Assembly (NCBI RefSeq): GCF_004123295.1 | Contig: NZ_SDMK01000002.1 | Span: 124,001-188,000 of the forward strand | Length of the DNA stretch: 64,000 nt | Direction of reading: 5' to 3' | DNA from: Silvibacterium dinghuense | GTDB lineage: Bacteria > Acidobacteriota > Terriglobia > Terriglobales > Acidobacteriaceae | Part shown: positions 1 to 64,000 of the stretch, in pieces | How the letters are laid out: every line of letters begins with the position of its first letter | How positions within the stretch are numbered: position 1 is the first letter of the stretch | The notes under the pieces: model-generated | Databases searched by the model: none | What the model saw: the letters and a program-made list of their open reading frames with translations, nothing else | Told to the model about the DNA's origin: nothing | Program-made: the position numbers and the translations under genes

Positions 1-1154
1 CGTCGGGTCATCTCTTCCGCAGAGAGATTCCCCCAACGCCGTTCCACGTCGCCTTCATACTGGATTTCGTCATAAATAATGGGCTTGTTCCATGCCGCGC
101 GGCGCTCGGCAGACTTCTCGAAGTCATAGCTCTGCAGGCTGGCATGCGTGCACCAGGGTTTCGAATGGTCATAGATGACGGCAGAATGATGGATCGAGCG
201 TAGATGGCTGTATGGATCTTCGGCTTGCACGATACGAAAGAAGCGATCCCAGTCGGCGGTGGTCTTGGACTTCACCAGGTCATACTCGTTGGCGATGGAC
301 CACCAGACATTGCGATATGCCGCGAGGCGCGCGACAACATAGCGCAGGTAAAAATCATCGACCTCGGACGGCATAGCCTTGTATCCCCACGCATCGTAAG
401 GATGGAAGAGGATACAGTCGGCCTCGATGCCCGCGGATTGAAGCTCGACGATGCGTTTCTCGAGCAATTGGAAGTATGCAGGGTTAAAGCGCGCGTAGTC
501 ATTTGTGCCGCCGCGACTGTCTGCCGCTGCGCCGGTATTGGGAAAAGGAAGAATCTGAGCTCCCTGGCCCAGGGGCTTGGGCAGCACACAGGCGCGTGTT
601 TTGTTGAAAGCCCCTTTCATGCCGGCAAGCGAATCTGCGGCGTGTGCATCCCCGGTGAAAAAATAGGCGTAGGTTGTGGTGCCGAAGGGGAAGTATGGTG
701 TGCGATCGGCATGGAGAAAGTGATAGCGGTGCGCAGTCGTTACAGGGCCGTGATTCTCGGGGGAAGGTGCGGTGCAGTCAAAGCGGGTGCTGTGGCCGTT
801 GAGTTCCTTTGACGAGCTAGCAGTGACGCAGCTCCACGGCCCCTGCATATCGGGCATAAATCGGACCTTGTAAACGCCATCTCCGTCGTAGAAGCCCTTG
901 ACCTCAACGGTGCGATGTTCATGAGTAAAAGCGGCGCTGAATGTGACATCCTGGAACGGGTTGCCCGAGGCTGGGCCATGCAGCGCGAGTTCGAAGAGCC
1001 CCCATTGTTCAACCCTCTGCAGAGTGTCAGGAGAAGGAGAAGCTGTGGATCGGGTTTTCTCCGCGCTTTTGGCGAAAGCTGCCGGCTGCAGCGTGACGGC
1101 CATTGTGGCCGCGCCAAACTTGAGCATCTCTCTTCGATCCATCTTTCCGTCCAT
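1..1154 (-). CDS. Apiosidase-like exported glycoside hydrolase (DUF5060/DUF4038 type), C-terminus cut by window edge
   Basis: Reading the reverse strand from an ATG at 1154 gives about 384 uninterrupted codons that leave the window at position 1, so this is a 5' fragment. A second ATG at 1142 begins MDRREMLKFGAATMA, a plausible Tat-type signal (RRE-x-L, hydrophobic, AFA end), and may be the true start. An N-terminal beta-type stretch (about 45-125; WGLFELALHGP, then FYDGDGVYKVRFMP and GPWSC) fits the DUF5060 domain. It is followed by a TIM-barrel-like part with PYFPFGTTTYAY, ARFNPAYF, WWSIANEYDLV and KPIIYDEIQYEG; the Asn-Glu in IANEYD and the later DEIQYEG glutamates are good candidates for the catalytic pair. 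Known relatives hydrolyse apiose- or rhamnose-containing pectic side chains. It is divergent from the IclR regulator at 1359, which probably controls it. The exact substrate is inferred. Confidence 0.75.
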   Translation of the reverse strand, partial: MDGKMDRREMLKFGAATMAVTLQPAAFAKSAEKTRSTASPSPDTLQRVEQWGLFELALHGPASGNPFQDVTFSAAFTHEHRTVEVKGFYDGDGVYKVRFMPDMQGPWSCVTASSSKELNGHSTRFDCTAPSPENHGPVTTAHRYHFLHADRTPYFPFGTTTYAYFFTGDAHAADSLAGMKGAFNKTRACVLPKPLGQGAQILPFPNTGAAADSRGGTNDYARFNPAYFQLLEKRIVELQSAGIEADCILFHPYDAWGYKAMPSEVDDFYLRYVVARLAAYRNVWWSIANEYDLVKSKTTADWDRFFRIVQAEDPYSHLRSIHHSAVIYDHSKPWCTHASLQSYDFEKSAERRAAWNKPIIYDEIQYEGDVERRWGNLSAEEMTR

Positions 1155-1358
1155 CCCTGCAATTTGTCCCGGCACATGTCTTTCCGCCGCCGTACTGGAC
1201 GCATTGAGTTCTAACGGAGCTGAGAAAGCAAAGTCAATATATTTTGGAAATTAATGACGATAAGCGAAAATATTCATCGTGCCCTACAATATCGCACAAG
1301 CATCTACCCGGTTGAAGGCAGGCAAATACGCTGTGCTCCTTCGCGACGAGAGTGACGT
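1155..1358. promoter_or_regulatory. Divergent promoter region between apiosidase-like gene and IclR regulator
   Basis: A 204-bp non-coding gap separates two divergent starts. The middle (about 1235-1290) is AT-rich relative to its flanks and contains TTTTGGAAAT, which resembles one half of the TGGAAAT-type sites used by some IclR proteins. A convincing second half-site is not visible, so operator assignment is only a guess. No terminator or small gene is seen. Confidence 0.35.
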
Positions 1359-2189
1359 ATGAAGAAAACTGAAAGCAAATCGAAGGCTGGAATCCGCAGA
1401 CGGGTTCCCAAATGGGCGATGACGAACACGGAGACCGCGCCGGATGACGATGCTTATTACCTGCGATCGATCGGCCGGGCTCTCGATGTCCTGAATTGTT
1501 TCGACGGGCAGACTCCGTTGTCGTTGAAGGAGATCAGCATGCGGGTGGGATTACCGGAGTCCTCGCTCTTCCGCGTGTTGCGAACGCTCGAAAAGCATGA
1601 GTATCTGCAGCAGTTCCGCGATGGCACCTATCAATTGTCGCCGCGGCTGATCTTCGGATGGCTCGTGCGGGCTGCTGACAAAGTGCGGGATACGGCGCGT
1701 CCTGAGCTGGAACGCCTGGTGAACGCGTTCAATGAAACAGCGAGCCTGGCGTATTTATTCGATGACCGCATTCACGTGCTCGATTGCATGGAGACCTTCC
1801 ATGAGATTCGCATGACCAATAAAATCGGGCGCGTGCTTCCGCCACATTGCTCTGCGCTGGGCAAGGCCATTACCGCGTTCCAGGAGCGCAGCCAGGCAGA
1901 TCGCTTGCTTGAGGTATACGGCTTGACGCCACGTACCGAGCACACGATCACTGATCGTCAAAAGCTCTTCGCGGAGTTTGCGCACGTACGCAAAAGTGGT
2001 GTGGCCTGCGATCGCGAGGAGTCTATCCGCGGCGGTATTTGTTTTGCGGCCGCAATGCATGCGGAGAATAAACCGGTCGTCGCTGCCATCAGTTTGTCGA
2101 CGCCGGCGATTCGCATGGATAGCAAGCGTGAGCTGGAGATTCAGGCTGCACTGCTCGAAGCAGCTCAGAGCATCGCTCGCAAGCTATAG
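1359..2189 (+). CDS. IclR-family transcriptional regulator
   Basis: The 276-aa protein has the standard IclR layout: a variable N-terminal extension (1-30), a winged helix-turn-helix (about 35-95; SIGRALDVLNCF, LSLKEISMRVGLPESSLFRVLRTLEKHEYL, then QLSPRL) and a C-terminal GAF-like effector domain (about 110-270; LEYLxN-like segment, PPHCSALGKAI, VRKSGVACDREES, ISLSTPAIR). IclR proteins bind inverted repeats as dimers or tetramers and respond to small carbon-source-derived ligands. The gene is divergent from the apiosidase-like hydrolase and upstream of a large TonB-dependent receptor, so it is the best candidate for controller of this carbohydrate locus. ATG 1359 lacks a strong ribosome-binding site; an in-frame ATG at 1419 would remove the basic extension and is possible. 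Confidence 0.9.
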   Translation: MKKTESKSKAGIRRRVPKWAMTNTETAPDDDAYYLRSIGRALDVLNCFDGQTPLSLKEISMRVGLPESSLFRVLRTLEKHEYLQQFRDGTYQLSPRLIFGWLVRAADKVRDTARPELERLVNAFNETASLAYLFDDRIHVLDCMETFHEIRMTNKIGRVLPPHCSALGKAITAFQERSQADRLLEVYGLTPRTEHTITDRQKLFAEFAHVRKSGVACDREESIRGGICFAAAMHAENKPVVAAISLSTPAIRMDSKRELEIQAALLEAAQSIARKL

Positions 2190-2257
2190 TCGCGGGTGGC
2201 TTCATATCCTCGTTCTAGCTTTCTGGAGAATTCCGCCAAACGGATTTTCCTATGCAG

Positions 2258-2284
2258 TGGCGGTCTTCAGCCTGAAGACCGCCA
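2258..2284. terminator. Perfect 13-bp inverted repeat downstream of the IclR gene
   Basis: The arms TGGCGGTCTTCAG and CTGAAGACCGCCA are exact reverse complements around a single base, so RNA from either strand would form a very stable hairpin. It lies 70 bp after the IclR stop and about 190 bp before the receptor start. There is no strong T tract directly after it, so it may be a terminator/attenuator or a repeat-type element rather than a classic intrinsic terminator. Confidence 0.5.
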
Positions 2285-2367
2285 TCGTGCCAATTAGGCT
2301 TTTCTGCCGAAGATATTTATTTTCAGTGTTTGAAATCCCTCCTCTCGCCGGTACCCGGCATTTGTCT

Positions 2368-2462
2368 TTGAATTTTCAAGTTCTCCATAAATGTCGCTTG
2401 ACATTCGTTTGCTCCGTAAACTATTTTCGCGTCCGATCAATAATTTTTACTTTTCAAGTAAA
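2368..2462 (+). promoter_or_regulatory. Leader of the receptor gene with two short inverted repeats
   Basis: TTGAATTTTCAA (2368-2379; 5-bp arms, 2-bp spacer) and TTTACTTTTCAAGTAAA (2446-2462; 7-bp arms, 3-bp spacer) lie in an AT-rich stretch before the receptor. The second directly abuts the GCGGAG ribosome-binding site, so it could act as an operator or as an RNA hairpin that occludes translation. Function is not established. Confidence 0.3.
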
Positions 2463-2474
2463 GCGGAGTTTCGC

Positions 2475-5400
2475 ATGAAAAGGCACATGACTCATCTTTC
2501 GGCGAGTCTTGTTTTTCTCACTTGTGGATTGGCTATGGCGCAGGAGGTTCGTTCCACTATCGCAGGTCATGTTTCCGATAGCACCGGGGCGCGTGTTCCA
2601 GGCGCGCAGATCACGGTTCGAAACACGGACACCGGGGTGGTTACGACGGTAAAAACGAACGAAACAGGCGATTACACGGTTCCATTCCTGCAGCAGGGAA
2701 CCTACGACGTGATCGCAAGCGAACCAGGATTCAAGGCTACGCATTATGCGGGGTTGCTGCTTTCAACCGAGCAAACGCTGACCGAGAATATCGTTCTTGC
2801 CATCGGTAACGTGAGCGAGACGGTGACAGTTGCCAGCGAAGGTGCGCTGATCGACACCGCCACAGCAGAGACGGGACAGACTTTGACCGCGAAAGAGGTA
2901 GAAGATCTACCGAGCAATGGCCGCTCGCCCCTGGGTTTTGCGCGCGATGAATATGGCGTGGTCTCCAAGGGTAAGCATTCGCAGGCGCAGACAAGGCCTT
3001 TCGACAATAGCGCGGCCGACGACTTCTCCCTTGGCGGAGGCAACTCGGCGTCGAACGAACTGCTGTTGAATGGTGTGCCGAATATGCAGGACTCAAGCCG
3101 CACGGCAGGTTATAGCCCGCAACTTGATTCCGTGGATGCAGTCCACGTGGACGAATTTACTTCGGATGCCTCCTTTGGTGACACCTCTGGTGGCACGGTG
3201 AACATCACGACCAAGCCTGGAACCAATACCTTTCATGGGAGCGCATCAGAATACTACTCAGGCTCCCGTCCGTTGACCGCGGAGCCCTATTTCACGACAC
3301 AGGGTGCGAGCGTGAGCTCGACGCATTTCAACCAGTTTGGCGGAGCTATTGGCGGGCCGGTATATATCCCACATGTTTTTGATGGACATAACCGGGTTTT
3401 CTTTGAGTATGCGTTCGAAGGCTACATCGGAGCACTCCCTTCGACCTTCATCGGTAGCGTGCCGACTGAGGCCGAGCGGAAGGGCGACTTCTCGTCGCTG
3501 CTGGCTGTCTCGCCGGAATATCAGCTTTACAATCCGTATGATGTGACAGCCACAACCGCGAATGGCAAGACAACTTATACTCGTGCGGCGATCAATGACA
3601 ATATCATGTCCAACGCCGGGCTCTCGGTAAACTCGGTCGGTGAGAACTATCTTGCCTTGTTCCCATCGCCAAACTATAGCGGACCGTCAACCAAGGATGA
3701 CGGCACGAATAACTTCTTCGCAAGCGATCCGACGCAGAATAACTACAAGTCCAATGCGCTGCGCGTCGATGTGGCGATTTCACAGGCGAATAAGATTTAT
3801 GGGGAAGTGCACCGCAGCACCTCCTACACAAATCAGTCGAATGTATTTCACTCGATTGCGACTGGAACGAGCGCAGAAGTGCTGCTGTGGGGCGGCTCGA
3901 TTGATGATACTCACACCTTCAACAGTACGACCTTTTTGGATACGCGGCTTGGCTTCAGCCGCAGCATAAACAGCTCAAACCCAAACAGCTATGGCACGGA
4001 CCCCACAACGCTGGGCTTCCCGTCTTATATTCGTGGCGATTCGACGGCGTACGCCATTCCGCGGCTGACATTCTCAGATGATGGATATAGCAATATTCCG
4101 AGCATCAGCAGCGAGCCTGGAAGCACGGCGTCTTACGATAGCATTCAACTCTTCGCCAGTTTAAACAAGTCGATTGGCCGGCACACAATCAAGATCGGTC
4201 CAGATATTCGAGCGAATAAGGACTCGGTGTTATCGCCTGGCAATGCGGATGGCGACTATAGCTTTAGTACTGGTTCAACAGACTTCCTGACCAGTGGATC
4301 TACTGGAACAGTACAGCCCTTCGGCAGTACTTTTGCCATGCTCTATCTTGGACTACCGAGCAGTGGTTCTTACGATGTGAATACCAAGTTCCAGTACAAC
4401 AACTGGTATAACGCGTTATTCATTCAGGATGACTGGAAGATCCGCCCGAACCTCACGGCCAGCCTCGGGCTCCGTCTCGAGCACGAGACGCCAGTGAACG
4501 AGAGCAATAACAAGATGACCACGGCATGGGATCCGAATGTCGAAAATGCATCTTCATCGGCTGCCGCAGCAGCCTATGCGGCCGATCCTTCGCTGCTGCC
4601 TGTTGCTGACTTCAAGCCGACCGGCGGGTTATATTATGCCAACAGCAGCGACCGGCACGCGTATCATACGGCGCCGTTGTACCTTGGGCCCCGTCTTGGC
4701 CTGGCCTACTCGCCTGAACTTACACACGGCACTACGGCCATCCGTCTGGGCTGGGGGGTGTTCGAAAATCCGTTCAACAACTATTACCAGGGGCAGACAT
4801 ACGGTTATTCGCAGACGACCAGCATGATCGTATCGAATGACAGCAATCAGACGGTCGCAACGACTCTGTCCGATCCCTTCCCGACAGCCAGCAATCCTAT
4901 TGTTCAGCCGGCAGGCGCCGCGTGGGGCATCAATACGAACCTGGGTAGCAAGATGGTGTTTTACGGCAATATCAAGGTCCCGTATGCGATGCGTAGCAGC
5001 CTGGACATTCAGCAGCAGTTTGGAAAGAACTGGATGCTGGATATCGGCTATATCAATACTCACCAGGTGCATCTCTCTTATTCGAACACGATTACAGGTG
5101 GATCGGGATCCGTTCCTGTCTCCTATCTCAGCCGGTCGCGATATTACGATGCAGCGCTCACGGCAGAGTACAACACTACGGTCGCCAACCCATATAAAGG
5201 CACGCTGGTAGGGCCTGGAGCGACGACAGGGATTAACACCGCCTCCACACTCTCGGTATCGCAGTTGTTGTGGCCTTATTCCGAATACAGCAGCGTGACC
5301 CAGCAGCTGGTCCCGTATGGGAATGCAAATTACAACGCATTGCTTATTCGTCTCGAAAAGCGCATGGCAAATGGGCTTGATCTGGATGTGAACTATACCT

Positions 5401-6056
5401 ATTCGCGCAACCTCGGCGCAGAATCGCAGCTGAACACCGCTGGCGCACTCTGGTATGGAGAAACAGCCTCGGATTTCCCACACAGCCTGCATCTCACGGC
5501 CATCTACCAACTCCCGTTTGGAAAAGGGCGCGCCTTCCTTGGTAACGCATCGAAGCTTGTAGATGAAGCACTTGGCGGATGGGAGCTGAGCACAATCTAT
5601 AGCTTTGACTCGGGTACTCCGTATAGCTGGGGCAATGTGATTTATAACGGCAACTGGCACGATATCGATAACAATCCGCACAACGCCAAGGGAGAGGCTT
5701 TCAATACGAAGGTCTTTGATACACGTACCTGCGAAAACGGTACGACTACCTGCAACAATACTGTCGGATCGTCGAGTTACAACCCGAGCATTCAGCCGAA
5801 TGCTTATAACAATCGCACCTTCCCGCTCTATGCGTGGAGAGCCGATCCAACCAATAACTGGGATTTCTCGATGCTGAAAAACTTCCGTATCCACGATCGG
5901 TTGCAGATTCAGCCTCGCATAGATGCTTTCAATATCTTTAATCGCGTGCAGTTCAGTGCGCCAAACTTGAGTCCGACCTCATCGGCCTTTGGTACGATTA
6001 CTGCTCAACAGAACACGAATCGTCAGCTGCAGGGCGGAATTCATATCCTGTTTTAA
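2475..6056 (+). CDS. Oar-like TonB-dependent receptor with N-terminal carboxypeptidase-regulatory domain
   Basis: The start at ATG 2475 is chosen over an upstream in-frame ATG at 2391 because it has GCGGAG seven bases ahead and begins a clean Sec signal (MKRHMTHL...CGLAMAQEV). The product is 1193 aa. Order: signal (1-23); CarboxypepD_reg/Cna-B-like domain (about 25-110; IAGHVSDSTGARVPGAQITV, YDVIASEPGFK); plug (about 120-250; DLPSNGRSP, SNELLLNGVPN, GGTVNITTKPGTNTFHGSASEYY); then a very long beta-barrel with many alternating aromatic strands and terminal residues ILF. Such proteins take up large or bulky substrates across the outer membrane using TonB energy. Flanked by an apiosidase-like enzyme, IclR regulator and hydrolases, it most likely imports plant oligosaccharides, but the ligand is inferred. 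Confidence 0.92.
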   Translation: MKRHMTHLSASLVFLTCGLAMAQEVRSTIAGHVSDSTGARVPGAQITVRNTDTGVVTTVKTNETGDYTVPFLQQGTYDVIASEPGFKATHYAGLLLSTEQTLTENIVLAIGNVSETVTVASEGALIDTATAETGQTLTAKEVEDLPSNGRSPLGFARDEYGVVSKGKHSQAQTRPFDNSAADDFSLGGGNSASNELLLNGVPNMQDSSRTAGYSPQLDSVDAVHVDEFTSDASFGDTSGGTVNITTKPGTNTFHGSASEYYSGSRPLTAEPYFTTQGASVSSTHFNQFGGAIGGPVYIPHVFDGHNRVFFEYAFEGYIGALPSTFIGSVPTEAERKGDFSSLLAVSPEYQLYNPYDVTATTANGKTTYTRAAINDNIMSNAGLSVNSVGENYLALFPSPNYSGPSTKDDGTNNFFASDPTQNNYKSNALRVDVAISQANKIYGEVHRSTSYTNQSNVFHSIATGTSAEVLLWGGSIDDTHTFNSTTFLDTRLGFSRSINSSNPNSYGTDPTTLGFPSYIRGDSTAYAIPRLTFSDDGYSNIPSISSEPGSTASYDSIQLFASLNKSIGRHTIKIGPDIRANKDSVLSPGNADGDYSFSTGSTDFLTSGSTGTVQPFGSTFAMLYLGLPSSGSYDVNTKFQYNNWYNALFIQDDWKIRPNLTASLGLRLEHETPVNESNNKMTTAWDPNVENASSSAAAAAYAADPSLLPVADFKPTGGLYYANSSDRHAYHTAPLYLGPRLGLAYSPELTHGTTAIRLGWGVFENPFNNYYQGQTYGYSQTTSMIVSNDSNQTVATTLSDPFPTASNPIVQPAGAAWGINTNLGSKMVFYGNIKVPYAMRSSLDIQQQFGKNWMLDIGYINTHQVHLSYSNTITGGSGSVPVSYLSRSRYYDAALTAEYNTTVANPYKGTLVGPGATTGINTASTLSVSQLLWPYSEYSSVTQQLVPYGNANYNALLIRLEKRMANGLDLDVNYTYSRNLGAESQLNTAGALWYGETASDFPHSLHLTAIYQLPFGKGRAFLGNASKLVDEALGGWELSTIYSFDSGTPYSWGNVIYNGNWHDIDNNPHNAKGEAFNTKVFDTRTCENGTTTCNNTVGSSSYNPSIQPNAYNNRTFPLYAWRADPTNNWDFSMLKNFRIHDRLQIQPRIDAFNIFNRVQFSAPNLSPTSSAFGTITAQQNTNRQLQGGIHILF

Positions 6057-6069
6057 AAACATTTACAGC

Positions 6070-6107
6070 AAAGCAGAAGGCCCACTACATGACGGGCCTT
6101 CTGCTTT
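6070..6107. terminator. Bidirectional intrinsic terminator between convergent genes
   Basis: A 14-bp perfect stem, AAAGCAGAAGGCCC with GGGCCTTCTGCTTT, surrounds a 10-base loop. The A and T ends give both strands a short U tract. It sits between the stop of the plus-strand receptor (6056) and the stop of the minus-strand GH95 gene (6124), so it can serve both. Confidence 0.9.
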
Positions 6108-6123
6108 ACGGCGGAGATAACTG

Positions 6124-8703
6124 TTAAACAAAGGTAAGCCGATAATGTTGCCCGGCTTTAACCGATAGCGATGGGAGCAATTCTGACGATGCACGGAATG
6201 GATGCCCATTGATGGATGCAACAGATTCTCCGGCAGGCAGCTGCAAGCGGTAAACATGATCGAGGGTTGCTCGGAAGGTCGCTGCGGTCGCCTTGCCGTT
6301 GGTCCATTGCAGATCGATCTCAAGGCCGCCGCGAGCACGCAAGCCTCGAAAATTGCCATTGGGCCATGCGGATGGGAGAGCAGGGAGCAGACGCAGTGTC
6401 GTCTCTGTCCCCTTATCACTGCTGCGTGCATCGAGTGGCGTGTGGCCATGCGATTGTAGAAGCATTTCGATAAAGCCACAGGGCGCACCGAGATTGCCAT
6501 CGATCTGAAATGGCGAGTTCTCCTTCAGGCCGCAGACGTCGAAGAGATTTGGACGAACAGACTGGCGAAAGAGTTCGCGGATATTTGCATAACAGGCCTC
6601 TCCATCCTGAAGGCGTGCCATGCAGTTGATGATCCAGGAACGTGACCATCCAGTAGAACCTCCACCCGCAGCGAGTCGTCGGTCAAGAACGAGACGGGTG
6701 GCACGGGCAAGTTCGGGTGTTTCGTCAGGTGTGATCTGGTCTTCGGGGAAGAGCCCGAAGAGATGCGAGATGTGGCGATGGCCTGGCTCATGGTCTTTGT
6801 AATCCTGCTGCCATTCCTGCAGTCGTCCATCCTGGGCAATCTGATAAGGCGGGAGCTGTACAAGCGCTTCTCTTGCGCGCTGGAGGATTTCAGTATCCTT
6901 CGCAACAAGTGCGGTGCTCTGCAGGCAAGTCGCCGCCTCAAGCAATCGAGAAAACACCGCACGTGTAATAGCGATGTCCATGGTGGGCGCCATGCAGAGG
7001 TTGTGGCTTTTGCCGTCGGGAAGCTCGTAGGCATTCTCTGGCGAGCAGGAAGGGCCGGTGAGAAGATGTCCGGTTTGCGGGTCGCGGACGAGATAGTCGA
7101 GAAGGAACGCAGCATTCTCACGTAATGCGGGATACGCTTGCTCCGCGAGGAAACGCGCATCTCCGTGAAATGCATAATGCTGCCATAGATGCAGCGAAAG
7201 CCAACTGCCCCCCATCGGCCATACACCGCCGCCGAGCCCGTCGATGGGGCAGGCGTCGCCCCAGATATCAGTGTTGTGGTGCACAACAGCGCCGCGTGCA
7301 TGATACATTGCGCGCGCAGTGCGCATGCCTTGCGGGAGCGTGGCATGAAGGAGATCGAAGAGGGGAAGCTGTAGCTCGGCGAGGTTTGCCGTATTGGCGA
7401 ACCAATAGTTCATCTCCGTGTTGATGTTGATGGTGTACTTCGATCCCCATGGCGGATCGATGCTTTCGTTCCAGATGCCCTGCAGATTTGAAGCGAGGGT
7501 GCCTGGACGCGAGCTGGAGATGAGCATGTAACGCCCATATTGAAAGTAGATGGGCAGAAGATGAATATCTTCTCGGCCCTGCTTCATGGCATTTACACGT
7601 TGATCGGTCGCTACCGCTGCATTTGGATCTGGACCGAAGTCAATCGAGGCTCGGCGGAAATAGCGGCGATGATCGGCAAGATGCCAGCTGCGGAGTTCAG
7701 CGTAGGAGCGGTGCATCGCCGCTGAGAGATTGCGATCGACAGCGGCACGCATGGCCGCCTGATCTCCTGTAAGAACATCCGCATCCACGCCGGAAGATCT
7801 TCCGGTATGTGCGGGATAGCGATAGCTGGTCGCGCAATCAAGCAGCAGGGTTACGGCGTTAGCACCTGTAACCTGGAGTATGTTGCCCGCAGCGACCATG
7901 GAGCTGCCACCGTCGCAAATCACGCGAAGCTCGGAGAGGAAGCGAACCCCAGTCGGATGCTCCTTTACTGCAAGGCCAGGATTGTCATGGAAGGGAAGCG
8001 CCTGGCCGGTCATCACGAGACTGTGTGAGGAAGCCGCCTCAACCGAAAAACTCTGCGGGCGATCGAGCGTGGCATGGAAGGACAGGCTGGCTGGCCTGCT
8101 TGTGGTCAGGCGGATAACGAGAACCTGGTCTGGCGCAGAAGAAAAGACTTCACGACGATACTCGATCCCTTGATGCGTGAAGCGCGTCGTGACAATAGCC
8201 GTGTCGAGATCCAGGTCGAGACGATAGGCATCGACTGCGGAAGCATCGGTGATGCCGAGTGGAGAGAAGTCGAGATGAAGATCGCCGAGCGTCTGATAGC
8301 AAGGCATGCGCCGCGGGAGAGCTAGGACATCACGGGTCGCAAGAGCTTCAGCTGCTGCAATATCTCCCTGGAAAAGCAGCTCGCGAATCTTCGGAATCGC
8401 TTCGGCTGCGGCAGGGTTGGTGCGGTCGCGGTTGGGTTCGCCATCCCAGATGGATTCTTCATTGAGCTGAATCCGTTCGATGGCAGGGTTGCCGAAGACG
8501 ACCGCACCGAGGCGCCCATTGCCGACGGGCAGTGCATCCGGCCATTTTGATGCCGGTTGTGCAAAGTGCAGCGTGTAAGGGCTTGGGCTCTGCTCTTCTT
8601 TCGTTGCGAGAGCAGAGGCCAGTCCATGGCTGATGGGCGCTGCAAGCACTGCCGCGCCACCAAGGAAGCTGCGTCGGGATAGATGGGGGATGGAATGTTT
8701 CAT
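6124..8703 (-). CDS. GH95 family alpha-L-fucosidase/alpha-L-galactosidase, Tat-exported
   Basis: The 859-aa product begins with a Tat signal ([15 protein letters not shown] at about 9-23) and matches the GH95 layout: N-terminal beta-supersandwich (about 42-290; [26 protein letters not shown]), an (alpha/alpha)6 barrel (about 330-730) and a C-terminal beta domain. Residues equivalent to the known GH95 catalytic set are present: Asn426 and Asn428 in NINTEMNYW, Glu556 in PSCSPENAY and Asp735 in [10 protein letters not shown]. The family inverts alpha-1,2-linked L-fucose or the related L-galactose from glycans or plant xyloglucan and pectin. Its ATG overlaps the stop of the GH79-like gene upstream (ATGA), so the two are translationally coupled. 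Periplasmic or outer-surface location is inferred from the signal. Confidence 0.93.
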
Positions 8704-10109
8704 GCTTTTTTGAGCGCAAGACCGCGAAGTGCGTAGGTGTTTGCTGTATACGGAGACGCAGTTACAGACGATTTGTATGCATCATGTGTCTCAGATATTT
8801 CGATCCCATCCTTCGCCGCGAGGGAGGGAGCGTGCAAGACTGATCTCTTTGCCGCAGCGATGCCGGCAGGAAGTGAGAGCTGAGTCTCATGAGCTGTGGA
8901 GTTTACGATGACTAATTCATGCTCTTTGGGATGTGCGAAGGTAAAAGCCTCTACATTGGCTTCGGTTCCTGCCAGACGTGTAGGGATCATCGAAGCGCCG
9001 GCAAAGCGTGCGACGAAACGGATGCCGAAGAATTCCGGGCGACGCGTGAAGCCGCGTGAGGGAGCGCCGACAATAGGAGAGTAGATGCCGTTGCCACCGC
9101 CATGAAGATTGACCCCTGCCCATCCCCGCTGCATACAGCGAAGGATGTAGCCTGCAGACCAGAGCGCAGAGGCATATCCATCGGATATGCCCGGCTGACC
9201 GCCATTCCAGCAGGAATTGCCTTCAGACATGCGATAGGGAAGATGCGCGAGCCGACGTGCATCTTCGATAACAGAGAGATCGCGGTTCTTGAGCGTGCTT
9301 GAAACCGGATCTTCGCTGAGCAAATTATCGAGCGTGGCATGAGGGCTGCCCGCAGGGCCCATGGCATAGTAATGGCTGGTGAGGAGGACCACATCGGGAT
9401 GATGAGGAGCTTCCTGCGCGAAGGCCGTCAGATAGGAGAGCTTGTTCGATATGTCCGGTCCTGCAAAGCGTGCACCGGGCGCAGCATGCGCCACTCTGTC
9501 ACGGAAGTGATTCCACTCGGCAAGATAGTCGGCAGGAGTATAGGTGGCAGGGCGGTAGCGATTGCGAAAGCTGTCTGGCTCATTTCCTATCTGAAAGGCT
9601 AGGAGCCGTGAGCCAAGAATGCGCTGTGCCGCGGCAGCCTCGCTCGCCGCATTTTCCGCTGTTCCGCGGCCTAAATTTAGCCCGTAGAGGCAACTCCATC
9701 CAGTGGCATCGAGAAAGCCGCGCAGTTGATGCAGTGCGAGAGCTGTGGTGATCGTCCCCGTCTTGACGGTCTTTGAGGTGTCGGGTCCGAAGGCTTCGAA
9801 GGGTGGTGGAGCCGATGGATTCTCTGCTGAAAATGTTGTGAACTCGCTCGAACCTCCTCCGATACGTAGGTTCCCCGACCGTGAGAGCTCACGGAAGAGC
9901 GCAATCAGTTTGTGATTCTGCGGCGAAAAGAAATCAGGATTCGCAAGCTGGGCACTTTCATAAGACAAACCGATAAAGTCAGTGGGAACTGTGGGCGAGG
10001 GGGAGTCGGGATCAAAGACAAGAGACGGTTGTTGCGGGGATTGGGCCCTGGCACAGCGCAGAGCAACCGCAGAAGCAGCAAGCGAGGCAAGAAAATGGCG
10101 GCGATTCAT
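8700..10109 (-). CDS. GH79-like beta-glucuronidase/heparanase-family exported hydrolase
   Basis: ATG 10109 is preferred over the longer frame because it begins the Tat-type signal [17 protein letters not shown]...ARAQ. The 469-aa protein has the clan GH-A pair expected of GH79: [10 protein letters not shown] (Glu177, proton donor) and [14 protein letters not shown] (Glu296, nucleophile), with IGGGSSEF in an early barrel strand and a C-terminal beta-sandwich (about 370-469) like the Glyco_hydro_79 C domain. Characterised relatives remove beta-linked glucuronic acid or 4-O-methyl-glucuronic acid from arabinogalactan or related polymers. It is the first gene of a two-gene operon with the GH95 enzyme (4-base overlap). 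The start has no obvious Shine-Dalgarno sequence. Exact bond specificity is not readable from sequence. Confidence 0.8.
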
Positions 10110-10268
10110 GAGGGTATAGGGCAAGAGATGCAATGTATCCGCATCGCTGCAGCACAAAAATCAGCACCACCTGTGTATCACTTCGTTATGAGAAATTGGA
10201 AGCTTCATTGCGGAAGCTCAGTATCAGCGATTTGTATTCATACGCGTGTGTTCAGAGCTGCTAAGGAG

Positions 10269-10309
10269 AAAGACAGAGGCCGCGCTGATGAAGCGCGGCC
10301 TCTGTCTTT
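10269..10309. terminator. Long intrinsic terminator after the decayed receptor gene
   Basis: An 18-bp perfect stem, AAAGACAGAGGCCGCGCT with its exact complement, closes a 5-base loop. A second small hairpin (GGCCTTC...GAAGGGCC, 10314-10332) lies between it and the receptor stop at 10337. On the minus strand it ends the receptor transcript before the GH79-like gene begins, making the two separate transcription units. Confidence 0.88.
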
Positions 10310-10336
10310 GATTGGCCTTCTTTCGAAGGGCCGGGG

Positions 10337-13017
10337 TTAGAAGGTGTAGTGGAGAGAAAACTGCAGATGGCGCTCCGTGGAGCGAATGGAGCCGAGCTGC
10401 GCGATTTCACCAAAGGTGGCGTCGCTGACACCGGTGTCGGGATTGCCGTAGCTGACCAGGTTGAATGCATTGAAGGCATCGAAACGGAAGCCAATGACCT
10501 GTTCCTTATAGGTCTGGAAATCCTTAAAGGCAGAGAGGTCGACATTCTTGTAGTCGGGGCCGCGGAGAGAACCATTGCGCGCCGTACCGAAGAGTGTTCC
10601 GCCGGAGCCGTTGGAGGCCGGCAGTCCGAATGCGCATGTGCCGTCGTCAACGCCAGAGGGACAGATGTCGGTGGCGGAAGCATCGGTGCCGAACCAATGA
10701 TCCATGCTGCGATGAACGACCTTGATACGGCGATATTGATTGGGGCGAGAGTTACCGTAGCTGTTGGAGTTGTTTCCTGGGCCGGTTGCGGTTTCGGGGA
10801 AGCCGGACCAGAAGACTCCGGCTGCGGAGATCTTCCAGCCGCCGAAGGCTTCCTCTACCAGCCGGTTGGCGTTTGAGAGATATTCGTGTCCGCGGCCGAT
10901 GGGCAGGGCATAAACAGGCACGAACGAGAGGTTGTGAGTGGCGTCGTAACCGGCAGGGCCGTAATCCGCGCCGCTGTCGTAGTAGTTCTGGAAGGCGCCG
11001 CTGTAGCCGTTGACGTTGAGTGCATAGTTGCCAAGGCTGTTGGTCATGGCCTTGCTGTAGGTGTAGTTAAGCTGAAATTCGAGTCCATGGTTCAGGCGCT
11101 GGCGCAGGGTGGACTGCAGCGCGTTGGAGTTCATCATGGCACGAGACTCAGTGATAAGCAGGGAGTTCGAACCGATCGAGGTGGAGGGATCAACGGCATT
11201 CACACCAAGATATTCGTTGTTATAGAACGGGGCCGAGGAGGGAACACCGTTGACCAGATACTGGTTGACGTTGCCGTAGTCCTCGATGTGCTGTCCTTGC
11301 TCACCGATATAGCCGATCTGCAGAGAGAGCGTGTGGGTGAGAGCATACTCCGTGGTGAGGTTCCACTCCTGGATATAAGCGGGCTGAATGTCCTGCGGAT
11401 AGACATTGAAGGTGCCGCCATACTGGGTGGTGCCACCGCTGAAACCCTCTTCCGCAGTACGCGGGTCTCCGCCATTGTCTACGGTAGGCGTGACCACGGT
11501 GACGCTGATGGCCTGGATGAAAGGAGTAATCGAGGTGAGTCGCTGGTTGGAAGAGTTGCCTTCGAAGAAGCTGGTCGCGCCGTATCCTCCGCGGACGACA
11601 AAGCGGTCCGTGGCCTGATAGGCAAAGCCCAGGCGCGGCATGAATTGGTGATAGTTGGGCGCATAGCAGCCGGCATATTTGCAGATACCTGAACCGACAG
11701 GCGCACCGACAGGTACGTGGCCTTCATACTGCACCTGCCCGGTTGTCAAATCGATGTTTCCAGTTTTGTCATTCTGTTCGACCCAGGGCTGGTCATATTC
11801 GTAACGCAGTCCAAGGTTGAGAGTAAGTTTTGGCGTGGCTTTCCAGTCGTCGGCAATATAGCCGGCCACACGCCACTGGCGCTGACCTACATTGACACTG
11901 CTGAGCGTGGCGCCGGCCGAACTGACGCGATCGAGGACAAAATCCGCTGGGCCGAATCCGCCTGCGCTGGCAGCATTGATCGATGGGTTGCTGGTGAAAA
12001 GGCCGCCATAGCCAAGGGAGCCAAGGTAACCGGAGTTGTTGGCTGTGGGGTAGTTGTTCTGGTAGCGCATGGCCTGGATGCCGGCAACGATCGTATGCGT
12101 GCCGCGCTGCCATGTGAGGTCATCGATGTAGGAATAGGTGTTGTCGATCAGACCGCCGCCATAGGCCGGATTGCCGACACCGGAGACATAGCTGCCCATC
12201 GACTGGTAGGTGAACCCGGCGAAGGATTGGTTAGGAAAAGGGATGCCGATAATCTTGTCGCCGTTGTCCCCGAAGATGCCGGTCGTGTCGATGGGATAGT
12301 CCGTCGCCCAAACGGTGCGTGTGAAGCCGATGTGGGCAGAGTTGACGATTTCCGGCGAGAAGGTGTGAACCCAGTTGGTGCCGAAGAGCTTGGTGGGATA
12401 GTTATTGACGCCTGGGAAGCTGATGGCAAGGACGGAGGTGGTACCGTCATACGCCGTGGACATCGAGTAGAAGCCGGTGATCTTGTCCGTCGGCCGAGGT
12501 GTGTACTCGATTTTGATGTCGCCCTGGTTGTTCGCCTTACCTTATAGGTGCGCGTGGGGCCCTGGTAATTGTTCTTGAGCAAACCATCGGTGCCGACAGC
12601 GTTGGGCAGAGGATAGATGTTCGAGTTGGCGAAGAGGTACTTGGCTACCGGGTTGACGATAGAGATCTGGTTGTTCGCGTAGGGGACGAATTGATTCTGC
12701 GTGTTGTAGAGCTGAATGCCGTAGGTCTCGAGCACGTCGGAGAAATCGCCACTTCTTTCGGCTGCAGTAAAGACGCTGGCTGAGCCGGTGCCGCCCGCGT
12801 GATAGCGAGAACCGCGATAGTCGACGAAGAAGAAGAGCCGGTCACGCTTGATGGGGCCACCGAAAGTGCCGCCGAACTGATCCTGCGAAAAAGGATTGAT
12901 GGGAATCTTTGGCGAGGCCTGGTTGTTGGTCCAGGAGTTGGCATTGAGGCGGTAATCCTGCACATAGCCATAAGCCGAGCCGTGGAACTGGTTGGTTCCG
13001 CTCTTCAGCACACTGAT
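10337..13017 (-). pseudogene. Decayed Oar-like TonB-dependent receptor: N-terminus missing and internal frameshift
   Basis: Two minus-strand frames together encode one receptor. The upstream piece (13017-12538) starts inside the plug/barrel junction at SVLKSGTNQFHGSAYGY and runs to NNYQGPTRTYKV. Translation then continues only if two extra bases (12536-12537) are skipped, giving ANNQGDIKIEYTPRPTDKITGFYS and an uninterrupted barrel to the terminal HYTF at 10337. Intact relatives next door carry a signal, a carboxypeptidase-regulatory domain and a plug, some 230-280 residues, before this point. All of that is absent, and only about 220 bp remain before the next gene on the other strand. The gene is therefore truncated by rearrangement as well as frameshifted. 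It presumably once served the same carbohydrate locus. A sequencing error could explain the frameshift but not the missing N-terminus. Confidence 0.88.
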
Positions 13018-13091
13018 CTATAGCCGTCAGGAAGAACCGCCAGGATCTGGTTCGAGCCGGGGATTGCGTTGCAAAGAATCGAATGGTTCAT
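13005..13091 (-). CDS. Short chimeric reading frame resembling the N-terminus of a Crp/Fnr-type regulator
   Basis: ATG 13091, with AGGAAG about eight bases upstream, opens a 28-codon frame containing NAIPGSNQILAVLPDGYRS and ending in a TGA that lies inside receptor sequence in another frame. The segment NQILAVLP-x-x-Y-R resembles the opening helix of many Crp/Fnr-family regulators (N-x-LLAALP-x-x-x-Y-x-RLLP). I infer a broken 5' end of such a gene fused to the remnant receptor at about 13017-13020. The match is short, so the family is uncertain. It may still be transcribed and translated because its start signals look intact. Confidence 0.4.
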   Translation of the reverse strand: MNHSILCNAIPGSNQILAVLPDGYRSVC

Positions 13092-13110
13092 GGAGCACTT
13101 CCTGCTTGCA

Positions 13111-13131
13111 ATGTGAGCGCTTGCGTCACAT
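13111..13131. promoter_or_regulatory. Inverted repeat TGTGA-N9-TCACA, regulator-site candidate
   Basis: ATGTGA (13111-13116) and TCACAT (13126-13131) are exact complements nine bases apart. The left part also reads TGTGAGCGCT, with the AGCGCT core typical of LacI-family operators, while the TGTGA/TCACA ends recall Crp sites, although the spacer is longer than the usual six. It lies 20 bp upstream of the short minus-strand frame and about 107 bp upstream of the plus-strand receptor start. Confidence 0.4.
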
Positions 13132-13152
13132 CTGTACTCGAAATATCTAAAA

Positions 13153-13172
13153 TCAATCAAATATTTGATTGA
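13153..13172. promoter_or_regulatory. 20-bp perfect palindrome in front of the intact receptor gene
   Basis: TCAATCAAATATTTGATTGA is identical on both strands. It lies 66 bp upstream of the receptor ATG (13238) inside an AT-rich promoter region. Perfect 20-bp symmetry is very unlikely by chance and fits the operator of a dimeric regulator. No identical copy was seen elsewhere in the window by eye, so its regulator is unknown. Confidence 0.6.
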
Positions 13173-13237
13173 AATTTGCAAAACAGAGCACTAAAGTCAC
13201 ATTCATCAGGTATTCATACCTGACTTGTGGAGGCAGC

Positions 13238-16200
13238 ATGTTTCAAACTTTTAAGGCTGGCGGTTGTCGTCCGCAGCGGGGGACAGCTTCGCGAGCCCTT
13301 CGCCTGGCGCTCTTTGCCACAGCTCTGCTGGGATCGGCAGCCATACCCTTCCATATGGGAATGGTGGCCTATGCGCAAAACGCGCAAGGAAGCATCCTTG
13401 GCCACGTGGTAGACAGCACGGGAGCAGTGATTCCCGGCGCCCAGGTGACCGTGACCAACCTGAGCACGAATGTAAAGGTAGTTCTTCCGACGAACGGTAA
13501 CGGTGATTATGTGGTGCCGCAGCTGAACCCCGGCCCATACACGATCACGGTTGAGGCATCCGGCTTTAGCGCCGCATCGTCCACCCAGCTGACGCTGGAA
13601 GTGGACCAGAAGCTCCGTCAGGATTTCAAGCTGTCCGTCGGCTCGGCCGCATCCACGGTAACGGTCTCGGCAGATACACAGATGCTGCACACCGATGACA
13701 CGACCATCGGTCAGGTGATGGATGACAAGCTGATCCAGGCTCTGCCCGTGAACGGTCGCGACTTTACCAACCTGATGCTCACCAATGTGGGTACGAATAT
13801 TACCCCCGGTGGCTCGGGAACAGACTGGTCCTTCCATGGTCTGAACAATACCTATATGGAAGTGAGTGCGGATGGCGCGCAGGCGCAGACCACCAGCTAC
13901 AGCGTCGACGGCATCTACGACGCGGACTTCTTCTTCAGCGTGCCGATCAATATTCCGAACGAGCTCTCCGTTCAGGAATTCAAGATGATGAACGGCATGT
14001 ATGGTGCACAGTACGGTTCCGGCGTTTCACAGGTAAACGTGGCCATCAAGTCGGGCACGAACCAGCTGCACGGTGCCGCATACGAAGCACTGGAAGCGAA
14101 TTGGCTGGAGCCGGATAACGCCTATCAGGCAGCCGAGAATGCAGCCACCGGCAGCACCTCTTCGACCAGTCCCGATTTCCATCAACACCAGTTCGGTGGC
14201 ACGCTGAGCGGCCCTCTGGTAATCCCGCACGTCTATGACGGCCGGAACAAGACCTTCTGGTTTGGCAGCTATGACCAGGGTCTGTATACGAAAGTGAACA
14301 GCCCCTCGACGGACTTCGTGCCGACAGCTGCGGAGCTTTCGGGTGACTTCAGCGCTTATCCATTCCCGATCTACGATCCAGAAACGACAGTTACGAATAC
14401 GGCTTACAACTCCAGCGCGGCACAGAGCCCGACGAACTCACCGGTCATTCGTAAACAATTTGCCAACAATCAGATTCCGGCAAACCGTATTGATGCAGTG
14501 TCGGCTGCGATCGCCAAGTATTTCGACGCGGAGAATATCTCAAGCTGCTCGGAGTCAAGCCATATTCTCAGTGGTTGCGATAACTACTCGGCAAACACAA
14601 AGACCACGAAAAATACGGGTGTGGGTACGGCGCGTATCGATCAGTACATTGGTGCTGACGATCACGTCTTCCTGACGGCCAATGTGGGCAATCTTTCGCA
14701 GACCTCAACCTCCATTCGCTTCGGTCAGGGCGGACAGGTGTATACGCGTCCAAAGCTTTTTGGCGGAACGTGGAATCACACCTTCAATTCGAACCTGATG
14801 AATCAGGCGACGCTGGGTTACAGCCGGGACCACTTCCTCAGCGGTACGAACACCGCGTATGGCGCGAACCTCTCAGAGGACGTAGGCCTGGCGAATACTG
14901 CCAGCAATCCGGCGACATACGACCTGCCGACGATGTCGGTCTTCAATTACCAGGGATTCGGTGGCGGCGAGCCGACCACGTATGCCGATAACATCTACCA
15001 GGGCGTGGATACGGTCACTTGGTTACACGGACGCCATACCTTCAACTTCGGTGTGGACTATCGTCGTGTTCAACTCTATGAGTTTGACAACTACGACGGC
15101 ACCGGTTCGCTGACCTTCAACGGTGAGTTCACCTCCGCAGTTCCGGGCTACGCCGGCGATGCACTGGCTAGCAGTGGTGCCTACTCCTCAACCGCGGCGT
15201 ACCAGGGCAACGCCCTGGCTGACATGCTGCTGGGGGACTGGAGCGGCGCATCGGGCCCTCCGCCGATCGCTACAGACGATTACATCCTCTGGGGCAACAA
15301 CTGGAACCTGTTTTTCCAGGATGACTGGCGGGTCTCTGATCGTCTGACCCTCAATGCGGGTCTGCGCTGGGAGCGGCCAGCGGACTTTCATACGGCCCAC
15401 AATGACGGCTATGCCTTCAGCCCCTCGAATGGCGGCCAGTTTGTCTGGGCCAACTGCTCCTTCACGGAGCCGATCCTTGCTGCTGGGGGCAACTCCAACT
15501 TTCTGCAGTGTGGCGCGAGCAGCACCCTGGTGCCGGTCGACAACAAGGACTTTGCTCCGCGTATCGGTTTCTCGTATCGCCCTGCAGGAGCAAAGGAGAA
15601 GCTGGTTGTGCGTGGCGGCTTTGGCATCTTCTACGGCACTTACAATCGCTACTACGACGGCTCGCAATACGATAAGGATGAGCTGTACAACGAAACTGCA
15701 GCAACCTATACTTCTCCCACCGGCACCGAGGAGTATCCCACCAATGCGAGCGGCCAATCGCTGGTAGTGAGCAAACTCTGGTCTGCGCCTCTCAATGCGG
15801 ACAGCCTATTTGAGACCAACGGTTGGGAATTTCCCTTTAATCAGGTCAACTGGCCGAAGAATCATACCCCGTATGATGAGCAGTGGTCTTTCGATACCGA
15901 ATATCAGCTGACCTCTTCGCTGATGCTCGATATCGGCTACGTCGGCGATCACGGTCTGCGTCAGCCCAGTCAAGACATCATCGGAGCAGCAGCACCCCCG
16001 AAGGTGGCTGGCGACTCCTGTAACAATCTGGTGGACGCTTCGCTCGCGACAGGCAGCAACGCCTATTGTGCCTCGGATTCAAACTTCCAGCCGATGGATG
16101 AGCGGACGCCGTACGCCAATATGCCGCCGTACCTCTACGCAAACATCAACGGTTTTCAGTCAACCTATAACGCACTGCAGGTGCAGCTCATCGAGCGGAT

Positions 16201-16906
16201 GATTCACGGTCTTACTTACCACGTGAACTACACCTACTCGAAGACGATGGACCTGACCTCGGGCATCAACCTCGTCAATGGCGAACAGGCGCAGATTCAG
16301 AATCCGCAGCATCCGTACCAAGAGTACGGCCTGGCGGCTTCCGATGAAACCCATCGCCTAGTGGCTACCTATGCCTACGAGGTGCCAAAGGACCTCATTC
16401 ACATCGCGCACATGAACTGGCTGTTTGCTGGCTGGACCACCAGCGGTATCTATCAGCTCTCGAGCGGTTTCCCCTTCTCTATTCTCGGCGGCGTCGGTTC
16501 GGACCAGATGGCGGAAGATTACACGGGCCGCTTCCTGGCCAACTCCACCTACGCAAAAAATGCGAGCTTCAAGAGCACGCTGGGTCAGGCGTTTAATACC
16601 TCGATGTACTCCACTCCCGAGCTGGGCCGCTATGGCAACACGAATAAGAGCCCGGAACGCACGCCCTACTTCACGAACTTCGACGCTAGCTTTGGCAAGA
16701 CGACCCACATTGGTGAGCGTCAGGCTCTACTGATCCGCATCGAAGATTTCAACCTCGGCAGCACGTGGCACTCCAGCACCAGCCTGCTTTTCCCCGACTC
16801 GACCGTGACAGATACGAACTTTGGATCGCTCATCAACAAGACGTACGGAAATGTCTCGCTATGGAATCCCCACACATTGCAGCTGACCGCGCAGTACAGC
16901 TTCTAA
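13238..16906 (+). CDS. Oar-like TonB-dependent receptor with carboxypeptidase-regulatory domain (intact)
   Basis: ATG 13238 is chosen because GGAGG lies eight bases upstream; an in-frame ATG at 13169 would fall in the palindromic operator. The product is 1222 aa: long signal (1-47; ALRLALFATALLGSAA...VAYAQ), CarboxypepD_reg domain (about 50-130; ILGHVVDSTGAVIPGAQVTV), plug (about 150-290; ALPVNGRDFTNL, TTSYSVDGIYDADFF, VNVAIKSGTNQLHGAAYEAL) and barrel to the final YSF. The segment before KSGTNQ is exactly what the neighbouring pseudogene has lost. It should import a bulky substrate through the outer membrane and is followed after a terminator by a CBM9-like exported protein. The ligand is inferred to be a polysaccharide fragment. 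Confidence 0.92.
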   Translation: MFQTFKAGGCRPQRGTASRALRLALFATALLGSAAIPFHMGMVAYAQNAQGSILGHVVDSTGAVIPGAQVTVTNLSTNVKVVLPTNGNGDYVVPQLNPGPYTITVEASGFSAASSTQLTLEVDQKLRQDFKLSVGSAASTVTVSADTQMLHTDDTTIGQVMDDKLIQALPVNGRDFTNLMLTNVGTNITPGGSGTDWSFHGLNNTYMEVSADGAQAQTTSYSVDGIYDADFFFSVPINIPNELSVQEFKMMNGMYGAQYGSGVSQVNVAIKSGTNQLHGAAYEALEANWLEPDNAYQAAENAATGSTSSTSPDFHQHQFGGTLSGPLVIPHVYDGRNKTFWFGSYDQGLYTKVNSPSTDFVPTAAELSGDFSAYPFPIYDPETTVTNTAYNSSAAQSPTNSPVIRKQFANNQIPANRIDAVSAAIAKYFDAENISSCSESSHILSGCDNYSANTKTTKNTGVGTARIDQYIGADDHVFLTANVGNLSQTSTSIRFGQGGQVYTRPKLFGGTWNHTFNSNLMNQATLGYSRDHFLSGTNTAYGANLSEDVGLANTASNPATYDLPTMSVFNYQGFGGGEPTTYADNIYQGVDTVTWLHGRHTFNFGVDYRRVQLYEFDNYDGTGSLTFNGEFTSAVPGYAGDALASSGAYSSTAAYQGNALADMLLGDWSGASGPPPIATDDYILWGNNWNLFFQDDWRVSDRLTLNAGLRWERPADFHTAHNDGYAFSPSNGGQFVWANCSFTEPILAAGGNSNFLQCGASSTLVPVDNKDFAPRIGFSYRPAGAKEKLVVRGGFGIFYGTYNRYYDGSQYDKDELYNETAATYTSPTGTEEYPTNASGQSLVVSKLWSAPLNADSLFETNGWEFPFNQVNWPKNHTPYDEQWSFDTEYQLTSSLMLDIGYVGDHGLRQPSQDIIGAAAPPKVAGDSCNNLVDASLATGSNAYCASDSNFQPMDERTPYANMPPYLYANINGFQSTYNALQVQLIERMIHGLTYHVNYTYSKTMDLTSGINLVNGEQAQIQNPQHPYQEYGLAASDETHRLVATYAYEVPKDLIHIAHMNWLFAGWTTSGIYQLSSGFPFSILGGVGSDQMAEDYTGRFLANSTYAKNASFKSTLGQAFNTSMYSTPELGRYGNTNKSPERTPYFTNFDASFGKTTHIGERQALLIRIEDFNLGSTWHSSTSLLFPDSTVTDTNFGSLINKTYGNVSLWNPHTLQLTAQYSF

Positions 16907-16926
16907 GGCATTCTTGACGTTGTCTC

Positions 16927-16965
16927 CGCCCGTCCCGGTAGATTAGGGACGGGCGTTTCTTTTTC
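16927..16965 (+). terminator. Intrinsic terminator after the receptor gene
   Basis: A 10-bp GC-rich perfect stem, CGCCCGTCCC with GGGACGGGCG, is followed by TTTCTTTTTCC. It starts 21 bp after the receptor stop and ends before the ribosome-binding site of the next gene, so most transcription should stop here. Confidence 0.92.
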
Positions 16966-16982
16966 CGAGAGGAGCACTTTTC

Positions 16983-17735
16983 GTGGTGAAGTTATTTGCA
17001 GGCTTGTTGTGCGTTCTGCTTGTTATTTTTTTACCGATGAAAGGGATGGCGCAGATGCCGCTTTCTTATGAGTGCCTGCGCGCTTCATCTCCGATTCATA
17101 TCGACGGCAAGCTGGATGATCCGGCTTGGCAAAAGGCTCCATGGACGACGGACTTCGTGGATATCGAAGGAGATAAACAGCCTCGGCCAAAATATCGAAC
17201 CCGGGTAAAGATGCTGTGGGACGATCAGTATCTGTACATCGCAGCCGAACTGGAAGAGCCGAATGTGAAGGCCACTCTGACAAAGCACGATTCAGTGATC
17301 TTTCGCGACAACGACTTCGAAGTCTTCGTAAAGCCATTGCCGGCAACGGAGAGCTACTACGAATTTGAGATAAACGCGCTGAACACGGGCTGGGATCTCT
17401 TCCTGTCAAAGCCTTACAGCGAGGGTGGAAGCGCGGATAACAGCTGGGATATCGCAGGTCTGAAGACCGGCGTAGCGGTGCAGGGAACGCTCAATGATTC
17501 CCATGATGAAGATCATGGCTGGACTGTAGAGATTGCGTATCCTCTCAACGCGTTTGCCTCGCGGCAAGCGGTCCCGCATCCGAACTCCGGAACGGTATGG
17601 CGGATCAACTTCAGCCGCGTGGAGTGGACAGCTGAAAATCCCAGGGAAGACAACTGGGTCTGGTCGCCGCAAGGAGTCATCAATATGCACGTGCCTGAGC
17701 GTTGGGGTTACCTGCACTTCTCGGAAAGAAAATAG
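16983..17735 (+). CDS. Exported CBM9-like carbohydrate-binding protein
   Basis: The 250-aa product starts at GTG 16983 (a second GTG follows directly) with AGAGGAG nine bases ahead. A Sec signal (1-23) is followed by one domain of the family-9 carbohydrate-binding type: IHIDGKLDDPAWQKAPW (about 38-54), TRVKMLWDDQYLYIAAELEEP (about 73-93), NDFEVFVKP and YYEFEINALNTGWDLF. The IDG-x-LDDPAW opening and LYIAAELEEP strand are hallmarks. Such single-domain proteins bind sugars at the ends of polysaccharides or act as periplasmic accessory proteins; no catalytic residues are evident. Its place between two TonB-dependent receptors suggests it captures imported glycans. A lipid anchor is unlikely because no lipobox is visible. 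Confidence 0.85.
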   Translation: MVKLFAGLLCVLLVIFLPMKGMAQMPLSYECLRASSPIHIDGKLDDPAWQKAPWTTDFVDIEGDKQPRPKYRTRVKMLWDDQYLYIAAELEEPNVKATLTKHDSVIFRDNDFEVFVKPLPATESYYEFEINALNTGWDLFLSKPYSEGGSADNSWDIAGLKTGVAVQGTLNDSHDEDHGWTVEIAYPLNAFASRQAVPHPNSGTVWRINFSRVEWTAENPREDNWVWSPQGVINMHVPERWGYLHFSERK

Positions 17736-17921
17736 TACTGGACGGGTGCTTTGTCGCGGAGCAATGCGATACAGCACCTTTTGTATTGATCGGTAGGATG
17801 CATTCTCAATCACCACGAATACCGCTGTGCAAATAGAAGCTCTGCATAGCTGAATCGTCCATAAACCATGCAGCAGCTGCTATTTCAAAAATTAGATTTT
17901 CATAACCTCATGCCCTCTGGT

Positions 17922-17951
17922 TTAGCCACCGTATTGCTGCGGTAAGGCTAA
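17922..17951 (+). promoter_or_regulatory. Imperfect hairpin in the 5' leader of the small receptor gene
   Basis: TTAGCC...GGCTAA and an inner CCG...CGG can pair around an 8-base loop, ending seven bases before the GGAGG ribosome-binding site at about 17958-17963. It might affect translation start, but no known riboswitch class was recognised. Confidence 0.25.
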
Positions 17952-17969
17952 GGCCTGCAGGAGGGTCCC

Positions 17970-20210
17970 ATGAGGGCATATTGCATAGTGTTGTTGTTCC
18001 TTCTCCTGCCGTGCTATGCCCCGCGCTTGAAGTGTCAAAATGCGGGGAGTCAGGTATCCGATCCGGATACTCACACGGATGTTTCCGATACCTCGACTCG
18101 TAGACATCCGGAGACACTCGCATCTGCCGCGCCATTACCCCAGGCGGTGCAGCCTGTGAGATTTCAGAGTAGTGTCGTCGTCAGCGGCTATGAAGACAGC
18201 AGTGCGAAGCCCGGCGGTGCCACAACGCAGTACCATGCGACATCGAAAGAGATAGAGTCTTCTGCCGGCACGTATGGTGATCTTTCACGATACCTGCAGC
18301 TCTTTCCAGGCGTGGTCTTCAACAGCGACGAGAGCGACGACGTTCTTGTCAGAGGAGGAAATCCGATCGAAAACCTCTATCTGCTGGATGGTATAGAGGT
18401 GCCGAATATCAATCATATTGCGACCGATGCCACCACTGGAGGTCTGGTCTCAATGATAGATAGCTCAGCCATCAGCAATGTAGAGTTCTTAACCGGTGGG
18501 TACGACGCCAGTTATGAAGATAGGCTCTCTTCGGTTATTTCAATTCATTCACGAGAACTTTCTGGCCGGCAGCCATACGATGCAGTCGATGCCGGCTTCA
18601 TTGGAGCTGGTTTTATCAGCGAGAGGCCTTTTCTCGACAATGGGTCAATTCTTGTGACTGCGCATCGTAGTTTGTTGAACCTGTTTACGAACAATATCGG
18701 TCTCAGTGGTGTCCCGATTTATACGAATGCTCTGAGTCGCGCAGAGTGGAACCCCACTGCAAACGATAGCCTATCGATCGATAGTCTTACCGGAATCGAT
18801 TCGATCCGCATTACGCCGGATCGTGATGACCCCTTCGAGACGAATACCATTGACACGCAATATAGCGGCTGGCGTTTAACAAATGGTATTCGCTGGCGTC
18901 ACATGTATTCGCGGGATGGTTTTGGAGTCTGGACTCTTAGCAATTCCGAACAGCGATTGAATATTGATCAGCAGGATCAGCTTTTTGATGACACGCTCTC
19001 CCCTGGAGCTAACCGTGATGATAACCCATTGGTTCCCGTGTACTCCGAGTCAACCCATGATGGCATGACGAATCTTCGCTATGATGGCTATCAGCGCCTT
19101 GCATCTGATTTGGCATTCGCATTTGGTGCATCCGGCCATTTGTATCGTATTGCCTACTCTGTGCAGCAGCCGTATGGTGAGCAGTCACCTCTCAGTACAG
19201 ATCCGACACGTTCTGATGCGACATCGTTCTTTCCGCATTTCTGGACAGCTGAGACCGGTTACTACGGCCAGGTGACGAAGACGTTTCGGAGGTGGAGTCT
19301 TGATGCTGGAGGAAGATTTCAGCAATTTTCCTTCGGAGACCACCTGACATTTACCCCTCGAGTCGGTCTCTCCTATCAGGCGAGTGAGAGACTCGCATTC
19401 CATGCGGGTGGCGCGGAGTATCAGCAGCTTCCGCCTTTTTTGGAGCTAACCTCATATTCGCAAAACAGAGCTCTCAAGCCGATAAAGGCGTCCCATTTCA
19501 CTGCGGGCGCGCGATGGAATCCTGTACGCGGCATGGGGGTAAACCTTGAACTCTATCAAAAGGAATACACAGCCTATCCTGTATCAACCGAGTATCCATC
19601 CCTTTCACTCGCTAACATGGTGGATACACTCGGACAGGAGTTTATCTGGATTCCTCTTGTGAGTATGGGTAAAGGATATGCGCAGGGGATAGAGCTCTCG
19701 ACGGAGATGCGCTGGGCAGATCGTCTCGAATTACAAGCAAATGCGGCTATGGCCTTGGATAAGTTTGCAGGTCTGGATGGAATCTATCGGAGAGGGAACT
19801 TCGACTATCCATTTGTTCTGAATCTGGCGGGACAGACTGCTATCTCCAAGAGGTACGCTGCTTCCTGGAGATACGAGTACACGGCGGGTAGACCATACAC
19901 TCCATTTGCTGAAGCGGCATCCGTTCAGCAAAATAGGCCGGTATACGATTTGAATCGAATGAATGCATTGCGTGGGCCGTTTTACAGCCGCCTTGATTTC
20001 AAAGCCAGCCGCATGTTCCTGTTCGGATCAAGACGTCTCAGTTTATATGGCGGACTTGAGAATGCCATGGATCGAAATAACTTCCTGGGCATTGCCTGGA
20101 CACCTCGTCGCGGAGATGTAGGCTTGTGCCAGAAGTCAATAACCTACTGCATTTCTGACCAGGATCAGATGGGAATCTTCCCGGATCTCGGAGCCATGTT
20201 TGTGTTCTAG
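17970..20210 (+). CDS. TonB-dependent receptor (plug plus barrel, no regulatory domain)
   Basis: The 746-aa protein starts at ATG 17970 with GGAGG seven bases upstream. It has a signal peptide (1-22; VLLFLLLPCYA), a low-complexity linker, a recognisable plug (about 70-190; SSVVVSGYED, YLQLFPGVVFNSDESDDVLVRGGNPIENLYLLDGIEVPN, GGYDASYEDRLSSVISI) and a barrel ending FVF. It differs from the long Oar-like receptors by lacking the carboxypeptidase-regulatory domain and by its smaller barrel. The VRGG and LLDGIEVPN motifs are classic plug features. Substrate unknown; context suggests carbohydrates. Its base composition is visibly less GC-rich than the receptor at 13238, a possible sign of separate origin. 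Confidence 0.88.
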   Translation: MRAYCIVLLFLLLPCYAPRLKCQNAGSQVSDPDTHTDVSDTSTRRHPETLASAAPLPQAVQPVRFQSSVVVSGYEDSSAKPGGATTQYHATSKEIESSAGTYGDLSRYLQLFPGVVFNSDESDDVLVRGGNPIENLYLLDGIEVPNINHIATDATTGGLVSMIDSSAISNVEFLTGGYDASYEDRLSSVISIHSRELSGRQPYDAVDAGFIGAGFISERPFLDNGSILVTAHRSLLNLFTNNIGLSGVPIYTNALSRAEWNPTANDSLSIDSLTGIDSIRITPDRDDPFETNTIDTQYSGWRLTNGIRWRHMYSRDGFGVWTLSNSEQRLNIDQQDQLFDDTLSPGANRDDNPLVPVYSESTHDGMTNLRYDGYQRLASDLAFAFGASGHLYRIAYSVQQPYGEQSPLSTDPTRSDATSFFPHFWTAETGYYGQVTKTFRRWSLDAGGRFQQFSFGDHLTFTPRVGLSYQASERLAFHAGGAEYQQLPPFLELTSYSQNRALKPIKASHFTAGARWNPVRGMGVNLELYQKEYTAYPVSTEYPSLSLANMVDTLGQEFIWIPLVSMGKGYAQGIELSTEMRWADRLELQANAAMALDKFAGLDGIYRRGNFDYPFVLNLAGQTAISKRYAASWRYEYTAGRPYTPFAEAASVQQNRPVYDLNRMNALRGPFYSRLDFKASRMFLFGSRRLSLYGGLENAMDRNNFLGIAWTPRRGDVGLCQKSITYCISDQDQMGIFPDLGAMFVF

Positions 20211-20281
20211 TCATTCTGGAAGTGAATGGCTGGGGATGAGATCGAAATTGAGCGTTGGGTAACAAGAGAGAATCTAAAGCG

Positions 20282-21298
20282 CTATTTCCTAAGAAGCTGT
20301 TCAAAGAGTGCGAGATAGCGAGCAGCGACTGCAGAGGATTGGAACCGTTCAAGATGTGCTGGTCCGGCGTCAACAAGACGTTTACGCTTCGCATCGTTTG
20401 TTAACAGTGTTTCGAGATGTGCAGCCATTACTTTGGCGTCGCGATTAGGAAAATACAATCCAGCTGGACCACCTGCTTCTGGGAGACCGCCTTGATTAGA
20501 CGCTACGATCGCGCATCCTGAAGCAATGCCTTCCAGTGCAACAATGCCAAACGGCTCAGCCCATACAGAAGGAATGGCCATGATGCGGTGCTGAGCGACA
20601 AGCTCGCCGCGCCCTTCGCGTACTGCGCCTTTAAATTCCACCTGAGAGCCTAACTCGAACTGTTCGACGAGTGCTCGCAATTTCGGCATCTCTGGTCCAT
20701 CGCCGATAATGGTGACTGAAGGAGTGAAGCCTCGCGTCTTTAACTCGGCCAGTGCTACCAGTAATACATCACATCCTTTATCGGAAACCAGGCGCCCCAT
20801 GAAGACGATGTCTCGATTCTTGGGGCGTTCGCGCAGAGGCGCAAACTCAGCGAACTCAAAGGGATTGCCAATTACCTCAGACTTTACCGGTAGGGAATCG
20901 GCGATGGATTGGCTGATCGCGATGTTATGGCAGAAGCGAGACGCCAGGCGCTTGAGATGGTTTTCTGTTCCCAGAGTGCCATCATTGCGACGCATCCAGC
21001 TTTGATGCGTTACCAGCATGGGCTTGCGAGTTAACAGCAAAGGCATCAGTGTACGTAACGAAATCATGTTCTGCATCAGCACATCAGAATGCTTCGCAAG
21101 ATGAGAAAGTGCCCTCCCCGAAGGATTACGAACGATCTCATAGGCAACCTGCATTTCGCTCGCAGAAGGACCGGAAGTACTTGTAACAATAGTCACAACA
21201 TGACCTGCGCGGGTGAATTCTTCGGCAAGGATCTTCGAAACTGTTTCTACGCCTCCGATGCTTGGAGCGAACCAGTGAGAGCAGAGCAAAATGCGCAA
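20282..21298 (-). CDS. Glycosyltransferase family 4 (GT-B fold)
   Basis: The open frame reaches back to 21445, but that start would lie in a strong terminator hairpin. TTG 21298 is preferred because it begins LRILLCSHWFAPSIGGVETVS, the usual GT4 opening, with AAGG upstream; the product is then 339 aa. N-terminal Rossmann half: GGVETVSKILAEEF and VTIVTSTSG. C-terminal half: VFMGRLVSDKGCDVLLVAL, VTIIGDGPE and EPFGIVALEGIASGCAIVASNQGGLPE, the E-x7-E donor-binding motif. It retains configuration when transferring a sugar to a growing lipid-linked glycan in the cytoplasm. It lies downstream of the Wza/Wzc operon beyond a terminator and probably has its own promoter. Donor sugar unknown. Confidence 0.85.
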   Translation of the reverse strand: MRILLCSHWFAPSIGGVETVSKILAEEFTRAGHVVTIVTSTSGPSASEMQVAYEIVRNPSGRALSHLAKHSDVLMQNMISLRTLMPLLLTRKPMLVTHQSWMRRNDGTLGTENHLKRLASRFCHNIAISQSIADSLPVKSEVIGNPFEFAEFAPLRERPKNRDIVFMGRLVSDKGCDVLLVALAELKTRGFTPSVTIIGDGPEMPKLRALVEQFELGSQVEFKGAVREGRGELVAQHRIMAIPSVWAEPFGIVALEGIASGCAIVASNQGGLPEAGGPAGLYFPNRDAKVMAAHLETLLTNDAKRKRLVDAGPAHLERFQSSAVAARYLALFEQLLRK

Positions 21299-21427
21299 GA
21301 GATCGCCTTTTCGAGAGAGCGGACTGATGCAGTCCGGTAAAGAAAAGCCAAATTTAGCAGAGCGCAAGATGTGCGCTATGAAGGATTGTGATCCCCAATG
21401 ATTCGAACGGTGAAAGGGAAAGCTTAG

Positions 21428-21464
21428 CCGCGAACGGGATTGCAATTTGCAGTCCCGTTCGCGG
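21428..21464. terminator. Strong hairpin terminator ending the Wzc/Wza operon
   Basis: The arms CCGCGAACGGGA and TCCCGTTCGCGG (12-bp perfect stem) lie 65 bp beyond the minus-strand stop at 21529. On the minus strand this separates the Ala/Ser-rich gene from the GT4 gene that follows. Downstream T content is modest, so efficiency may be partial. Confidence 0.8.
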
Positions 21465-21528
21465 CATTCTTTAGTTCTTTCTAGCCATGCTGCTTTTCAA
21501 ACCGCAGACCATTGCAGAAGAGGCTTGC

Positions 21529-22383
21529 CTATTGTTCTTTTCCAAGTAGGCGGCTTCGCAAGGAGTCCTCTTCGTCAACCTTGTCGAATTTATGAAGGTG
21601 TGAGCCAGGTTGCTCTGGAAGATGGCCATATCCTTTGTTACTGGTCGCTGTCTGGCCATACGCACTACGCATTCCGGGCTTTATAAGCTTCCGAAGGCTT
21701 GTAATTTCACTGGCGGAGATTCCACTATATGCGGTAGAAGAGCTTCCCGATGTCATGCCTTTGGCCGATAGAGCGTGGTGCGAAAAAGAGAGTCCGTTGG
21801 TTGCGCTACCCATCGTTGCCGCAGAGCCAAAGCCGGAACTGAAAGGGCTTGTCCCCAGACTGTGCTCATTCATAGAAGAAGAAAGCAGGCTTCGGCGGGA
21901 AGCACCAAAAGACATCGCAGCGGCAGGCCTGGTAGAACTTGCTGAGATTGTCGAATTGCTGAAGGCTGAATTGGATGACGATGCCAAGCCCACAGTGGAA
22001 GGATAGAGTGCGACAGCTTTTTTTTCTGTAGAGCCACTTGCACTCATGGCCGATTGACCGAAGGTGGTTGTGGAAGCAGTCCTCGCCGCGTAGAGCATAG
22101 CAAGTCTTTGCTGTGCGGCAGGGGATAGCTGAGCCATACTGCTGGCGAGCGAAGGGTTACTCCGCAAAGTCGATGCGATACCCCCTCCTCCACTGCTGCT
22201 GCCTGGAGCTAATCCGGTCGAGGTGACCGGATTAGCCGCGATGCTAGGGCTGTTGATGCCGGCATATGCCCCATTTGCGGAAAGATTGGCTGCAGCCTGA
22301 GCATGGGCTGCAGCCGAAAAGAGCAAGACTCCGAGAGACGTTGCTGCTGCAATAGTTTGTAAGGCGCTATGGTGAAGGACCAT
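21529..22383 (-). CDS. Exported Ala/Ser-rich low-complexity protein, EPS-linked unknown
   Basis: Start at ATG 22383, chosen because AAGGAAAA precedes it; an in-frame TTG at 22398 is less likely. The 284-aa product has a clear Sec signal (1-29; LQTIAAATSLGVLLFSAAAHAQA), then a long Ser/Ala/Gly/Thr-rich, probably disordered stretch (30-245), and a charged C-terminus (KFDKVDEEDSLRSRLLGKEQ). I recognise no family, catalytic motif or regular repeat. It is the last gene of the Wzc-Wza unit, 24 bp after the Wza-like stop and just before a terminator, so it is very probably co-expressed with polysaccharide export. A structural, matrix-associated or surface role can be imagined but not shown. Confidence 0.8.
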   Translation of the reverse strand: MVLHHSALQTIAAATSLGVLLFSAAAHAQAAANLSANGAYAGINSPSIAANPVTSTGLAPGSSSGGGGIASTLRSNPSLASSMAQLSPAAQQRLAMLYAARTASTTTFGQSAMSASGSTEKKAVALYPSTVGLASSSNSAFSNSTISASSTRPAAAMSFGASRRSLLSSSMNEHSLGTSPFSSGFGSAATMGSATNGLSFSHHALSAKGMTSGSSSTAYSGISASEITSLRKLIKPGMRSAYGQTATSNKGYGHLPEQPGSHLHKFDKVDEEDSLRSRLLGKEQ

Positions 22384-22407
22384 TCGTTTTCCTTTCAAAG
22401 AGGCAGC

Positions 22408-23376
22408 CTAATCAATCAAGGAATATGCAATGGCGCTTGATATTGCACTACTGACACCCGGCATGGCCGTAAAGCCGAAGTCCTTCCAGCCGCTGCGCGG
22501 CAGGACCAGAACATCTCCAGCCTGCATAGCAAGATTCGGTGCCTCATTATGCATAACTTTATTCAGGTTAAAAGAGATTGTTTTCGCAGTGCCATCAGGC
22601 ATAGGCCGAATAATTGCTGCATGCTTCATGGCCGCTGTGCGATTCGGCCCTTGCGCTAACGAAACAAGATTCAGAATGGTGAGTTGAGTTCCACCCTGAA
22701 TATAAAAGGCACCGGAATGGACAAAGTCTCCCACAACATAAACAAGCGGTGCCCGGTTAACCACAATCGTGTCACCGGGCAGTACAACCGTGGCCTTCTG
22801 CTCGGGAGAATAGTCCACCGTATTTACGTTGACGATGATTGGATGGGTTGCGTCGTCAGCATGCGTGATGGTGATGGTCGATCCTTCGCTGGCGGTCGTC
22901 CCCCCAGCAGCAGCCAGCGCGTCATACAGGGAACGCGGTCCCAGCAGGGTATAGATCCCAGGCATCTTTACTTCACCGAGAACAGTGACTCCCTCCGAGG
23001 AGTATTCGACAATGGAGACCGTCACTGTTGGATGCAGCATGAGGTTCGCATGTATGAGCTGATTCTGGATTGCCAGCGCCGCATCTCTGACGAGAAGTCC
23101 CTGGACTTTGACATCTCCGCCAATGGGCAGGGTGACGTTGCCGCGCTGATCTACGCGCAGCTTCCCTGACATCTCAGGTGTAGCAAAGATTTCTACGTCC
23201 AGTAGATCGCCGGAAGAGATCGGAATGTTCTTGAGTGGACCATGGTCTACCGGATTCTGCATCGATTGTGCACTGGCTATTGCAGCAGAGCCGGCCGGAG
23301 GCAAGGCCTGTCCAAACACCAATACAGGGCTAATGAAAAGAGCGGCAATCCCAAAGAGTCTAGTTGTAGTATGCAT
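22408..23376 (-). CDS. Polysaccharide export protein, Wza/BexD-like outer-membrane channel component
   Basis: ATG 23376 is used because it begins a normal Sec signal (MHTTTRLFGIAALFISPVLVFGQ); it overlaps the end of the Wzc-like gene by 17 bp, implying translational coupling. The 322-aa protein has the poly_export domain (about 50-130; ISSGDLLDVEIFATPEMSGKLRVDQRGNVTLPIGGDVKVQG) and two SLBB-type domains (about 135-210, VTVLGEVKMPGIYTL; about 220-300, VYVVGDFVHSGAFYIQGG). This family forms the periplasm-spanning, outer-membrane exit for capsule or exopolysaccharide. No lipobox Cys is seen after the signal, unlike enterobacterial Wza, so anchoring may differ. Function is secure at family level. 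Confidence 0.92.
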   Translation of the reverse strand: MHTTTRLFGIAALFISPVLVFGQALPPAGSAAIASAQSMQNPVDHGPLKNIPISSGDLLDVEIFATPEMSGKLRVDQRGNVTLPIGGDVKVQGLLVRDAALAIQNQLIHANLMLHPTVTVSIVEYSSEGVTVLGEVKMPGIYTLLGPRSLYDALAAAGGTTASEGSTITITHADDATHPIIVNVNTVDYSPEQKATVVLPGDTIVVNRAPLVYVVGDFVHSGAFYIQGGTQLTILNLVSLAQGPNRTAAMKHAAIIRPMPDGTAKTISFNLNKVMHNEAPNLAMQAGDVLVLPRSGWKDFGFTAMPGVSSAISSAIAYSLID

Positions 23377-25546
23377 AGCCGTCCTTTCCGTAATATCCGG
23401 AATCTTCATTCGCATGGGAGATATCGTTGAGCAACACACCAGAAATGCGAGCGTGTGCACGCAGAAGGATAGCCTTCGTACGAGCTAGTGCCTTTAAAGG
23501 AGTTACGCCGGCACGTGCGACCAGCACCGTGGTATCTGCCCAGGTGGCCAGAGGTAAGCTATCACTGACCGTAAGAAGGGGAGCGGAATCCAGCAGCACA
23601 ATGTCGTATTCCTTTTTCCACTCTTCCAGTTGCATGCGCAGCTTGGAGGATGCAAGTGTCTCAGAAGGGAACGCGACACTCTTGCCTGCGGGCAGGAAGT
23701 GGAGGTTCGGCAATTCTTCTATGGGTTGCGCTATATCTTTGGAGGTTCCGCGATCAATGAGCAGGTCGCTAATGCCAATTGTGTTCGAGACGCCAAAAAT
23801 CTTATGCAAGGTTGGGCGGCGTAAATCTGCATCGATGATCAGCACCTTGGCCCCATTCTGCGCCAGAACTACGGCATAATTCGCGCTCGTGGAACTCTTG
23901 CCTTCGCCGGGGAGTGAACTGGTAACCAGCATGAGTCTCGGTGGCATATCGATCGAACTGAGCAAGACAGAATTGCGCAGTGTTCTGTAAGACTCTGCTG
24001 CGCGGGAACGCGGCTCTCGCAGTGTGATGAGTCGCACGCCATGGCCCATTTTTGTTGCTGTTCCATCCGCGGCCTTATTCTCCCAATCCATGTGAGGCAC
24101 CGTGGCCAGATTGGCAAGGCCTACATTGCTTTCGACCTGAGAGATCGATTGGATTTCACCGCCCATGGATTCTCTTAAGAGAGCGGCGCCGATACCGGCT
24201 ACACATCCCAGGATCAACCCTGATGCGAGGATGAGCGCCTTCTTCGGCTCAACTGGAAACCTCTGCAGTCGGGCACGATCGACAATCATCGTATTGATCG
24301 AATCGAGGCCGGCATTTACGCTCGCCTGCTGAATCTTGTACTGCAGCGTGTCGTAAAGATCGCGGCTTGCGGCTCCTTCCGCTGCCAGCACGGCATAGTC
24401 AGCTTGTTTGCGGTTCAATGCATAGGCCTGGGAGACAGCATCCTGATATTCCTGATGCATCAGGCTCTCTGCCTGTCTTGAAGCATCAAGGTCTTGCTTC
24501 AGGTGAGCCGTTATGTTACCTACGTTCTTCCGGATCTGATCACGGACACTTGCTAACTGCTCGCGCGTCTCGACCAGGGGAGGATAGCTGGAGCCGAATT
24601 TTGTTGCGAGTTGTGCTTCCTGCGCATAGAGACTAGCTTCTGTGGTTTGTAGCGATTGCAAATTCTGGTCTGGCATAAGGGCAGCCAGAACAGCAGGGTC
24701 GCCAGTTTCAGCGGCACGGTATTGGGCTTCCTTGACAATGCGATCGCCCTCTGCCTGTGTCAACTGCTCATTGATCAGTTTCAGGCGGTCGATCACGGTG
24801 TTATCCGTGGGATCTGTACCAACCAGATTGTTATCTTCCTGGAATTTAGCCAGCTTTTGCTGCGCGTCGGCGGCGTGCTTCTGCAGATCATCCATCTGGG
24901 CAGAAAGCCAGTCGCGGACCTGCGCTACAGAGCCATAGCGGCTATTAAAGCTTTGCCGAAGGTATGCGTCTACCACGTGATTGAGCAACAGCGCAGCCAT
25001 CTGCGGGTTTTGATCACGGAAAGAGACATCGACAAGCTGAGTCCCTTCTTCCTGTTTTGCCTTGAGGGCTAATTGGAACTTATCGAGGACATCTTCCTGC
25101 TGAGGAGTCAAATTGATGGGCCGATGTTGATCGTCCTCGAGGCGAAAGACCATCTGGCTGCGGGAGAAGCCGGCATAGTTTTGAAATTGCTCAGGTGTCA
25201 GCATCTCCAAAGCCGACAGGGCAACCTGAGCACTGCCCAAAATCCCAATTTCTGTAGGGACCTCGTCGCTATTTGCTCCCAGTAAGGCGTCGGTGAGCCC
25301 AAGTGTGCCTGAGCGATTCGGATCGATGCGTACTATTCCGTCTGCTTCATATACAGGTTTTGTGACGGTAATGTAAATCAGTGCAATGGCACCGCAGAGT
25401 ACGGTCGAGGCCAAAATAAACCACTTGCCTTTAAGGATCGCGCGGAAGATCTCTCGAAAAGAGATGCCTTCGGAGTCACCGACTCCCGGACTCGAAAAAG
25501 CCGCAGGTTGAGCTTGCAAGGGGGATGCAGCAGCAGGTTGGTTCAT
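23360..25546 (-). CDS. Wzc-like polysaccharide co-polymerase with fused BY-type tyrosine kinase
   Basis: The 728-aa protein carries a Wzz/PCP domain (SFREIFRAILKGKWFILASTVLCGAIALIYI, first membrane helix at about 42-60), a long coiled-coil periplasmic part (about 190-400), a second helix near 435-460 and a cytoplasmic kinase. Walker A is at about 547-552 (GEGKSS), Walker A' at about 569-576 (LIIDADLR) and Walker B near 649-656 (IVLLDSAP). The extreme C-terminus is a tyrosine cluster (YYGKDGYAYY), the expected autophosphorylation tail. Such proteins set chain length and gate the Wza channel through cycles of phosphorylation. Kinase and membrane parts are fused as in Gram-negative types. The stop overlaps the downstream Wza-like start. 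No cognate low-molecular-weight phosphatase is seen nearby. Confidence 0.94.
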   Translation of the reverse strand: MNQPAAASPLQAQPAAFSSPGVGDSEGISFREIFRAILKGKWFILASTVLCGAIALIYITVTKPVYEADGIVRIDPNRSGTLGLTDALLGANSDEVPTEIGILGSAQVALSALEMLTPEQFQNYAGFSRSQMVFRLEDDQHRPINLTPQQEDVLDKFQLALKAKQEEGTQLVDVSFRDQNPQMAALLLNHVVDAYLRQSFNSRYGSVAQVRDWLSAQMDDLQKHAADAQQKLAKFQEDNNLVGTDPTDNTVIDRLKLINEQLTQAEGDRIVKEAQYRAAETGDPAVLAALMPDQNLQSLQTTEASLYAQEAQLATKFGSSYPPLVETREQLASVRDQIRKNVGNITAHLKQDLDASRQAESLMHQEYQDAVSQAYALNRKQADYAVLAAEGAASRDLYDTLQYKIQQASVNAGLDSINTMIVDRARLQRFPVEPKKALILASGLILGCVAGIGAALLRESMGGEIQSISQVESNVGLANLATVPHMDWENKAADGTATKMGHGVRLITLREPRSRAAESYRTLRNSVLLSSIDMPPRLMLVTSSLPGEGKSSTSANYAVVLAQNGAKVLIIDADLRRPTLHKIFGVSNTIGISDLLIDRGTSKDIAQPIEELPNLHFLPAGKSVAFPSETLASSKLRMQLEEWKKEYDIVLLDSAPLLTVSDSLPLATWADTTVLVARAGVTPLKALARTKAILLRAHARISGVLLNDISHANEDSGYYGKDGYAYYN

Positions 25547-25630
25547 AGGTTACCTTTTATTCTAAATGAATTGACATTAGGTGTAAGCAGCTTCTGCAGG
25601 TAGCGATAACTTTTAAAGAGTGAGCGCGGC

Positions 25631-26779
25631 TTACTGGCTTGCGCCCAATTGATGGATAGCTTGATCAATTCCGTGAATCATTCCCTGGATGGAGAATTCT
25701 CGTTCGGCGCTTAACCGGCCGTTAGTTGCTAGCCTTACACGCAGTTCAGAATGATTTTGCAGTTGCATAAGGGCAGTAGCCAGTGCGGCTGAATCGCCAG
25801 GTGAGACAAGCAGTCCATTCTCTTTATCACGGACAATCTCCAGAGCTCCTCCCGCCCGGGTCGCAATCACGGGACGTTTGGCCAGCATTCCCTCCACGAT
25901 TACGCGGCCAAAGGGTTCTGGCGCTGTTGCGGTATGGGCGACGACATCGACTGCGCGCATGAGCTCCGGGATGTCGCGTCGAAATCCGAGGAAGTGCACG
26001 CGGTCCTCTATGCCATGCTGTTGAGCCTGAATGCGCAGTGACTCGGCATAATCTTTCTCTCCGAAAAGTGCATCCCCTACGATTGCAACGTGCAGAGTTG
26101 GGATCGAGGTTATTGCATCCAGAAGAATATGCTGGCCCTTCCATGGAGAGAGTCGTCCGAAGGCCCCTGCCACGAAACGCCCCTCCCAGCCGAGCTTCTT
26201 CCGAATCTCCAGCACCTGCTCATCGCTGATCGAATCAAACGGTGCTGGGCTGATTCCGTTGTAGATCACTGTGGCTTTGTCGCGTCGCCCACCGGAGGCA
26301 ACAAGCGACTCCAGAGTAGCTTCTGAGTTCGCAACAATCAGGTCTGCTGCGTGATTGCCGGTAAATACAGCAACCTTGCGCAAAAGCTTGCTGAAATGCT
26401 CGGCACTCAGCATGTCTCGTAGATGCCACAACAGCGGCTGCCGTGATTGTTTCGCCAGCGCGCTTACGATGAAGGCCTTTTGCGAATTGGCATAAATGAC
26501 ATCGAAGTCACGTGCAATATGAGCAAGCTTGTTGCGCAGCTGCAAGAAGGAGGGAATGGCTGAGAGCAGAGCGCCCATGGCCGCTTCTCGCCGTACCTCG
26601 CCAGCGCCTCCGGCAGATAAAAGGTGAACACGTACAGGTATTTCTTCGAGCAATTTGCGAAATGGCCCATCGGTAAACAGCACAACTTCGGCGGTGTGTC
26701 CTGTACCGCGGATGAGATCCAGCAGGCTCAGTTCACCGCCGCCAAGCTGGCCGGTCTGGTCGACAAATAAGACCTTCAA
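25631..26779 (-). CDS. Glycosyltransferase family 4
   Basis: The 382-aa protein starts at TTG 26779, overlapping the previous stop (TTGA) with GAGGAGG seven bases ahead, so reinitiation is likely. It opens MKVLFVDQTGQLGGGELSLLDL, a GT4 N-terminal Gly-rich loop. It continues with YNGISPAPFD, GRLSPWKGQHILLDAI and the donor-site motif EPFGRVIVEGMLAKRPVIATRAGGALEIV. It should add one sugar to the lipid-linked repeat unit on the cytoplasmic side. Donor and acceptor cannot be assigned. It is 85 bp upstream of the Wzc-like gene in the same direction. Confidence 0.87.
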   Translation of the reverse strand: MKVLFVDQTGQLGGGELSLLDLIRGTGHTAEVVLFTDGPFRKLLEEIPVRVHLLSAGGAGEVRREAAMGALLSAIPSFLQLRNKLAHIARDFDVIYANSQKAFIVSALAKQSRQPLLWHLRDMLSAEHFSKLLRKVAVFTGNHAADLIVANSEATLESLVASGGRRDKATVIYNGISPAPFDSISDEQVLEIRKKLGWEGRFVAGAFGRLSPWKGQHILLDAITSIPTLHVAIVGDALFGEKDYAESLRIQAQQHGIEDRVHFLGFRRDIPELMRAVDVVAHTATAPEPFGRVIVEGMLAKRPVIATRAGGALEIVRDKENGLLVSPGDSAALATALMQLQNHSELRVRLATNGRLSAEREFSIQGMIHGIDQAIHQLGASQ

Positions 26780-27936
26780 ACCAATGCCTCCTCATAAACG
26801 GCTCGAGTTTTTGCTGCGATAACCGGCCAGTCAAAGTTTTTCACTGCATAGGCACGGCAGGCATCGCTGGAAGGCAGCTTTTCTGCGCCAGTGAGGAAGC
26901 TGGTAAGCGACTCCGCAATGGTGTTGGTGCTCGCATCTGCGAGCACGCAGCGCGGGTCGAAGGGCCGGATCACCTCGGGAAGCCCGCCCACGGGGGAAAC
27001 TAGCACGGGCGTGCCGCAAGCAAGGGATTCGAGAGTGATCATGCCGAAGCCTTCCAGAGCCTGAGTAGGCACAATGGAAAGATCAGCGGCACGATAGGCC
27101 GTAGGGAGATCGGCGTCCTCTACGCGTCCCAGCTGGCGGATATGATTCTCCAGCCCAGCCGATGTGATACGTTCACGTAACTCGCCCATGATGGGTCCGG
27201 AACCAGCCAGCATGATCATGATTTCCGGCACGTGCTTGCGGACCTGCAGCGTGGCGTCAATCAGGTTCTCAAGCCCCATGCGGCGAACCTGGCGTCGCAC
27301 AGCCAGCACGGTTGGCCGATCGATTGGCCAGCCCAGGCGTTCGCGAGTTTCTGCACGTGTCAACCGATCATGGAAGCGGTCTGAATCGATTCCTCCGGGG
27401 ACAAGGCGCACGAGATTTTCCGGAACCCGATAACGGCGTACTAACTCATGTGCGAAGGCTTCCGAGAGCACAATCAGACGCCGTCCGCGCTGGTAAACGG
27501 CGCGTTCCATGGCAGCCTGTACACGCGAACCGAGTGAAGACTGTCCTTCTACACCGGCTTCCGCTGCCCAGGGGCCATGAAAGTGAATCACCGTCGGCGT
27601 GCGCTTCAGTGCATCCACAATCGGCAGGGTATAGAGCGCGAAGTGAGAGGCTACGAGATCGAAGTGGCCGCTCTTGAGTTCATGAAGTCCTGCTTTCCGT
27701 GCTTCCCATAGTCTCTTTGGCAGAGGAGCTTTCGCCGGGGCAAAGCCGGTAACTACGCCTCCGGTTGAAGCGGCCACGCCTGGGCTCCCGGCTACAAGGC
27801 CGCGTACTTCCACATTGGCGCCAGGGAGATGACGGAGCAGCTCACTGTAAACGCGGTTGAGGCCGCCTTGTCGTTCTCCGAACCAGTCATTTCCAAGTTG
27901 CAGGGTGCGCAAAGATTCTCCGTTCGTCAGTGGCAC
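26776..27936 (-). CDS. Glycosyltransferase family 4
   Basis: The 386-aa product starts at GTG 27936 with GGAG eight bases upstream. N-terminal half: LQLGNDWFGERQGGLNRVYSELLRHLPGANVEVRGLV. C-terminal half: VPGGIDSDRF, VRRQVRRMGLENLIDATLQV, IMLAGSGP and GFGMITLESLACGTPVLVSPVGGLPEV. The strong Gly-rich acceptor loop and the E-x7-E-like motif place it in GT4. It overlaps the next GT4 gene by four bases and is preceded by a 200-bp gap that could hold a promoter. Sugar specificity unknown. Confidence 0.87.
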   Translation of the reverse strand: MPLTNGESLRTLQLGNDWFGERQGGLNRVYSELLRHLPGANVEVRGLVAGSPGVAASTGGVVTGFAPAKAPLPKRLWEARKAGLHELKSGHFDLVASHFALYTLPIVDALKRTPTVIHFHGPWAAEAGVEGQSSLGSRVQAAMERAVYQRGRRLIVLSEAFAHELVRRYRVPENLVRLVPGGIDSDRFHDRLTRAETRERLGWPIDRPTVLAVRRQVRRMGLENLIDATLQVRKHVPEIMIMLAGSGPIMGELRERITSAGLENHIRQLGRVEDADLPTAYRAADLSIVPTQALEGFGMITLESLACGTPVLVSPVGGLPEVIRPFDPRCVLADASTNTIAESLTSFLTGAEKLPSSDACRAYAVKNFDWPVIAAKTRAVYEEALV

Positions 27937-28140
27937 TGCTGTTACTCCACTGCCGTTATGTATTGATTGGCCTAATACCCTGGGCAGGTCTTGTTGCGCA
28001 ACCTTTTGATGTGCCGGCCAAAACGTTATGCGAGGTGACCTATTTCGTACGTTGCTGCAACTACAGCTATTAGCTGGCCACCATCACTACATGGAATGGC
28101 AGCAGAAATCTCTCCTTGGTAGATCCGAGGAACTGGACAT
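27937..28140. other. Intergenic gap inside the EPS minus-strand arm
   Basis: About 200 bp separate the stop of one GT4 gene from the start of the next, in a cluster where most genes touch or overlap. No terminator-like hairpin or coding frame is convincing. It may hold an internal promoter, or be the scar of a lost gene. Confidence 0.4.
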
Positions 28141-29256
28141 TCATTGTGTGACAGCCGTATCGAGCAGCGAGTCTATTCGATCGGCGAAGCGATCCACAGA
28201 AAAGCTTCTGCCTCTCTCTCGTGCTTGTTTGCCTGTTTCTGCACGGAGAGCAGGATCGCGCAGAAGTCGAAGCATGATGTCCGCAAGCTCGGTTGAATCT
28301 CCTGGAGGAATCAAAAAGCCATCCTTGCCATGTCGAATGATCTCCGGGATTCCGCCGGTATTGCTGGCGATGACGGTACGGCCCATGCCCATGGCTTCCG
28401 CCACGGCCATGCCAAAGGGCTCCGTGCCGATGCAGGGATGCACGATCAAATCTGCACTGGCAAGCCAGAGAGGCACTTCGTCCGCGGGGCGTTGCCCGGC
28501 CAGAATGAGTCGATCTCCCAGATTCAGGCGGGCTGCCATGGTTTCGATCTCATGTGCATAATCCGGATCGCGCGGATGGGGTCCTCCCACGATAAAAAAG
28601 CTCGTTTCAGGTTCGAGTGCGGTCAGCTTCGCAATTGCTTCCAGAAATACATGCACGCCTTTCCAGCGTTCCCAGCGCGAGACCATGCCAACTAAGCTAG
28701 TATGAAGTCCAAGATTCAGCTTTTGTTTTGCCTCAGCAGTGGTAGACATCTCGATTGGGAATGTCACGCCTGGATGGCACACTACACTGCGCCGATGTGG
28801 GGGGAGACGATCCTGCGCTTGCTGTGAAGCTGCCGAGCAACAAAATACCGTATCTGCGCGCAGCCTTGAAGCGAGTTTATCTATGCACTGTCCTGATGAG
28901 ATGCCATGCTGAAACCAGTACAGTCGCTGCGATGAAAATGCCAGTGCTGGCGCAACGTAAAGATGCGCTTTCGACATCCAGGAAAGGACGGCATCGAGTT
29001 TTTGAAAGCGAGCCCACCTGCGGATACGCCACTGGCTTCGTATAAGATTGAGCGCATCCGTAAGTCGCGTTGTTGCGATAACCTCGACCGAATAGTTTAG
29101 AGCTCGCACGCGCTCCACCATAGGCCCATCTTGCAGGAAAAGGCAGTGTAGCGTAAATCGTTTGCTGCCATGGGTAAGCAAATGCATCAGCAGATTTTCG
29201 GCACCACCTTGCTGGTGGCCCAGTGGCATCACGATTCCGATGCGCTTCTGCTCCAT
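28141..29256 (-). CDS. Glycosyltransferase family 4
   Basis: The 371-aa protein begins at ATG 29256, five bases after the GT2 stop. It opens IGIVMPLGHQQGGAENLLMHLL, then has MVSRWERWKGVHVFLEAIAKL, FFIVGGPHPRDPDYAHEIE and GTEPFGMAVAEAMGMGRTVIASNTGGIPEII, all GT4 landmarks. The C-terminal helix (RSFSVDRFADRIDSLLD) is typical. It is the third gene of the acyltransferase-GT4-GT2-GT4 run, and its close spacing indicates one transcript. Donor unknown. Confidence 0.88.
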   Translation of the reverse strand: MEQKRIGIVMPLGHQQGGAENLLMHLLTHGSKRFTLHCLFLQDGPMVERVRALNYSVEVIATTRLTDALNLIRSQWRIRRWARFQKLDAVLSWMSKAHLYVAPALAFSSQRLYWFQHGISSGQCIDKLASRLRADTVFCCSAASQQAQDRLPPHRRSVVCHPGVTFPIEMSTTAEAKQKLNLGLHTSLVGMVSRWERWKGVHVFLEAIAKLTALEPETSFFIVGGPHPRDPDYAHEIETMAARLNLGDRLILAGQRPADEVPLWLASADLIVHPCIGTEPFGMAVAEAMGMGRTVIASNTGGIPEIIRHGKDGFLIPPGDSTELADIMLRLLRDPALRAETGKQARERGRSFSVDRFADRIDSLLDTAVTQ

Positions 29257-29261
29257 GAGGT

Positions 29262-30203
29262 TTAGCTTGTCCCCTTCCGGCGAAGTTCCGCACTACGTGC
29301 AATCGCGGCACGTCTGCCTTTGTGCGCAGCGGTCCATACTTGCATTGTGCGCTGATCGCGCCGTGCTATGGCTATTGCTCCGCGTAGCCAGCCGGGATGC
29401 CCATTGGTTCCTAATATAGATTCCCACAACATTGCCATGCTCCGCCGCGGTCCTGCTTTCAGATGATGCTGCAATATCCACCATCGATTGAACGAAACAT
29501 TTTCGACTGCTTCGAGGTTGAGAACACCTCGGATATCATTATCGAAGCGCTGAGAAGGATAATGGTTTACCTGTACTGCGGGATCATAAAGAAGACGCCA
29601 CCCTCGGGAAGCCACGGCCAGGCTAAAGGCCATATCGTTGCCGACCTGTGCTCCCGCGCCGCGCAGGTCAGTGTCGAAGCGTAGACCGCGGATTGCTGAC
29701 ATCCGATAGCTCATATTGGCGCCCTTCAGGATATCGACATACGTCATTGCTGGTGCGATGAGATGATGATTGCCGACTACGCGGCCCCATGGCTGCACAC
29801 GGCCAGTTACTTTACAGTGACCGGTGAGCAGACCTTCCGTAGCATAGACTATATCTCGCCCACCGATACCTCCGATCATCGGATCACGAATAAAATGCTC
29901 TTCGACACGCCGGCACCAGTCATTGTGTGGGATGGCGTCGTCGTCTGTGATCATCACGATCTCGCCGGTGACAGCACTCAGACCCGCATTGAGTGCTGTC
30001 ACCTGGCCGCCAAGACGCACTTCGACAACACGTAAATATGGCTTGTTCTGCCAACGCGCGAGCACCTCGCGGCTTTCCTCATCTATATCGCGTATGACCA
30101 CGATGACTTCATCGGGTCTGCGCTGCTGGCTGTCGAGGCCTTGCAGGCAGCGTTCGAAATCTACGGGGCGCCGATAGGTCGGGACCAGAACACTCAGCCG
30201 CAC
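29262..30203 (-). CDS. Glycosyltransferase family 2 (GT-A fold)
   Basis: The 313-aa protein starts at GTG 30203. The GT2 signature is complete: LSVLVPTYRRPVDFERCLQGL, VIVVIRD, ALNAGLSAVTGEIVMITDDDAIPH (DDD metal-binding motif near 88-90), GANMSYR and a C-terminal segment NHYPSQRFDNDI. It inverts configuration when it transfers a nucleotide sugar to the lipid-linked repeat. It is soluble or peripherally bound; no membrane helix is evident. It sits 69 bp after the preceding GT4 and 5 bp before the next, within the EPS operon. Confidence 0.9.
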   Translation of the reverse strand: MRLSVLVPTYRRPVDFERCLQGLDSQQRRPDEVIVVIRDIDEESREVLARWQNKPYLRVVEVRLGGQVTALNAGLSAVTGEIVMITDDDAIPHNDWCRRVEEHFIRDPMIGGIGGRDIVYATEGLLTGHCKVTGRVQPWGRVVGNHHLIAPAMTYVDILKGANMSYRMSAIRGLRFDTDLRGAGAQVGNDMAFSLAVASRGWRLLYDPAVQVNHYPSQRFDNDIRGVLNLEAVENVSFNRWWILQHHLKAGPRRSMAMLWESILGTNGHPGWLRGAIAIARRDQRTMQVWTAAHKGRRAAIARSAELRRKGTS

Positions 30204-30272
30204 GTCTTTTGCATGACCTCCTCAGTTTTCTTTTATAGCCGTCGGCCGTAGTTATCTTCGCCGGGACGCATC

Positions 30273-31481
30273 TTAAATGTTGGACGAGGTGGCGGATGTC
30301 TTTGGCCGGAGCCGCTCATAGGTCCTGAGATAGGCCGCAACGGTTTCTGACCAATTTACTGTCAGAGCTCGTTCACGTGAGGCTTGGCTCATGAAAGCTC
30401 GACGCTCCGGCGACGCCAGCAGGCTATTCAGGATCGCAGCTAGAGCCTCATGATCATCGGGATTGTCCAGTACAGCGAAGGTTTCGCCGAAGCTCTTCAC
30501 CGATCCGACATTTCTCGAAATGACGATGGGGAGAGCGCTGGCCATTGCCTCGAGCACCACGAGAGGATGTGCCTCGTAGCGCGAGGGAAAGCAGAAGAGA
30601 TCTACTGAACGCATGAGGGCAGGGGTACGCGATGTCTTACCTAAAAAGTGTACGCGATCTGCGATGCCGAGTGAGCGGGCCTGTGCCGGAGCAGGGCTGC
30701 CGTTGACAGTACCTGCTACTGCCAGATGCACATCGGGTAGATTCTGTAGTGCACGCAGTATAGTGCCGAGGTTTTTGCGAGGTGTGCGGATGTCTCCGAC
30801 GAAGAGCAGCATGGGGACGCCTTCCGGTAATCCGAAAGAGGCGCGCGCGGAAGCACCAGGTCGAAATTCGTCTGTATCCACGCCGTTGTATATCACTTCA
30901 ATCTGGCTAGGGGGCACACCAAGAGCTGCAACATCCGCGGCTACAATTTCAGAAACCGCGATGATATGGCGTGCTGAACGGAAAGCGCCCTTCTCCCAGA
31001 TTGAGTTCAGCTGTGAATATGTGCGCTGATATAGCTCGTAAGGCTTTAGCCAGTTACGGAAAGGATAGTATGGGCTTCTCATCCACGAAGTATGCACAAA
31101 GTGCGCAGCGACGATATCGCAGGGCTCCCAAGTAATGAAACCATTTGCCTGCACAAGATCGAATTCGGTGCGATGCTTACGCAGCCATGCCGCGCTGTCA
31201 GATGCAAAACCAAGATTCTTAGCTAATCTTGTTGGCCAGTTTTCACGGCCCACTTTTACTACAGTTGCGTTTGGATGAGAGGCGATTTCCTCCGCGCAGT
31301 GTGCCGTTACGAGAGTCAGTTTAACCCCGCTCTCTAATGCTGCACGAGCTACTTCATAGTTGACTCGGCCTTGTCCGTCATTTTTTTCGAAACGATTGGC
31401 CACAATCGCCAGCCGCAGCGGAGCAGCGGTACTGGCAAGGAAAACGGTTGCGTCGGTAACTGGGGTCGTCGGAGGAATCAC
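30273..31481 (-). CDS. Glycosyltransferase family 4
   Basis: The 402-aa protein starts at GTG 31481, overlapping the acyltransferase stop by four bases (GTGA), with GAGACA as the only nearby purine-rich site, so coupling is likely. GT4 features: LAIVANRFEKNDGQGRVNYEVARAAL, IIAVSEIVAADV, VIYNGVDTDEF, LLFVGDIRTPRKNLGTILRAL and CFPSRYEAHPLVVLEAMASALPIVISRNVGSV. The E-x7-E motif is represented by EAHPLVVLE. It probably acts on the cytoplasmic lipid-linked oligosaccharide. Sugar unknown. Confidence 0.87.
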   Translation of the reverse strand: MIPPTTPVTDATVFLASTAAPLRLAIVANRFEKNDGQGRVNYEVARAALESGVKLTLVTAHCAEEIASHPNATVVKVGRENWPTRLAKNLGFASDSAAWLRKHRTEFDLVQANGFITWEPCDIVAAHFVHTSWMRSPYYPFRNWLKPYELYQRTYSQLNSIWEKGAFRSARHIIAVSEIVAADVAALGVPPSQIEVIYNGVDTDEFRPGASARASFGLPEGVPMLLFVGDIRTPRKNLGTILRALQNLPDVHLAVAGTVNGSPAPAQARSLGIADRVHFLGKTSRTPALMRSVDLFCFPSRYEAHPLVVLEAMASALPIVISRNVGSVKSFGETFAVLDNPDDHEALAAILNSLLASPERRAFMSQASRERALTVNWSETVAAYLRTYERLRPKTSATSSNI

Positions 31482-32647
31482 GCAAAATGTCTCTTTAAGC
31501 GTAGTAGGGGTTCTTCAAAAAAGTGATAACTGGCTATAGAGATTGCCAAAATAACGCTCATGGCTATGAGCAGGAAGAGCATACCGCCTACAGCATCTGA
31601 GTGAACGAATCGCTGTATGGTATGAACTCGATGCGTGAGTGGTTCGAGCAGTAGACCCTGGTAGACATATAGCCCATAGCTGTATCGCCCGAAGAATCGA
31701 AGCCAGCGAGTGCCAAAGATGCGTGTTACCAATACATGGCCCTGCTGTGCCCAGTAAACAAGACAGGCGAAGAACAGACCTAGCGTGGTGTAGCCGACCG
31801 TGGAAATGAGTTGAGTGCGAAGGCCGCTAACATGGCCGCTGAGGAGAATCAGTACGCTCAGCAATCCGCAGAGAAGCGCTACAGGCTTGACCGGTAGATG
31901 CTGACCATTGGGGCCACGTACAAGCAATGCCACTGCAGCGCCAAAGATCAGGCTGTCGGCTCGAGTGGGGAGTAAGGCATACACATCCAGTTGTGTGCCG
32001 CCGTGCAGGATGATTGCGGTTCGCAATGCCAATGCGCCGACCATTACGGCAGCAGAAATCCATAGCAGCTTGCGGCGATCGCGAATAAACCACACCACAA
32101 ATGGCCAGAGAAGATAAAACTGTTCTTCTACCGACAGGGACCAGAAATGATTCAGCACCATCGATGGTCCGGGACTTGCCAGCTTAGGGGCAAGGAGCGG
32201 AACCATGTTGTAGAGATAAAGAAAATACAATGCATGCCCGGGTCGCCAGTGCAGGTGTAGCACAGGGGTCAGCAAGAGAAAACCAAACAGCACGCCATAA
32301 AAAAGTGGGAAGATGCGCAGAGCGCGGCGCGCGTAGAAGTTTTTGATGCGGTCTTTCTTGTGTGCTGTGTCGTACAGAATGCCTGTAATCAGGAAGCCGG
32401 ACAGTACAAAAAAAAGATCCACTCCCATCCAGCCGGCATGCACGATTGCCAGCCAGATACGAATGGGCAGATTTGTGGGTTTGTGATTTCCCCCACCAAA
32501 ATGAAAGAGGAATACAGCCAGAATCGCCGTCCCGCGCAATCCATCGAGCGCAAAGTAGTGTATGTGCGGCTTTTCCGCCTTGATTCTCGGATGTACAGAT
32601 GCGGGCACGTTCGGCTCGACCATTGCTGGTTGGGTCGTCGACATCAT
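31478..32647 (-). CDS. Membrane O-acyltransferase (acyltransferase-3/OafA family)
   Basis: ATG 32647 (with a second ATG next to it) is chosen because AAGGAAAA lies just upstream; a longer frame to 32701 lacks a good site. The product is 389 aa with about ten hydrophobic helices. The family motif R-x10-H is present in LDGLRGTAILAVFLFHFGG, followed by GWMGVDLFFVLSGFLITGILY and the later NHFWSLSVEEQFYLLWP. Such enzymes acetylate or otherwise acylate sugar residues from the cytoplasmic donor to the outer face of the membrane. It lies between the Tat-exported unknown and a GT4 gene and likely decorates this EPS. Confidence 0.9.
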   Translation of the reverse strand: MMSTTQPAMVEPNVPASVHPRIKAEKPHIHYFALDGLRGTAILAVFLFHFGGGNHKPTNLPIRIWLAIVHAGWMGVDLFFVLSGFLITGILYDTAHKKDRIKNFYARRALRIFPLFYGVLFGFLLLTPVLHLHWRPGHALYFLYLYNMVPLLAPKLASPGPSMVLNHFWSLSVEEQFYLLWPFVVWFIRDRRKLLWISAAVMVGALALRTAIILHGGTQLDVYALLPTRADSLIFGAAVALLVRGPNGQHLPVKPVALLCGLLSVLILLSGHVSGLRTQLISTVGYTTLGLFFACLVYWAQQGHVLVTRIFGTRWLRFFGRYSYGLYVYQGLLLEPLTHRVHTIQRFVHSDAVGGMLFLLIAMSVILAISIASYHFFEEPLLRLKRHFA

Positions 32648-32761
32648 TTTTTCCTTAAACCTGAAGGATGGCGTCTGCCCAGCTTCGGCAGAGACGTGCA
32701 CGGATATGTGACTTCAGTATACGAAGTATGTGACTTCAGTATATAGAAGAAGAGCAGCTTT

Positions 32762-33871
32762 TCAGAAGGAAACTGGAAGACTTTTGGCTATAAGTAGTAA
32801 TGTTTCGTTCACAATATGTAATTCTATGGTCCCGGTCGTCGGACTGTCTCCCAGGGCCGCGGTTCCCCATGCATAGGGTGGTAGCTCCCCTTTCCAGGTA
32901 CCTGTTCCGGCTGGTTGCAGTCTTGCCGCCGCCGCAATTTTAGGTGCGGCCCCCATTGCTTCCGCAGCTGAGGTGAAGCTCGCTGCCCACACCGCGTTCC
33001 CATAGGCGCGACGATGCAGCCCTGTGGCGTAGTTGTGGTAGGAAGCAATCTGCCCGGGAGCGTCCCATTGACCTGGCTCGTAATATTTGGCTTGCCAGAT
33101 CATTTGCGGCATTGTTCCGATGTCCTCCAAGGCGCCGCGATATTCATCCTCTGCTACCTGTGTCAGGGCTATTCGTCGTAATGAGCCCAGCTTTTCCGGT
33201 ATTACCGCTGGTGTGACAAAGCCTGGCGACAAGGGATCGCGATCCAGCAACGTTGGAGCTGTGCGTTTCCAGCCCGGAGCGGCAATCAGTCCATTCACCA
33301 AACCCTGCTTGAGAAAGCCATCTACCGCTAACGTTACCCCAATGGAATCCGTACCAGTCAGGCTTATCCACTCGCACTCATAGGGGGCTTTCGGAATGGC
33401 GGCAGCATGGAGGAAGGGGTTTCGATCCGCTTCAAGATAGCCAATCGAGCCTTGTATATGTCCGAATCCAAAAGCAAAGAGTGATCGGGATGCCGGCTGG
33501 ATTGCAGCTTCACGCTGCCATGCTTGCTGCAAAAGTGGATCGTTTGCCAGCGCAATCAGGACCACATGGTTGTAGGCCAGTTGCTGCGGATTCGGTGACG
33601 AGATGTCGATCATCGGTCGCCCGCCGGAAAGCGTTATAAGCAGGGGATGAGTAGATGCGGCAGCCTGGATGACTCTACGAAAAGCATCCCCCTCGGCTCC
33701 GAGTCTCATATCGATATATAGAAGCAGGCCTCGTTGCCCCGCGTTGCTGGGGGGCGGACTCATTGGACTAGCATTATCCCAACTGATGGCGGAACGCGCT
33801 GGAATCGCTAGGGTCGCTGCGGCTGCGGTGGAAAGTTCGAGAAATCGACGCCGATTCAAAAATGTTGTCAT
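32762..33871 (-). CDS. Tat-exported protein of unknown family, coupled to the 1226-aa protein
   Basis: The 369-aa product starts at ATG 33871, overlapping the stop of the large upstream gene (ATGA). It has a textbook Tat signal (NRRRFLELSTAAAATLAIPARSA, 6-28). The mature part looks like a compact alpha/beta domain: GLLLYIDMRLGAEGDAFRRVI, HPLLITLSGGRPMIDIS, HVVLIALANDPLLQQAW, SLTGTDSIGVTLAVDGFLKQGLVNGL, then a beta-rich end (GTIELHIVNETLLLIAKS). I do not recognise a named family or catalytic motif. Its partner and location in an EPS operon suggest periplasmic processing or binding of the polysaccharide. That role is inference only. Confidence 0.75.
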   Translation of the reverse strand: MTTFLNRRRFLELSTAAAATLAIPARSAISWDNASPMSPPPSNAGQRGLLLYIDMRLGAEGDAFRRVIQAAASTHPLLITLSGGRPMIDISSPNPQQLAYNHVVLIALANDPLLQQAWQREAAIQPASRSLFAFGFGHIQGSIGYLEADRNPFLHAAAIPKAPYECEWISLTGTDSIGVTLAVDGFLKQGLVNGLIAAPGWKRTAPTLLDRDPLSPGFVTPAVIPEKLGSLRRIALTQVAEDEYRGALEDIGTMPQMIWQAKYYEPGQWDAPGQIASYHNYATGLHRRAYGNAVWAASFTSAAEAMGAAPKIAAAARLQPAGTGTWKGELPPYAWGTAALGDSPTTGTIELHIVNETLLLIAKSLPVSF

Positions 33872-36800
33872 CGGCTTTCCTGTATGGCCAAAAGAACGCT
33901 ATCGCCAGAACGCATAGGAACTGTGATTTCCCAGTAGGCTCCGTCATCAGCCACTGTCAGCGTGTTGTGATCGTTCAGGTTGGCGGCAGACGCTCGTTGT
34001 GCCCCAGGAGATTTTCGAAGCCGGACGTTTGCCTCACGTGTCTGCTCGAGCCAATCTTCGACAACGATCAGATTCAGATTCTGGCAGCGGAAGCCATAGC
34101 CCGCAAAGTCGGCGGAAAAGCTGATGGGAAGCTCGAGCTCTTTTATGAGTTGAGCCGCGATTTCGAGCGCCTGCGCGTGCGTCAAGCCGGAAGCCAGCAT
34201 TTCCAGTAGGAATGTGCCGGGACGAGAGAAAAGAGCGGCGACATTGGGCGGCAGGGAACTGCGTGGGGCGAATGCTGCGACCCGCACCCCTTGCTCCTGC
34301 ACGCGGATGAGTCCTTGGATTTCCTCAGAATTGAAATCCTGCAGATTCAAGACGATCAGGGAAGCAGATGGAGTAGGCTTCCAGGATGCGAGCGTTGAAG
34401 CATTCGTTGCAAAGGGAATGCTGACTCCTGCTTCGGTGAGAGAACGAAAGGCATCCATGAGCAGACGGGTTTCCGGCAAAGCTGTAGGGTCACTTCCGTT
34501 CCATCGGGTAGATTGTGGCTCAGCATTCTTCCGCGTGCTGATAACGAGTCCGGCCCCTAGGGGCGATTCCGGTTGCAGTAGACTTCCGCGTTGTTGGAGA
34601 TTCCACCATTGCTGGTACTCCTCTGCGGTGAGCACATAGGGCGAGCCCACGTTATCGGTGTACCCATAAGTTGCGGATGCAGCATAGGTGCCATCATCCC
34701 ACACAAGCCCGCGCCATATCCGGTTATGAAGTAGTCTGCGATTTGGCTCTGTTGTCCCTACCGGATCATGCCATTGCCAGTTATTGAAGACTGGGGATAC
34801 GAATCCCCAGGGCATCATGGTGTTTACTTGCCACACCGGATTGAAGGCAAGGCTACCAAGCGTTCGTCCTGTCGTGAGATTAGGGCTGTTATCTTCCATG
34901 CCCCAGGTAAAATCGTCGTTCATTCCGCGAATGGTTTGAGCAAGTTCACGCCCTGGCTCCCCGGCAACAGCGGGGAAGCCCTGAGAATAGATCACTGCAT
35001 CTTTATGCTCAACACGGAAAGCTTCTCGGATCGCGCGGACAGCCTCCACGTATCGACCGAGTTGCCATGCTTGCCATTGGTTCTCATGATCGGTATGGAT
35101 AGAGTTTTCTATTTCCGTATGAGTGCGTCCATCCAAGCCTTTGCCGGTTTGGGTGCGCAAATAACTATCGAAGGCAACGTACTCCTGCCAGCTGTTGCAG
35201 TTTCGCAGGTCTGGGCCAATTACCCAGCGGTCGGCAAAGTTCAGTCGCACTAATACGGACTTTTTCCAGCCATTCTGTTGCTTCAGATGCTGTACGAGTC
35301 CAGGAACCGATGTCTGAAAAAACGGCTCACCGTTGCTGAACTCGCGCCAGGGAATCGAATAATGGCGCATATCCGACTGTGTCGCATAAAGACGATTTGC
35401 CGCTGTACGCGCTTTCGGCGGAATCTCCTTGAATTGGCGGCTATAAGCCCAGACCAGATCGTCTGGATGTCCCCATCCATTCCATGGCTCCGATGTTCCC
35501 GTAGCCAGCTGAAAAAACTGCGTAAAACCATTGGTAACAATCATGCCCGTCCCAAAGACATCGGGGCCGGTGATCTCCTGGATGGATCTCAATGTTTTGC
35601 GCGGAGAGATCGCTAATATCGGAGCTGTGGCGATAACTCGGTTTTGAGCATTGTCCGGCTGGAAGGTTCCCTCTAACCGATAAATCTCTGGCTTTGCCGA
35701 CTGCGGCAGCTCCACGGTGAAATCCTGCAAGCGCGTCTCGCAGGAGCCAAGCATCACAGCTTGCTCTAGGACTGGTTGCCGATGCCCGCTCAAAGCTTCT
35801 ACCAGTGCTAGGGTCAAACGGCCGCTTTTATGATCAGTAGTGGAGATTGGTACGGGCCAGCCTTCGATCTCGATTTCGCCCAGCCATGGTTCCTGTCGCT
35901 GCCGATTCCCAACTTCGGGAACCCATGGCAGCCGTATTTTCACTCTGCTACCAGTAGTCCCTGGAGGCAGCGCTATCCGGACTTGTCCCAGACCTTTTGT
36001 AAAAGCCGAATCAAGATCGGCGATTGCTGTACCTGGCTTATCGTCGATCTCGACGGCAAGCTGGCCTGGATTATGCAACGCAAAATTACCATAGCTCTCG
36101 CAGCTGCCTACCAGTGTGATTGCAGAGAATCTTGAGGGCACTGAAAAGGTAAACTGCAATACATTTTCTACACCGGGCTTGCCGTTCCATGTTCCATACC
36201 CCTGTATGTGGTCGATCGGTGTGCGGCGAATGGCAGCACCTCGATCGTTCAGTGCAACCACTGATACATTCCCTGGCTGAGTCAGGTCTTCGACCTTGGC
36301 GAGAGGCGCAAGATTCTCGCATTGATACCGAAGCATCACCGCCCCTCGTACTACACTTCCGGGCAGGTAGGCATAGGAGGAGGTGGCTGTCCCCATTCGA
36401 CCTTGGAAGCCGGCTAGTGCATCGGTTCCCGGCCCCGAGAAGGGAAAAGGCGCGGTATACAAGTTTTCTGTTGCAATATGTAGTCGGAGCGCTGGAGGCA
36501 GGGAAATAGCTCGTTGTTCCGCCAGCAGGGTGGATCCATCATCGGCTAGCAGACCGGCTCGCACTTGGAGGCTGGTTTCCGCTTCGTTTGCTTCGATGCC
36601 TGGTAATGCAGGCGGTAAAAGAGGCAAATCCAGAACGGTAGAGCGCCCTGCGGGGAGTGTCACGGGTTTCACGAATTCGCCGGCTCCATCGCCGAGCATG
36701 GCCCCGTCGCGATCCAGCGTACGCATAACAAGTTGAACCGGTAAGGGTGTATGCGAAGGGTTGTTCATGGTCAGTCGAACGGTGTTCGCTGAAGGGAAGC

Positions 36801-37548
36801 TCATAGCCAGAGATGGCTTGATATCCGGAATTGAACCACCGCGTGTATTTGCTTCATTGAGCCATCCGATCACCGCACGCCAGAAGGCCTGCGCTGCAGG
36901 AGATTCTCCAAGCGCGGCAGAGGTGGTGGCTAGCATCGCCACCTTTCCTGCTCCATAACGACTCGTCACCAGGAGTGGCAGACGTTCGATGGTGTTATAG
37001 CAGGCACGAACAGTCCATTCCCGATTCAGCAGTGGCCGCGACCACAAATCGGAGTTCGGTGCCATGTCTGTTCCGAGTATGGGGTGCTGTATCCGATAGC
37101 GTTCATACCGCGATTGCCCACGCTCCACAGCGGAGACAGGACGGATATCAAAACCTAACGGTGCTGCGAGCCCGTCGAGATTGGCTCCTTTAAAAAAAGT
37201 GGCATCGGGCGCAAGGATAGGTGTGGGTGTCTGGGGATCATAAGAGGGGGGCTGCCTCTGTGAGGTCCAGCCAGTAGATGGAAGGGCCTGGCTCAACCAG
37301 AAGGGGCTTTGCCCGGGATGCATGCCGACGGTAAACAGGAAACTTCCCCCTCTGCGCAGATTGTCAAGAAGAGATACCGTACTTTGCGCATTCAAGGAGT
37401 TGTTCGGGCGCTGACCTGCTTCAAACAGCATCAAAGGCACGGAGGATGAAGCAGAAAATGCCTGGGCGTGCGGAGTGATGTTGTGATCCTCGCAAGCGCT
37501 TAGGAGTGCCTGCGAGGGCTGGGGGATATTCGAAGAAAAATTCGGCAA
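33868..37548 (-). CDS. Very large hydrolase-like protein with two glutamine-amidotransferase-fold regions
   Basis: The 1226-aa frame starts at TTG 37548 with AAGGAG nine bases upstream; no signal peptide is visible, which is odd for its context. N-terminal segment (about 30-230) resembles an inactive GATase-like fold (LMLFEAGQRP, LRRGGSFLFTVG, RYGAGKVAMLATTSAALG). Middle parts (about 230-640) are beta-rich domains. Residues about 700-990 look barrel-like with NFADRWVIGPDLRNCNSWQEYV, DAVIYSQGF, DDFTWGMEDNSPN and WRGLVWDDGTY. A further GATase-like segment (about 1000-1150; LIVLNLQDFNSEEIQGLIRVQEQGVRVAAFAP) recalls the trimerisation domain of GH42-type beta-galactosidases. A glycoside-hydrolase role on EPS is plausible but unproven; no catalytic pair can be named. 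It follows the flippase and is coupled to the Tat protein. Confidence 0.65.
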   Translation of the reverse strand: MPNFSSNIPQPSQALLSACEDHNITPHAQAFSASSSVPLMLFEAGQRPNNSLNAQSTVSLLDNLRRGGSFLFTVGMHPGQSPFWLSQALPSTGWTSQRQPPSYDPQTPTPILAPDATFFKGANLDGLAAPLGFDIRPVSAVERGQSRYERYRIQHPILGTDMAPNSDLWSRPLLNREWTVRACYNTIERLPLLVTSRYGAGKVAMLATTSAALGESPAAQAFWRAVIGWLNEANTRGGSIPDIKPSLAMSFPSANTVRLTMNNPSHTPLPVQLVMRTLDRDGAMLGDGAGEFVKPVTLPAGRSTVLDLPLLPPALPGIEANEAETSLQVRAGLLADDGSTLLAEQRAISLPPALRLHIATENLYTAPFPFSGPGTDALAGFQGRMGTATSSYAYLPGSVVRGAVMLRYQCENLAPLAKVEDLTQPGNVSVVALNDRGAAIRRTPIDHIQGYGTWNGKPGVENVLQFTFSVPSRFSAITLVGSCESYGNFALHNPGQLAVEIDDKPGTAIADLDSAFTKGLGQVRIALPPGTTGSRVKIRLPWVPEVGNRQRQEPWLGEIEIEGWPVPISTTDHKSGRLTLALVEALSGHRQPVLEQAVMLGSCETRLQDFTVELPQSAKPEIYRLEGTFQPDNAQNRVIATAPILAISPRKTLRSIQEITGPDVFGTGMIVTNGFTQFFQLATGTSEPWNGWGHPDDLVWAYSRQFKEIPPKARTAANRLYATQSDMRHYSIPWREFSNGEPFFQTSVPGLVQHLKQQNGWKKSVLVRLNFADRWVIGPDLRNCNSWQEYVAFDSYLRTQTGKGLDGRTHTEIENSIHTDHENQWQAWQLGRYVEAVRAIREAFRVEHKDAVIYSQGFPAVAGEPGRELAQTIRGMNDDFTWGMEDNSPNLTTGRTLGSLAFNPVWQVNTMMPWGFVSPVFNNWQWHDPVGTTEPNRRLLHNRIWRGLVWDDGTYAASATYGYTDNVGSPYVLTAEEYQQWWNLQQRGSLLQPESPLGAGLVISTRKNAEPQSTRWNGSDPTALPETRLLMDAFRSLTEAGVSIPFATNASTLASWKPTPSASLIVLNLQDFNSEEIQGLIRVQEQGVRVAAFAPRSSLPPNVAALFSRPGTFLLEMLASGLTHAQALEIAAQLIKELELPISFSADFAGYGFRCQNLNLIVVEDWLEQTREANVRLRKSPGAQRASAANLNDHNTLTVADDGAYWEITVPMRSGDSVLLAIQESR

Positions 37549-37609
37549 TCTGCTTCGCTCCTTGCAACATGAGAAGGGGGCAACATCATTTCCGTTGCCA
37601 TCTGCTCCG

Positions 37610-38968
37610 TTAAAGGCTGCTGGCTATCTCAGGCGCAGGGTTGCGCGAACGTCCTCGGCGCAGTGCGCGAAGATCCTCACGACGTAACAGCAAAGACGGC
37701 GGTTTTACACCAAGTCGGCGTTGGAAACTGAAATATACGAATGTGAATCGCGCCAGAGTCGAGAGTGCGAAGGCGATCGCAGCGCCCATGATTCCCCAGC
37801 GAGGGACCATCAGCAACAACAGTGGAACCGCAGTCAACAAGCCACATCCCTGAAGCATGGCGACAGTGCCGGGACTGGATGCCGCCAGGAAAGCCTGCCC
37901 CAAGGTGCTGGTCACGCCATCGATGACTGACTCCACCAGCAGCAGCCGGAGGATCGGAGCTGCTCCGTCGAAGCGTTCGCTGTATGCGAAGTGAAGAATG
38001 GACGGTCCTAACAGAATCAGCGTTAGCGATGCGGCGGCCATGAGAGCGGCTGTGACGCGTACTGCGCGCCCGGTAAAGGCCACGATCTCTTCTGTGGAGC
38101 GTGCAGCAACCTTGGGCAGCAATACTGTGGTGACAGCATTCGGAATTACCAGCAGCACATTGGAAACGCTTTGCGCGACAACATACAGGCCCATCGATTT
38201 AGGGTTCACCATGCCTACGATCAGCAGGCGGTCTACCTGATTGGCAATGGTGCCCAGGATATCGGAGCCCCACGCACGCAAACCGTAGCTTAGAAGGTCA
38301 CGCAGCAGGCGTGGATCGCGTGGCCATTCCGGGCGGAAAGTGCGCCACACCCAGAAAATGTTGATGATCATGACGGGTACATTCGCCATCAGGTAAGCTA
38401 TGGCGGCATTGGTCGGCGTCAGCACGCCGAATGCCCACTCGACCAGCAGGCATAGAAGGATGAGCACCGGTTGTGCGCCGGTGAAAAGACTGTACGTCTT
38501 AAAGGATTCCGTAGATCTCGCGAGGACAGTAAGCGTCAGGCCAAGAAGAGCCTGAGGTGCGACAAGCAGTAGCCACTCTGCAGTATGAACGACGTGATGC
38601 TGGTATGTATGCAGCGCATAAGGTAAAAGGAGTAGCCCCACGCCGATCGCCACGATGCCCAGAAGAACGCTGGATAAGAGCGTGGCTCCTGCGACCATGC
38701 CTTTCTTCTCGGGTTCTTCCCTGATTTTGTAGATCGATGCCACAGGGATGCCCAACGTGAGGGCATAGGCGAAAAACTGCGGCCACATAATCATCGCGGC
38801 CAACTCACCGCGGCCGGTAGGTCCGATAGCACGCGCAGTTACGATGCCGCAAAGGAAATTGCCGCCCTGAATCAGAATGTTGGCAATAAAGACAAAAGAA
38901 ACGGAAGATGCTCCGCTCTTGCCGGAGAACAGCCGCCGACGCAGGCTGCCTGTCTGCTCATTCGCCAA
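37610..38968 (-). CDS. Wzx-like polysaccharide flippase (MOP superfamily)
   Basis: The 452-aa protein starts at TTG 38968 with AGGAG about eight bases upstream. It is almost entirely hydrophobic with 12-14 predicted helices. Its opening (SFVFIANILIQGGNFLCGIVTARAIGPTGRGELAAM) is the standard beginning of the polysaccharide biosynthesis/Wzx family, and LRDLLSYGLRAWGSDILGTIANQVDRLLIVG is the conserved central segment. It should flip undecaprenyl-linked repeat units to the periplasm for the Wzy-like polymerase at 41854. It is the first gene of the minus-strand EPS arm; a 600-bp divergent region precedes it. Confidence 0.9.
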   Translation of the reverse strand: MANEQTGSLRRRLFSGKSGASSVSFVFIANILIQGGNFLCGIVTARAIGPTGRGELAAMIMWPQFFAYALTLGIPVASIYKIREEPEKKGMVAGATLLSSVLLGIVAIGVGLLLLPYALHTYQHHVVHTAEWLLLVAPQALLGLTLTVLARSTESFKTYSLFTGAQPVLILLCLLVEWAFGVLTPTNAAIAYLMANVPVMIINIFWVWRTFRPEWPRDPRLLRDLLSYGLRAWGSDILGTIANQVDRLLIVGMVNPKSMGLYVVAQSVSNVLLVIPNAVTTVLLPKVAARSTEEIVAFTGRAVRVTAALMAAASLTLILLGPSILHFAYSERFDGAAPILRLLLVESVIDGVTSTLGQAFLAASSPGTVAMLQGCGLLTAVPLLLLMVPRWGIMGAAIAFALSTLARFTFVYFSFQRRLGVKPPSLLLRREDLRALRRGRSRNPAPEIASSL

Positions 38969-39570
38969 ACAAAGTCTCCTGAAGCTCTAATATTTATCGC
39001 CGTTTCACAAACGGCTCGGGGAAAGATACATCCGTATATGAGCGCTCAGTCTCCGAACTGTAGCCGGATTTTGCGCACAGTCGCAACCTGGTTGCCTAAC
39101 GTCCGGAACGCGTCGGCCTGGAGATGAGCTAGATCAAGTGTATAGCACGCTGTTTTGTGACCAGTGACTTCTCAGCTATAGAAAGCGAGCTCTATAGCCT
39201 GTGACATGAAGCAGATGTCATTCTTATCTGGAAATCATAGGTCCATATACGGTACAAAAGAGACAGCACATTTCATAACCGAAACTACGCAGATGCATTT
39301 CGTATCCGTTACTACAAGGTGCGCGTTTTTTCAAGAAAATGCTGAATGAGGCTGCGACACATCGACAAAGCGGCCTCTCCCTTTAGCAGTCTGTAAATAA
39401 ATGGAAGAAGCACCCCCTTTGCTGTCAGCCCCCAACATGCGAGAGGAGCGTTCTCTATTGCCTGAACATGTTAAAGAGACGAGATGCCTCGACGAGGTGA
39501 GCGAAGTCTGGGCTCACAAGAGTTATTCAGTCCATCTGTTTGAGGTCTGTATGCTGAAGGTTATCCATCT
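38969..39570. promoter_or_regulatory. 600-bp divergent intergenic region between the two EPS arms
   Basis: This is the longest gene-free stretch in the window and separates the flippase start (minus) from the acyltransferase start (plus). It is less GC-rich than the coding parts. An inverted repeat GCTATAG (39175-39181)/CTATAGC (39192-39198) lies near its centre. A 10-codon frame at about 39468 (within GAACATGTTAAAG) has no supporting features. I see no known riboswitch, ops/JUMPstart element or terminator. It likely holds both promoters and regulator sites for the cluster. Confidence 0.5.
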
Positions 39571-40770
39571 GTGAGCATGATCGGTTCTTCTCCCGACTCG
39601 CTATCCAGCGAGCATATTGTTTTGTCTGCTAGTTCGGAACTGCCGATTCCTGCACCACTGCCGAAGAAGGGAGAACTGACAGCGCATCGTGGCGCCCTTC
39701 CAGCTCTTACCGGCATTCGCTTCTTCGCGGCAATGTATGTTGTTTTTTACCACTCTCATCTGCCCGAAACCTTGGACCAGCATCATCTTCATTTCGGCGC
39801 GATGATGATCCGCAATGGCCTGTTGGCCGTGCCACTGTTTTTTATTCTTTCTGGTTTTATCCTCAGTTACACCTATGAAGGGCAGGTCGCGCGGCCGCGC
39901 GGGTACAGGCGATTCTGGGAGGCACGCTTTGCACGTATCTGGCCCCTCTACATGGTGTCCCTGATACTGAGCACGATCTTTAATCACACGACGCCACACT
40001 CGCCGCTGGTTGCGTTAGCGACGGTGGGAATGGTGCAGGCCTGGAACCCGTTCGACATGAAGGTTGCGGGTAGTTGGAATTTTGTCTGCTGGACACTCTC
40101 TACTGAGGCGTTCTTCTATCTGCTTTTCCCGCCGTTTCAGCAATGGTTGGAGCGGCGCCGACCGTGGGTCCTGCTGTCGTGTCTCTCTCTAATGATCGCC
40201 ATTGCGGTCGCCGGAGCTATCGGGAGCATCAATTATGAAGACACCCGCGGATTGCATGGCATCCCACTGGCTCTGGTACATGTTCCTGAATTCATCATCG
40301 GTGTGTGTGCCGGGAATTTTTTTCTGCGCTATCGCACGCGAAGCCCCGAAAAATCAGCGTTTCCTCTGCGCGGCGCACTGACCTATCTGGCCTGTGCGGC
40401 TTCTCTATGCCTGCTTTGTCAGCCTACGGTCGGGCTGGCTCGATGGACTGCTCTGAGCTTTGCGATGTTGCTTTACGGCCTGGCCGCAGAACGCACGATG
40501 CTGCAGCAATTGCTCTCGACTCGAACATTATTGATTGGAGGGCAGATCAGTTTTGGCATCTATCTTTTGCAATGGCCCTGCAAGGCAGCAATGAATCAAC
40601 TGGATGATCTGCTTCATTGGAACTCTATGCCGCTCCGTTTCGTCCTGGATTGCATCGTGCTCATTCTTCTCTCAACAGCGGGTTTCTATCTCGTGGAAGA
40701 GCCGGCTAGGCGTCTGATCCGCTCGCTCTTTGCACGTACTCAGGGTGAGCCTGGTAGGAGCCGCGCATGA
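39571..40770 (+). CDS. Membrane O-acyltransferase (acyltransferase-3/OafA family)
   Basis: Start GTG 39571 (AAGG eleven bases ahead); ATG 39577 is an alternative. The 399-aa protein has a 40-residue polar N-terminal tail and then about ten helices. The R-x10-H motif occurs in ALTGIRFFAAMYVVFYHSHLP, followed by LLAVPLFFILSGFILSYTYEG, FWEARFARIWPLYMVSLIL and SWNFVCWTLSTEAFFYLLFP. These match the OafA/ExoZ branch. It probably transfers acetyl or a similar group to the exopolysaccharide. It overlaps the next acyltransferase gene by four bases. Confidence 0.9.
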   Translation: MSMIGSSPDSLSSEHIVLSASSELPIPAPLPKKGELTAHRGALPALTGIRFFAAMYVVFYHSHLPETLDQHHLHFGAMMIRNGLLAVPLFFILSGFILSYTYEGQVARPRGYRRFWEARFARIWPLYMVSLILSTIFNHTTPHSPLVALATVGMVQAWNPFDMKVAGSWNFVCWTLSTEAFFYLLFPPFQQWLERRRPWVLLSCLSLMIAIAVAGAIGSINYEDTRGLHGIPLALVHVPEFIIGVCAGNFFLRYRTRSPEKSAFPLRGALTYLACAASLCLLCQPTVGLARWTALSFAMLLYGLAAERTMLQQLLSTRTLLIGGQISFGIYLLQWPCKAAMNQLDDLLHWNSMPLRFVLDCIVLILLSTAGFYLVEEPARRLIRSLFARTQGEPGRSRA

Positions 40771-41804
40771 GTGCCCGCAGCAATCGCATCGCCTGGATTG
40801 ACATTGCCCGCGGAATAGGCATCATCCTGGTTGTCTACGGTCATGTGCTTCGGGGACTGGTGGGAGCGCATCTGCTTACGACAGCAAATCCGGTCTGGGC
40901 TTCCGACTATACGATTTACACCTTTCACATGCCGCTGTTCTTTCTGCTGGCAGGTTTGCAGGTGGATCGCTCTCTGAGCAAGGGACCGCAAGCGTTCTTA
41001 CGTAGCAAGATTATTACCATCGCTTACCCTTATTTGCTTTGGTCGCTTTTCCAGGGTGGATTGCAGCTTCTGATGCCTGGCTTGTTGAATACGCCGCGCT
41101 CACCGTGGACGCTTGTAACGATCTTGTGGCATCCGATTGCGCAATTCTGGTTTCTTTATGTGTTATTTCTCTGCCATGTCATCGGATTCCTCACTCAGGC
41201 ACGAAGGACGCTGCTTATCCCTCTGCTGCTGATCTCTATGGGCTGCGCGCTTCTTGCCATGCACGGTGTACCGGGTCTGTTTGTTCTGCCCGCTACGCTC
41301 GCACATTGCTTTGTCTTTTATGCCGCGGGTATTTTGCTTAGCCATGCCTTGTTAAACTGGCGGCCCTCTGTTGGCATGGCCATGTTTGCCTCTGCTCTTT
41401 CAGAATTCGGGCTGGGATTGTTTTCGCACCTGGGACGGGGTTGGTCGCATAGTCTCTCCGATATTCCCCCCTCCTGGCCCTCTGCCATCGCAGGCATCGC
41501 TTTGCTGATCTGCCTGAGCCATCTCCTGGATCTGCTGACACGCAGTCTGGGGAGTTGGTTTGAAACCCTCGGGCGTGCTTCGCTGACGATCTATATTTTT
41601 CACATCCTCGCCGCAGCTGGAATCCGAGTGGCTTTGAAGAAGGCTCACTTGACGGCTTGGCCACTACAGCTTGCGGTGGGAACGATCATGGGAGTAGGAC
41701 TGCCCCTGCTTCTGCATCTATGGCTTGAGCGCGCTAATCTGCTGGCGCCATTAGGTTTGGGAGTCAAGCGACGTTCGGCGCCGCAGTCCATTCCTGTCAT
41801 ATAA
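40767..41804 (+). CDS. Membrane acyltransferase (acyltransferase-3 family), second copy
   Basis: The 345-aa protein starts at ATG 40767 inside the previous stop (ATGA). It has about ten helices and the family R-x10-H motif in IDIARGIGIILVVYGHVLRG, then YTFHMPLFFLLAGLQVDRS and ITIAYPYLLWSLFQGG. It belongs to the shorter branch typified by WcaF-neighbour or NodX-like acyltransferases, clearly divergent from its neighbour, so the pair is unlikely to be a recent duplication. Together with the gene at 31478 it makes three candidate EPS acylation enzymes. Donor and target sugar unknown. Confidence 0.88.
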   Translation: MSARSNRIAWIDIARGIGIILVVYGHVLRGLVGAHLLTTANPVWASDYTIYTFHMPLFFLLAGLQVDRSLSKGPQAFLRSKIITIAYPYLLWSLFQGGLQLLMPGLLNTPRSPWTLVTILWHPIAQFWFLYVLFLCHVIGFLTQARRTLLIPLLLISMGCALLAMHGVPGLFVLPATLAHCFVFYAAGILLSHALLNWRPSVGMAMFASALSEFGLGLFSHLGRGWSHSLSDIPPSWPSAIAGIALLICLSHLLDLLTRSLGSWFETLGRASLTIYIFHILAAAGIRVALKKAHLTAWPLQLAVGTIMGVGLPLLLHLWLERANLLAPLGLGVKRRSAPQSIPVI

Positions 41805-41853
41805 GTGATCCATGCTACAAGTTCTCGCCTATACTTGAAGTTGTCTACTGCAT

Positions 41854-43374
41854 ATGCCTATGTCTTCTGCCTCCCCCATGGCGAACCTCTCTGCCTCTTT
41901 CCGCAGAGGTGCGGTTAGTCGGACCACGCTAATCTTTGGCGGCACACTGCTAGCTCTTTCTGCCGGCATGTGGATGATTTTTCACGACCAGTTCAGCTTA
42001 TTAGGCGCTGGAGTGTTTTTAGCTGTCCTCCTTCTAATTTCTCTGCGTAACAAGGCTCTCGCGATTCATCTCGCTATCGTTTACCTATTCCTGCTGGGAG
42101 ATATTCGGCGAATTTTTGATATGACCGGCGAGATGCCGAAATTCGATCCATTGCTGCTTGTAGGCCCTATATTCAGCATTATTTTGGCACTTCCTATTCT
42201 GATGACATTGCGGCTTACAGATCCCATGTCTAAGGCCGTAACTGCGCTTATGGCCATCATGACCTTGGAAATATTCAATCCGAAACAAGGCCCTATTGTC
42301 GTAGGAGTCGCTGGAGCAATGTTCTATCTGATTCCTATGTTTTGGTTCTGGATTGGGCGGCAGTACGGTACGATTCCGGTTGTTTATCGCATCATGCAGC
42401 TTGGGCTTATACCTCTAGGTGTTCTTGCTGCAGTGCTAGGCATGATCCAAACCTATATTGGTTTCCTGCCTTGGGAGCGAGCATGGATTGACAACGTAGC
42501 TTCGCATTTTACTGCGCTGAACTTGGGGGGCGGTTTTATCCGTGCCTTCGGTTACTCCGTGAACGGTGTTGAATTTGTGGCCATTATGCTGACTGGCTGT
42601 ACTGCGGCGATGGCGATGTTCTTTGCGGGACGGCGAGCCTATATGTTCTTGGTCCCCATTATCGTTTGGGGAATATTCCTGTCATCATCTCGTGGCGCTA
42701 TTCTTAGGTGTCTCTTTGCTATTTGTGCTTCTTGGGCTTTAAGCAGTAAAGGTGGACGAGGCTGGGCTCTCCGTCTTGTCCTGGCACTTGGTCTTGGAGT
42801 ACTCGCGCTCGGATTTTCTGTAACGAGGGCAACACAGGCTGCGGGTGATCATAGTGGAGGATTTACTTCAGCCGCAGATGCTTCTACTCAACACCAATTA
42901 CAGGGATTGTCGGATCCATTAAACGCGAAGCATTCAACAGCCGGAGTTCATTCACAAATGTTCTTGGCTGGACTCATGAAAGGCATTACATATCCGATTG
43001 GGTATGGTCTGGGAGCAACAACTCTTGGTTCAAGCCGCTTGGGTGGCGATTCCTCTGCTGCAGGCAGTTCTGAGGTCGATCTTAGTGATGTTTTTACAAA
43101 TACAGGATTGATAGGCGGAGCCGTATATTTATGGATGTTTTTTCTGATCTTGAAACGGGCAATCCGTTTCGGTCGAACTGCGCCAAGGGTAGTTGGTTTG
43201 TCCGTTCTGGGAGTGATTTTTGCATTGCTGGGCCAGTGGCTGGCACTCGGTTCCTATGCGATGACACCGTTAACATGGTTCTTTATAGGTGCAATTTCTC
43301 GGTCCATGGCGGATCCTCTCGCGGAGAGAAATCCCCAACAAGTTGCTTTTTCTCCTCACTTGGCTCGGACCTAG
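41854..43374 (+). CDS. Wzy-like polymerase / O-antigen-ligase-family membrane protein
   Basis: The 506-aa protein has about 11-12 hydrophobic helices and a large polar loop between the last helices (about 320-420; TRATQAAGDHSGGFTSAADAST...HSQMFLAGLMKGITYPIGYGLGATTLG), as in Wzy/WaaL proteins. IIVWGIFLSSSRGAILR is the SSRG signature of the family. It should polymerise flipped repeat units in the periplasm. The start ATG 41854 has only a weak GAAG upstream. The gene follows the acyltransferases by 49 bp and is visibly less GC-rich than neighbours, common for polymerase genes exchanged between strains. Confidence 0.85.
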   Translation: MPMSSASPMANLSASFRRGAVSRTTLIFGGTLLALSAGMWMIFHDQFSLLGAGVFLAVLLLISLRNKALAIHLAIVYLFLLGDIRRIFDMTGEMPKFDPLLLVGPIFSIILALPILMTLRLTDPMSKAVTALMAIMTLEIFNPKQGPIVVGVAGAMFYLIPMFWFWIGRQYGTIPVVYRIMQLGLIPLGVLAAVLGMIQTYIGFLPWERAWIDNVASHFTALNLGGGFIRAFGYSVNGVEFVAIMLTGCTAAMAMFFAGRRAYMFLVPIIVWGIFLSSSRGAILRCLFAICASWALSSKGGRGWALRLVLALGLGVLALGFSVTRATQAAGDHSGGFTSAADASTQHQLQGLSDPLNAKHSTAGVHSQMFLAGLMKGITYPIGYGLGATTLGSSRLGGDSSAAGSSEVDLSDVFTNTGLIGGAVYLWMFFLILKRAIRFGRTAPRVVGLSVLGVIFALLGQWLALGSYAMTPLTWFFIGAISRSMADPLAERNPQQVAFSPHLART

Positions 43375-43673
43375 ATTTGGCTCGAGCCATATAGATGATC
43401 CGGAAGATGAACCAGGTAATTGTGACAGCGAATATCGCTACTATGGGAGTGCTTCAGTCAGGAGTCACGAGATAAGTGCACGTTGTTTCGTCGTGTGCTT
43501 CGTCGGAAGCCGGTCAGTTCTGGAATATGCGCGGGTTTAGGCTCGAAGCATCATCTCCACCGGGACAGCCCGGTAAGTGAACCGGGGAAAATACAGTCGG
43601 AACAGTGCCTACAGGAATGAGCGCAGGCATTGTCAGCGTTCCCTAAAGAATGATTGGCGAGGATGTTCTTAAA
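43375..43673 (+). other. Non-coding stretch before the last EPS glycosyltransferase
   Basis: About 300 bp with no plausible gene. It contains a small perfect hairpin, ACCGGG-ACAG-CCCGGT (43559-43574), followed by a GAACCGGGGAAAA segment and a GCGCAGGC-rich part before the start. This looks like a structured leader, but I could not match it to any known riboswitch class. A promoter is likely. Confidence 0.35.
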
Positions 43674-44819
43674 ATGAAAATTGCAGTTGTTCACGATTAC
43701 TTCACGCAGTCAGGTGGCGCAGAGCGCGTTGCGGAAGAGATCGCTTGTATCTTTCCATCGGCGCCAGTATTTGCTGCTGTGACCTTGCCGGAGCGGATTC
43801 CATCACGGCTGAAGGATAGAAAGTTTTTTACCTCGTGGATGCAGCGTCTGCCGTTTATGCGGCAGCTTCATCGCCTGTACTTTGCGTTTTATCCGCTGGG
43901 TGTGGAGTCGTTGGACCTCAAGGACTACGACCTGATCGTTTCGAGCTCTTCAGGTTACGGAAAAGGCGTTCATATCCGCCCAGGCGCGGTGCACGTCTGC
44001 TATTGCCATACCCCGATGCGCTGGGCTTGGGAATATGGCAACTATTCTGCACGGGAACGCCACGGTCAATTCATTCAAGCCCTGCTCAAGCCTGCCATTT
44101 CCATGCTGCGCTGGTGGGATTTTCGCGCGGCGCAGAGGCCGACTTATTTTCTGGCCAATTCAGAGAACGTTGCAGAGAAGATTCGGGCGATTTATCGCCG
44201 CGATGCAGTTGTACTGCATCCGCCTATCGATATTCATCGCTTTCGCCCGGCAGATGAGCATGAGGACTACTACCTCATCCTGGCGCGGTTGGTTTCTTAT
44301 AAGCGCATCGATCTTGCCGTAGAGGCTTGTACAAAGCTTGGTCGAAAGCTTCTGGTGATTGGCGAAGGACCGGATCGCAAACGCCTGGAGGAGATGGCTG
44401 GACCAACCATCAAGTTTCTAGGACGGCTCCCGGATGCCGATGTGGAGCGCTATGCTTCCCGCTGCCGGGCGCTGATCTTCCCTGGAGAAGAAGATTTCGG
44501 CATGGCTCCCTTGGAGATTGCATCGGCGGGCAGGCCGACGATCGCGTATCGCGCAGGCGGCGCGCTGGAAACGATCGTCGAAGGTGTGACCGGCGTCTTT
44601 TTCGATACGCAGGATGCAGCATCCGTAATGGATGCCATCGTGCACTTTGAAGAGCTGAACTGGGACTCCGAAGTGTTGCGAAAGCATGCCAGTAAATTTG
44701 GAGTGGAAGCCTTCCAGGAAGAACTGCTCCGGTTTCTGGCCCAGGTCGGCATGCCGTACGAGCAGTCGAGAGCCAATGAGACGACGGCTATGCCGCAGCT
44801 GACTCGTGCGGTCTCATAG
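43674..44819 (+). CDS. Glycosyltransferase family 4, mannosyltransferase-like
   Basis: ATG 43674 (GAGGA ten bases upstream) is preferred over ATG 43650 because relatives begin MKIAIVHDWL; here MKIAVVHDYFTQSGGAERVAEEI. The 381-aa protein contains DLIVSSSSGYGKGVHIRPGAVHVCYCHTPMRWAWEY, YFLANSENVAEKIRAIY, YLILARLVSYKRIDLAVEAC, LLVIGEGPDRKRL and FPGEEDFGMAPLEIASAGRPTIAYRAGGALETI. CYCHTPMRWAWE is characteristic of a GT4 branch that includes several mannosyl- and related transferases in EPS clusters. It closes the plus-strand arm and is followed by a strong terminator. Exact donor unproven. Confidence 0.9.
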   Translation: MKIAVVHDYFTQSGGAERVAEEIACIFPSAPVFAAVTLPERIPSRLKDRKFFTSWMQRLPFMRQLHRLYFAFYPLGVESLDLKDYDLIVSSSSGYGKGVHIRPGAVHVCYCHTPMRWAWEYGNYSARERHGQFIQALLKPAISMLRWWDFRAAQRPTYFLANSENVAEKIRAIYRRDAVVLHPPIDIHRFRPADEHEDYYLILARLVSYKRIDLAVEACTKLGRKLLVIGEGPDRKRLEEMAGPTIKFLGRLPDADVERYASRCRALIFPGEEDFGMAPLEIASAGRPTIAYRAGGALETIVEGVTGVFFDTQDAASVMDAIVHFEELNWDSEVLRKHASKFGVEAFQEELLRFLAQVGMPYEQSRANETTAMPQLTRAVS

Positions 44820-44862
44820 CGGTCTTTCCATACGGCGAGTCCTGGTCGCAAGTTTGCATAAG

Positions 44863-44895
44863 AAGCCCCGCAGATATTACCTGCGGGGCTTTTTA
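44863..44895. terminator. Intrinsic terminator closing the EPS plus-strand arm
   Basis: AAGCCCCGCAG and CTGCGGGGCTT form a perfect 11-bp stem around a 7-base loop, followed by TTTTT-rich sequence on the plus strand. It lies between convergent genes (GT4 stop 44819, tannase stop 44901), so it may work both ways. Confidence 0.93.
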
Positions 44896-44900
44896 TGGAT

Positions 44901-46520
44901 TCAGTGTGGAAGCTGGCAAGTGAAGCTGGCGGCTTTATTCGGGTTCCCCTTGCCGCTATAGTGAGGCTGCTTAGGATAAGCGCAGAGCGGGCGGCTCATC
45001 GTAATAGCCGGCTTATGGTTCGCGCCAGGTTCGATTTTTTCGGCAATCACTGTCTCCGGTGCCGGGCCATGATCCACCCAGTTTTCGAGTGCGCGATAGA
45101 GATTGTGGGCCGCGTCGTCCGGTCCTGAGCCAGGCATCCATCCAAACTGGCCAAAGCTGCTGGGGCCGGGGCCGTTCATGCAGTGCTGCATACCAGGGAC
45201 GAGAAAGAGCCGGACATAGGAGGATGAGGTCGGATCGATCTTCGTGACAGTCTCGTAGTACTGAATGGTGCTGAGTGGAGAGATGGCCGGATCATTCCAT
45301 CCGTGATAGAGGATGAGTTTCCCGCCGCGTGCCGCGAAGGGGCGGAGATCGGGATCCGATGCGTTGAGATCGCGAGCGGTCTTCGACATGGCATCGTTGA
45401 TCGCCTTGTCGAGCTCGAAGGTTTTCCAGTCCCAATTGGGGTCTTCGTAGACCATGTTGGAGAAATAGTGCAGGCCGAAAGCAATCCCCAGGCTCTGTCC
45501 GGGCTTTGGACCGTAGATCCAGGTTGACCATCCGCCAGGACCGAGTTCGCCGCCGGGGAGTGTCTGCGGGTAGATGAGGTTCCCGGCATTGTCCAAGGTG
45601 GGCGCATAGAGAGATCTGAGGTTCTCGACCTGGGGTCGCGTAAGGCAGGCATCCGTTTTTGCGCCTTTGCAGAGGAGCGTCTCCGGATCGAAATGGCAGG
45701 CGCGCGGGTCATTGAGGATACCGTCCTTCAGGCCGTCTTTTGCATCGCATGCCTTGAGAACGGCAGAGGCAACGATGGCAACCTTCGCGGGCGGAATATA
45801 GCTGGATGGCTCGGAGAGCATCGCCTTGGCCTTCTTCATGCCGGCGGTGACAAGGTTTGTCCAGAGATAGGCCGGCGCGCCGGCGAGGATGCCGTCATAG
45901 TCGGCAGGGAAGCGCTGAGCTTCCATGAGAGCTTCACGCCCGCCATCGGAACAGGATGCGAAGTAAGAATGCGCAGGCGATTGTCCGTAGAAAGCGGTGA
46001 TGACATCCTTGGCGCGAAGGGTCATGAGATGGACGGCGCGGTATCCGAAGTCGGCAATCTTCTCAGGATGATGAAGCGCCCAGGAAGCGTCCGTGCTGTC
46101 GCCGGTGTGGCCGGTATCTGTGTCTGCGGTGGCATATCCTTGCGAGACGGAGAGCGCCATGAGGCTGTAGTAGAAAGAGCCGGCAAAGCCGCCGTTGCCC
46201 TGGCCGCGAAACTTGCCGTTCCATGCGGTGCGCGTAAGCGGCAGCCAGACCTCGATACGGATGTTGGAGTCGGATGTAGGCGTGGATGCGATCTGAATGC
46301 GGCAGAAAGCGGGAAGGCTTTTGTAAACGGCTGCATCCTGCGGTGAGGGCGGATCACCCGCAGGCAGGAAGACTCCGGCGGCGACGATGGAGGCATCGGT
46401 GACACGAGCGTCGCTGAGCGAGAGACTGGTAAGGCGGGAGCAGGCAGAGGACGATTGCTGAGCGAAGGCAATGGCGGGCAGAGTGAAAAGAAGTGCAAAG
46501 AGCAGCGGCCGGCGAGGCAT
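44901..46520 (-). CDS. Tannase/feruloyl esterase family exported hydrolase
   Basis: ATG 46520 begins the Sec signal MPRRPLLFALLFTLPAIAFAQ; an upstream extension to 46661 lacks signal features. The 539-aa enzyme shows the family's CS-D-HC arrangement: Cys190-Ser191 in ASCSDGGREAL (nucleophile elbow), Asp410 in YHGWNDPAI and His446-Cys447 in GMQHCMNGPGP, where the two cysteines form a disulfide linking the catalytic Ser and His. GKFRGQGNGGFAG and AGAPAYLW are other conserved blocks. Members cleave galloyl, feruloyl or related aromatic esters from plant material, fitting a plant-litter lifestyle. It appears monocistronic. Exact ester specificity is not predictable. Confidence 0.92.
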   Translation of the reverse strand: MPRRPLLFALLFTLPAIAFAQQSSSACSRLTSLSLSDARVTDASIVAAGVFLPAGDPPSPQDAAVYKSLPAFCRIQIASTPTSDSNIRIEVWLPLTRTAWNGKFRGQGNGGFAGSFYYSLMALSVSQGYATADTDTGHTGDSTDASWALHHPEKIADFGYRAVHLMTLRAKDVITAFYGQSPAHSYFASCSDGGREALMEAQRFPADYDGILAGAPAYLWTNLVTAGMKKAKAMLSEPSSYIPPAKVAIVASAVLKACDAKDGLKDGILNDPRACHFDPETLLCKGAKTDACLTRPQVENLRSLYAPTLDNAGNLIYPQTLPGGELGPGGWSTWIYGPKPGQSLGIAFGLHYFSNMVYEDPNWDWKTFELDKAINDAMSKTARDLNASDPDLRPFAARGGKLILYHGWNDPAISPLSTIQYYETVTKIDPTSSSYVRLFLVPGMQHCMNGPGPSSFGQFGWMPGSGPDDAAHNLYRALENWVDHGPAPETVIAEKIEPGANHKPAITMSRPLCAYPKQPHYSGKGNPNKAASFTCQLPH

Positions 46521-46602
46521 GTGTTCCGACTCCGTCAGACGTTGACACTGCGGGAGAATGCTGTGGCCCTCTGGGAAGGCCCGGATACAGATCAGCTTGT
46601 TG

Positions 46603-46860
46603 CTAGAGGGAATCCGGGCAGGAACCGAATTTTTGCTCGAGGGCCGCGACATCGTCGGCATTCTTCGATCGCCAGGTCTCTTCTTTCCACTTTTTTACTT
46701 CAGGCGCACCGCTGGTCTCGAGCTCCTGGTAGACGTAGCTCAAAACCCGGTCGAGGGGTTCTTCGACCCACGTATTACCTTGACCGTGGACGCGGGTTGC
46801 GCCTTTTTCCCATCCGCGCGGTGTCAGGTGCCACTCGGTCCATTCTTTTCTTAGAGGCAT
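46603..46860 (-). CDS. Small conserved-looking cytoplasmic protein, function unknown
   Basis: ATG 46860 has AAGGAG seven bases upstream, a strong start signal. The 85-aa product is charged and Trp-rich (MPLRKEWTEWHLTPRGWEKG, VLSYVYQELE, VKKWKEETWRS) with no signal or membrane helix. It lies between the tannase gene (same strand) and the divergent metallo-hydrolase. I know no function. The good ribosome-binding site and regular codon usage make it a likely real gene. Confidence 0.7.
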   Translation of the reverse strand: MPLRKEWTEWHLTPRGWEKGATRVHGQGNTWVEEPLDRVLSYVYQELETSGAPEVKKWKEETWRSKNADDVAALEQKFGSCPDSL

Positions 46861-46956
46861 GGAAGTCTCCTTCAAATGCGGTTAACCGTGTCATTGTAAC
46901 CCGGGTAGGGCAGGTGGATATGGGTGACACGAAAGGGTATGGAGGAGAATAGAAAC

Positions 46957-47583
46957 ATGATTTTCGAGACCTTTCCGGTGGGACCGCTGCAATGCAACTG
47001 CTCAATCGTGGGTGATGAGACGACGCGCGAAGCGATGGTCATCGACCCGGGAGAAAATATCCCGACTATTCTTGCCCGGCTGGCGCATCACGGGTTGACT
47101 CTGAAGCAAATCGTAGTGACACATGGGCATATCGATCATGTGGGGGGTGCGTTGAAGCTGAAGCGGGCGACGGGAGCGCCTGTGCTGATGAATCAGCGGG
47201 ACATGGAGCAACTGGCGCTCATGGGCGAGCAGGCGGCATGGCTGGGTGTTGAGACGCCAGAGGTCGCTGAGCCGGATGTAAGCGCGGAAGATGGGATGGT
47301 GGTGGGCATCGCGAATCATGCCGCCCAGGTCATCGCGACCCCGGGCCACACGCAGGGCTCGATTTGCCTGCACTTTGTGCCCGAGCATTTGTTGATTGCC
47401 GGAGATACGTTATTTGCAGGATCGATCGGACGCACGGACCTGCCGGGCGGGAATCCGCGGCAGATTCTTACGTCCATTCATGATCGTCTGCTGACCCTGC
47501 CGGGCGAGACAAAGGTGATCGCAGGACATGGCGCACCGACAACGATCGAACGCGAAACGAAGGGAAATCCGTTTCTCCGCTGA
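46957..47583 (+). CDS. Metallo-beta-lactamase-fold hydrolase, glyoxalase II-like
   Basis: ATG 46957 is chosen over 46924 because GGAGGA lies ten bases upstream and relatives start at MIFETFPVGPLQCN. The 208-aa protein has the metal-binding signature THGHIDHVGG (His56, His58, Asp60, His61), a third His in PGHTQGS, an Asp in IAGDTLF and a final His in AGHGAPT, the complete two-zinc set. Small proteins of this kind act as hydroxyacylglutathione hydrolase or persulfide dioxygenase relatives and are widespread housekeeping enzymes. Substrate cannot be fixed from sequence. It is monocistronic on the plus strand. Confidence 0.9.
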   Translation: MIFETFPVGPLQCNCSIVGDETTREAMVIDPGENIPTILARLAHHGLTLKQIVVTHGHIDHVGGALKLKRATGAPVLMNQRDMEQLALMGEQAAWLGVETPEVAEPDVSAEDGMVVGIANHAAQVIATPGHTQGSICLHFVPEHLLIAGDTLFAGSIGRTDLPGGNPRQILTSIHDRLLTLPGETKVIAGHGAPTTIERETKGNPFLR

Positions 47584-47618
47584 GGAAACCGTCGAAGTAA
47601 CGGCTGGAGTGCGCCGGG

Positions 47619-48473
47619 TTATTGTGGCTGCTGGTCCGTCTGCTGCTGCGATTGCTGGTCCGTCGTCTGTTGCTGCTGCTGGCGCATCTGCTGCAGCTCC
47701 TGGAACATCTGCTGCGGGGTACGGACGCCGTTTGCGCTGCCTGGAGTGGTCGCTGCCGGAGGCGCGGGTTGCGGCGGTTGCTGAGGGGTATCGTCTTGCT
47801 GCGGCGGTGTGTTGTCATCGTCATCTGCCGCCTGATTGACCGCAGGATGCGAGGCGTTCATCGCAGGTGTGGGTGCGGCGCCGCGCGGAGAAAGCGTGAT
47901 CTGGCTTGGCATGCCGGCGGAGGTCTTTCCGAACATCACAATGTTGTAGCCGGAGCCTTCCAGGAGCTCGGTGATAACGTCGCGGGGGTCGCCGGGGCCG
48001 TAGACGCCGAAGACGCGTTCATCCTTGCTCAATCCGTCGATGTTTGTACCGCTGGAGGAGGCAACCTGCTGCAGAATGGCGGTGAGGCTGGAATTGTTGG
48101 CCTGGATGCTGAGCTTGCCGGCCTGGATGCTGACTTTTGCAGGCTGTGATGGCTGGGTCAGGAGGGAAGGGGCAGTGGCGTTTGCCGGCGCGGCGGTTGC
48201 AGGCGTCTGGGTTGGCGCCGCTGCACGCGGTTGCGAAGCCGTAGCGCCAGCCTGAGGATGCGGATGAAATCCTGGCTGTGGATAGGTTCCGGGGGACTGC
48301 ATGACCTGCGCGGAAATAGAAAGGGATGCGACGGAAAGCAGAGTCGAGGCCAGGGCAAGCCGGGATAGGGCTTTGTGCAGAGAGTAGCGGCGGTGCTGAG
48401 GAGTTCTGCGGAGCATAAGGGAATATCGGCTGGCCTTCCGGGTGGAATGAGTCTGCTGAGGAGGCGAACTCAC
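47619..48473 (-). CDS. Exported protein with STN-like domain and Gln-rich tail
   Basis: A GTG at 48473 (GAGAGGG upstream) gives 284 aa; ATG 48416 would shorten it by 19 and has no clear Shine-Dalgarno site. A Sec-type signal lies at about 35-55. A Pro/Ala-rich linker leads to an STN-like secretin/TonB short domain (about 112-180; VSIQAGKLSIQANNSSLTAILQQVASSSGTNIDGL, VFGVYGPGDPRDVITELLEGSGYNIVM). The C-terminus (about 205-284) is low-complexity Pro/Gln, ending in runs of Gln. STN domains interact with sugars, peptides or anti-sigma factors. Without a barrel or secretin domain this is an orphan STN protein of unknown role. Confidence 0.75.
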   Translation of the reverse strand: MSSPPQQTHSTRKASRYSLMLRRTPQHRRYSLHKALSRLALASTLLSVASLSISAQVMQSPGTYPQPGFHPHPQAGATASQPRAAAPTQTPATAAPANATAPSLLTQPSQPAKVSIQAGKLSIQANNSSLTAILQQVASSSGTNIDGLSKDERVFGVYGPGDPRDVITELLEGSGYNIVMFGKTSAGMPSQITLSPRGAAPTPAMNASHPAVNQAADDDDNTPPQQDDTPQQPPQPAPPAATTPGSANGVRTPQQMFQELQQMRQQQQQTTDQQSQQQTDQQPQ

Positions 48474-48517
48474 CCAGGCCCTCTCTGTACTAGACTAGCA
48501 GTGGTTCCGGTTCGCTC

Positions 48518-49591
48518 ATGATTGTTGCCGACCGGACCTTTTTCATTATGCGCCTGATTCGTCCGATTCTGCGGCAGGGAGCGTGGCAGAGATGCCCGCA
48601 TGTGGTCAGCACGGCGTGCTGGTTGCTGGGGCTGGTTACGACTTTACTGGCGGTGCAGCCAGCCTGGTCTGTAACCTGCACGACCGAGAGCCAGATGAAC
48701 AATGCGCAGCGCGCAGAGTATGTGCGGGCGTTGCGTGAACTGGAAGCGCCGATCCTGGCCGGGAACTCGGGCGCGGTCAAAGCGATGACGATCCCCGCGG
48801 TTGCATCTTCCTTCGATGGCATCGCACAAAGCATTGAGACATTGAGTCCACAAATTCAGGGCGGCACCTTCACCGTCAGCGGCATGTACCTGCTCAACGC
48901 GACAGACCTGAAGGGTGGCGAAGAGGAGACGCAGTTCTTCTGCTCGGTGAACGGCTCGTCGCTGGTGGTGACGGTGACCATTCCGCAATTGCCGCCGGGA
49001 ACATATCTGCTGGCTCTGCTGCATGCAACAGGAGTGGAGCATCCGCAGCAGGTTTCGATGATTCTGCAGCAGGATGCAGGGGCCTGGAAACTGGCAGGCT
49101 TCTTTGCGCGTCCCATGAGCCTGGGCGGGCGGGAAGGTGTCTGGTACTGGATGCAGGCCCGCCAATATAGCCAGAAGAAGCAGGATTGGCCTGCGTATTT
49201 CTACTACCAGACTGCGGCTTTTCTGCTGACGCCGGTGGATTTTCTCTCCAGCCCGAATTTCGAAAAACTGCAGAAGGAAACCCAGTCTGTCCGTCCGCCA
49301 GACCTGCCCGGAGCGGAGCCGATGAAGCTGGCGGCCGCCGGCGGAAAGACCTTCGAGATCACCGCGCTGCGAACGGACAGCTTCAGCGGAGAGCTGGATC
49401 TGGTGGTGAACTATAAGACAGCAAGCGTAGCTGATCCGGCAGCGGTCCGGACGGAGATACTGGAGCTGATGAAGACATTGCTACTCGCTCATCCGGAGCT
49501 GCGCGGAGCATTCCACGGGCTATGGGTATATGCCGAGGCCCCGGGCCGGCAGCCATTTGCGATTGAGCTGCCGATGGGGCAGATCTCCTGA
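48518..49591 (+). CDS. Exported protein of unknown family
   Basis: The 357-aa frame starts at ATG 48518; ATG 48548 (MRLIRPILRQ) is another possible start. A hydrophobic segment (about 30-50; STACWLLGLVTTLLAVQPAWS) acts as signal or anchor, followed by CTTESQMN. The body has helical (YVRALRELEAPILAGNSGAVKAM) and beta-rich parts (TFTVSGMYLLNATDL, LVVTVTIPQLPPGTYLLAL), then WYWMQARQYSQKKQDWPAYFYYQTAAFLLTP, a TPR-like helical pair. I do not recognise a named domain. It is divergent from the STN-like gene with only 44 bp between, so they may share regulation. Confidence 0.72.
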   Translation: MIVADRTFFIMRLIRPILRQGAWQRCPHVVSTACWLLGLVTTLLAVQPAWSVTCTTESQMNNAQRAEYVRALRELEAPILAGNSGAVKAMTIPAVASSFDGIAQSIETLSPQIQGGTFTVSGMYLLNATDLKGGEEETQFFCSVNGSSLVVTVTIPQLPPGTYLLALLHATGVEHPQQVSMILQQDAGAWKLAGFFARPMSLGGREGVWYWMQARQYSQKKQDWPAYFYYQTAAFLLTPVDFLSSPNFEKLQKETQSVRPPDLPGAEPMKLAAAGGKTFEITALRTDSFSGELDLVVNYKTASVADPAAVRTEILELMKTLLLAHPELRGAFHGLWVYAEAPGRQPFAIELPMGQIS

Positions 49592-49768
49592 GCAGGTTCA
49601 TGATCGGGGCTCTGGAGGATAAGGCAAGCAGGAAATGGTTTTCTTTGAGTATGATTGCGGCATCTTCATCATGAAATCGAACGTGGAATGTGGCGCCTGG
49701 CATGCTGCCGCAGCAGCGAGAGCAACAATGAACCGTCTGTGGATGATTAAGGGAAGGATTCCTGCGGA

Positions 49769-50425
49769 ATGAGCCAGACAACGGACAAGAATTTCTTCCA
49801 GGCCGTCGCGCAGAGGCGGGCTACGCCGAGCTTTGAGGCGACGCCGGTGCCGGAAGGAGACCTGCAGCGGATTCTGGATGCAGGTCTGCATGCGCCCTCG
49901 GGCTACAACATGCAGCCCTGGCGCTTTGTGGTCGTGCGCAATGCGGAGCAGAGGCGGAAGCTGCGCGCGGCAGCCTTCAACCAGGCGAAGGTAGAAGAGG
50001 CTCCGGTCGTGATTGTGGCCTGCGGCGACGCAGACGGGTGGCGCAACGGTGATCTGGATGAGATGCTGCGCATGGGGCGCGAGGGCGGCATGCCGGAGAA
50101 CTACGCCGAGCAGGCTCGGCTGAATATTCCGAACTATCTCTCCGAGCATCCGAACATCACGGCATGGCTGGAGCGCCAGGTGATGCTGGCTTTCACCACC
50201 ATGATGTGGGCGGCGGAGGTGCTGGGCTACGATACAGCGCCGATGGAAGGCTTCGAGGAGAAGAAGGTGATCGAGACATTGAAGCTGCCGCTGAGCTATC
50301 ACGTGGTGGCTCTGCTGGGGATCGGGAAGCTGCGCGGCCATGACAAGTTTCATGGCGGGCGCTTCAACGGGGCGCGTACGGTCTTCGATGGCGAATACGG
50401 CAAGCCGCTTCGTTTCGGATCGTAA
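49769..50425 (+). CDS. Nitroreductase-family flavoprotein
   Basis: The 218-aa protein shows the FMN-dependent nitroreductase fold: FFQAVAQRRATPSFEATPVPEGDLQRILDAGLHAPSGYNMQPWRFVVV (FMN-binding first third), VVIVACGD, then MLAFTTMMWAAEVLGYDTAPMEGFEEKKV and VVALLGIGKLRG. Family members reduce nitro compounds, quinones or enones with NAD(P)H; physiological substrate is usually unknown. Start ATG 49769 follows GGAAGGATT. It precedes the Nudix gene by 30 bp, so the two are probably cotranscribed. Confidence 0.9.
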   Translation: MSQTTDKNFFQAVAQRRATPSFEATPVPEGDLQRILDAGLHAPSGYNMQPWRFVVVRNAEQRRKLRAAAFNQAKVEEAPVVIVACGDADGWRNGDLDEMLRMGREGGMPENYAEQARLNIPNYLSEHPNITAWLERQVMLAFTTMMWAAEVLGYDTAPMEGFEEKKVIETLKLPLSYHVVALLGIGKLRGHDKFHGGRFNGARTVFDGEYGKPLRFGS

Positions 50426-50455
50426 TGCGAATAGCGCGTATCGAGGACTAAAAAA

Positions 50456-50893
50456 TTGAGCAGGGAGTATCCGCAGGCGCCGATGGTAGGCGTCGGTGCG
50501 GTGGTGCTGGATGGCGAACGGGTGCTGCTGATCCGGCGTGGCAAGGAGCCGATGAAGGGGCAGTGGTCGCTACCGGGCGGCGCTCTCGAAGTCGGTGAGA
50601 CGCTAGCCCAGGGCGCTCAGCGCGAGACCCGGGAAGAGACCGGCCTCGAAGTTGAACCGCTGGCTATGGTTGAGGTGCTGGACCGTATCTCGCGCGATGA
50701 CGCAGGACGGGTGCAATACCACTACGTGCTGGTCGACTTCCTGTGCCAGGTGACGGGCGGTAAGCTCAAGCCGGGCAGCGACGCATCGGAGGTGCGATGG
50801 GCGCGGCGCAATGAGCTGGAAGGAGTGGCGGAATTCACGGTCGCGGTAATCGAGAAGGGTTTTCGATTGCGAGAGACACTCGCCGGGAAATAA
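50456..50893 (+). CDS. Nudix hydrolase
   Basis: The 145-aa protein starts at TTG 50456 with GAGGA nine bases upstream; ATG 50483 is an alternative. The Nudix box is complete at residues 42-64 (Gly42, Glu48, Arg56-Glu57, Glu60-Glu61, Gly63): G-x5-E-x7-RETREETGL. VGVGAVVLDGERVLLIRRGKEPMKGQWSLPGG is the typical front. It hydrolyses nucleoside-diphosphate derivatives or sugar/ADP-linked metabolites, possibly an ADP-ribose-type or oxidised nucleotide substrate. It closes the nitroreductase-Nudix unit and is followed by a bidirectional terminator. Confidence 0.92.
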   Translation: MSREYPQAPMVGVGAVVLDGERVLLIRRGKEPMKGQWSLPGGALEVGETLAQGAQRETREETGLEVEPLAMVEVLDRISRDDAGRVQYHYVLVDFLCQVTGGKLKPGSDASEVRWARRNELEGVAEFTVAVIEKGFRLRETLAGK

Positions 50894-50894
50894 A

Positions 50895-50918
50895 AAGGGC
50901 AGCCGGATGGCTGCCCTT
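50895..50918. terminator. Bidirectional intrinsic terminator
   Basis: AAGGGCAGCC and GGCTGCCCTT form a perfect 10-bp stem around GGAT. It lies between the Nudix stop (50893) and the convergent purB stop (50937); A and T runs on both sides fit use in both directions. Confidence 0.9.
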
Positions 50919-50936
50919 CGTTCTGCGTGGTTGTTC

Positions 50937-52247
50937 TTAGTCTTTGATCACACGATCGAAGATCGCATCGACATTCGAGAGCTGGCGGCGGTAGTCGAAG
51001 GCCGCGGCAAGCTTCTCCGGGCTGAGGCGGCTGGTAATCGCCGGGTCGGCAGCCACGAGTTCCTTGAAGACGAGATCGTTCTGCCAGGCGTTCATGGCAT
51101 GGCTCTGTACCAGCCGGTACGCGTCTTCGCGAAGCATGCCGGATTCGGCGAGATCGAGCAGCAGCTGGCCGGAGAAGATCAGGCCGCCGGTTGATTCGAG
51201 ATTCTTCATCATCCGATCGGGGTAAACGAGCAGCTTGTCGATGAGATTCGTCGTCTTGGCCAGCAGATAATCGGTCAGGATGGTCGAGTCGGGGAAGATA
51301 ACGCGCTCGGCCGAGGAGTGCGAGATGTCGCGCTCATGCCAGAGGGCTACGTTCTCGTAGGCCGTCTGCGCATTGGCGCGGACCACGCGGGCAAGGCCGC
51401 TGATCTGCTCGCAGGTGATGGGGTTGCGCTTGTGCGGCATCGCCGACGAGCCCTTCTGCTTGGGCGAGAAGTACTCTTCTGCCTCGCGCACCTCGGTGCG
51501 CTGAAGATGACGGACTTCCGTGGCAATCTTGTCGAGCGTCGCGGTGATGATCGCGAGTGCGGAGATATAGTGGGCGTGGCGATCGCGCTGGACTACCTGG
51601 GTAGCAACCGGGGCGGGCTCAAGGCCGAGCCGGGCGCAAATCTGCTCTTCATGCTCGGGCTTGAGATGGCCGAAGGTGCCCACCGCGCCCGAAAGCTTGC
51701 CGATCCGGATCTGCTCGGTGGCAGCTTCGAAGCGGGTGATGTTGCGCGTAACCTCGGCATACCAGCCCAGAAGCTTCAGGCCGAAGGTGGTGGGCTCGGC
51801 ATGAACGCCATGGGTGCGGCCGACGATGGGTGTGTGCTTGAACTCGAGAGCGCGGCGCTTGAGCGCGGCAGCCAGATCGTGAAGGTCTTCGAGAATGAGC
51901 GCCGAGGCATCCTTGAGTTGCAGAGCCTGCGCAGTGTCGACCACGTCCGTCGAGGTGAGGCCATAGTGGAACCAGCGCGACTCGGGACCGACGTGCTCGG
52001 CGACGGCCGTGGTGAAGGCGATCAGGTCGTGGCGAATCTCGGCTTCGATCTCGAGCGCTCGCTCGGCGAGCTTCGCAGGGTCGATCTGGCTGCCGCGTTC
52101 GCGGATGGCGCGTGCGGCCTCAGCCGGAACGATGCCGGCTTCCGAGAGCACTTCGCTGGCCGTGGTCTCTACTTCGAGCCACTTGCTGTACTTGTTGGCG
52201 TCGGTCCAGATCTGGCCCATGCGGGGCCGGGTATAGCGGGCGATCAA
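50937..52247 (-). CDS. purB: Adenylosuccinate lyase
   Basis: The 436-aa protein is a full-length PurB: MIARYTRPRMGQIWTDANKYSKWLEVE at the start, WFHYGLTSTDVVDTA (about 92-106), GRTHGVHAEPTTFG (about 143-156), and the superfamily signature GSSAMPHKRNP (266-276) with the catalytic Ser in the flexible loop. It cleaves SAICAR to AICAR and adenylosuccinate to AMP in purine synthesis, as a cytoplasmic homotetramer. Start ATG 52247 has GGAGGATTC upstream (AGGAGG ahead of the ATG). It appears monocistronic, with a terminator at 50895-50918. Confidence 0.98.
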   Translation of the reverse strand: MIARYTRPRMGQIWTDANKYSKWLEVETTASEVLSEAGIVPAEAARAIRERGSQIDPAKLAERALEIEAEIRHDLIAFTTAVAEHVGPESRWFHYGLTSTDVVDTAQALQLKDASALILEDLHDLAAALKRRALEFKHTPIVGRTHGVHAEPTTFGLKLLGWYAEVTRNITRFEAATEQIRIGKLSGAVGTFGHLKPEHEEQICARLGLEPAPVATQVVQRDRHAHYISALAIITATLDKIATEVRHLQRTEVREAEEYFSPKQKGSSAMPHKRNPITCEQISGLARVVRANAQTAYENVALWHERDISHSSAERVIFPDSTILTDYLLAKTTNLIDKLLVYPDRMMKNLESTGGLIFSGQLLLDLAESGMLREDAYRLVQSHAMNAWQNDLVFKELVAADPAITSRLSPEKLAAAFDYRRQLSNVDAIFDRVIKD

Positions 52248-52400
52248 TGCGAATCCTCCTGAAGTGCAAACCCTGGTCTACAAACCCTGGTGCGTAAGAA
52301 TGTTGAGCGGTGGATACCGGACTATCCATTGTATCGTTCCCGCATCCAAGGGAATGATGGGAGCTGGTCGCCCACAGGGAAGTGCTAGGAAAGGGGATTT

Positions 52401-52649
52401 ATGTCCGACGTGGTTACAATTGCGCGCTTCAACGAGCCTTTGGAGGCCGAAATGGCCCGGCTGCGGCTGCAATCGGCGGGAATTGAGACATTTCTTTCAG
52501 GCGAAAATGCGCGGATTCTCGAGCCAGGCCTCGGCCCGCTGCAATTGCAAGTCAGCGCCGAAGATGAAGCGGATGCGCGTGCACTGCTGGCCGATCCCGG
52601 ACTGAAGGATGGTGATGTGATCGTCGAAGAGCTTTCGGATGCGGAGTAG
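52401..52649 (+). CDS. DUF2007-family small protein
   Basis: The 82-aa protein fits the DUF2007 family: VVTIARFNEPLEAEMARLRLQSAGIETFLSGEN followed by LQLQVSAEDEADARALL. The fold is ferredoxin-like and the family is called a putative signal-transducing protein, but no biochemical role is established. The start ATG 52401 has AGGAAAGGGG seven to ten bases ahead. It is a single gene with its own terminator. Confidence 0.88.
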   Translation: MSDVVTIARFNEPLEAEMARLRLQSAGIETFLSGENARILEPGLGPLQLQVSAEDEADARALLADPGLKDGDVIVEELSDAE

Positions 52650-52660
52650 ATGTCCGAAAA

Positions 52661-52694
52661 GAAACAGCCCGGCTCTTAAAAGCCGGGCTGTTTC
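52661..52694 (+). terminator. Intrinsic terminator after the DUF2007 gene
   Basis: A perfect 14-bp stem, GAAACAGCCCGGCT with AGCCGGGCTGTTTC, closes a 6-base loop and is followed by TTACC. The TTTC in the distal arm gives a short U tract. Confidence 0.9.
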
Positions 52695-52732
52695 TTACCA
52701 GTTGAGCTTGGCCCCTGAAGGTTACTCGATCC

Positions 52733-53134
52733 TCAGGCCCTTTCAATTTTGCTGCGCTTCATGAACATCGTAGTAATAAAAGCTACATTTGCAGCAGCAA
52801 TAAAGGCATATTCCTCGGAAAGATACCCTTGATATGGATAGATCGGGGGCGGGATGACCTTCGTGATGACAGCTATGAAAGTCAGACCAGCGACGCACTC
52901 AGCAACCCACGGCCATCTCCATGCAGTTAATGCCGAAGCAAGATACGCTGGCACTTGCACTAAATTGATGATGTAGATTTTGGGCAATGGACCAGCATCT
53001 AAAGCTAATATTCCCATCAAAAGCCAGAATGCTTTGATAAAGGTTATTGACAGCATCACCATACTAGCCATCACCAGAAATGACGACTCTATAAACCTAC
53101 GCACATTGCTCACCATGGCGGGTGGCCCACTCAA
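52733..53134 (-). CDS. Small multi-helix membrane protein, function unknown
   Basis: The 133-aa frame starts at TTG 53134 with AAAGGAAG close upstream (ATG 53116 possible). Four hydrophobic segments are evident (about 18-42, 52-70, 78-92, 108-125), e.g. FLVMASMVMLSITFIKAFWLLMGILAL and WVAECVAGLTFIAVITKVI. The end is basic (MKRSKIERA). No family is recognised. The region is clearly richer in A and T than both flanks, which suggests recent acquisition. Confidence 0.55.
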   Translation of the reverse strand: MSGPPAMVSNVRRFIESSFLVMASMVMLSITFIKAFWLLMGILALDAGPLPKIYIINLVQVPAYLASALTAWRWPWVAECVAGLTFIAVITKVIPPPIYPYQGYLSEEYAFIAAANVAFITTMFMKRSKIERA

Positions 53135-53204
53135 GGCTTCCTTTGGTTTGAGTGGGGAAGAAGAATTTTCGAATATCGCGTTCCTTGCGGACTTTTGAGT
53201 CCAT

Positions 53205-54368
53205 TCAAATCTTCAAAAAGATCTTTCGCCGGTACAGTACATACGTAGGCACCCAGCAGACCAGAACGAAGAGCAGCGAATAGAGCAGGGAAACGAAGGC
53301 CGGATTCCCGATCGCTTGCAGAACGGCTTTATAGGGGCCGGCGACGACGGACACTCCGGGGCGAAGCGGGAAGTTGTAGATCGCCGAGGCCAGCAACTCC
53401 GAAAGAACATAGGCAAAGATGGAGTTGCTGCCAAAGACCAGGAACGGCATTAACCAGCCGGGCTTGTTATTTGCAGATTCCGTTCGGTTCCTGCGCAGTT
53501 CGACAAGAGCCATGCTCAGAGCGAGCAGCAGCAGGCTGAGGCCGCCGGCGAAAAGCACGTAGGAGCTGGTCCAGAGCTTCTTATTGATCGGAAAGCTGAA
53601 GTTCCAGAGCACCCCGAGAGCAACGCTCACAGCTCCGGCGATGGCAATGTACTTTGTCTTTTCCGCAAGCGGACGTGTGGTGCGCAGCCAGATGCCGGTG
53701 ATCATTCCCATCAGCGCAGTGCCGACGGCAGGCAGTGTGCTCAGGAACCCTTCAGGATCGCGCACGCGCTCGTAAAGGTGAGGCGCGGAGAAGATATGGC
53801 GGTCGAGCCAGGCAACAAGGTTGCGGTCTGGGTCATTGATGGGGATCTCATGCGTCGGGATGCCATATCCGGGAACCGGCACATAGCGCATCAGTATCCA
53901 GTATCCAAGCAGGCAGCCGACGGCTACGGCAACCTTGCTCCGCCACCCCGGGCTGATGAGATAGAAGACAGAAATGATCAGGTAGCAGATGGCGATACGG
54001 GGCAGCACGCCATAGACGCGCCACGTTGCGAGGTGGAAGTAGGGAAAGTTGTTCACCACCTGGCCGAAGGCGAAGAGGATGACGGCGCGCTTGAGCGCGT
54101 GCAGAAGGAGTGAGGCGCGCGAGGCTCCCTGCGCGAGGCGGGCCTGCGTCGAGAAAACTGTCGAAATCCCAACCAGAAAGAGAAAGGTAGGGAAGACCAG
54201 GTCGGTAGGAGTGAACCCATTCCAGGCCGCGTGCTTCAGCGCCCAGTAGGCGCGGTCGCCGTCGCCATTGTTGTTGACGAGAATCATGAACCCGATCGTG
54301 AGGCCGCGAAGAGCGTCAATCGAGACGATGCGGGGCGGTTTGGAGGCGGAAGCGGTGACGGTGGCCAT
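53205..54368 (-). CDS. HGSNAT-like membrane acyltransferase (DUF5009/NagX-type)
   Basis: The 387-aa protein has about ten helices and the hallmark opening RIVSIDALRGLTIGFMILVNNNG followed by FTPTDLVFPTFLFLVGIS, found in human heparan-alpha-glucosaminide N-acetyltransferase and bacterial NagX/YeiB-like relatives. Such proteins move an acetyl group across the membrane or act on amino sugars; the bacterial activity is poorly defined. It lies 69 bp downstream of the GH89 gene on the same strand and is probably cotranscribed with it. In human lysosomes HGSNAT and NAGLU act consecutively on terminal glucosamine, so the pairing supports amino-sugar metabolism. Start ATG 54368. Confidence 0.85.
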   Translation of the reverse strand: MATVTASASKPPRIVSIDALRGLTIGFMILVNNNGDGDRAYWALKHAAWNGFTPTDLVFPTFLFLVGISTVFSTQARLAQGASRASLLLHALKRAVILFAFGQVVNNFPYFHLATWRVYGVLPRIAICYLIISVFYLISPGWRSKVAVAVGCLLGYWILMRYVPVPGYGIPTHEIPINDPDRNLVAWLDRHIFSAPHLYERVRDPEGFLSTLPAVGTALMGMITGIWLRTTRPLAEKTKYIAIAGAVSVALGVLWNFSFPINKKLWTSSYVLFAGGLSLLLLALSMALVELRRNRTESANNKPGWLMPFLVFGSNSIFAYVLSELLASAIYNFPLRPGVSVVAGPYKAVLQAIGNPAFVSLLYSLLFVLVCWVPTYVLYRRKIFLKI

Positions 54369-54437
54369 GGTGTGTGCTGTCGTATCCGATCTGAGGAAGA
54401 TGCCTGGCTCGTTGCGATTCAGAGTATCAGGAGAAAT

Positions 54438-56645
54438 TCAAGGCAGCAGTTGCAGCTCGCGCGCGACCTCTGTTGCCTGCAGGTAGGCATCGCCGTGAGG
54501 CTCAGCCGGGAAAGATTCCGTCGCATGGTTCCACTGGTCGCCCACGGTAAACCAGTCAATGGGGCGAGGCGGCTGGCCGGATGTGAGCGACGCATCGAGC
54601 GAATCGAAATACAGCTTCCAGCGTGGCTGGTAATACGAGTTGATCAGGCCGGACCAGTCCTTATCGGCATATTCATGGAGGTCGCCGTCGTCGCTGGCCT
54701 TGCGGTCACCCCACGTGGTGAGAATGGAGCGCGCGTCGAAGTTGAGGCGGATCAGTTCCTCAGGGGAAGACGCCCACTGCGGTACCCAGGAGAGCCAGCG
54801 TCCGAGCAGGAACCACTGGTTGGTCGCGAGCAGCGCGTCTTCGAGCTGCATCCGTTGCAGCCACTCAGAGGTGAGGCGATCAAATTCAGCCTTGTCCTTG
54901 CGTTCGTAAGCGGATTTGATCTGGGGCAGGAGCGTGCGTGCGCTGTTGGCGAGAACCTGGCGGGCGACATCGACGAGATCGTACTGATAGGTACTGCTTG
55001 AGCGTAGAGCCGGTGCCACCTGCAGCAGCTCGGTGAGTGCCGAATTCAGGTCGGATGGGTTGTAGCGCAGCTCGTCGGGCGAAGGGCCGGCAGCATGGGT
55101 TGTATCGAGCGATGGCTGCGCATTGAAGAGGGAGTCCGCTGCGGCGTCGCGCTCACCATGCCCGTTCACACCGTCGGCACGATAGCCGTACGCGGTGTGG
55201 AGAAGTACCTGCCAGGCGGCACGGGCGTGAGGGTCGTCAGCACCGTAGCGCCGGTGGGCATACTCGCCGAACCAGTTTTCGAGATCGACCGGCTCTTGAT
55301 GCCACGCCATCTCGGTGTAAAGATCGAAGGCCGCCGGGTTGGTGTCCACGCCTTCGGTGAAATACGCGATGCCGCGGATACCGCTGCCGGGCTTTGCGGC
55401 CATCTCGGGCAGGCGGACGGCATAGTCGTAAAGCGGCGCGCCGAGCGTGGTGCGGCCACCGAACTCCCATAATCCGCCGAAAAGCCAGGGCGCATGGCGA
55501 AACTCTTCGTCACGATTCTCGCGCGGGGTGCGGCCCTGCTCGATATCGGCAATGAGGATGCGGCTCGTATCCAGTTCGGAGAGAAGCGCGGTGGAGGGTT
55601 TACGCTGCCACGCCATCATGAACCAGACCGCGTCAGGCCGCGATTGCGCAAGGGCATCCTGCACCGCCTTCGCGCCGGCGCCTTCAGGCACATCGCCCGC
55701 GGTGCCGCCCTCCTGAAAGATGTTCATGTCGTAGAGAGGGGCGTCGCCGAAGAGCTCATGCTGATGCCGATAGTACGAGGCAGCAAGCTTGGCGAACCAT
55801 GGGTCGCGTGGGTCAATCCATCCGGGTCGTGTGAAGCCATTCCATTCGCCCTGCGGAATGACGTGTGCGCCGGCATGGCGAGCGGCGAAGTCGGCGGGGA
55901 CAATGCCGTAGTAGCCCGGCAGGACGGGAGCAATGCCGAGGCGGCGAAGTGAGGTGAGGATGCGTTTCGCGGAGTCCGCGCGCTTGTGCAGGAGCTCGAG
56001 CGAAATGGGCTCATTGAAGCAGCACATGTTGCCCATGAGCTGCCAGTTCTGGTGTGCAGGCTGGGTAATCCAGCGGCGAATATCTTCGTCCGAGTAGCCG
56101 GCATCGCGGAAGGTTTCATAGAGGACAAGATCGGTGCCTCGCTCGATGAGAACCGCATTGATGCCGCTCATGGCCAGAACGTCGATCTCGCGCTGCCAGC
56201 GGACATTGTCCCAGTAGGGCGAGGAATAGCCGTCCACATTTTCATTCAGAGCGTAACGCCAGGGATAAAGCGTGGGCTTTTGGATGGGCTCAGCCGGTGC
56301 ATGCAAGATCAGGCTGCGGGCTCCGATCTGGAGACCGTTTGGCGAAACCTGGAGGTGAGCCACGTATTTGAGATACCAGTTCACGCCAAAGAGCAGTGTC
56401 GGTGTGGTGGCGGCTTCGACGCGAATGTGGCCGTCCGTTCCGCTGATGCGGAAGCCATCCTGAGGCGCAGGCTTCAGGACGAGTGTGAACTGGGGTGCGA
56501 GAGCAGGCATCAGCCTTTGCAGCACTTCCTGTGCGGCCTGCGTGGACGGGCTTGTCGGGGCTGCGAGAGCAACGGGAAGCAGGGCAGTGCAAAGGATGGC
56601 AACGATACCAAAAGATGACAGAGAAAAGAGTCGGCGGAAAGCCAT
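54438..56645 (-). CDS. GH89 alpha-N-acetylglucosaminidase (NAGLU-like), exported
   Basis: ATG 56645 is preferred to GTG 56654; both lead into the Sec signal (AFRRLFSLSSFGIVAILCTALLPVALA). The 735-aa protein has the NAGLU three-part form: N-terminal alpha/beta domain (25-120), barrel (about 125-465; YPWRYALNENVDGYSSPYWDNVRWQREIDVLAMSGIN, MGNMCCFNEP) and C-terminal helical domain. The two catalytic glutamates align with human Glu316 and Glu446: Glu312 in DMNIFQEGG and Glu431 in AYFTEGVDTN. The family removes terminal alpha-linked N-acetylglucosamine with retention. Likely substrate is extracellular or microbial glycans, exact target unknown. It is upstream of the HGSNAT-like gene. Confidence 0.93.
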   Translation of the reverse strand: MAFRRLFSLSSFGIVAILCTALLPVALAAPTSPSTQAAQEVLQRLMPALAPQFTLVLKPAPQDGFRISGTDGHIRVEAATTPTLLFGVNWYLKYVAHLQVSPNGLQIGARSLILHAPAEPIQKPTLYPWRYALNENVDGYSSPYWDNVRWQREIDVLAMSGINAVLIERGTDLVLYETFRDAGYSDEDIRRWITQPAHQNWQLMGNMCCFNEPISLELLHKRADSAKRILTSLRRLGIAPVLPGYYGIVPADFAARHAGAHVIPQGEWNGFTRPGWIDPRDPWFAKLAASYYRHQHELFGDAPLYDMNIFQEGGTAGDVPEGAGAKAVQDALAQSRPDAVWFMMAWQRKPSTALLSELDTSRILIADIEQGRTPRENRDEEFRHAPWLFGGLWEFGGRTTLGAPLYDYAVRLPEMAAKPGSGIRGIAYFTEGVDTNPAAFDLYTEMAWHQEPVDLENWFGEYAHRRYGADDPHARAAWQVLLHTAYGYRADGVNGHGERDAAADSLFNAQPSLDTTHAAGPSPDELRYNPSDLNSALTELLQVAPALRSSSTYQYDLVDVARQVLANSARTLLPQIKSAYERKDKAEFDRLTSEWLQRMQLEDALLATNQWFLLGRWLSWVPQWASSPEELIRLNFDARSILTTWGDRKASDDGDLHEYADKDWSGLINSYYQPRWKLYFDSLDASLTSGQPPRPIDWFTVGDQWNHATESFPAEPHGDAYLQATEVARELQLLP

Positions 56646-56723
56646 GGGTATCACTGTATCGAAGAATGCGCGGGCCTGGGTGGATAAGCGACGAACATTG
56701 GCAGGGATGGTAGCCTACCAACG

Positions 56724-57029
56724 ATGAAGTTGAAACTTGCTGCCATCCGTTCGGGTACCGAGCCCATGGGGAGCCTTCCCGGAGGCTCCTTTCACCGCTG
56801 GATCGATCCACCGCTGGTGTGCCCGAAATGCGATGTGACGTATAACGTGGCAGCGGAGTGGGACCACGCTGTGGACAGATTTTTCGAGGACCAGGCTGGG
56901 CCTCTGATCCGCTTGCTGAAGAAGACGATTATTCTTGGCCACGCGCACGGGCACAGAATGACGCACCTCGAGACCTCGGGTGTAGTCGTAACGGCTGTGA
57001 CGTCTGAGGGCGTGGTGCGGCTGGGGTAG
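56724..57029 (+). CDS. Small protein with CPKC motif, function unknown
   Basis: The 101-aa protein starts at ATG 56724, divergent from the GH89 gene. It has a GSLPGGSFHRWIDPPLVCPKCDVTYNVAAEWDHAVDRFF stretch; the two Cys of CPKC plus the His residues (LGHAHGHRM) could bind a metal. It has no signal or membrane helix. Upstream ribosome-binding site is weak. I recognise no family. It is real on the basis of composition and lack of a competing overlapping gene, but this is moderate evidence. Confidence 0.6.
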   Translation: MKLKLAAIRSGTEPMGSLPGGSFHRWIDPPLVCPKCDVTYNVAAEWDHAVDRFFEDQAGPLIRLLKKTIILGHAHGHRMTHLETSGVVVTAVTSEGVVRLG

Positions 57030-57163
57030 AACTCGGTTGTATCCACGGAGACCACCTGATCCCTGCAGGAACAACTGAGATATTGTCATGCCTCCACTGC
57101 GCAGTATTCTGCTCAGTCCCCCATCCCCGGGCCCGGCGTTATCTCAGAAATAGGGCAGCCATG

Positions 57164-58762
57164 CTAGTGACCACCACCGCCACGCGCCTGTCCGGGTAGC
57201 TTCGGTGGCTTGCGCATGATGAAGGGCAGCGGGATCAGGCAGGCGATAGCCATGCTGAGGGCCCAGAATGCGTTCTGGTAGCTCAGCATCGATGACTGCC
57301 GTAGCAGCATTTGATAAGCCTGTCCCGTGGCGAGCGAGGCCGCCTGATCCGCATTCTGGCCGAGATGCATGAGCGCGGTTTTCGTCGAATCGAGAAAATG
57401 CGTATAGGCGGCGCTGCCCTGGACGACGTGTCCTGCGAGATCGGACTGGTGTGTCTGCTGCGTGCGCTGGATGAACGTGGTCAACATGGCGGTGCCCACC
57501 GATCCGCCGAGATTACGCGCAAAATTCGAGAAGCTGGAGATCTGGTTGTTCTTGTCTCGTGGAACGCCGACGTAGTTCAGCGTACTGATGGGAATGAAGA
57601 CGAAGGAAAGCCCCATCACCTGGAACATGCGCCAGAGCACGATGGTGCCGAAGCTGACATCGAGATCGAGACGCGTGAGGTTATAGAGTCCGGCGGCGGT
57701 GATGAAATAACCGATGGCGACGAGAAGGCGCGCGTCGATCTTGCCGCTGCCCACAAGGCGGCCTGCAACGGGCATCATGAACATCAGTACGACTGCGCCG
57801 GGAGAAAGCGCCATGCCCGCACGCTCGGCCGTGTAGCCCATCAGCGATTGCAGAAACTGGGGAATGAGCACGGTCGACCCGAAGAGCACCATGCCGAGGA
57901 TGAACTGTAGAAAGACGGCCGTGCCGAAGTTGCGGTTGCGTAGCAGCTTCAGATCGACGATGGGATCGGGATGTCGCCACTCCCACCAGATGAAGAACAG
58001 CAGCGCGCATGCGGCCAGGATCGCGAAGAGCGTGATGTGCGGATCGCCGAACCAGTCTTTTTCCTGGCCTTTATCGAGAACGACTTCCAGGCAGCCGACA
58101 CCGACAGTGACAAGGCCGAGTCCCATGGTGTCCACGCGGCCAAGGGTCTGCTTCTTCGCCTTCAGATACGGCGGGTCCTCGACCATGCGCTGGCTGAGAT
58201 ACATGGAGAGCAAACCGACCGGGACGTTGATGAAAAAGATCCAGTGCCAGTTGAAATTGTCGGTGATGTAACCGCCGAGCGTGGGACCGATCGCCGGAGC
58301 GCAGACCACCGCCATGCCGTATACCGCGAAGGCCTGGCCGCGTTTGGCAACGGGGAAGGTATCGGCGAGGATGGCCTGTTCGCTCGGGGCAAGACCGCCG
58401 CCTCCAATTCCCTGCAGAATGCGGGCGAGGATCAGGATCGGTAGCGTAGGCGCAAGTCCGCAGAGCATCGAGCAGACCGTGAACAGCGCCACGCAGGCCA
58501 TGTAGAAACGTTTGCGTCCGAAACGCGCCATCAGCCAGCCGGAGATAGGCAGGATGATCGCGCTGGAAACGAGATAGCTGGTGAGGACCCAGGTGGCCTC
58601 TTCCTGGCTGGCGCCGAGCGATCCGGCGATGTGCGGCAGCGCGACATTGGCAATAGAGGTGTCGAGGACCTCCATGAACGTGGCAAGTGTGACGGTGAGA
58701 GCAATGGCCCACGGGTTGTGGGCGGGCTTCCAGTCATGAATATCCGGGGGCTGCTGGGGCAA
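57164..58762 (-). CDS. DHA2-family (EmrB/QacA-type) MFS multidrug exporter
   Basis: The 532-aa protein has 14 hydrophobic helices and DHA2 motifs: FMEVLDTSIANVALPHIAGSLG (motif D1, helix 1), GWLMARFGRKRFYMAC (motif A loop 2-3), LARILQGIGGGGLAP (motif B with Arg) and AVYGMAVVCAPAIGPTLGGYITDNFNWHWIFFINVPVG (motif C). It exports drugs or lipophilic compounds with proton antiport. No membrane-fusion partner is adjacent, so tripartite assembly is uncertain. It is divergent from the ADOP-type permease. Confidence 0.93.
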   Translation of the reverse strand: MPQQPPDIHDWKPAHNPWAIALTVTLATFMEVLDTSIANVALPHIAGSLGASQEEATWVLTSYLVSSAIILPISGWLMARFGRKRFYMACVALFTVCSMLCGLAPTLPILILARILQGIGGGGLAPSEQAILADTFPVAKRGQAFAVYGMAVVCAPAIGPTLGGYITDNFNWHWIFFINVPVGLLSMYLSQRMVEDPPYLKAKKQTLGRVDTMGLGLVTVGVGCLEVVLDKGQEKDWFGDPHITLFAILAACALLFFIWWEWRHPDPIVDLKLLRNRNFGTAVFLQFILGMVLFGSTVLIPQFLQSLMGYTAERAGMALSPGAVVLMFMMPVAGRLVGSGKIDARLLVAIGYFITAAGLYNLTRLDLDVSFGTIVLWRMFQVMGLSFVFIPISTLNYVGVPRDKNNQISSFSNFARNLGGSVGTAMLTTFIQRTQQTHQSDLAGHVVQGSAAYTHFLDSTKTALMHLGQNADQAASLATGQAYQMLLRQSSMLSYQNAFWALSMAIACLIPLPFIMRKPPKLPGQARGGGGH

Positions 58763-58999
58763 AGCGATCCTCGCCGGAAGATGCCGGCCTTGAAGAAAAG
58801 TCGTTAGGCTAGATGGATTTTATCGCAGTAAAGTTGCAGAAATTTGCACGGGTCCACAGCGTCCGGTTTCGGACGATCATCATGAAAAATGAACAGCGTG
58901 CGCAGACGAGGCATGGAGGAGAAACGCATTTTCAACACTTTGAGGTGGCCTGGTTTGGCATTACGGATGCACTCACCTCACTGCCCCTCAAGGAGAGAT

Positions 59000-61519
59000 A
59001 TGCACGCCATTTTGAGCGATATCCGATTTGCACTCCGTCAGCTTCGCCGCGCGCCCGGTTTTGCCGTCACCGCTGTGCTGACACTGGCCCTGGCGATCGG
59101 GGCGAACTCGGCCATCTTCACGCTCCTCCATCAGGCGCTATTGCGGGCGCTGCCCGTGCAGAATCCTGCGCAGCTGGTCGTGCTGAGTTTCGCCGGCGGA
59201 GCCTCCGGCCATGTCCATGACGAAGGCGGCGACACTCCGGACCGCATGCACTACTTTACGTATGCCGACTACACGGAGTTGCGCGATCGCAACGCGGTGC
59301 TGAGTGGACTCGCGGCATCGGAGCCGCTGACACTCGGAGTGAAGTGGGGTGAGCAGGCCGAACAGGCGAGCGCGGAGATTGTCAGCGGTAATTACTTCCA
59401 GATGCTCGGAGTGCAGGCAGCCGCAGGCCGGTTGCTCGAAATGTCCGATGACACCGCTCCCGGCGCGAATTCCGTGGCTGTGCTCAGCTTCGATTATTGG
59501 AAGCGGCGGCTGGGTGAGACTCCGGTAGCAGGAAAGACGCTGTTGATCAATGGCCATCCCTTTACCGTGCTGGGCGTAGCTGCACCAGGCTTCCACAGTA
59601 TCGTGTGGGGGCGCACGCCGGAGATCTGGGTGCCGCTGAGCATGCAGAAGACCGTCGAGCCGGATTGGGATTATCTGACCGATCGCAGTAACTACTGGCT
59701 GACGCTGACCGGGCGGCTGAAGCCCGGAGTGACGGCGGTACAGGCCGAAGCAGCGATGAATCCGCTCTTCCATGCGATCCGGCTGGAGGATTTTCAGTTC
59801 CTGCGCAACCGTTCGGCCGCCGAACATAAGAGCTTTGTCGATCGCAGTCATTTGCATATCGATGATGGTGCTCGCGGCTTCTCCCCCATGCGCGATGAGC
59901 TGCGCACGCCGCTGACCATCGTGATGAGCATGGTGCTGCTGGTGGTCGTCATGACGGGCGTGAACGTGGCGAGCCTGCTGCTGGTGCGCGCCGCTACGCG
60001 CGTGCGGGAATTCTCCATGCGGTATGCCTTGGGAGCTACGAATACGCAGGTCGTCCGCCAGCTGCTTGCCGAGGGGCTGCTGCTGAGTCTGCTGGGGGCG
60101 CTGGTGGGACTGTTGCTGGCGCCGCAGGTGCTGCGGGCATTGATCGCCTGGATGGCAGGACGGACGCCCGAGGCGTCGCCCTTCACTGCGGAGATCGACT
60201 GGACGGTGATGGCATTTGCCGGTGGCGTGACGCTGTTCGTCGGATTGATCTTCAGCTTGGCGCCGGCGCTCCAGTTCTGGAATCCGCGTCTCGCAGAGTC
60301 GCTGAAACAGCAGGTCGGCACAGGGACCGGCGCCGCACTGCGCTTTCGCAAAACCTGCGTGATGCTGCAGATTGGTTTCAGCCTCCTGCTGCTGATTGGA
60401 GCGGGATTATTTGTGCGTACAGTGCAGAATCTGAAGGCCACGAATCCGGGTTTTGCCACCGACCACGTTCTTTCCTTCGATCTGACGCCCGAACTCGCGG
60501 GGTATCCGGAGGCCGAAGTGCCTGCGGTGGAGAAGCAGGTGCTCGATGCGCTCGCGGTCGTTCCTGGGGTAAAGTTCGTGGGCGCGACCAACGATGCCGA
60601 TCTGGTTGGGAATGGGGTTTCGGGCGATGTCTCCGTGCCAGGCATGGGCCCGAAGAACGACGATTTCGATTCCGAGCTGCCATGGGTGAGCGACAGCTAT
60701 CTGCAGACTCTCGGTGTGCCGCTACTCGCGGGACGGTATTTCAATAGCGGAGACACCGCCAGCTCCGATCACGTGGTAATCGTGAATGAGAAATTCGCCA
60801 AGCGCGTCTTCGGCAGTGCGGCCGCTGCGCTCGGACACCACATGACCCGCCCGTTCAAGCCAGGAGATCCTGCCGGTGGCTGGAACATCGTCGGTGTGGT
60901 CGGGGACGTGCGGCATGAAACTGTGCGTGACAACCCGACTGTGACGGCCTATCGCCCCTTTCTGCAGGCGGATCGGCCTGACAGCCTCACAATCTATGTC
61001 CGGACCTGGCAGTCGCCGGACACCGCCTCGGCATCCATCCGCGAAGCTGTGCGCCGTGTCGATAGCCGGTTGATTGTGGAGGACATCGCCACGCTCGATA
61101 CCCGTATCGACGACAGTCTTTCGAATGAGCGGGCGATTGCGCTGCTGGCCGCAAGCTTCGGCATCCTTGCGGTGGTCATGGCCGGAATCGGCGTCTACGG
61201 CATTCTGGCCTACACGACGGCCCAGCGCACACGCGAGATCGGAATCAGAATGGCATTGGGTGCGCGCCGCGGAACGGTGGTGGGGCTCATCCTGCGCGAG
61301 GTGTTGATCCTGGCAGGCATCGCCATTGTGGTGACCGTGCCGCTGGCGCTGCTGGCATCGCGGGCGCTCCGCAGCCAGCTCTACGGGGTTTCTGCGTCCG
61401 ATGCGGCCGTGTATAGCTTGGCGGTGCTGGTGATCGGCGGTGTGGCGCTTCTGGCCGCCTTGCTGCCGGCGCGAAGGGCGGCGTCCATCGAACCTTCGCG
61501 GGCGCTGCGCAACGAGTAG
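59000..61519 (+). CDS. MacB-like permease of the acidobacterial duplicated orphan permease (ADOP) type
   Basis: ATG 59000 is chosen because AAGGAGAG lies ten bases upstream; an in-frame ATG at 58889 gives an unlikely basic extension. The 839-aa protein starts with the ADOP marker MHAILSDIRFALRQLRRAPGFAVTAVLTLALAIGANSAIF. It has two MacB periplasmic-core/FtsX halves (core about 55-270, FtsX about 290-430; core about 475-690, FtsX about 710-835) and ends in PARRAASIEPSRALRNE. FtsX-like helices carry no ATPase. ADOP genes are expanded in Acidobacteria and usually lack an adjacent ATPase, as here; transported substrate is unknown. Confidence 0.92.
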   Translation: MHAILSDIRFALRQLRRAPGFAVTAVLTLALAIGANSAIFTLLHQALLRALPVQNPAQLVVLSFAGGASGHVHDEGGDTPDRMHYFTYADYTELRDRNAVLSGLAASEPLTLGVKWGEQAEQASAEIVSGNYFQMLGVQAAAGRLLEMSDDTAPGANSVAVLSFDYWKRRLGETPVAGKTLLINGHPFTVLGVAAPGFHSIVWGRTPEIWVPLSMQKTVEPDWDYLTDRSNYWLTLTGRLKPGVTAVQAEAAMNPLFHAIRLEDFQFLRNRSAAEHKSFVDRSHLHIDDGARGFSPMRDELRTPLTIVMSMVLLVVVMTGVNVASLLLVRAATRVREFSMRYALGATNTQVVRQLLAEGLLLSLLGALVGLLLAPQVLRALIAWMAGRTPEASPFTAEIDWTVMAFAGGVTLFVGLIFSLAPALQFWNPRLAESLKQQVGTGTGAALRFRKTCVMLQIGFSLLLLIGAGLFVRTVQNLKATNPGFATDHVLSFDLTPELAGYPEAEVPAVEKQVLDALAVVPGVKFVGATNDADLVGNGVSGDVSVPGMGPKNDDFDSELPWVSDSYLQTLGVPLLAGRYFNSGDTASSDHVVIVNEKFAKRVFGSAAAALGHHMTRPFKPGDPAGGWNIVGVVGDVRHETVRDNPTVTAYRPFLQADRPDSLTIYVRTWQSPDTASASIREAVRRVDSRLIVEDIATLDTRIDDSLSNERAIALLAASFGILAVVMAGIGVYGILAYTTAQRTREIGIRMALGARRGTVVGLILREVLILAGIAIVVTVPLALLASRALRSQLYGVSASDAAVYSLAVLVIGGVALLAALLPARRAASIEPSRALRNE

Positions 61520-61549
61520 AGTCTTTCATCTATCCAAAGCCCATGGATG

Positions 61550-61578
61550 CCGAGGCTCGCAATTGCGGCGGGCCTCGG
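61550..61578. terminator. Nested inverted repeat between convergent genes
   Basis: CCGAGGC and GCCTCGG (7-bp arms) enclose the palindrome CGCAATTGCG. It lies between the stops of the ADOP permease (61519) and the convergent transporter (61627). No U tract is present, so it is only a candidate terminator. Confidence 0.35.
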
Positions 61579-61626
61579 ATCATCTATCGAAGTCTTCGGC
61601 CCATGGATGAAACACGCTGTAGCACG

Positions 61627-63114
61627 TCAGTCAGCGACAGGGACGCTTTCACGCAGCGCGGCGCGATGACCGCTGGCGACCGCTCCTGTGTTGGGAGCGA
61701 GGCGCAGTGCATCGACGAGCGAGAGCAGTACGAGCACTGAGACCAGCAGCATGGCAAAGTGGAAGTCATGGAGCGAAGGCTGCGGCAGGTGCTCGCCGCG
61801 GAACCATCCCGACGCGCGGACAAGCGCTGCGCCCGTCGCCACTCCCATGCTGCCGGAGAGCTGGACAACCGCGGAGAAAAAGCCATTGGCGCGGCTCATA
61901 TGTGCGGGCGGGATGTCGGCATAGGCGAGTGTACTGATGGCGGTAAATTGCAGCGAGCGCAGTGCTCCGTGCGCAAAGAGTACGGCGCTGATGATCCAGG
62001 GCGACATCTCGGGCATCAGGATGGCGCAGAGTGCGACGGACGCAGCAGCCAGAACCCCATTGACCAGCAGCACCTTGCGGAAGCCGAAGCGGCGCAGGAT
62101 CGGAATGACCAGGGATTTCATGGTCAGGTCGCCGGCGAAGAGCACCAGCAGGTAGAGGCCGGCGTGAAAGGCGTTGAGGCCGAAGCCGATCTGAAACATG
62201 AGCGGCAATAGAAACGGCAGCACGCTGACGGCAACCCGGAAGAGCGATCCGCCATAAATTGACTGCGCAAAGCTGGGCAGGCGCAGGGAGATGAGATCGA
62301 TCAGCGGGAAGTCGGCATGGCGCGCGGTGAGGACAGCAAGCGTGCCGGAGACGAGGCTGATCGCGAACAGGATCAGGGCAAGATGGAAGTTGGCATGCTC
62401 CTGCGAGAGCGCCTCGAGTGCGTAAACGAAGAGCGTCGAGGCAAGCCCTGCGAGCAGGAAGGTGCGCCAGTCGAAGGAGTGCCGGGTCTCGGCCCGCTCA
62501 TTGGCGATCCAGAGCACGGTGAGGATGAGAGCCGCCACGCCGAGCGGGGCATTGAGGAAGAAAATCCAGCGCCAGCTCCAGTAGGTGGTGATGAAGCCGC
62601 CGAGAGGCGGTCCGATGATCGGAGCGGAGAGTGCGGGCCAGGTGATGTAGGCGATGGCCTTGGCCAGGTCTTCCTTGGGCGTGGCGCGGAGAACGATGAG
62701 GCGGCCGACAGGGACCATCATGGCTCCGCCGATGCCCTGCAGGATGCGGGCAAGGACAAACTCCGTCACGCCGTTTGACAGGCCGCAGAGAATCGAAGCC
62801 AGCGTGAAAACCGTGATCGCGGAAGCGAAGACGGAGCGCGAGCCCATGCGGTCGGCCATCCATCCGCTGATAGGGATGAAGACGGCGAGCGTGAGCATGT
62901 AGGCGGTCATGCCGATATTGAGGCTGACGGCCGAAGCGTGAAGGGCGTGGCCCATCTGGGGCAGGGCCGTGGCAATGATCGTGCCGTCGAGCAGCTCCAT
63001 GAACATGGCTGCGGCGACAAGGCTGGTGACGAAAACGGGCCGGACGCGCGACGGTTGGTAGGAAATAGGGGACGAGGTGCAGTCGTCGGGGTTCGATGGC
63101 GCGTCTCTTCTCAT
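61627..63114 (-). CDS. DHA2-family MFS transporter
   Basis: The 495-aa protein begins at ATG 63114 with a polar N-terminal 25 residues and then 14 helices. Motifs: AAAMFMELLDGTIIATALPQMGHAL (helix 1), GWMADRMGSRSVFASAI (motif A), LARILQGIGGAMMVPVGRLIVLR and ITWPALSAPIIGPPLGGFITTYWSWRWIFFLNAPLG (motif C). It is related to but distinct from the transporter at 57164, ending in a shorter loop. It is a drug or metabolite exporter; the substrate cannot be given. It is convergent with the ADOP permease and divergent from nothing nearby (the SCO gene is on the same strand upstream). Confidence 0.92.
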   Translation of the reverse strand: MRRDAPSNPDDCTSSPISYQPSRVRPVFVTSLVAAAMFMELLDGTIIATALPQMGHALHASAVSLNIGMTAYMLTLAVFIPISGWMADRMGSRSVFASAITVFTLASILCGLSNGVTEFVLARILQGIGGAMMVPVGRLIVLRATPKEDLAKAIAYITWPALSAPIIGPPLGGFITTYWSWRWIFFLNAPLGVAALILTVLWIANERAETRHSFDWRTFLLAGLASTLFVYALEALSQEHANFHLALILFAISLVSGTLAVLTARHADFPLIDLISLRLPSFAQSIYGGSLFRVAVSVLPFLLPLMFQIGFGLNAFHAGLYLLVLFAGDLTMKSLVIPILRRFGFRKVLLVNGVLAAASVALCAILMPEMSPWIISAVLFAHGALRSLQFTAISTLAYADIPPAHMSRANGFFSAVVQLSGSMGVATGAALVRASGWFRGEHLPQPSLHDFHFAMLLVSVLVLLSLVDALRLAPNTGAVASGHRAALRESVPVAD

Positions 63115-63240
63115 TCGCTCCTCTCTATTGTCCTATATGTGCATGAGGAATCAGAGAAACTGCGCGGACTAGGAATCAGAGAGACGGCGATAAAGAGATA
63201 TTTGCTGGCACTGGCAGCGGTTTCGAATCGATAAGACGAT

Positions 63241-64000
63241 TCAGGCTGCAACCGGGCGCGGTTTTCGGCTGAGCAGATAGAAAACGGCTCCCATGGCGAG
63301 AATAGAGCCCATGCCCGCAATGCCGAGAATACGAAGCACCGCGACGGTATAGCGTCCCTGGCTGGGCGAGTAGCTGCAGCAGTAAAGCAGGACAATATCC
63401 GAGAGCGAGCCGATGCGGCGGTTGCTGGCCTCAATCAGGGCCAGACGAAGGTCGCGAGGCTGGTATTCGATGCCGGAGAAATATTTCGACAGGCGGCCAT
63501 CCGGCGTCGCGATCATGATGACGCTGGAGTGGGCGAACTGATCCATCTTGCCGTCGGGGCCGGGAACGCGGACAAAGTGAAATCCGGTAGCTGAAGCCAG
63601 CGCATCGATGGCGGGCTGCCGGCCGGTGAGGAAATGGACATGGTCCGCGGCACCCGGGGTGCCGAGCATGGTGGCGATATGGGCCTTTGCCTCTGCGGCA
63701 TCGGCTGGCGTGTCGTCAGGATCGATGCTCGTCACGAGAATGTCGTATTCGTCACCGGGATGGAAGCCGGTCTGGCGCAAAGCCTGCGCCATCCCATGCA
63801 GCACCTGCGGGCAGAGCATGCCGCACTTGAAGTAGACCTCGGCGAGCACCACAGGCCGCTGGTGGAAATAGTCGCCCAGGGTGACAGCCTTGCCGGTCGA
63901 ATCGATGAATTGCGCGTTGAGCGGAAGCTGCGTCCCGAGACGCTGGTCGATGCCGGCATTTTGCAAATAGCTTGGCTTGTTCTGCGCAGCAGCTCCCAGC
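63241..64000 (-). CDS. SCO1/SenC-family copper protein with C-terminal membrane anchor, 5' end beyond window
   Basis: The reading frame is open to the right edge. The last visible upstream codons give LGAAAQNKPSY before LQNAGIDQRLGTQLPLN, which looks like the end of a signal peptide, so only a short N-terminus is missing. The thioredoxin-like domain has the copper motif C-G-M-L-C-P (in VYFKCGMLCPQVLHGM) and the distal His in DQFAHSSVIMI, the three expected ligands. A C-terminal helix (ILGIAGMGSILAMGAVFYLLS) anchors the protein. SCO proteins deliver copper to the CuA site of cytochrome oxidase, so oxidase genes are expected just outside the window. The stop is 125 bp from the transporter start. 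Confidence 0.9.
   Translation of the reverse strand, partial: LGAAAQNKPSYLQNAGIDQRLGTQLPLNAQFIDSTGKAVTLGDYFHQRPVVLAEVYFKCGMLCPQVLHGMAQALRQTGFHPGDEYDILVTSIDPDDTPADAAEAKAHIATMLGTPGAADHVHFLTGRQPAIDALASATGFHFVRVPGPDGKMDQFAHSSVIMIATPDGRLSKYFSGIEYQPRDLRLALIEASNRRIGSLSDIVLLYCCSYSPSQGRYTVAVLRILGIAGMGSILAMGAVFYLLSRKPRPVAA

Follow-up and report, generated by a model that had tools for sequence, protein, structure and literature searches.

An uncatalogued gene pair beside glycan genes of Acidobacteria as a candidate Tat-exported glycan-processing complex

The gene pair and its exopolysaccharide cluster

We analysed a 64,000-nucleotide stretch of the genome of Silvibacterium dinghuense (hereafter the window; the genome that holds it is 5.1 Mb in 9 contigs). 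Within a run of polysaccharide genes on the minus strand we identified two overlapping genes, here called P1 and P2. The features of the locus, in window coordinates, are:

37610..38968, minus strand, flippase, Wzx-like (Pfam Polysacc_synt), upstream of P1
33868..37548, minus strand, P1, 1226 aa, uncatalogued family, without a recognisable export signal
36814..37443, minus strand, N-terminal segment of P1 (residues 36-245), GATase1-like, from weak profile matches to proteins with PF07090
34549..35586, minus strand, conserved core of P1 (residues 655-1000), no known relative, putative catalytic domain
32762..33871, minus strand, P2, 369 aa, Tat-signal protein, uncatalogued family
33788..33856, minus strand, twin-arginine signal region of P2 (residues 6-28, NRRRFLELSTAAAATLAIPARSA), end point estimated
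31478..32701, minus strand, membrane acyltransferase (Pfam Acyl_transf_3), downstream of P2
25631..31481, minus strand, five glycosyltransferases (Pfam), downstream of P2

Read from the window sequence, the two reading frames share 4 bp at 33868-33871, which reproduces the coupled pair of the initial annotation in both ORFs, their coordinates, strand and overlap. P1 starts with a TTG codon at 37548, and AAGGAG lies 9 nt 5' of it. The calculated masses are 134.6 kDa for P1 and 36.5 kDa for P2, or about 171 kDa for a 1:1 assembly. Six other loci, described below, encode proteins that align with almost the whole of P1 at 37-65% identity, and the two genes are therefore not chance ORFs.

The placement between a flippase and an acyltransferase, also part of the initial annotation, is borne out by the Polysacc_synt and Acyl_transf_3 matches listed above. 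A protein with Wzz, GNVR and AAA_31 domains is encoded on the same strand, downstream of P2. With a flippase, a chain-length/Wzc protein and glycosyltransferases on one strand, the window cluster qualifies as an exopolysaccharide (EPS) cluster of the Wzx/Wzy type. No Wzy family match was found in the cluster, and 41854-43374 is without a Pfam hit.

Distribution, linkage and genomic context of the pair

The pair is rare. A single-sequence search of 150 genomes of the family recovered P1 in three and P2 in the same three, and P2 was present in three of the 28 genomes of one genus. Full-length P1 occurs in at least six of 298 genomes of the order and full-length P2 in at least six, which are the same six genomes. 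Profile searches of these 298 genomes gave a P2 match in at least seven (the six full-length proteins and one match of 68 residues, in genome G600) and a P1 match in at least 28 (six full-length, 22 short only). Across the phylum, at least seven of 396 genomes matched P1 (two full-length, five short). In the phylum of the Planctomycetota metagenome-assembled genome (MAG) described below, at least four of 294 did so (full-length in that MAG, short in three others). All counts from these large samples are lower bounds, as at most two P1 candidates and six P2 candidates were scored per genome. The short P1 matches, which are the sole match in 5 of 396, 3 of 294 and 22 of 298 genomes, with one more in genome G000 at 249-317, were taken to be GATase1-like or Ig-like segments and left aside. 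The 68-residue P2 match in G600 was set aside as similarity in the signal region.

Further relatives were found on contigs. A scan with P1 alone recovered no relative among 19 pattern matches, and a scan with the alignment recovered two among 64. These are an Edaphobacter MAG (L020), whose P1 is 65% identical to that of the window, and a Planctomycetota MAG from a bog (L021), whose P1 is 37% identical. The Edaphobacter locus shares a 200-base piece with genome G599 and lies within it, leaving seven distinct pairs.

In each of the seven loci P1 and P2 are direct neighbours in the same gene order, at spacings between an overlap of 11 bp and a gap of 2 bp. With the starts that we chose, the overlap is 4 bp in the window and the Planctomycetota MAG, 1 bp in the Edaphobacter MAG, G140 and G577, and 11 bp in G559; the gap is in G098. 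The pairwise identities of P1 and P2 co-vary (r = 0.96 over 21 non-independent pairs). P1 of the window, the Edaphobacter MAG and G559 are each other's nearest relatives (45-65% identity), and those of G098, G140 and G577 group together (52-82%). P1 and P2 are thus a rare but linked, uncatalogued pair. Co-occurrence in other genomes, put forward as a check in the initial annotation, was found in the same six genomes of the order and in the Planctomycetota MAG, with the genes adjacent each time.

The pairs lie in two kinds of genomic neighbourhood. Three of them (the window, the Edaphobacter MAG and G559, the last also labelled L031) are surrounded by EPS-type clusters of glycosyltransferases and acyltransferases. 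Each of the five glycosyltransferases of the window has a counterpart around the Edaphobacter pair at 50-85% identity, and this locus also holds counterparts of the Wzy-like protein and the acyltransferases of the window. Two glycosyltransferases and two acyltransferases also have counterparts in G559, which carries a flippase-family gene as well. The other three acidobacterial pairs (G098, G140 and G577) lie in loci with genes for glycoside hydrolase family GH92: one directly upstream in G098, two directly upstream in G140 and, in G577, one at a distance of about 2.2 kb upstream. In G140 and G577 the pair also has a GH28 gene next to it, and G098 has a gene for an outer-membrane beta-barrel protein nearby. 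Around the Planctomycetota pair, no glycan gene was detected among the three neighbours scanned. The genome of the window itself encodes 10 GH92 genes, none of them inside the window.

The initial annotation had singled out the pair as a candidate for an undescribed polysaccharide-processing system of the EPS operon. An uncatalogued, linked pair that lies with glycan genes in six of six acidobacterial loci agrees with the first part of this idea, and we broaden the proposed role from EPS to glycan processing in general. Half of the acidobacterial relatives lie in apparent glycan-degradation loci, so the common theme is glycan processing rather than Wzx/Wza/Wzc. GH92 enzymes are exo-alpha-mannosidases, which makes a mannose-containing heteroglycan a reasonable, though unproven, common substrate of the pair.

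Relationships of P1 and P2 to known families

P2 exceeds the cut-off of the twin-arginine model TIGR01409 (18.7 bits against 16.7, E 0.0016). The Pfam TAT_signal model falls below its cut-off in P2 (14.3 against 22.7) and matches three of the seven members at E values up to 10. Apart from the Tat signal, P2 matched no Pfam or NCBIfam family, in accordance with the initial annotation, and its profile found nothing convincing in the PDB (best E 0.022). The AlphaFold model of P2, from a three-row alignment, has a mean pLDDT of 46.4. Foldseek gave no match to it at E values up to 0.001, and TM-scores among the matches listed were at most 0.19.

The window P1 matched no Pfam or NCBIfam family over the cut-off and, searched as a single sequence, no PDB sequence at E values up to 1; profiles of P1 and of its parts found no convincing PDB relative. 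Across the seven members scanned, no Pfam or NCBIfam match over the curated cut-off spans most of P1. The best Pfam match was MalQ_N, a beta-sandwich domain, in two members (best E 6.8e-6), and NCBIfam matched none of the seven. Profile searches thus placed neither P1 nor P2 in a characterised family, an outcome that the initial annotation had left to be checked. One apparent PDB relative of the C-terminal segment of P1 was rejected. The match to 7mcd, an AI-designed TIM barrel (E 4e-12), is the sum of four repeat copies, each of which scores 0.42 or worse alone.

The N-terminal part of P1 resembles GATase1-like proteins. The P1 profile matches other ORFs, mostly of 718-807 aa, over short segments of about 47-105 residues that fall mostly at profile positions 182-286. 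All three such ORFs that were scanned carry PF07090 (GATase1_like), one of them at the cut-off (27.1 against 27), and one of the three also has VWA domains. The P1-matching segments start in the last third of PF07090 and extend beyond the domain end. P1 differs from these proteins in that the likeness is confined to one segment, at about profile positions 190-280, that overlaps just the end of the domain, and Pfam does not call PF07090 in P1 itself. Of the two GATase-like segments proposed in the initial annotation, the first is therefore plausible, with moderate support from these matches, and the second was not confirmed.

The middle of P1 is not covered by any Pfam or NCBIfam family, and it contains a core (residues 655-1000) that is 70% identical to that of the Edaphobacter protein and 46-52% identical to those of the other five relatives. 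Many Asp, Glu, Trp, Arg and His residues of the core are invariant, and its profile found no PDB match. We infer that the core is a candidate catalytic domain. The description of P1 as a putative enzyme draws on its size, its invariant polar residues and its neighbours. AlphaFold, run on residues 36-1226 with a three-row alignment, gave a mean pLDDT of 39.3, with the core below 50. With this model and the absence of a PDB match to the core profile, the barrel-like middle of the initial annotation, read as a (beta/alpha)8 glycosidase fold of about residues 655-1000, was not confirmed and stays conjectural. At E values up to 0.001, Foldseek returned 150 PDB matches to the P1 model, the best at 4.9e-8. 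Most were Ig-like or of transglutaminase type, and the best 50 of the 150 included a GH2 protein and a glycoside hydrolase from Bacteroides. Query TM-scores in the best 50 of the 150 were at most 0.11, and we discarded these matches as meaningless for the fold.

Two glycoside hydrolase families were considered as parents of P1 and found no support in profile comparison. By eye, the domain order of P1 loosely recalls what we take to be that of GH42-type beta-galactosidases, and the N-terminal part of P1 weakly matches the C-terminal part of GH42 proteins (probability 39.8). The core does not match (hhalign probability 0.1 against 12 GH42 proteins; 0.4 for the C-terminal half), and on this evidence P1 is not a member. 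Against four GH92 proteins the hhalign probability was at most 1.0, and P1 has no Pfam match to that family. A discoidin-like look of residues 360-572 found no support in a comparison with two F5/8-type segments.

P1 and P2 might instead be non-catalytic, forming a surface or periplasmic module of beta-sandwich and GATase1-like domains that binds glycans or acts as a scaffold. The MalQ_N matches are in keeping with such a module, as is the presence of a GATase1_like segment in a VWA-domain protein. We consider it distinctly unlikely, because the core is well conserved and its invariant residues look like those of an active site (a similar degree of conservation is seen in residues 101-200), and the GH92 neighbours suggest hydrolysis.

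Export signals and a proposed mechanism

We judged the signals of P1 by reading, extending each frame to the upstream stop and taking 12-residue Kyte-Doolittle hydrophobicity peaks. An RRxF(L/I) motif is present in all six acidobacterial P2 proteins and absent from the one Planctomycetota P2. None of the six acidobacterial P1 proteins has a basic-then-hydrophobic start or an RR motif after the likely start. For the window protein this agrees with the signal-less start of the initial annotation, even when the frame is extended to the upstream stop. In G140 the P1 frame opens one codon before the ATG, so an upstream extension is impossible. A string RRMGV in the G577 P1 straddles the likely ATG. 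All six acidobacterial loci thus show the arrangement that characterises hitchhiker pairs, a Tat-signalled protein beside a neighbour without a recognisable signal of its own. A double-Sec arrangement appears in one locus only, that of the Planctomycetota MAG. There, P1 reads RHHRHRTLLLAILGCLCSAIPLSG from a GTG at codon 32 (hydrophobic peak 2.63) and P2 reads MKARLHLMPVLLLALCTLAGAAEA (peak 2.57), both Sec-like and without an RR motif. Further GTG codons at positions 64 and 65 of this P1, just after the hydrophobic segment, make a signal-less start possible. Given the Sec-like signals read in both proteins, the Planctomycetota P1 probably acts outside the cytoplasm.

The hydrophobicity peaks of the six acidobacterial P1 proteins (0.98-1.56) overlap those of their Tat-signalled partners (1.22-2.03), so the scale serves as a guide and not as a classifier. 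As controls we used eight neighbouring proteins of secreted type, six of which peak at 1.73 or above. The peak lies in a plausible signal in three of the eight (2.72, 1.92 and 2.46); the other peaks lie within mature sequence, upstream of the called start or at miscalled starts. The genome of the window encodes TatC (PF00902, E 8.7e-68). We also applied a composition test of location, trained on 28 cytoplasmic and 32 exported hand-chosen controls, with a leave-one-out accuracy of 90% (68% for a two-feature version). Exported-like scores were 0.67-0.79 for P1 of the EPS clade, 0.47-0.56 for P1 of the GH92 clade and 0.39-0.69 for acidobacterial P2, and the test misplaced the Sec-like Planctomycetota P1 and P2 (0.29-0.30).

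These signals could also be taken at face value, with the acidobacterial P1 in the cytoplasm and P2 outside, the two serving one pathway in two compartments without forming a complex. P2 might, for example, bind or process a polymer outside while P1 handles imported or lipid-linked fragments in the cytoplasm. The lack of a recognisable P1 signal in six of six acidobacterial loci accords with this arrangement, and the composition test, which misplaces the Sec-like pair, does not place P1 of the GH92 clade outside. The Planctomycetota P1 appears to be Sec-signalled (its start codon being a choice), and the co-occurrence of the two genes, overlapping or nearly touching in seven of seven loci, fits a complex better. 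We therefore regard separate compartments as rather unlikely.

P1 could alternatively leave the cell through type I export, non-classical secretion or lysis, with P2 as an independent Tat substrate and the linkage reflecting a shared substrate only. PlyA and PlyB of Rhizobium, glycosyl hydrolases acting on the strain's own EPS, provide a precedent, as a type I system can export them according to the accessible part of the source (PMC2275737). Against this stand the apparent Sec signal of one relative and the lack of a type I exporter among the neighbours scanned with Pfam, which comprised part of the neighbouring ORFs. The GGxGxDxxx repeat, a motif looked for in connection with type I export, is also missing from the window P1. 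We consider export of P1 by such a route highly unlikely.

We propose that P1 and P2 are the two subunits of a single glycan-processing complex that acts outside the cytoplasm and, in acidobacteria, is exported by Tat hitchhiking, and we judge the chances of this reading to be even. Since the Planctomycetota relative appears to carry its own P1 signal, co-export is a natural reading of the acidobacterial pairs. For a protein that has its own signal in one lineage and lacks one in another, beside a Tat-signalled partner, a complex exported whole by Tat is the economical explanation. We infer the complex, its co-export, its enzymatic activity and its substrate from these patterns. P1 would be made without a signal, fold in the cytoplasm and bind P2, the product of the next, overlapping gene. 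Already folded, the complex would then cross the inner membrane by Tat on the signal of P2. Outside, the conserved core of P1 may act on a heteropolysaccharide: in the EPS clusters this would be the strain's own polymer, by trimming, editing or release, and in the GH92 loci an alpha-mannose-containing glycan. Against the proposal, family scans of P1 and P2 found no cofactor motif that would explain folding before export.

We speculate further, and hold this broader claim to be tentative and somewhat less probable, that P1 is the first known member of a new family of carbohydrate-active enzymes, exported folded, in a complex of about 171 kDa, by riding on its Tat-signalled partner. Acidobacteria would have switched it from Sec to this route and would use it both on their own EPS and, in another subfamily, in the degradation of mannose-containing glycans. 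If this is true, Tat hitchhiking extends beyond redox enzymes, and annotation that relies on the signal peptide of each protein would assign such enzymes to the wrong compartment. Two uncatalogued families would join the enzymes that process the mannose-containing soil EPS of Acidobacteria, and the Sec/Tat split between relatives would be a natural experiment on the switching of an enzyme's export route.

Tat hitchhiking is an established export route of hydrogenases and of formate dehydrogenases (PMC10924467, in the part accessible to us) and of PaoABC (PMC4273604, likewise). As in NiFe hydrogenases, formate dehydrogenases and PaoABC, one protein of the acidobacterial P1/P2 pairs carries the twin-arginine signal and the adjacent partner has no recognisable signal. 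P1 and P2 differ from these redox enzymes, which contain cofactors, in that their scans gave no redox family and in that they lie with glycan genes; one of their relatives, the Planctomycetota pair, also appears to export both proteins by Sec. Our full-text literature search, in the text it covered, found no polysaccharide-cutting enzyme exported by Tat hitchhiking, and one may still exist in print; in the accessible text of two papers 'hitchhiker' occurs in the reference lists only (PMC13323110, PMC2275737). The nearest sugar-related example found is the FAD glucose dehydrogenase, whose catalytic subunit is described, in the available part of the source, as complexed with a 'hitchhiker protein' (PMC6719666). 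We liken it to P1/P2 by this description only, and it differs in being a redox enzyme that acts on glucose rather than a polysaccharide enzyme. PlyA and PlyB of Rhizobium, as described in the accessible part of their source (PMC2275737), share the job proposed for P1, the cutting of the strain's own polymer, and differ from our model of P1 in their type I export.

Proteins beside P1 and a Wzy/ligase-like candidate

The start of P1 is adjoined by the following proteins in two EPS-type loci, that of an Edaphobacter MAG (L020) and L031:
L020:8689-9834, minus strand, 381-aa protein
L031:8353-9390, plus strand, 345-aa protein
The former has no Pfam match at a threshold of 1e-5, and the latter none at 1e-4.

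The window also encodes a protein without a match in the Pfam scan:
41854-43374, plus strand, 506-aa protein
It may be Wzy/ligase-like, as judged by position only. Sequence comparison revealed a counterpart in L020 (4751-6250; 48.5% identity).

Neighbours of the pair in other genomes

The family scan of the Planctomycetota locus took in three neighbours upstream of the P1/P2 pair (L021:1398-9524). One is a DUF7133/cytochrome c protein, another a sensor kinase bearing F5/8-type segments, and the third a DUF1501 protein.

At the acidobacterial G577 locus, ~2.2 kb (L029:11711-13886) separate P1 from the next GH92 glycosidase, with no clear ORF on the strand of P1 in a simple gene call. The matching place in G140, another acidobacterial genome, is occupied by a second GH92. 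The G577 interval is possibly a missed or decayed gene.

Large beta-barrel-like ORFs

Three large ORFs in the window resemble an outer-membrane beta-barrel protein from another compared locus (L008:11110-14934), with identities of 24-29%:
2391-6056, large ORF
10337-12463, large ORF
13169-16906, large ORF
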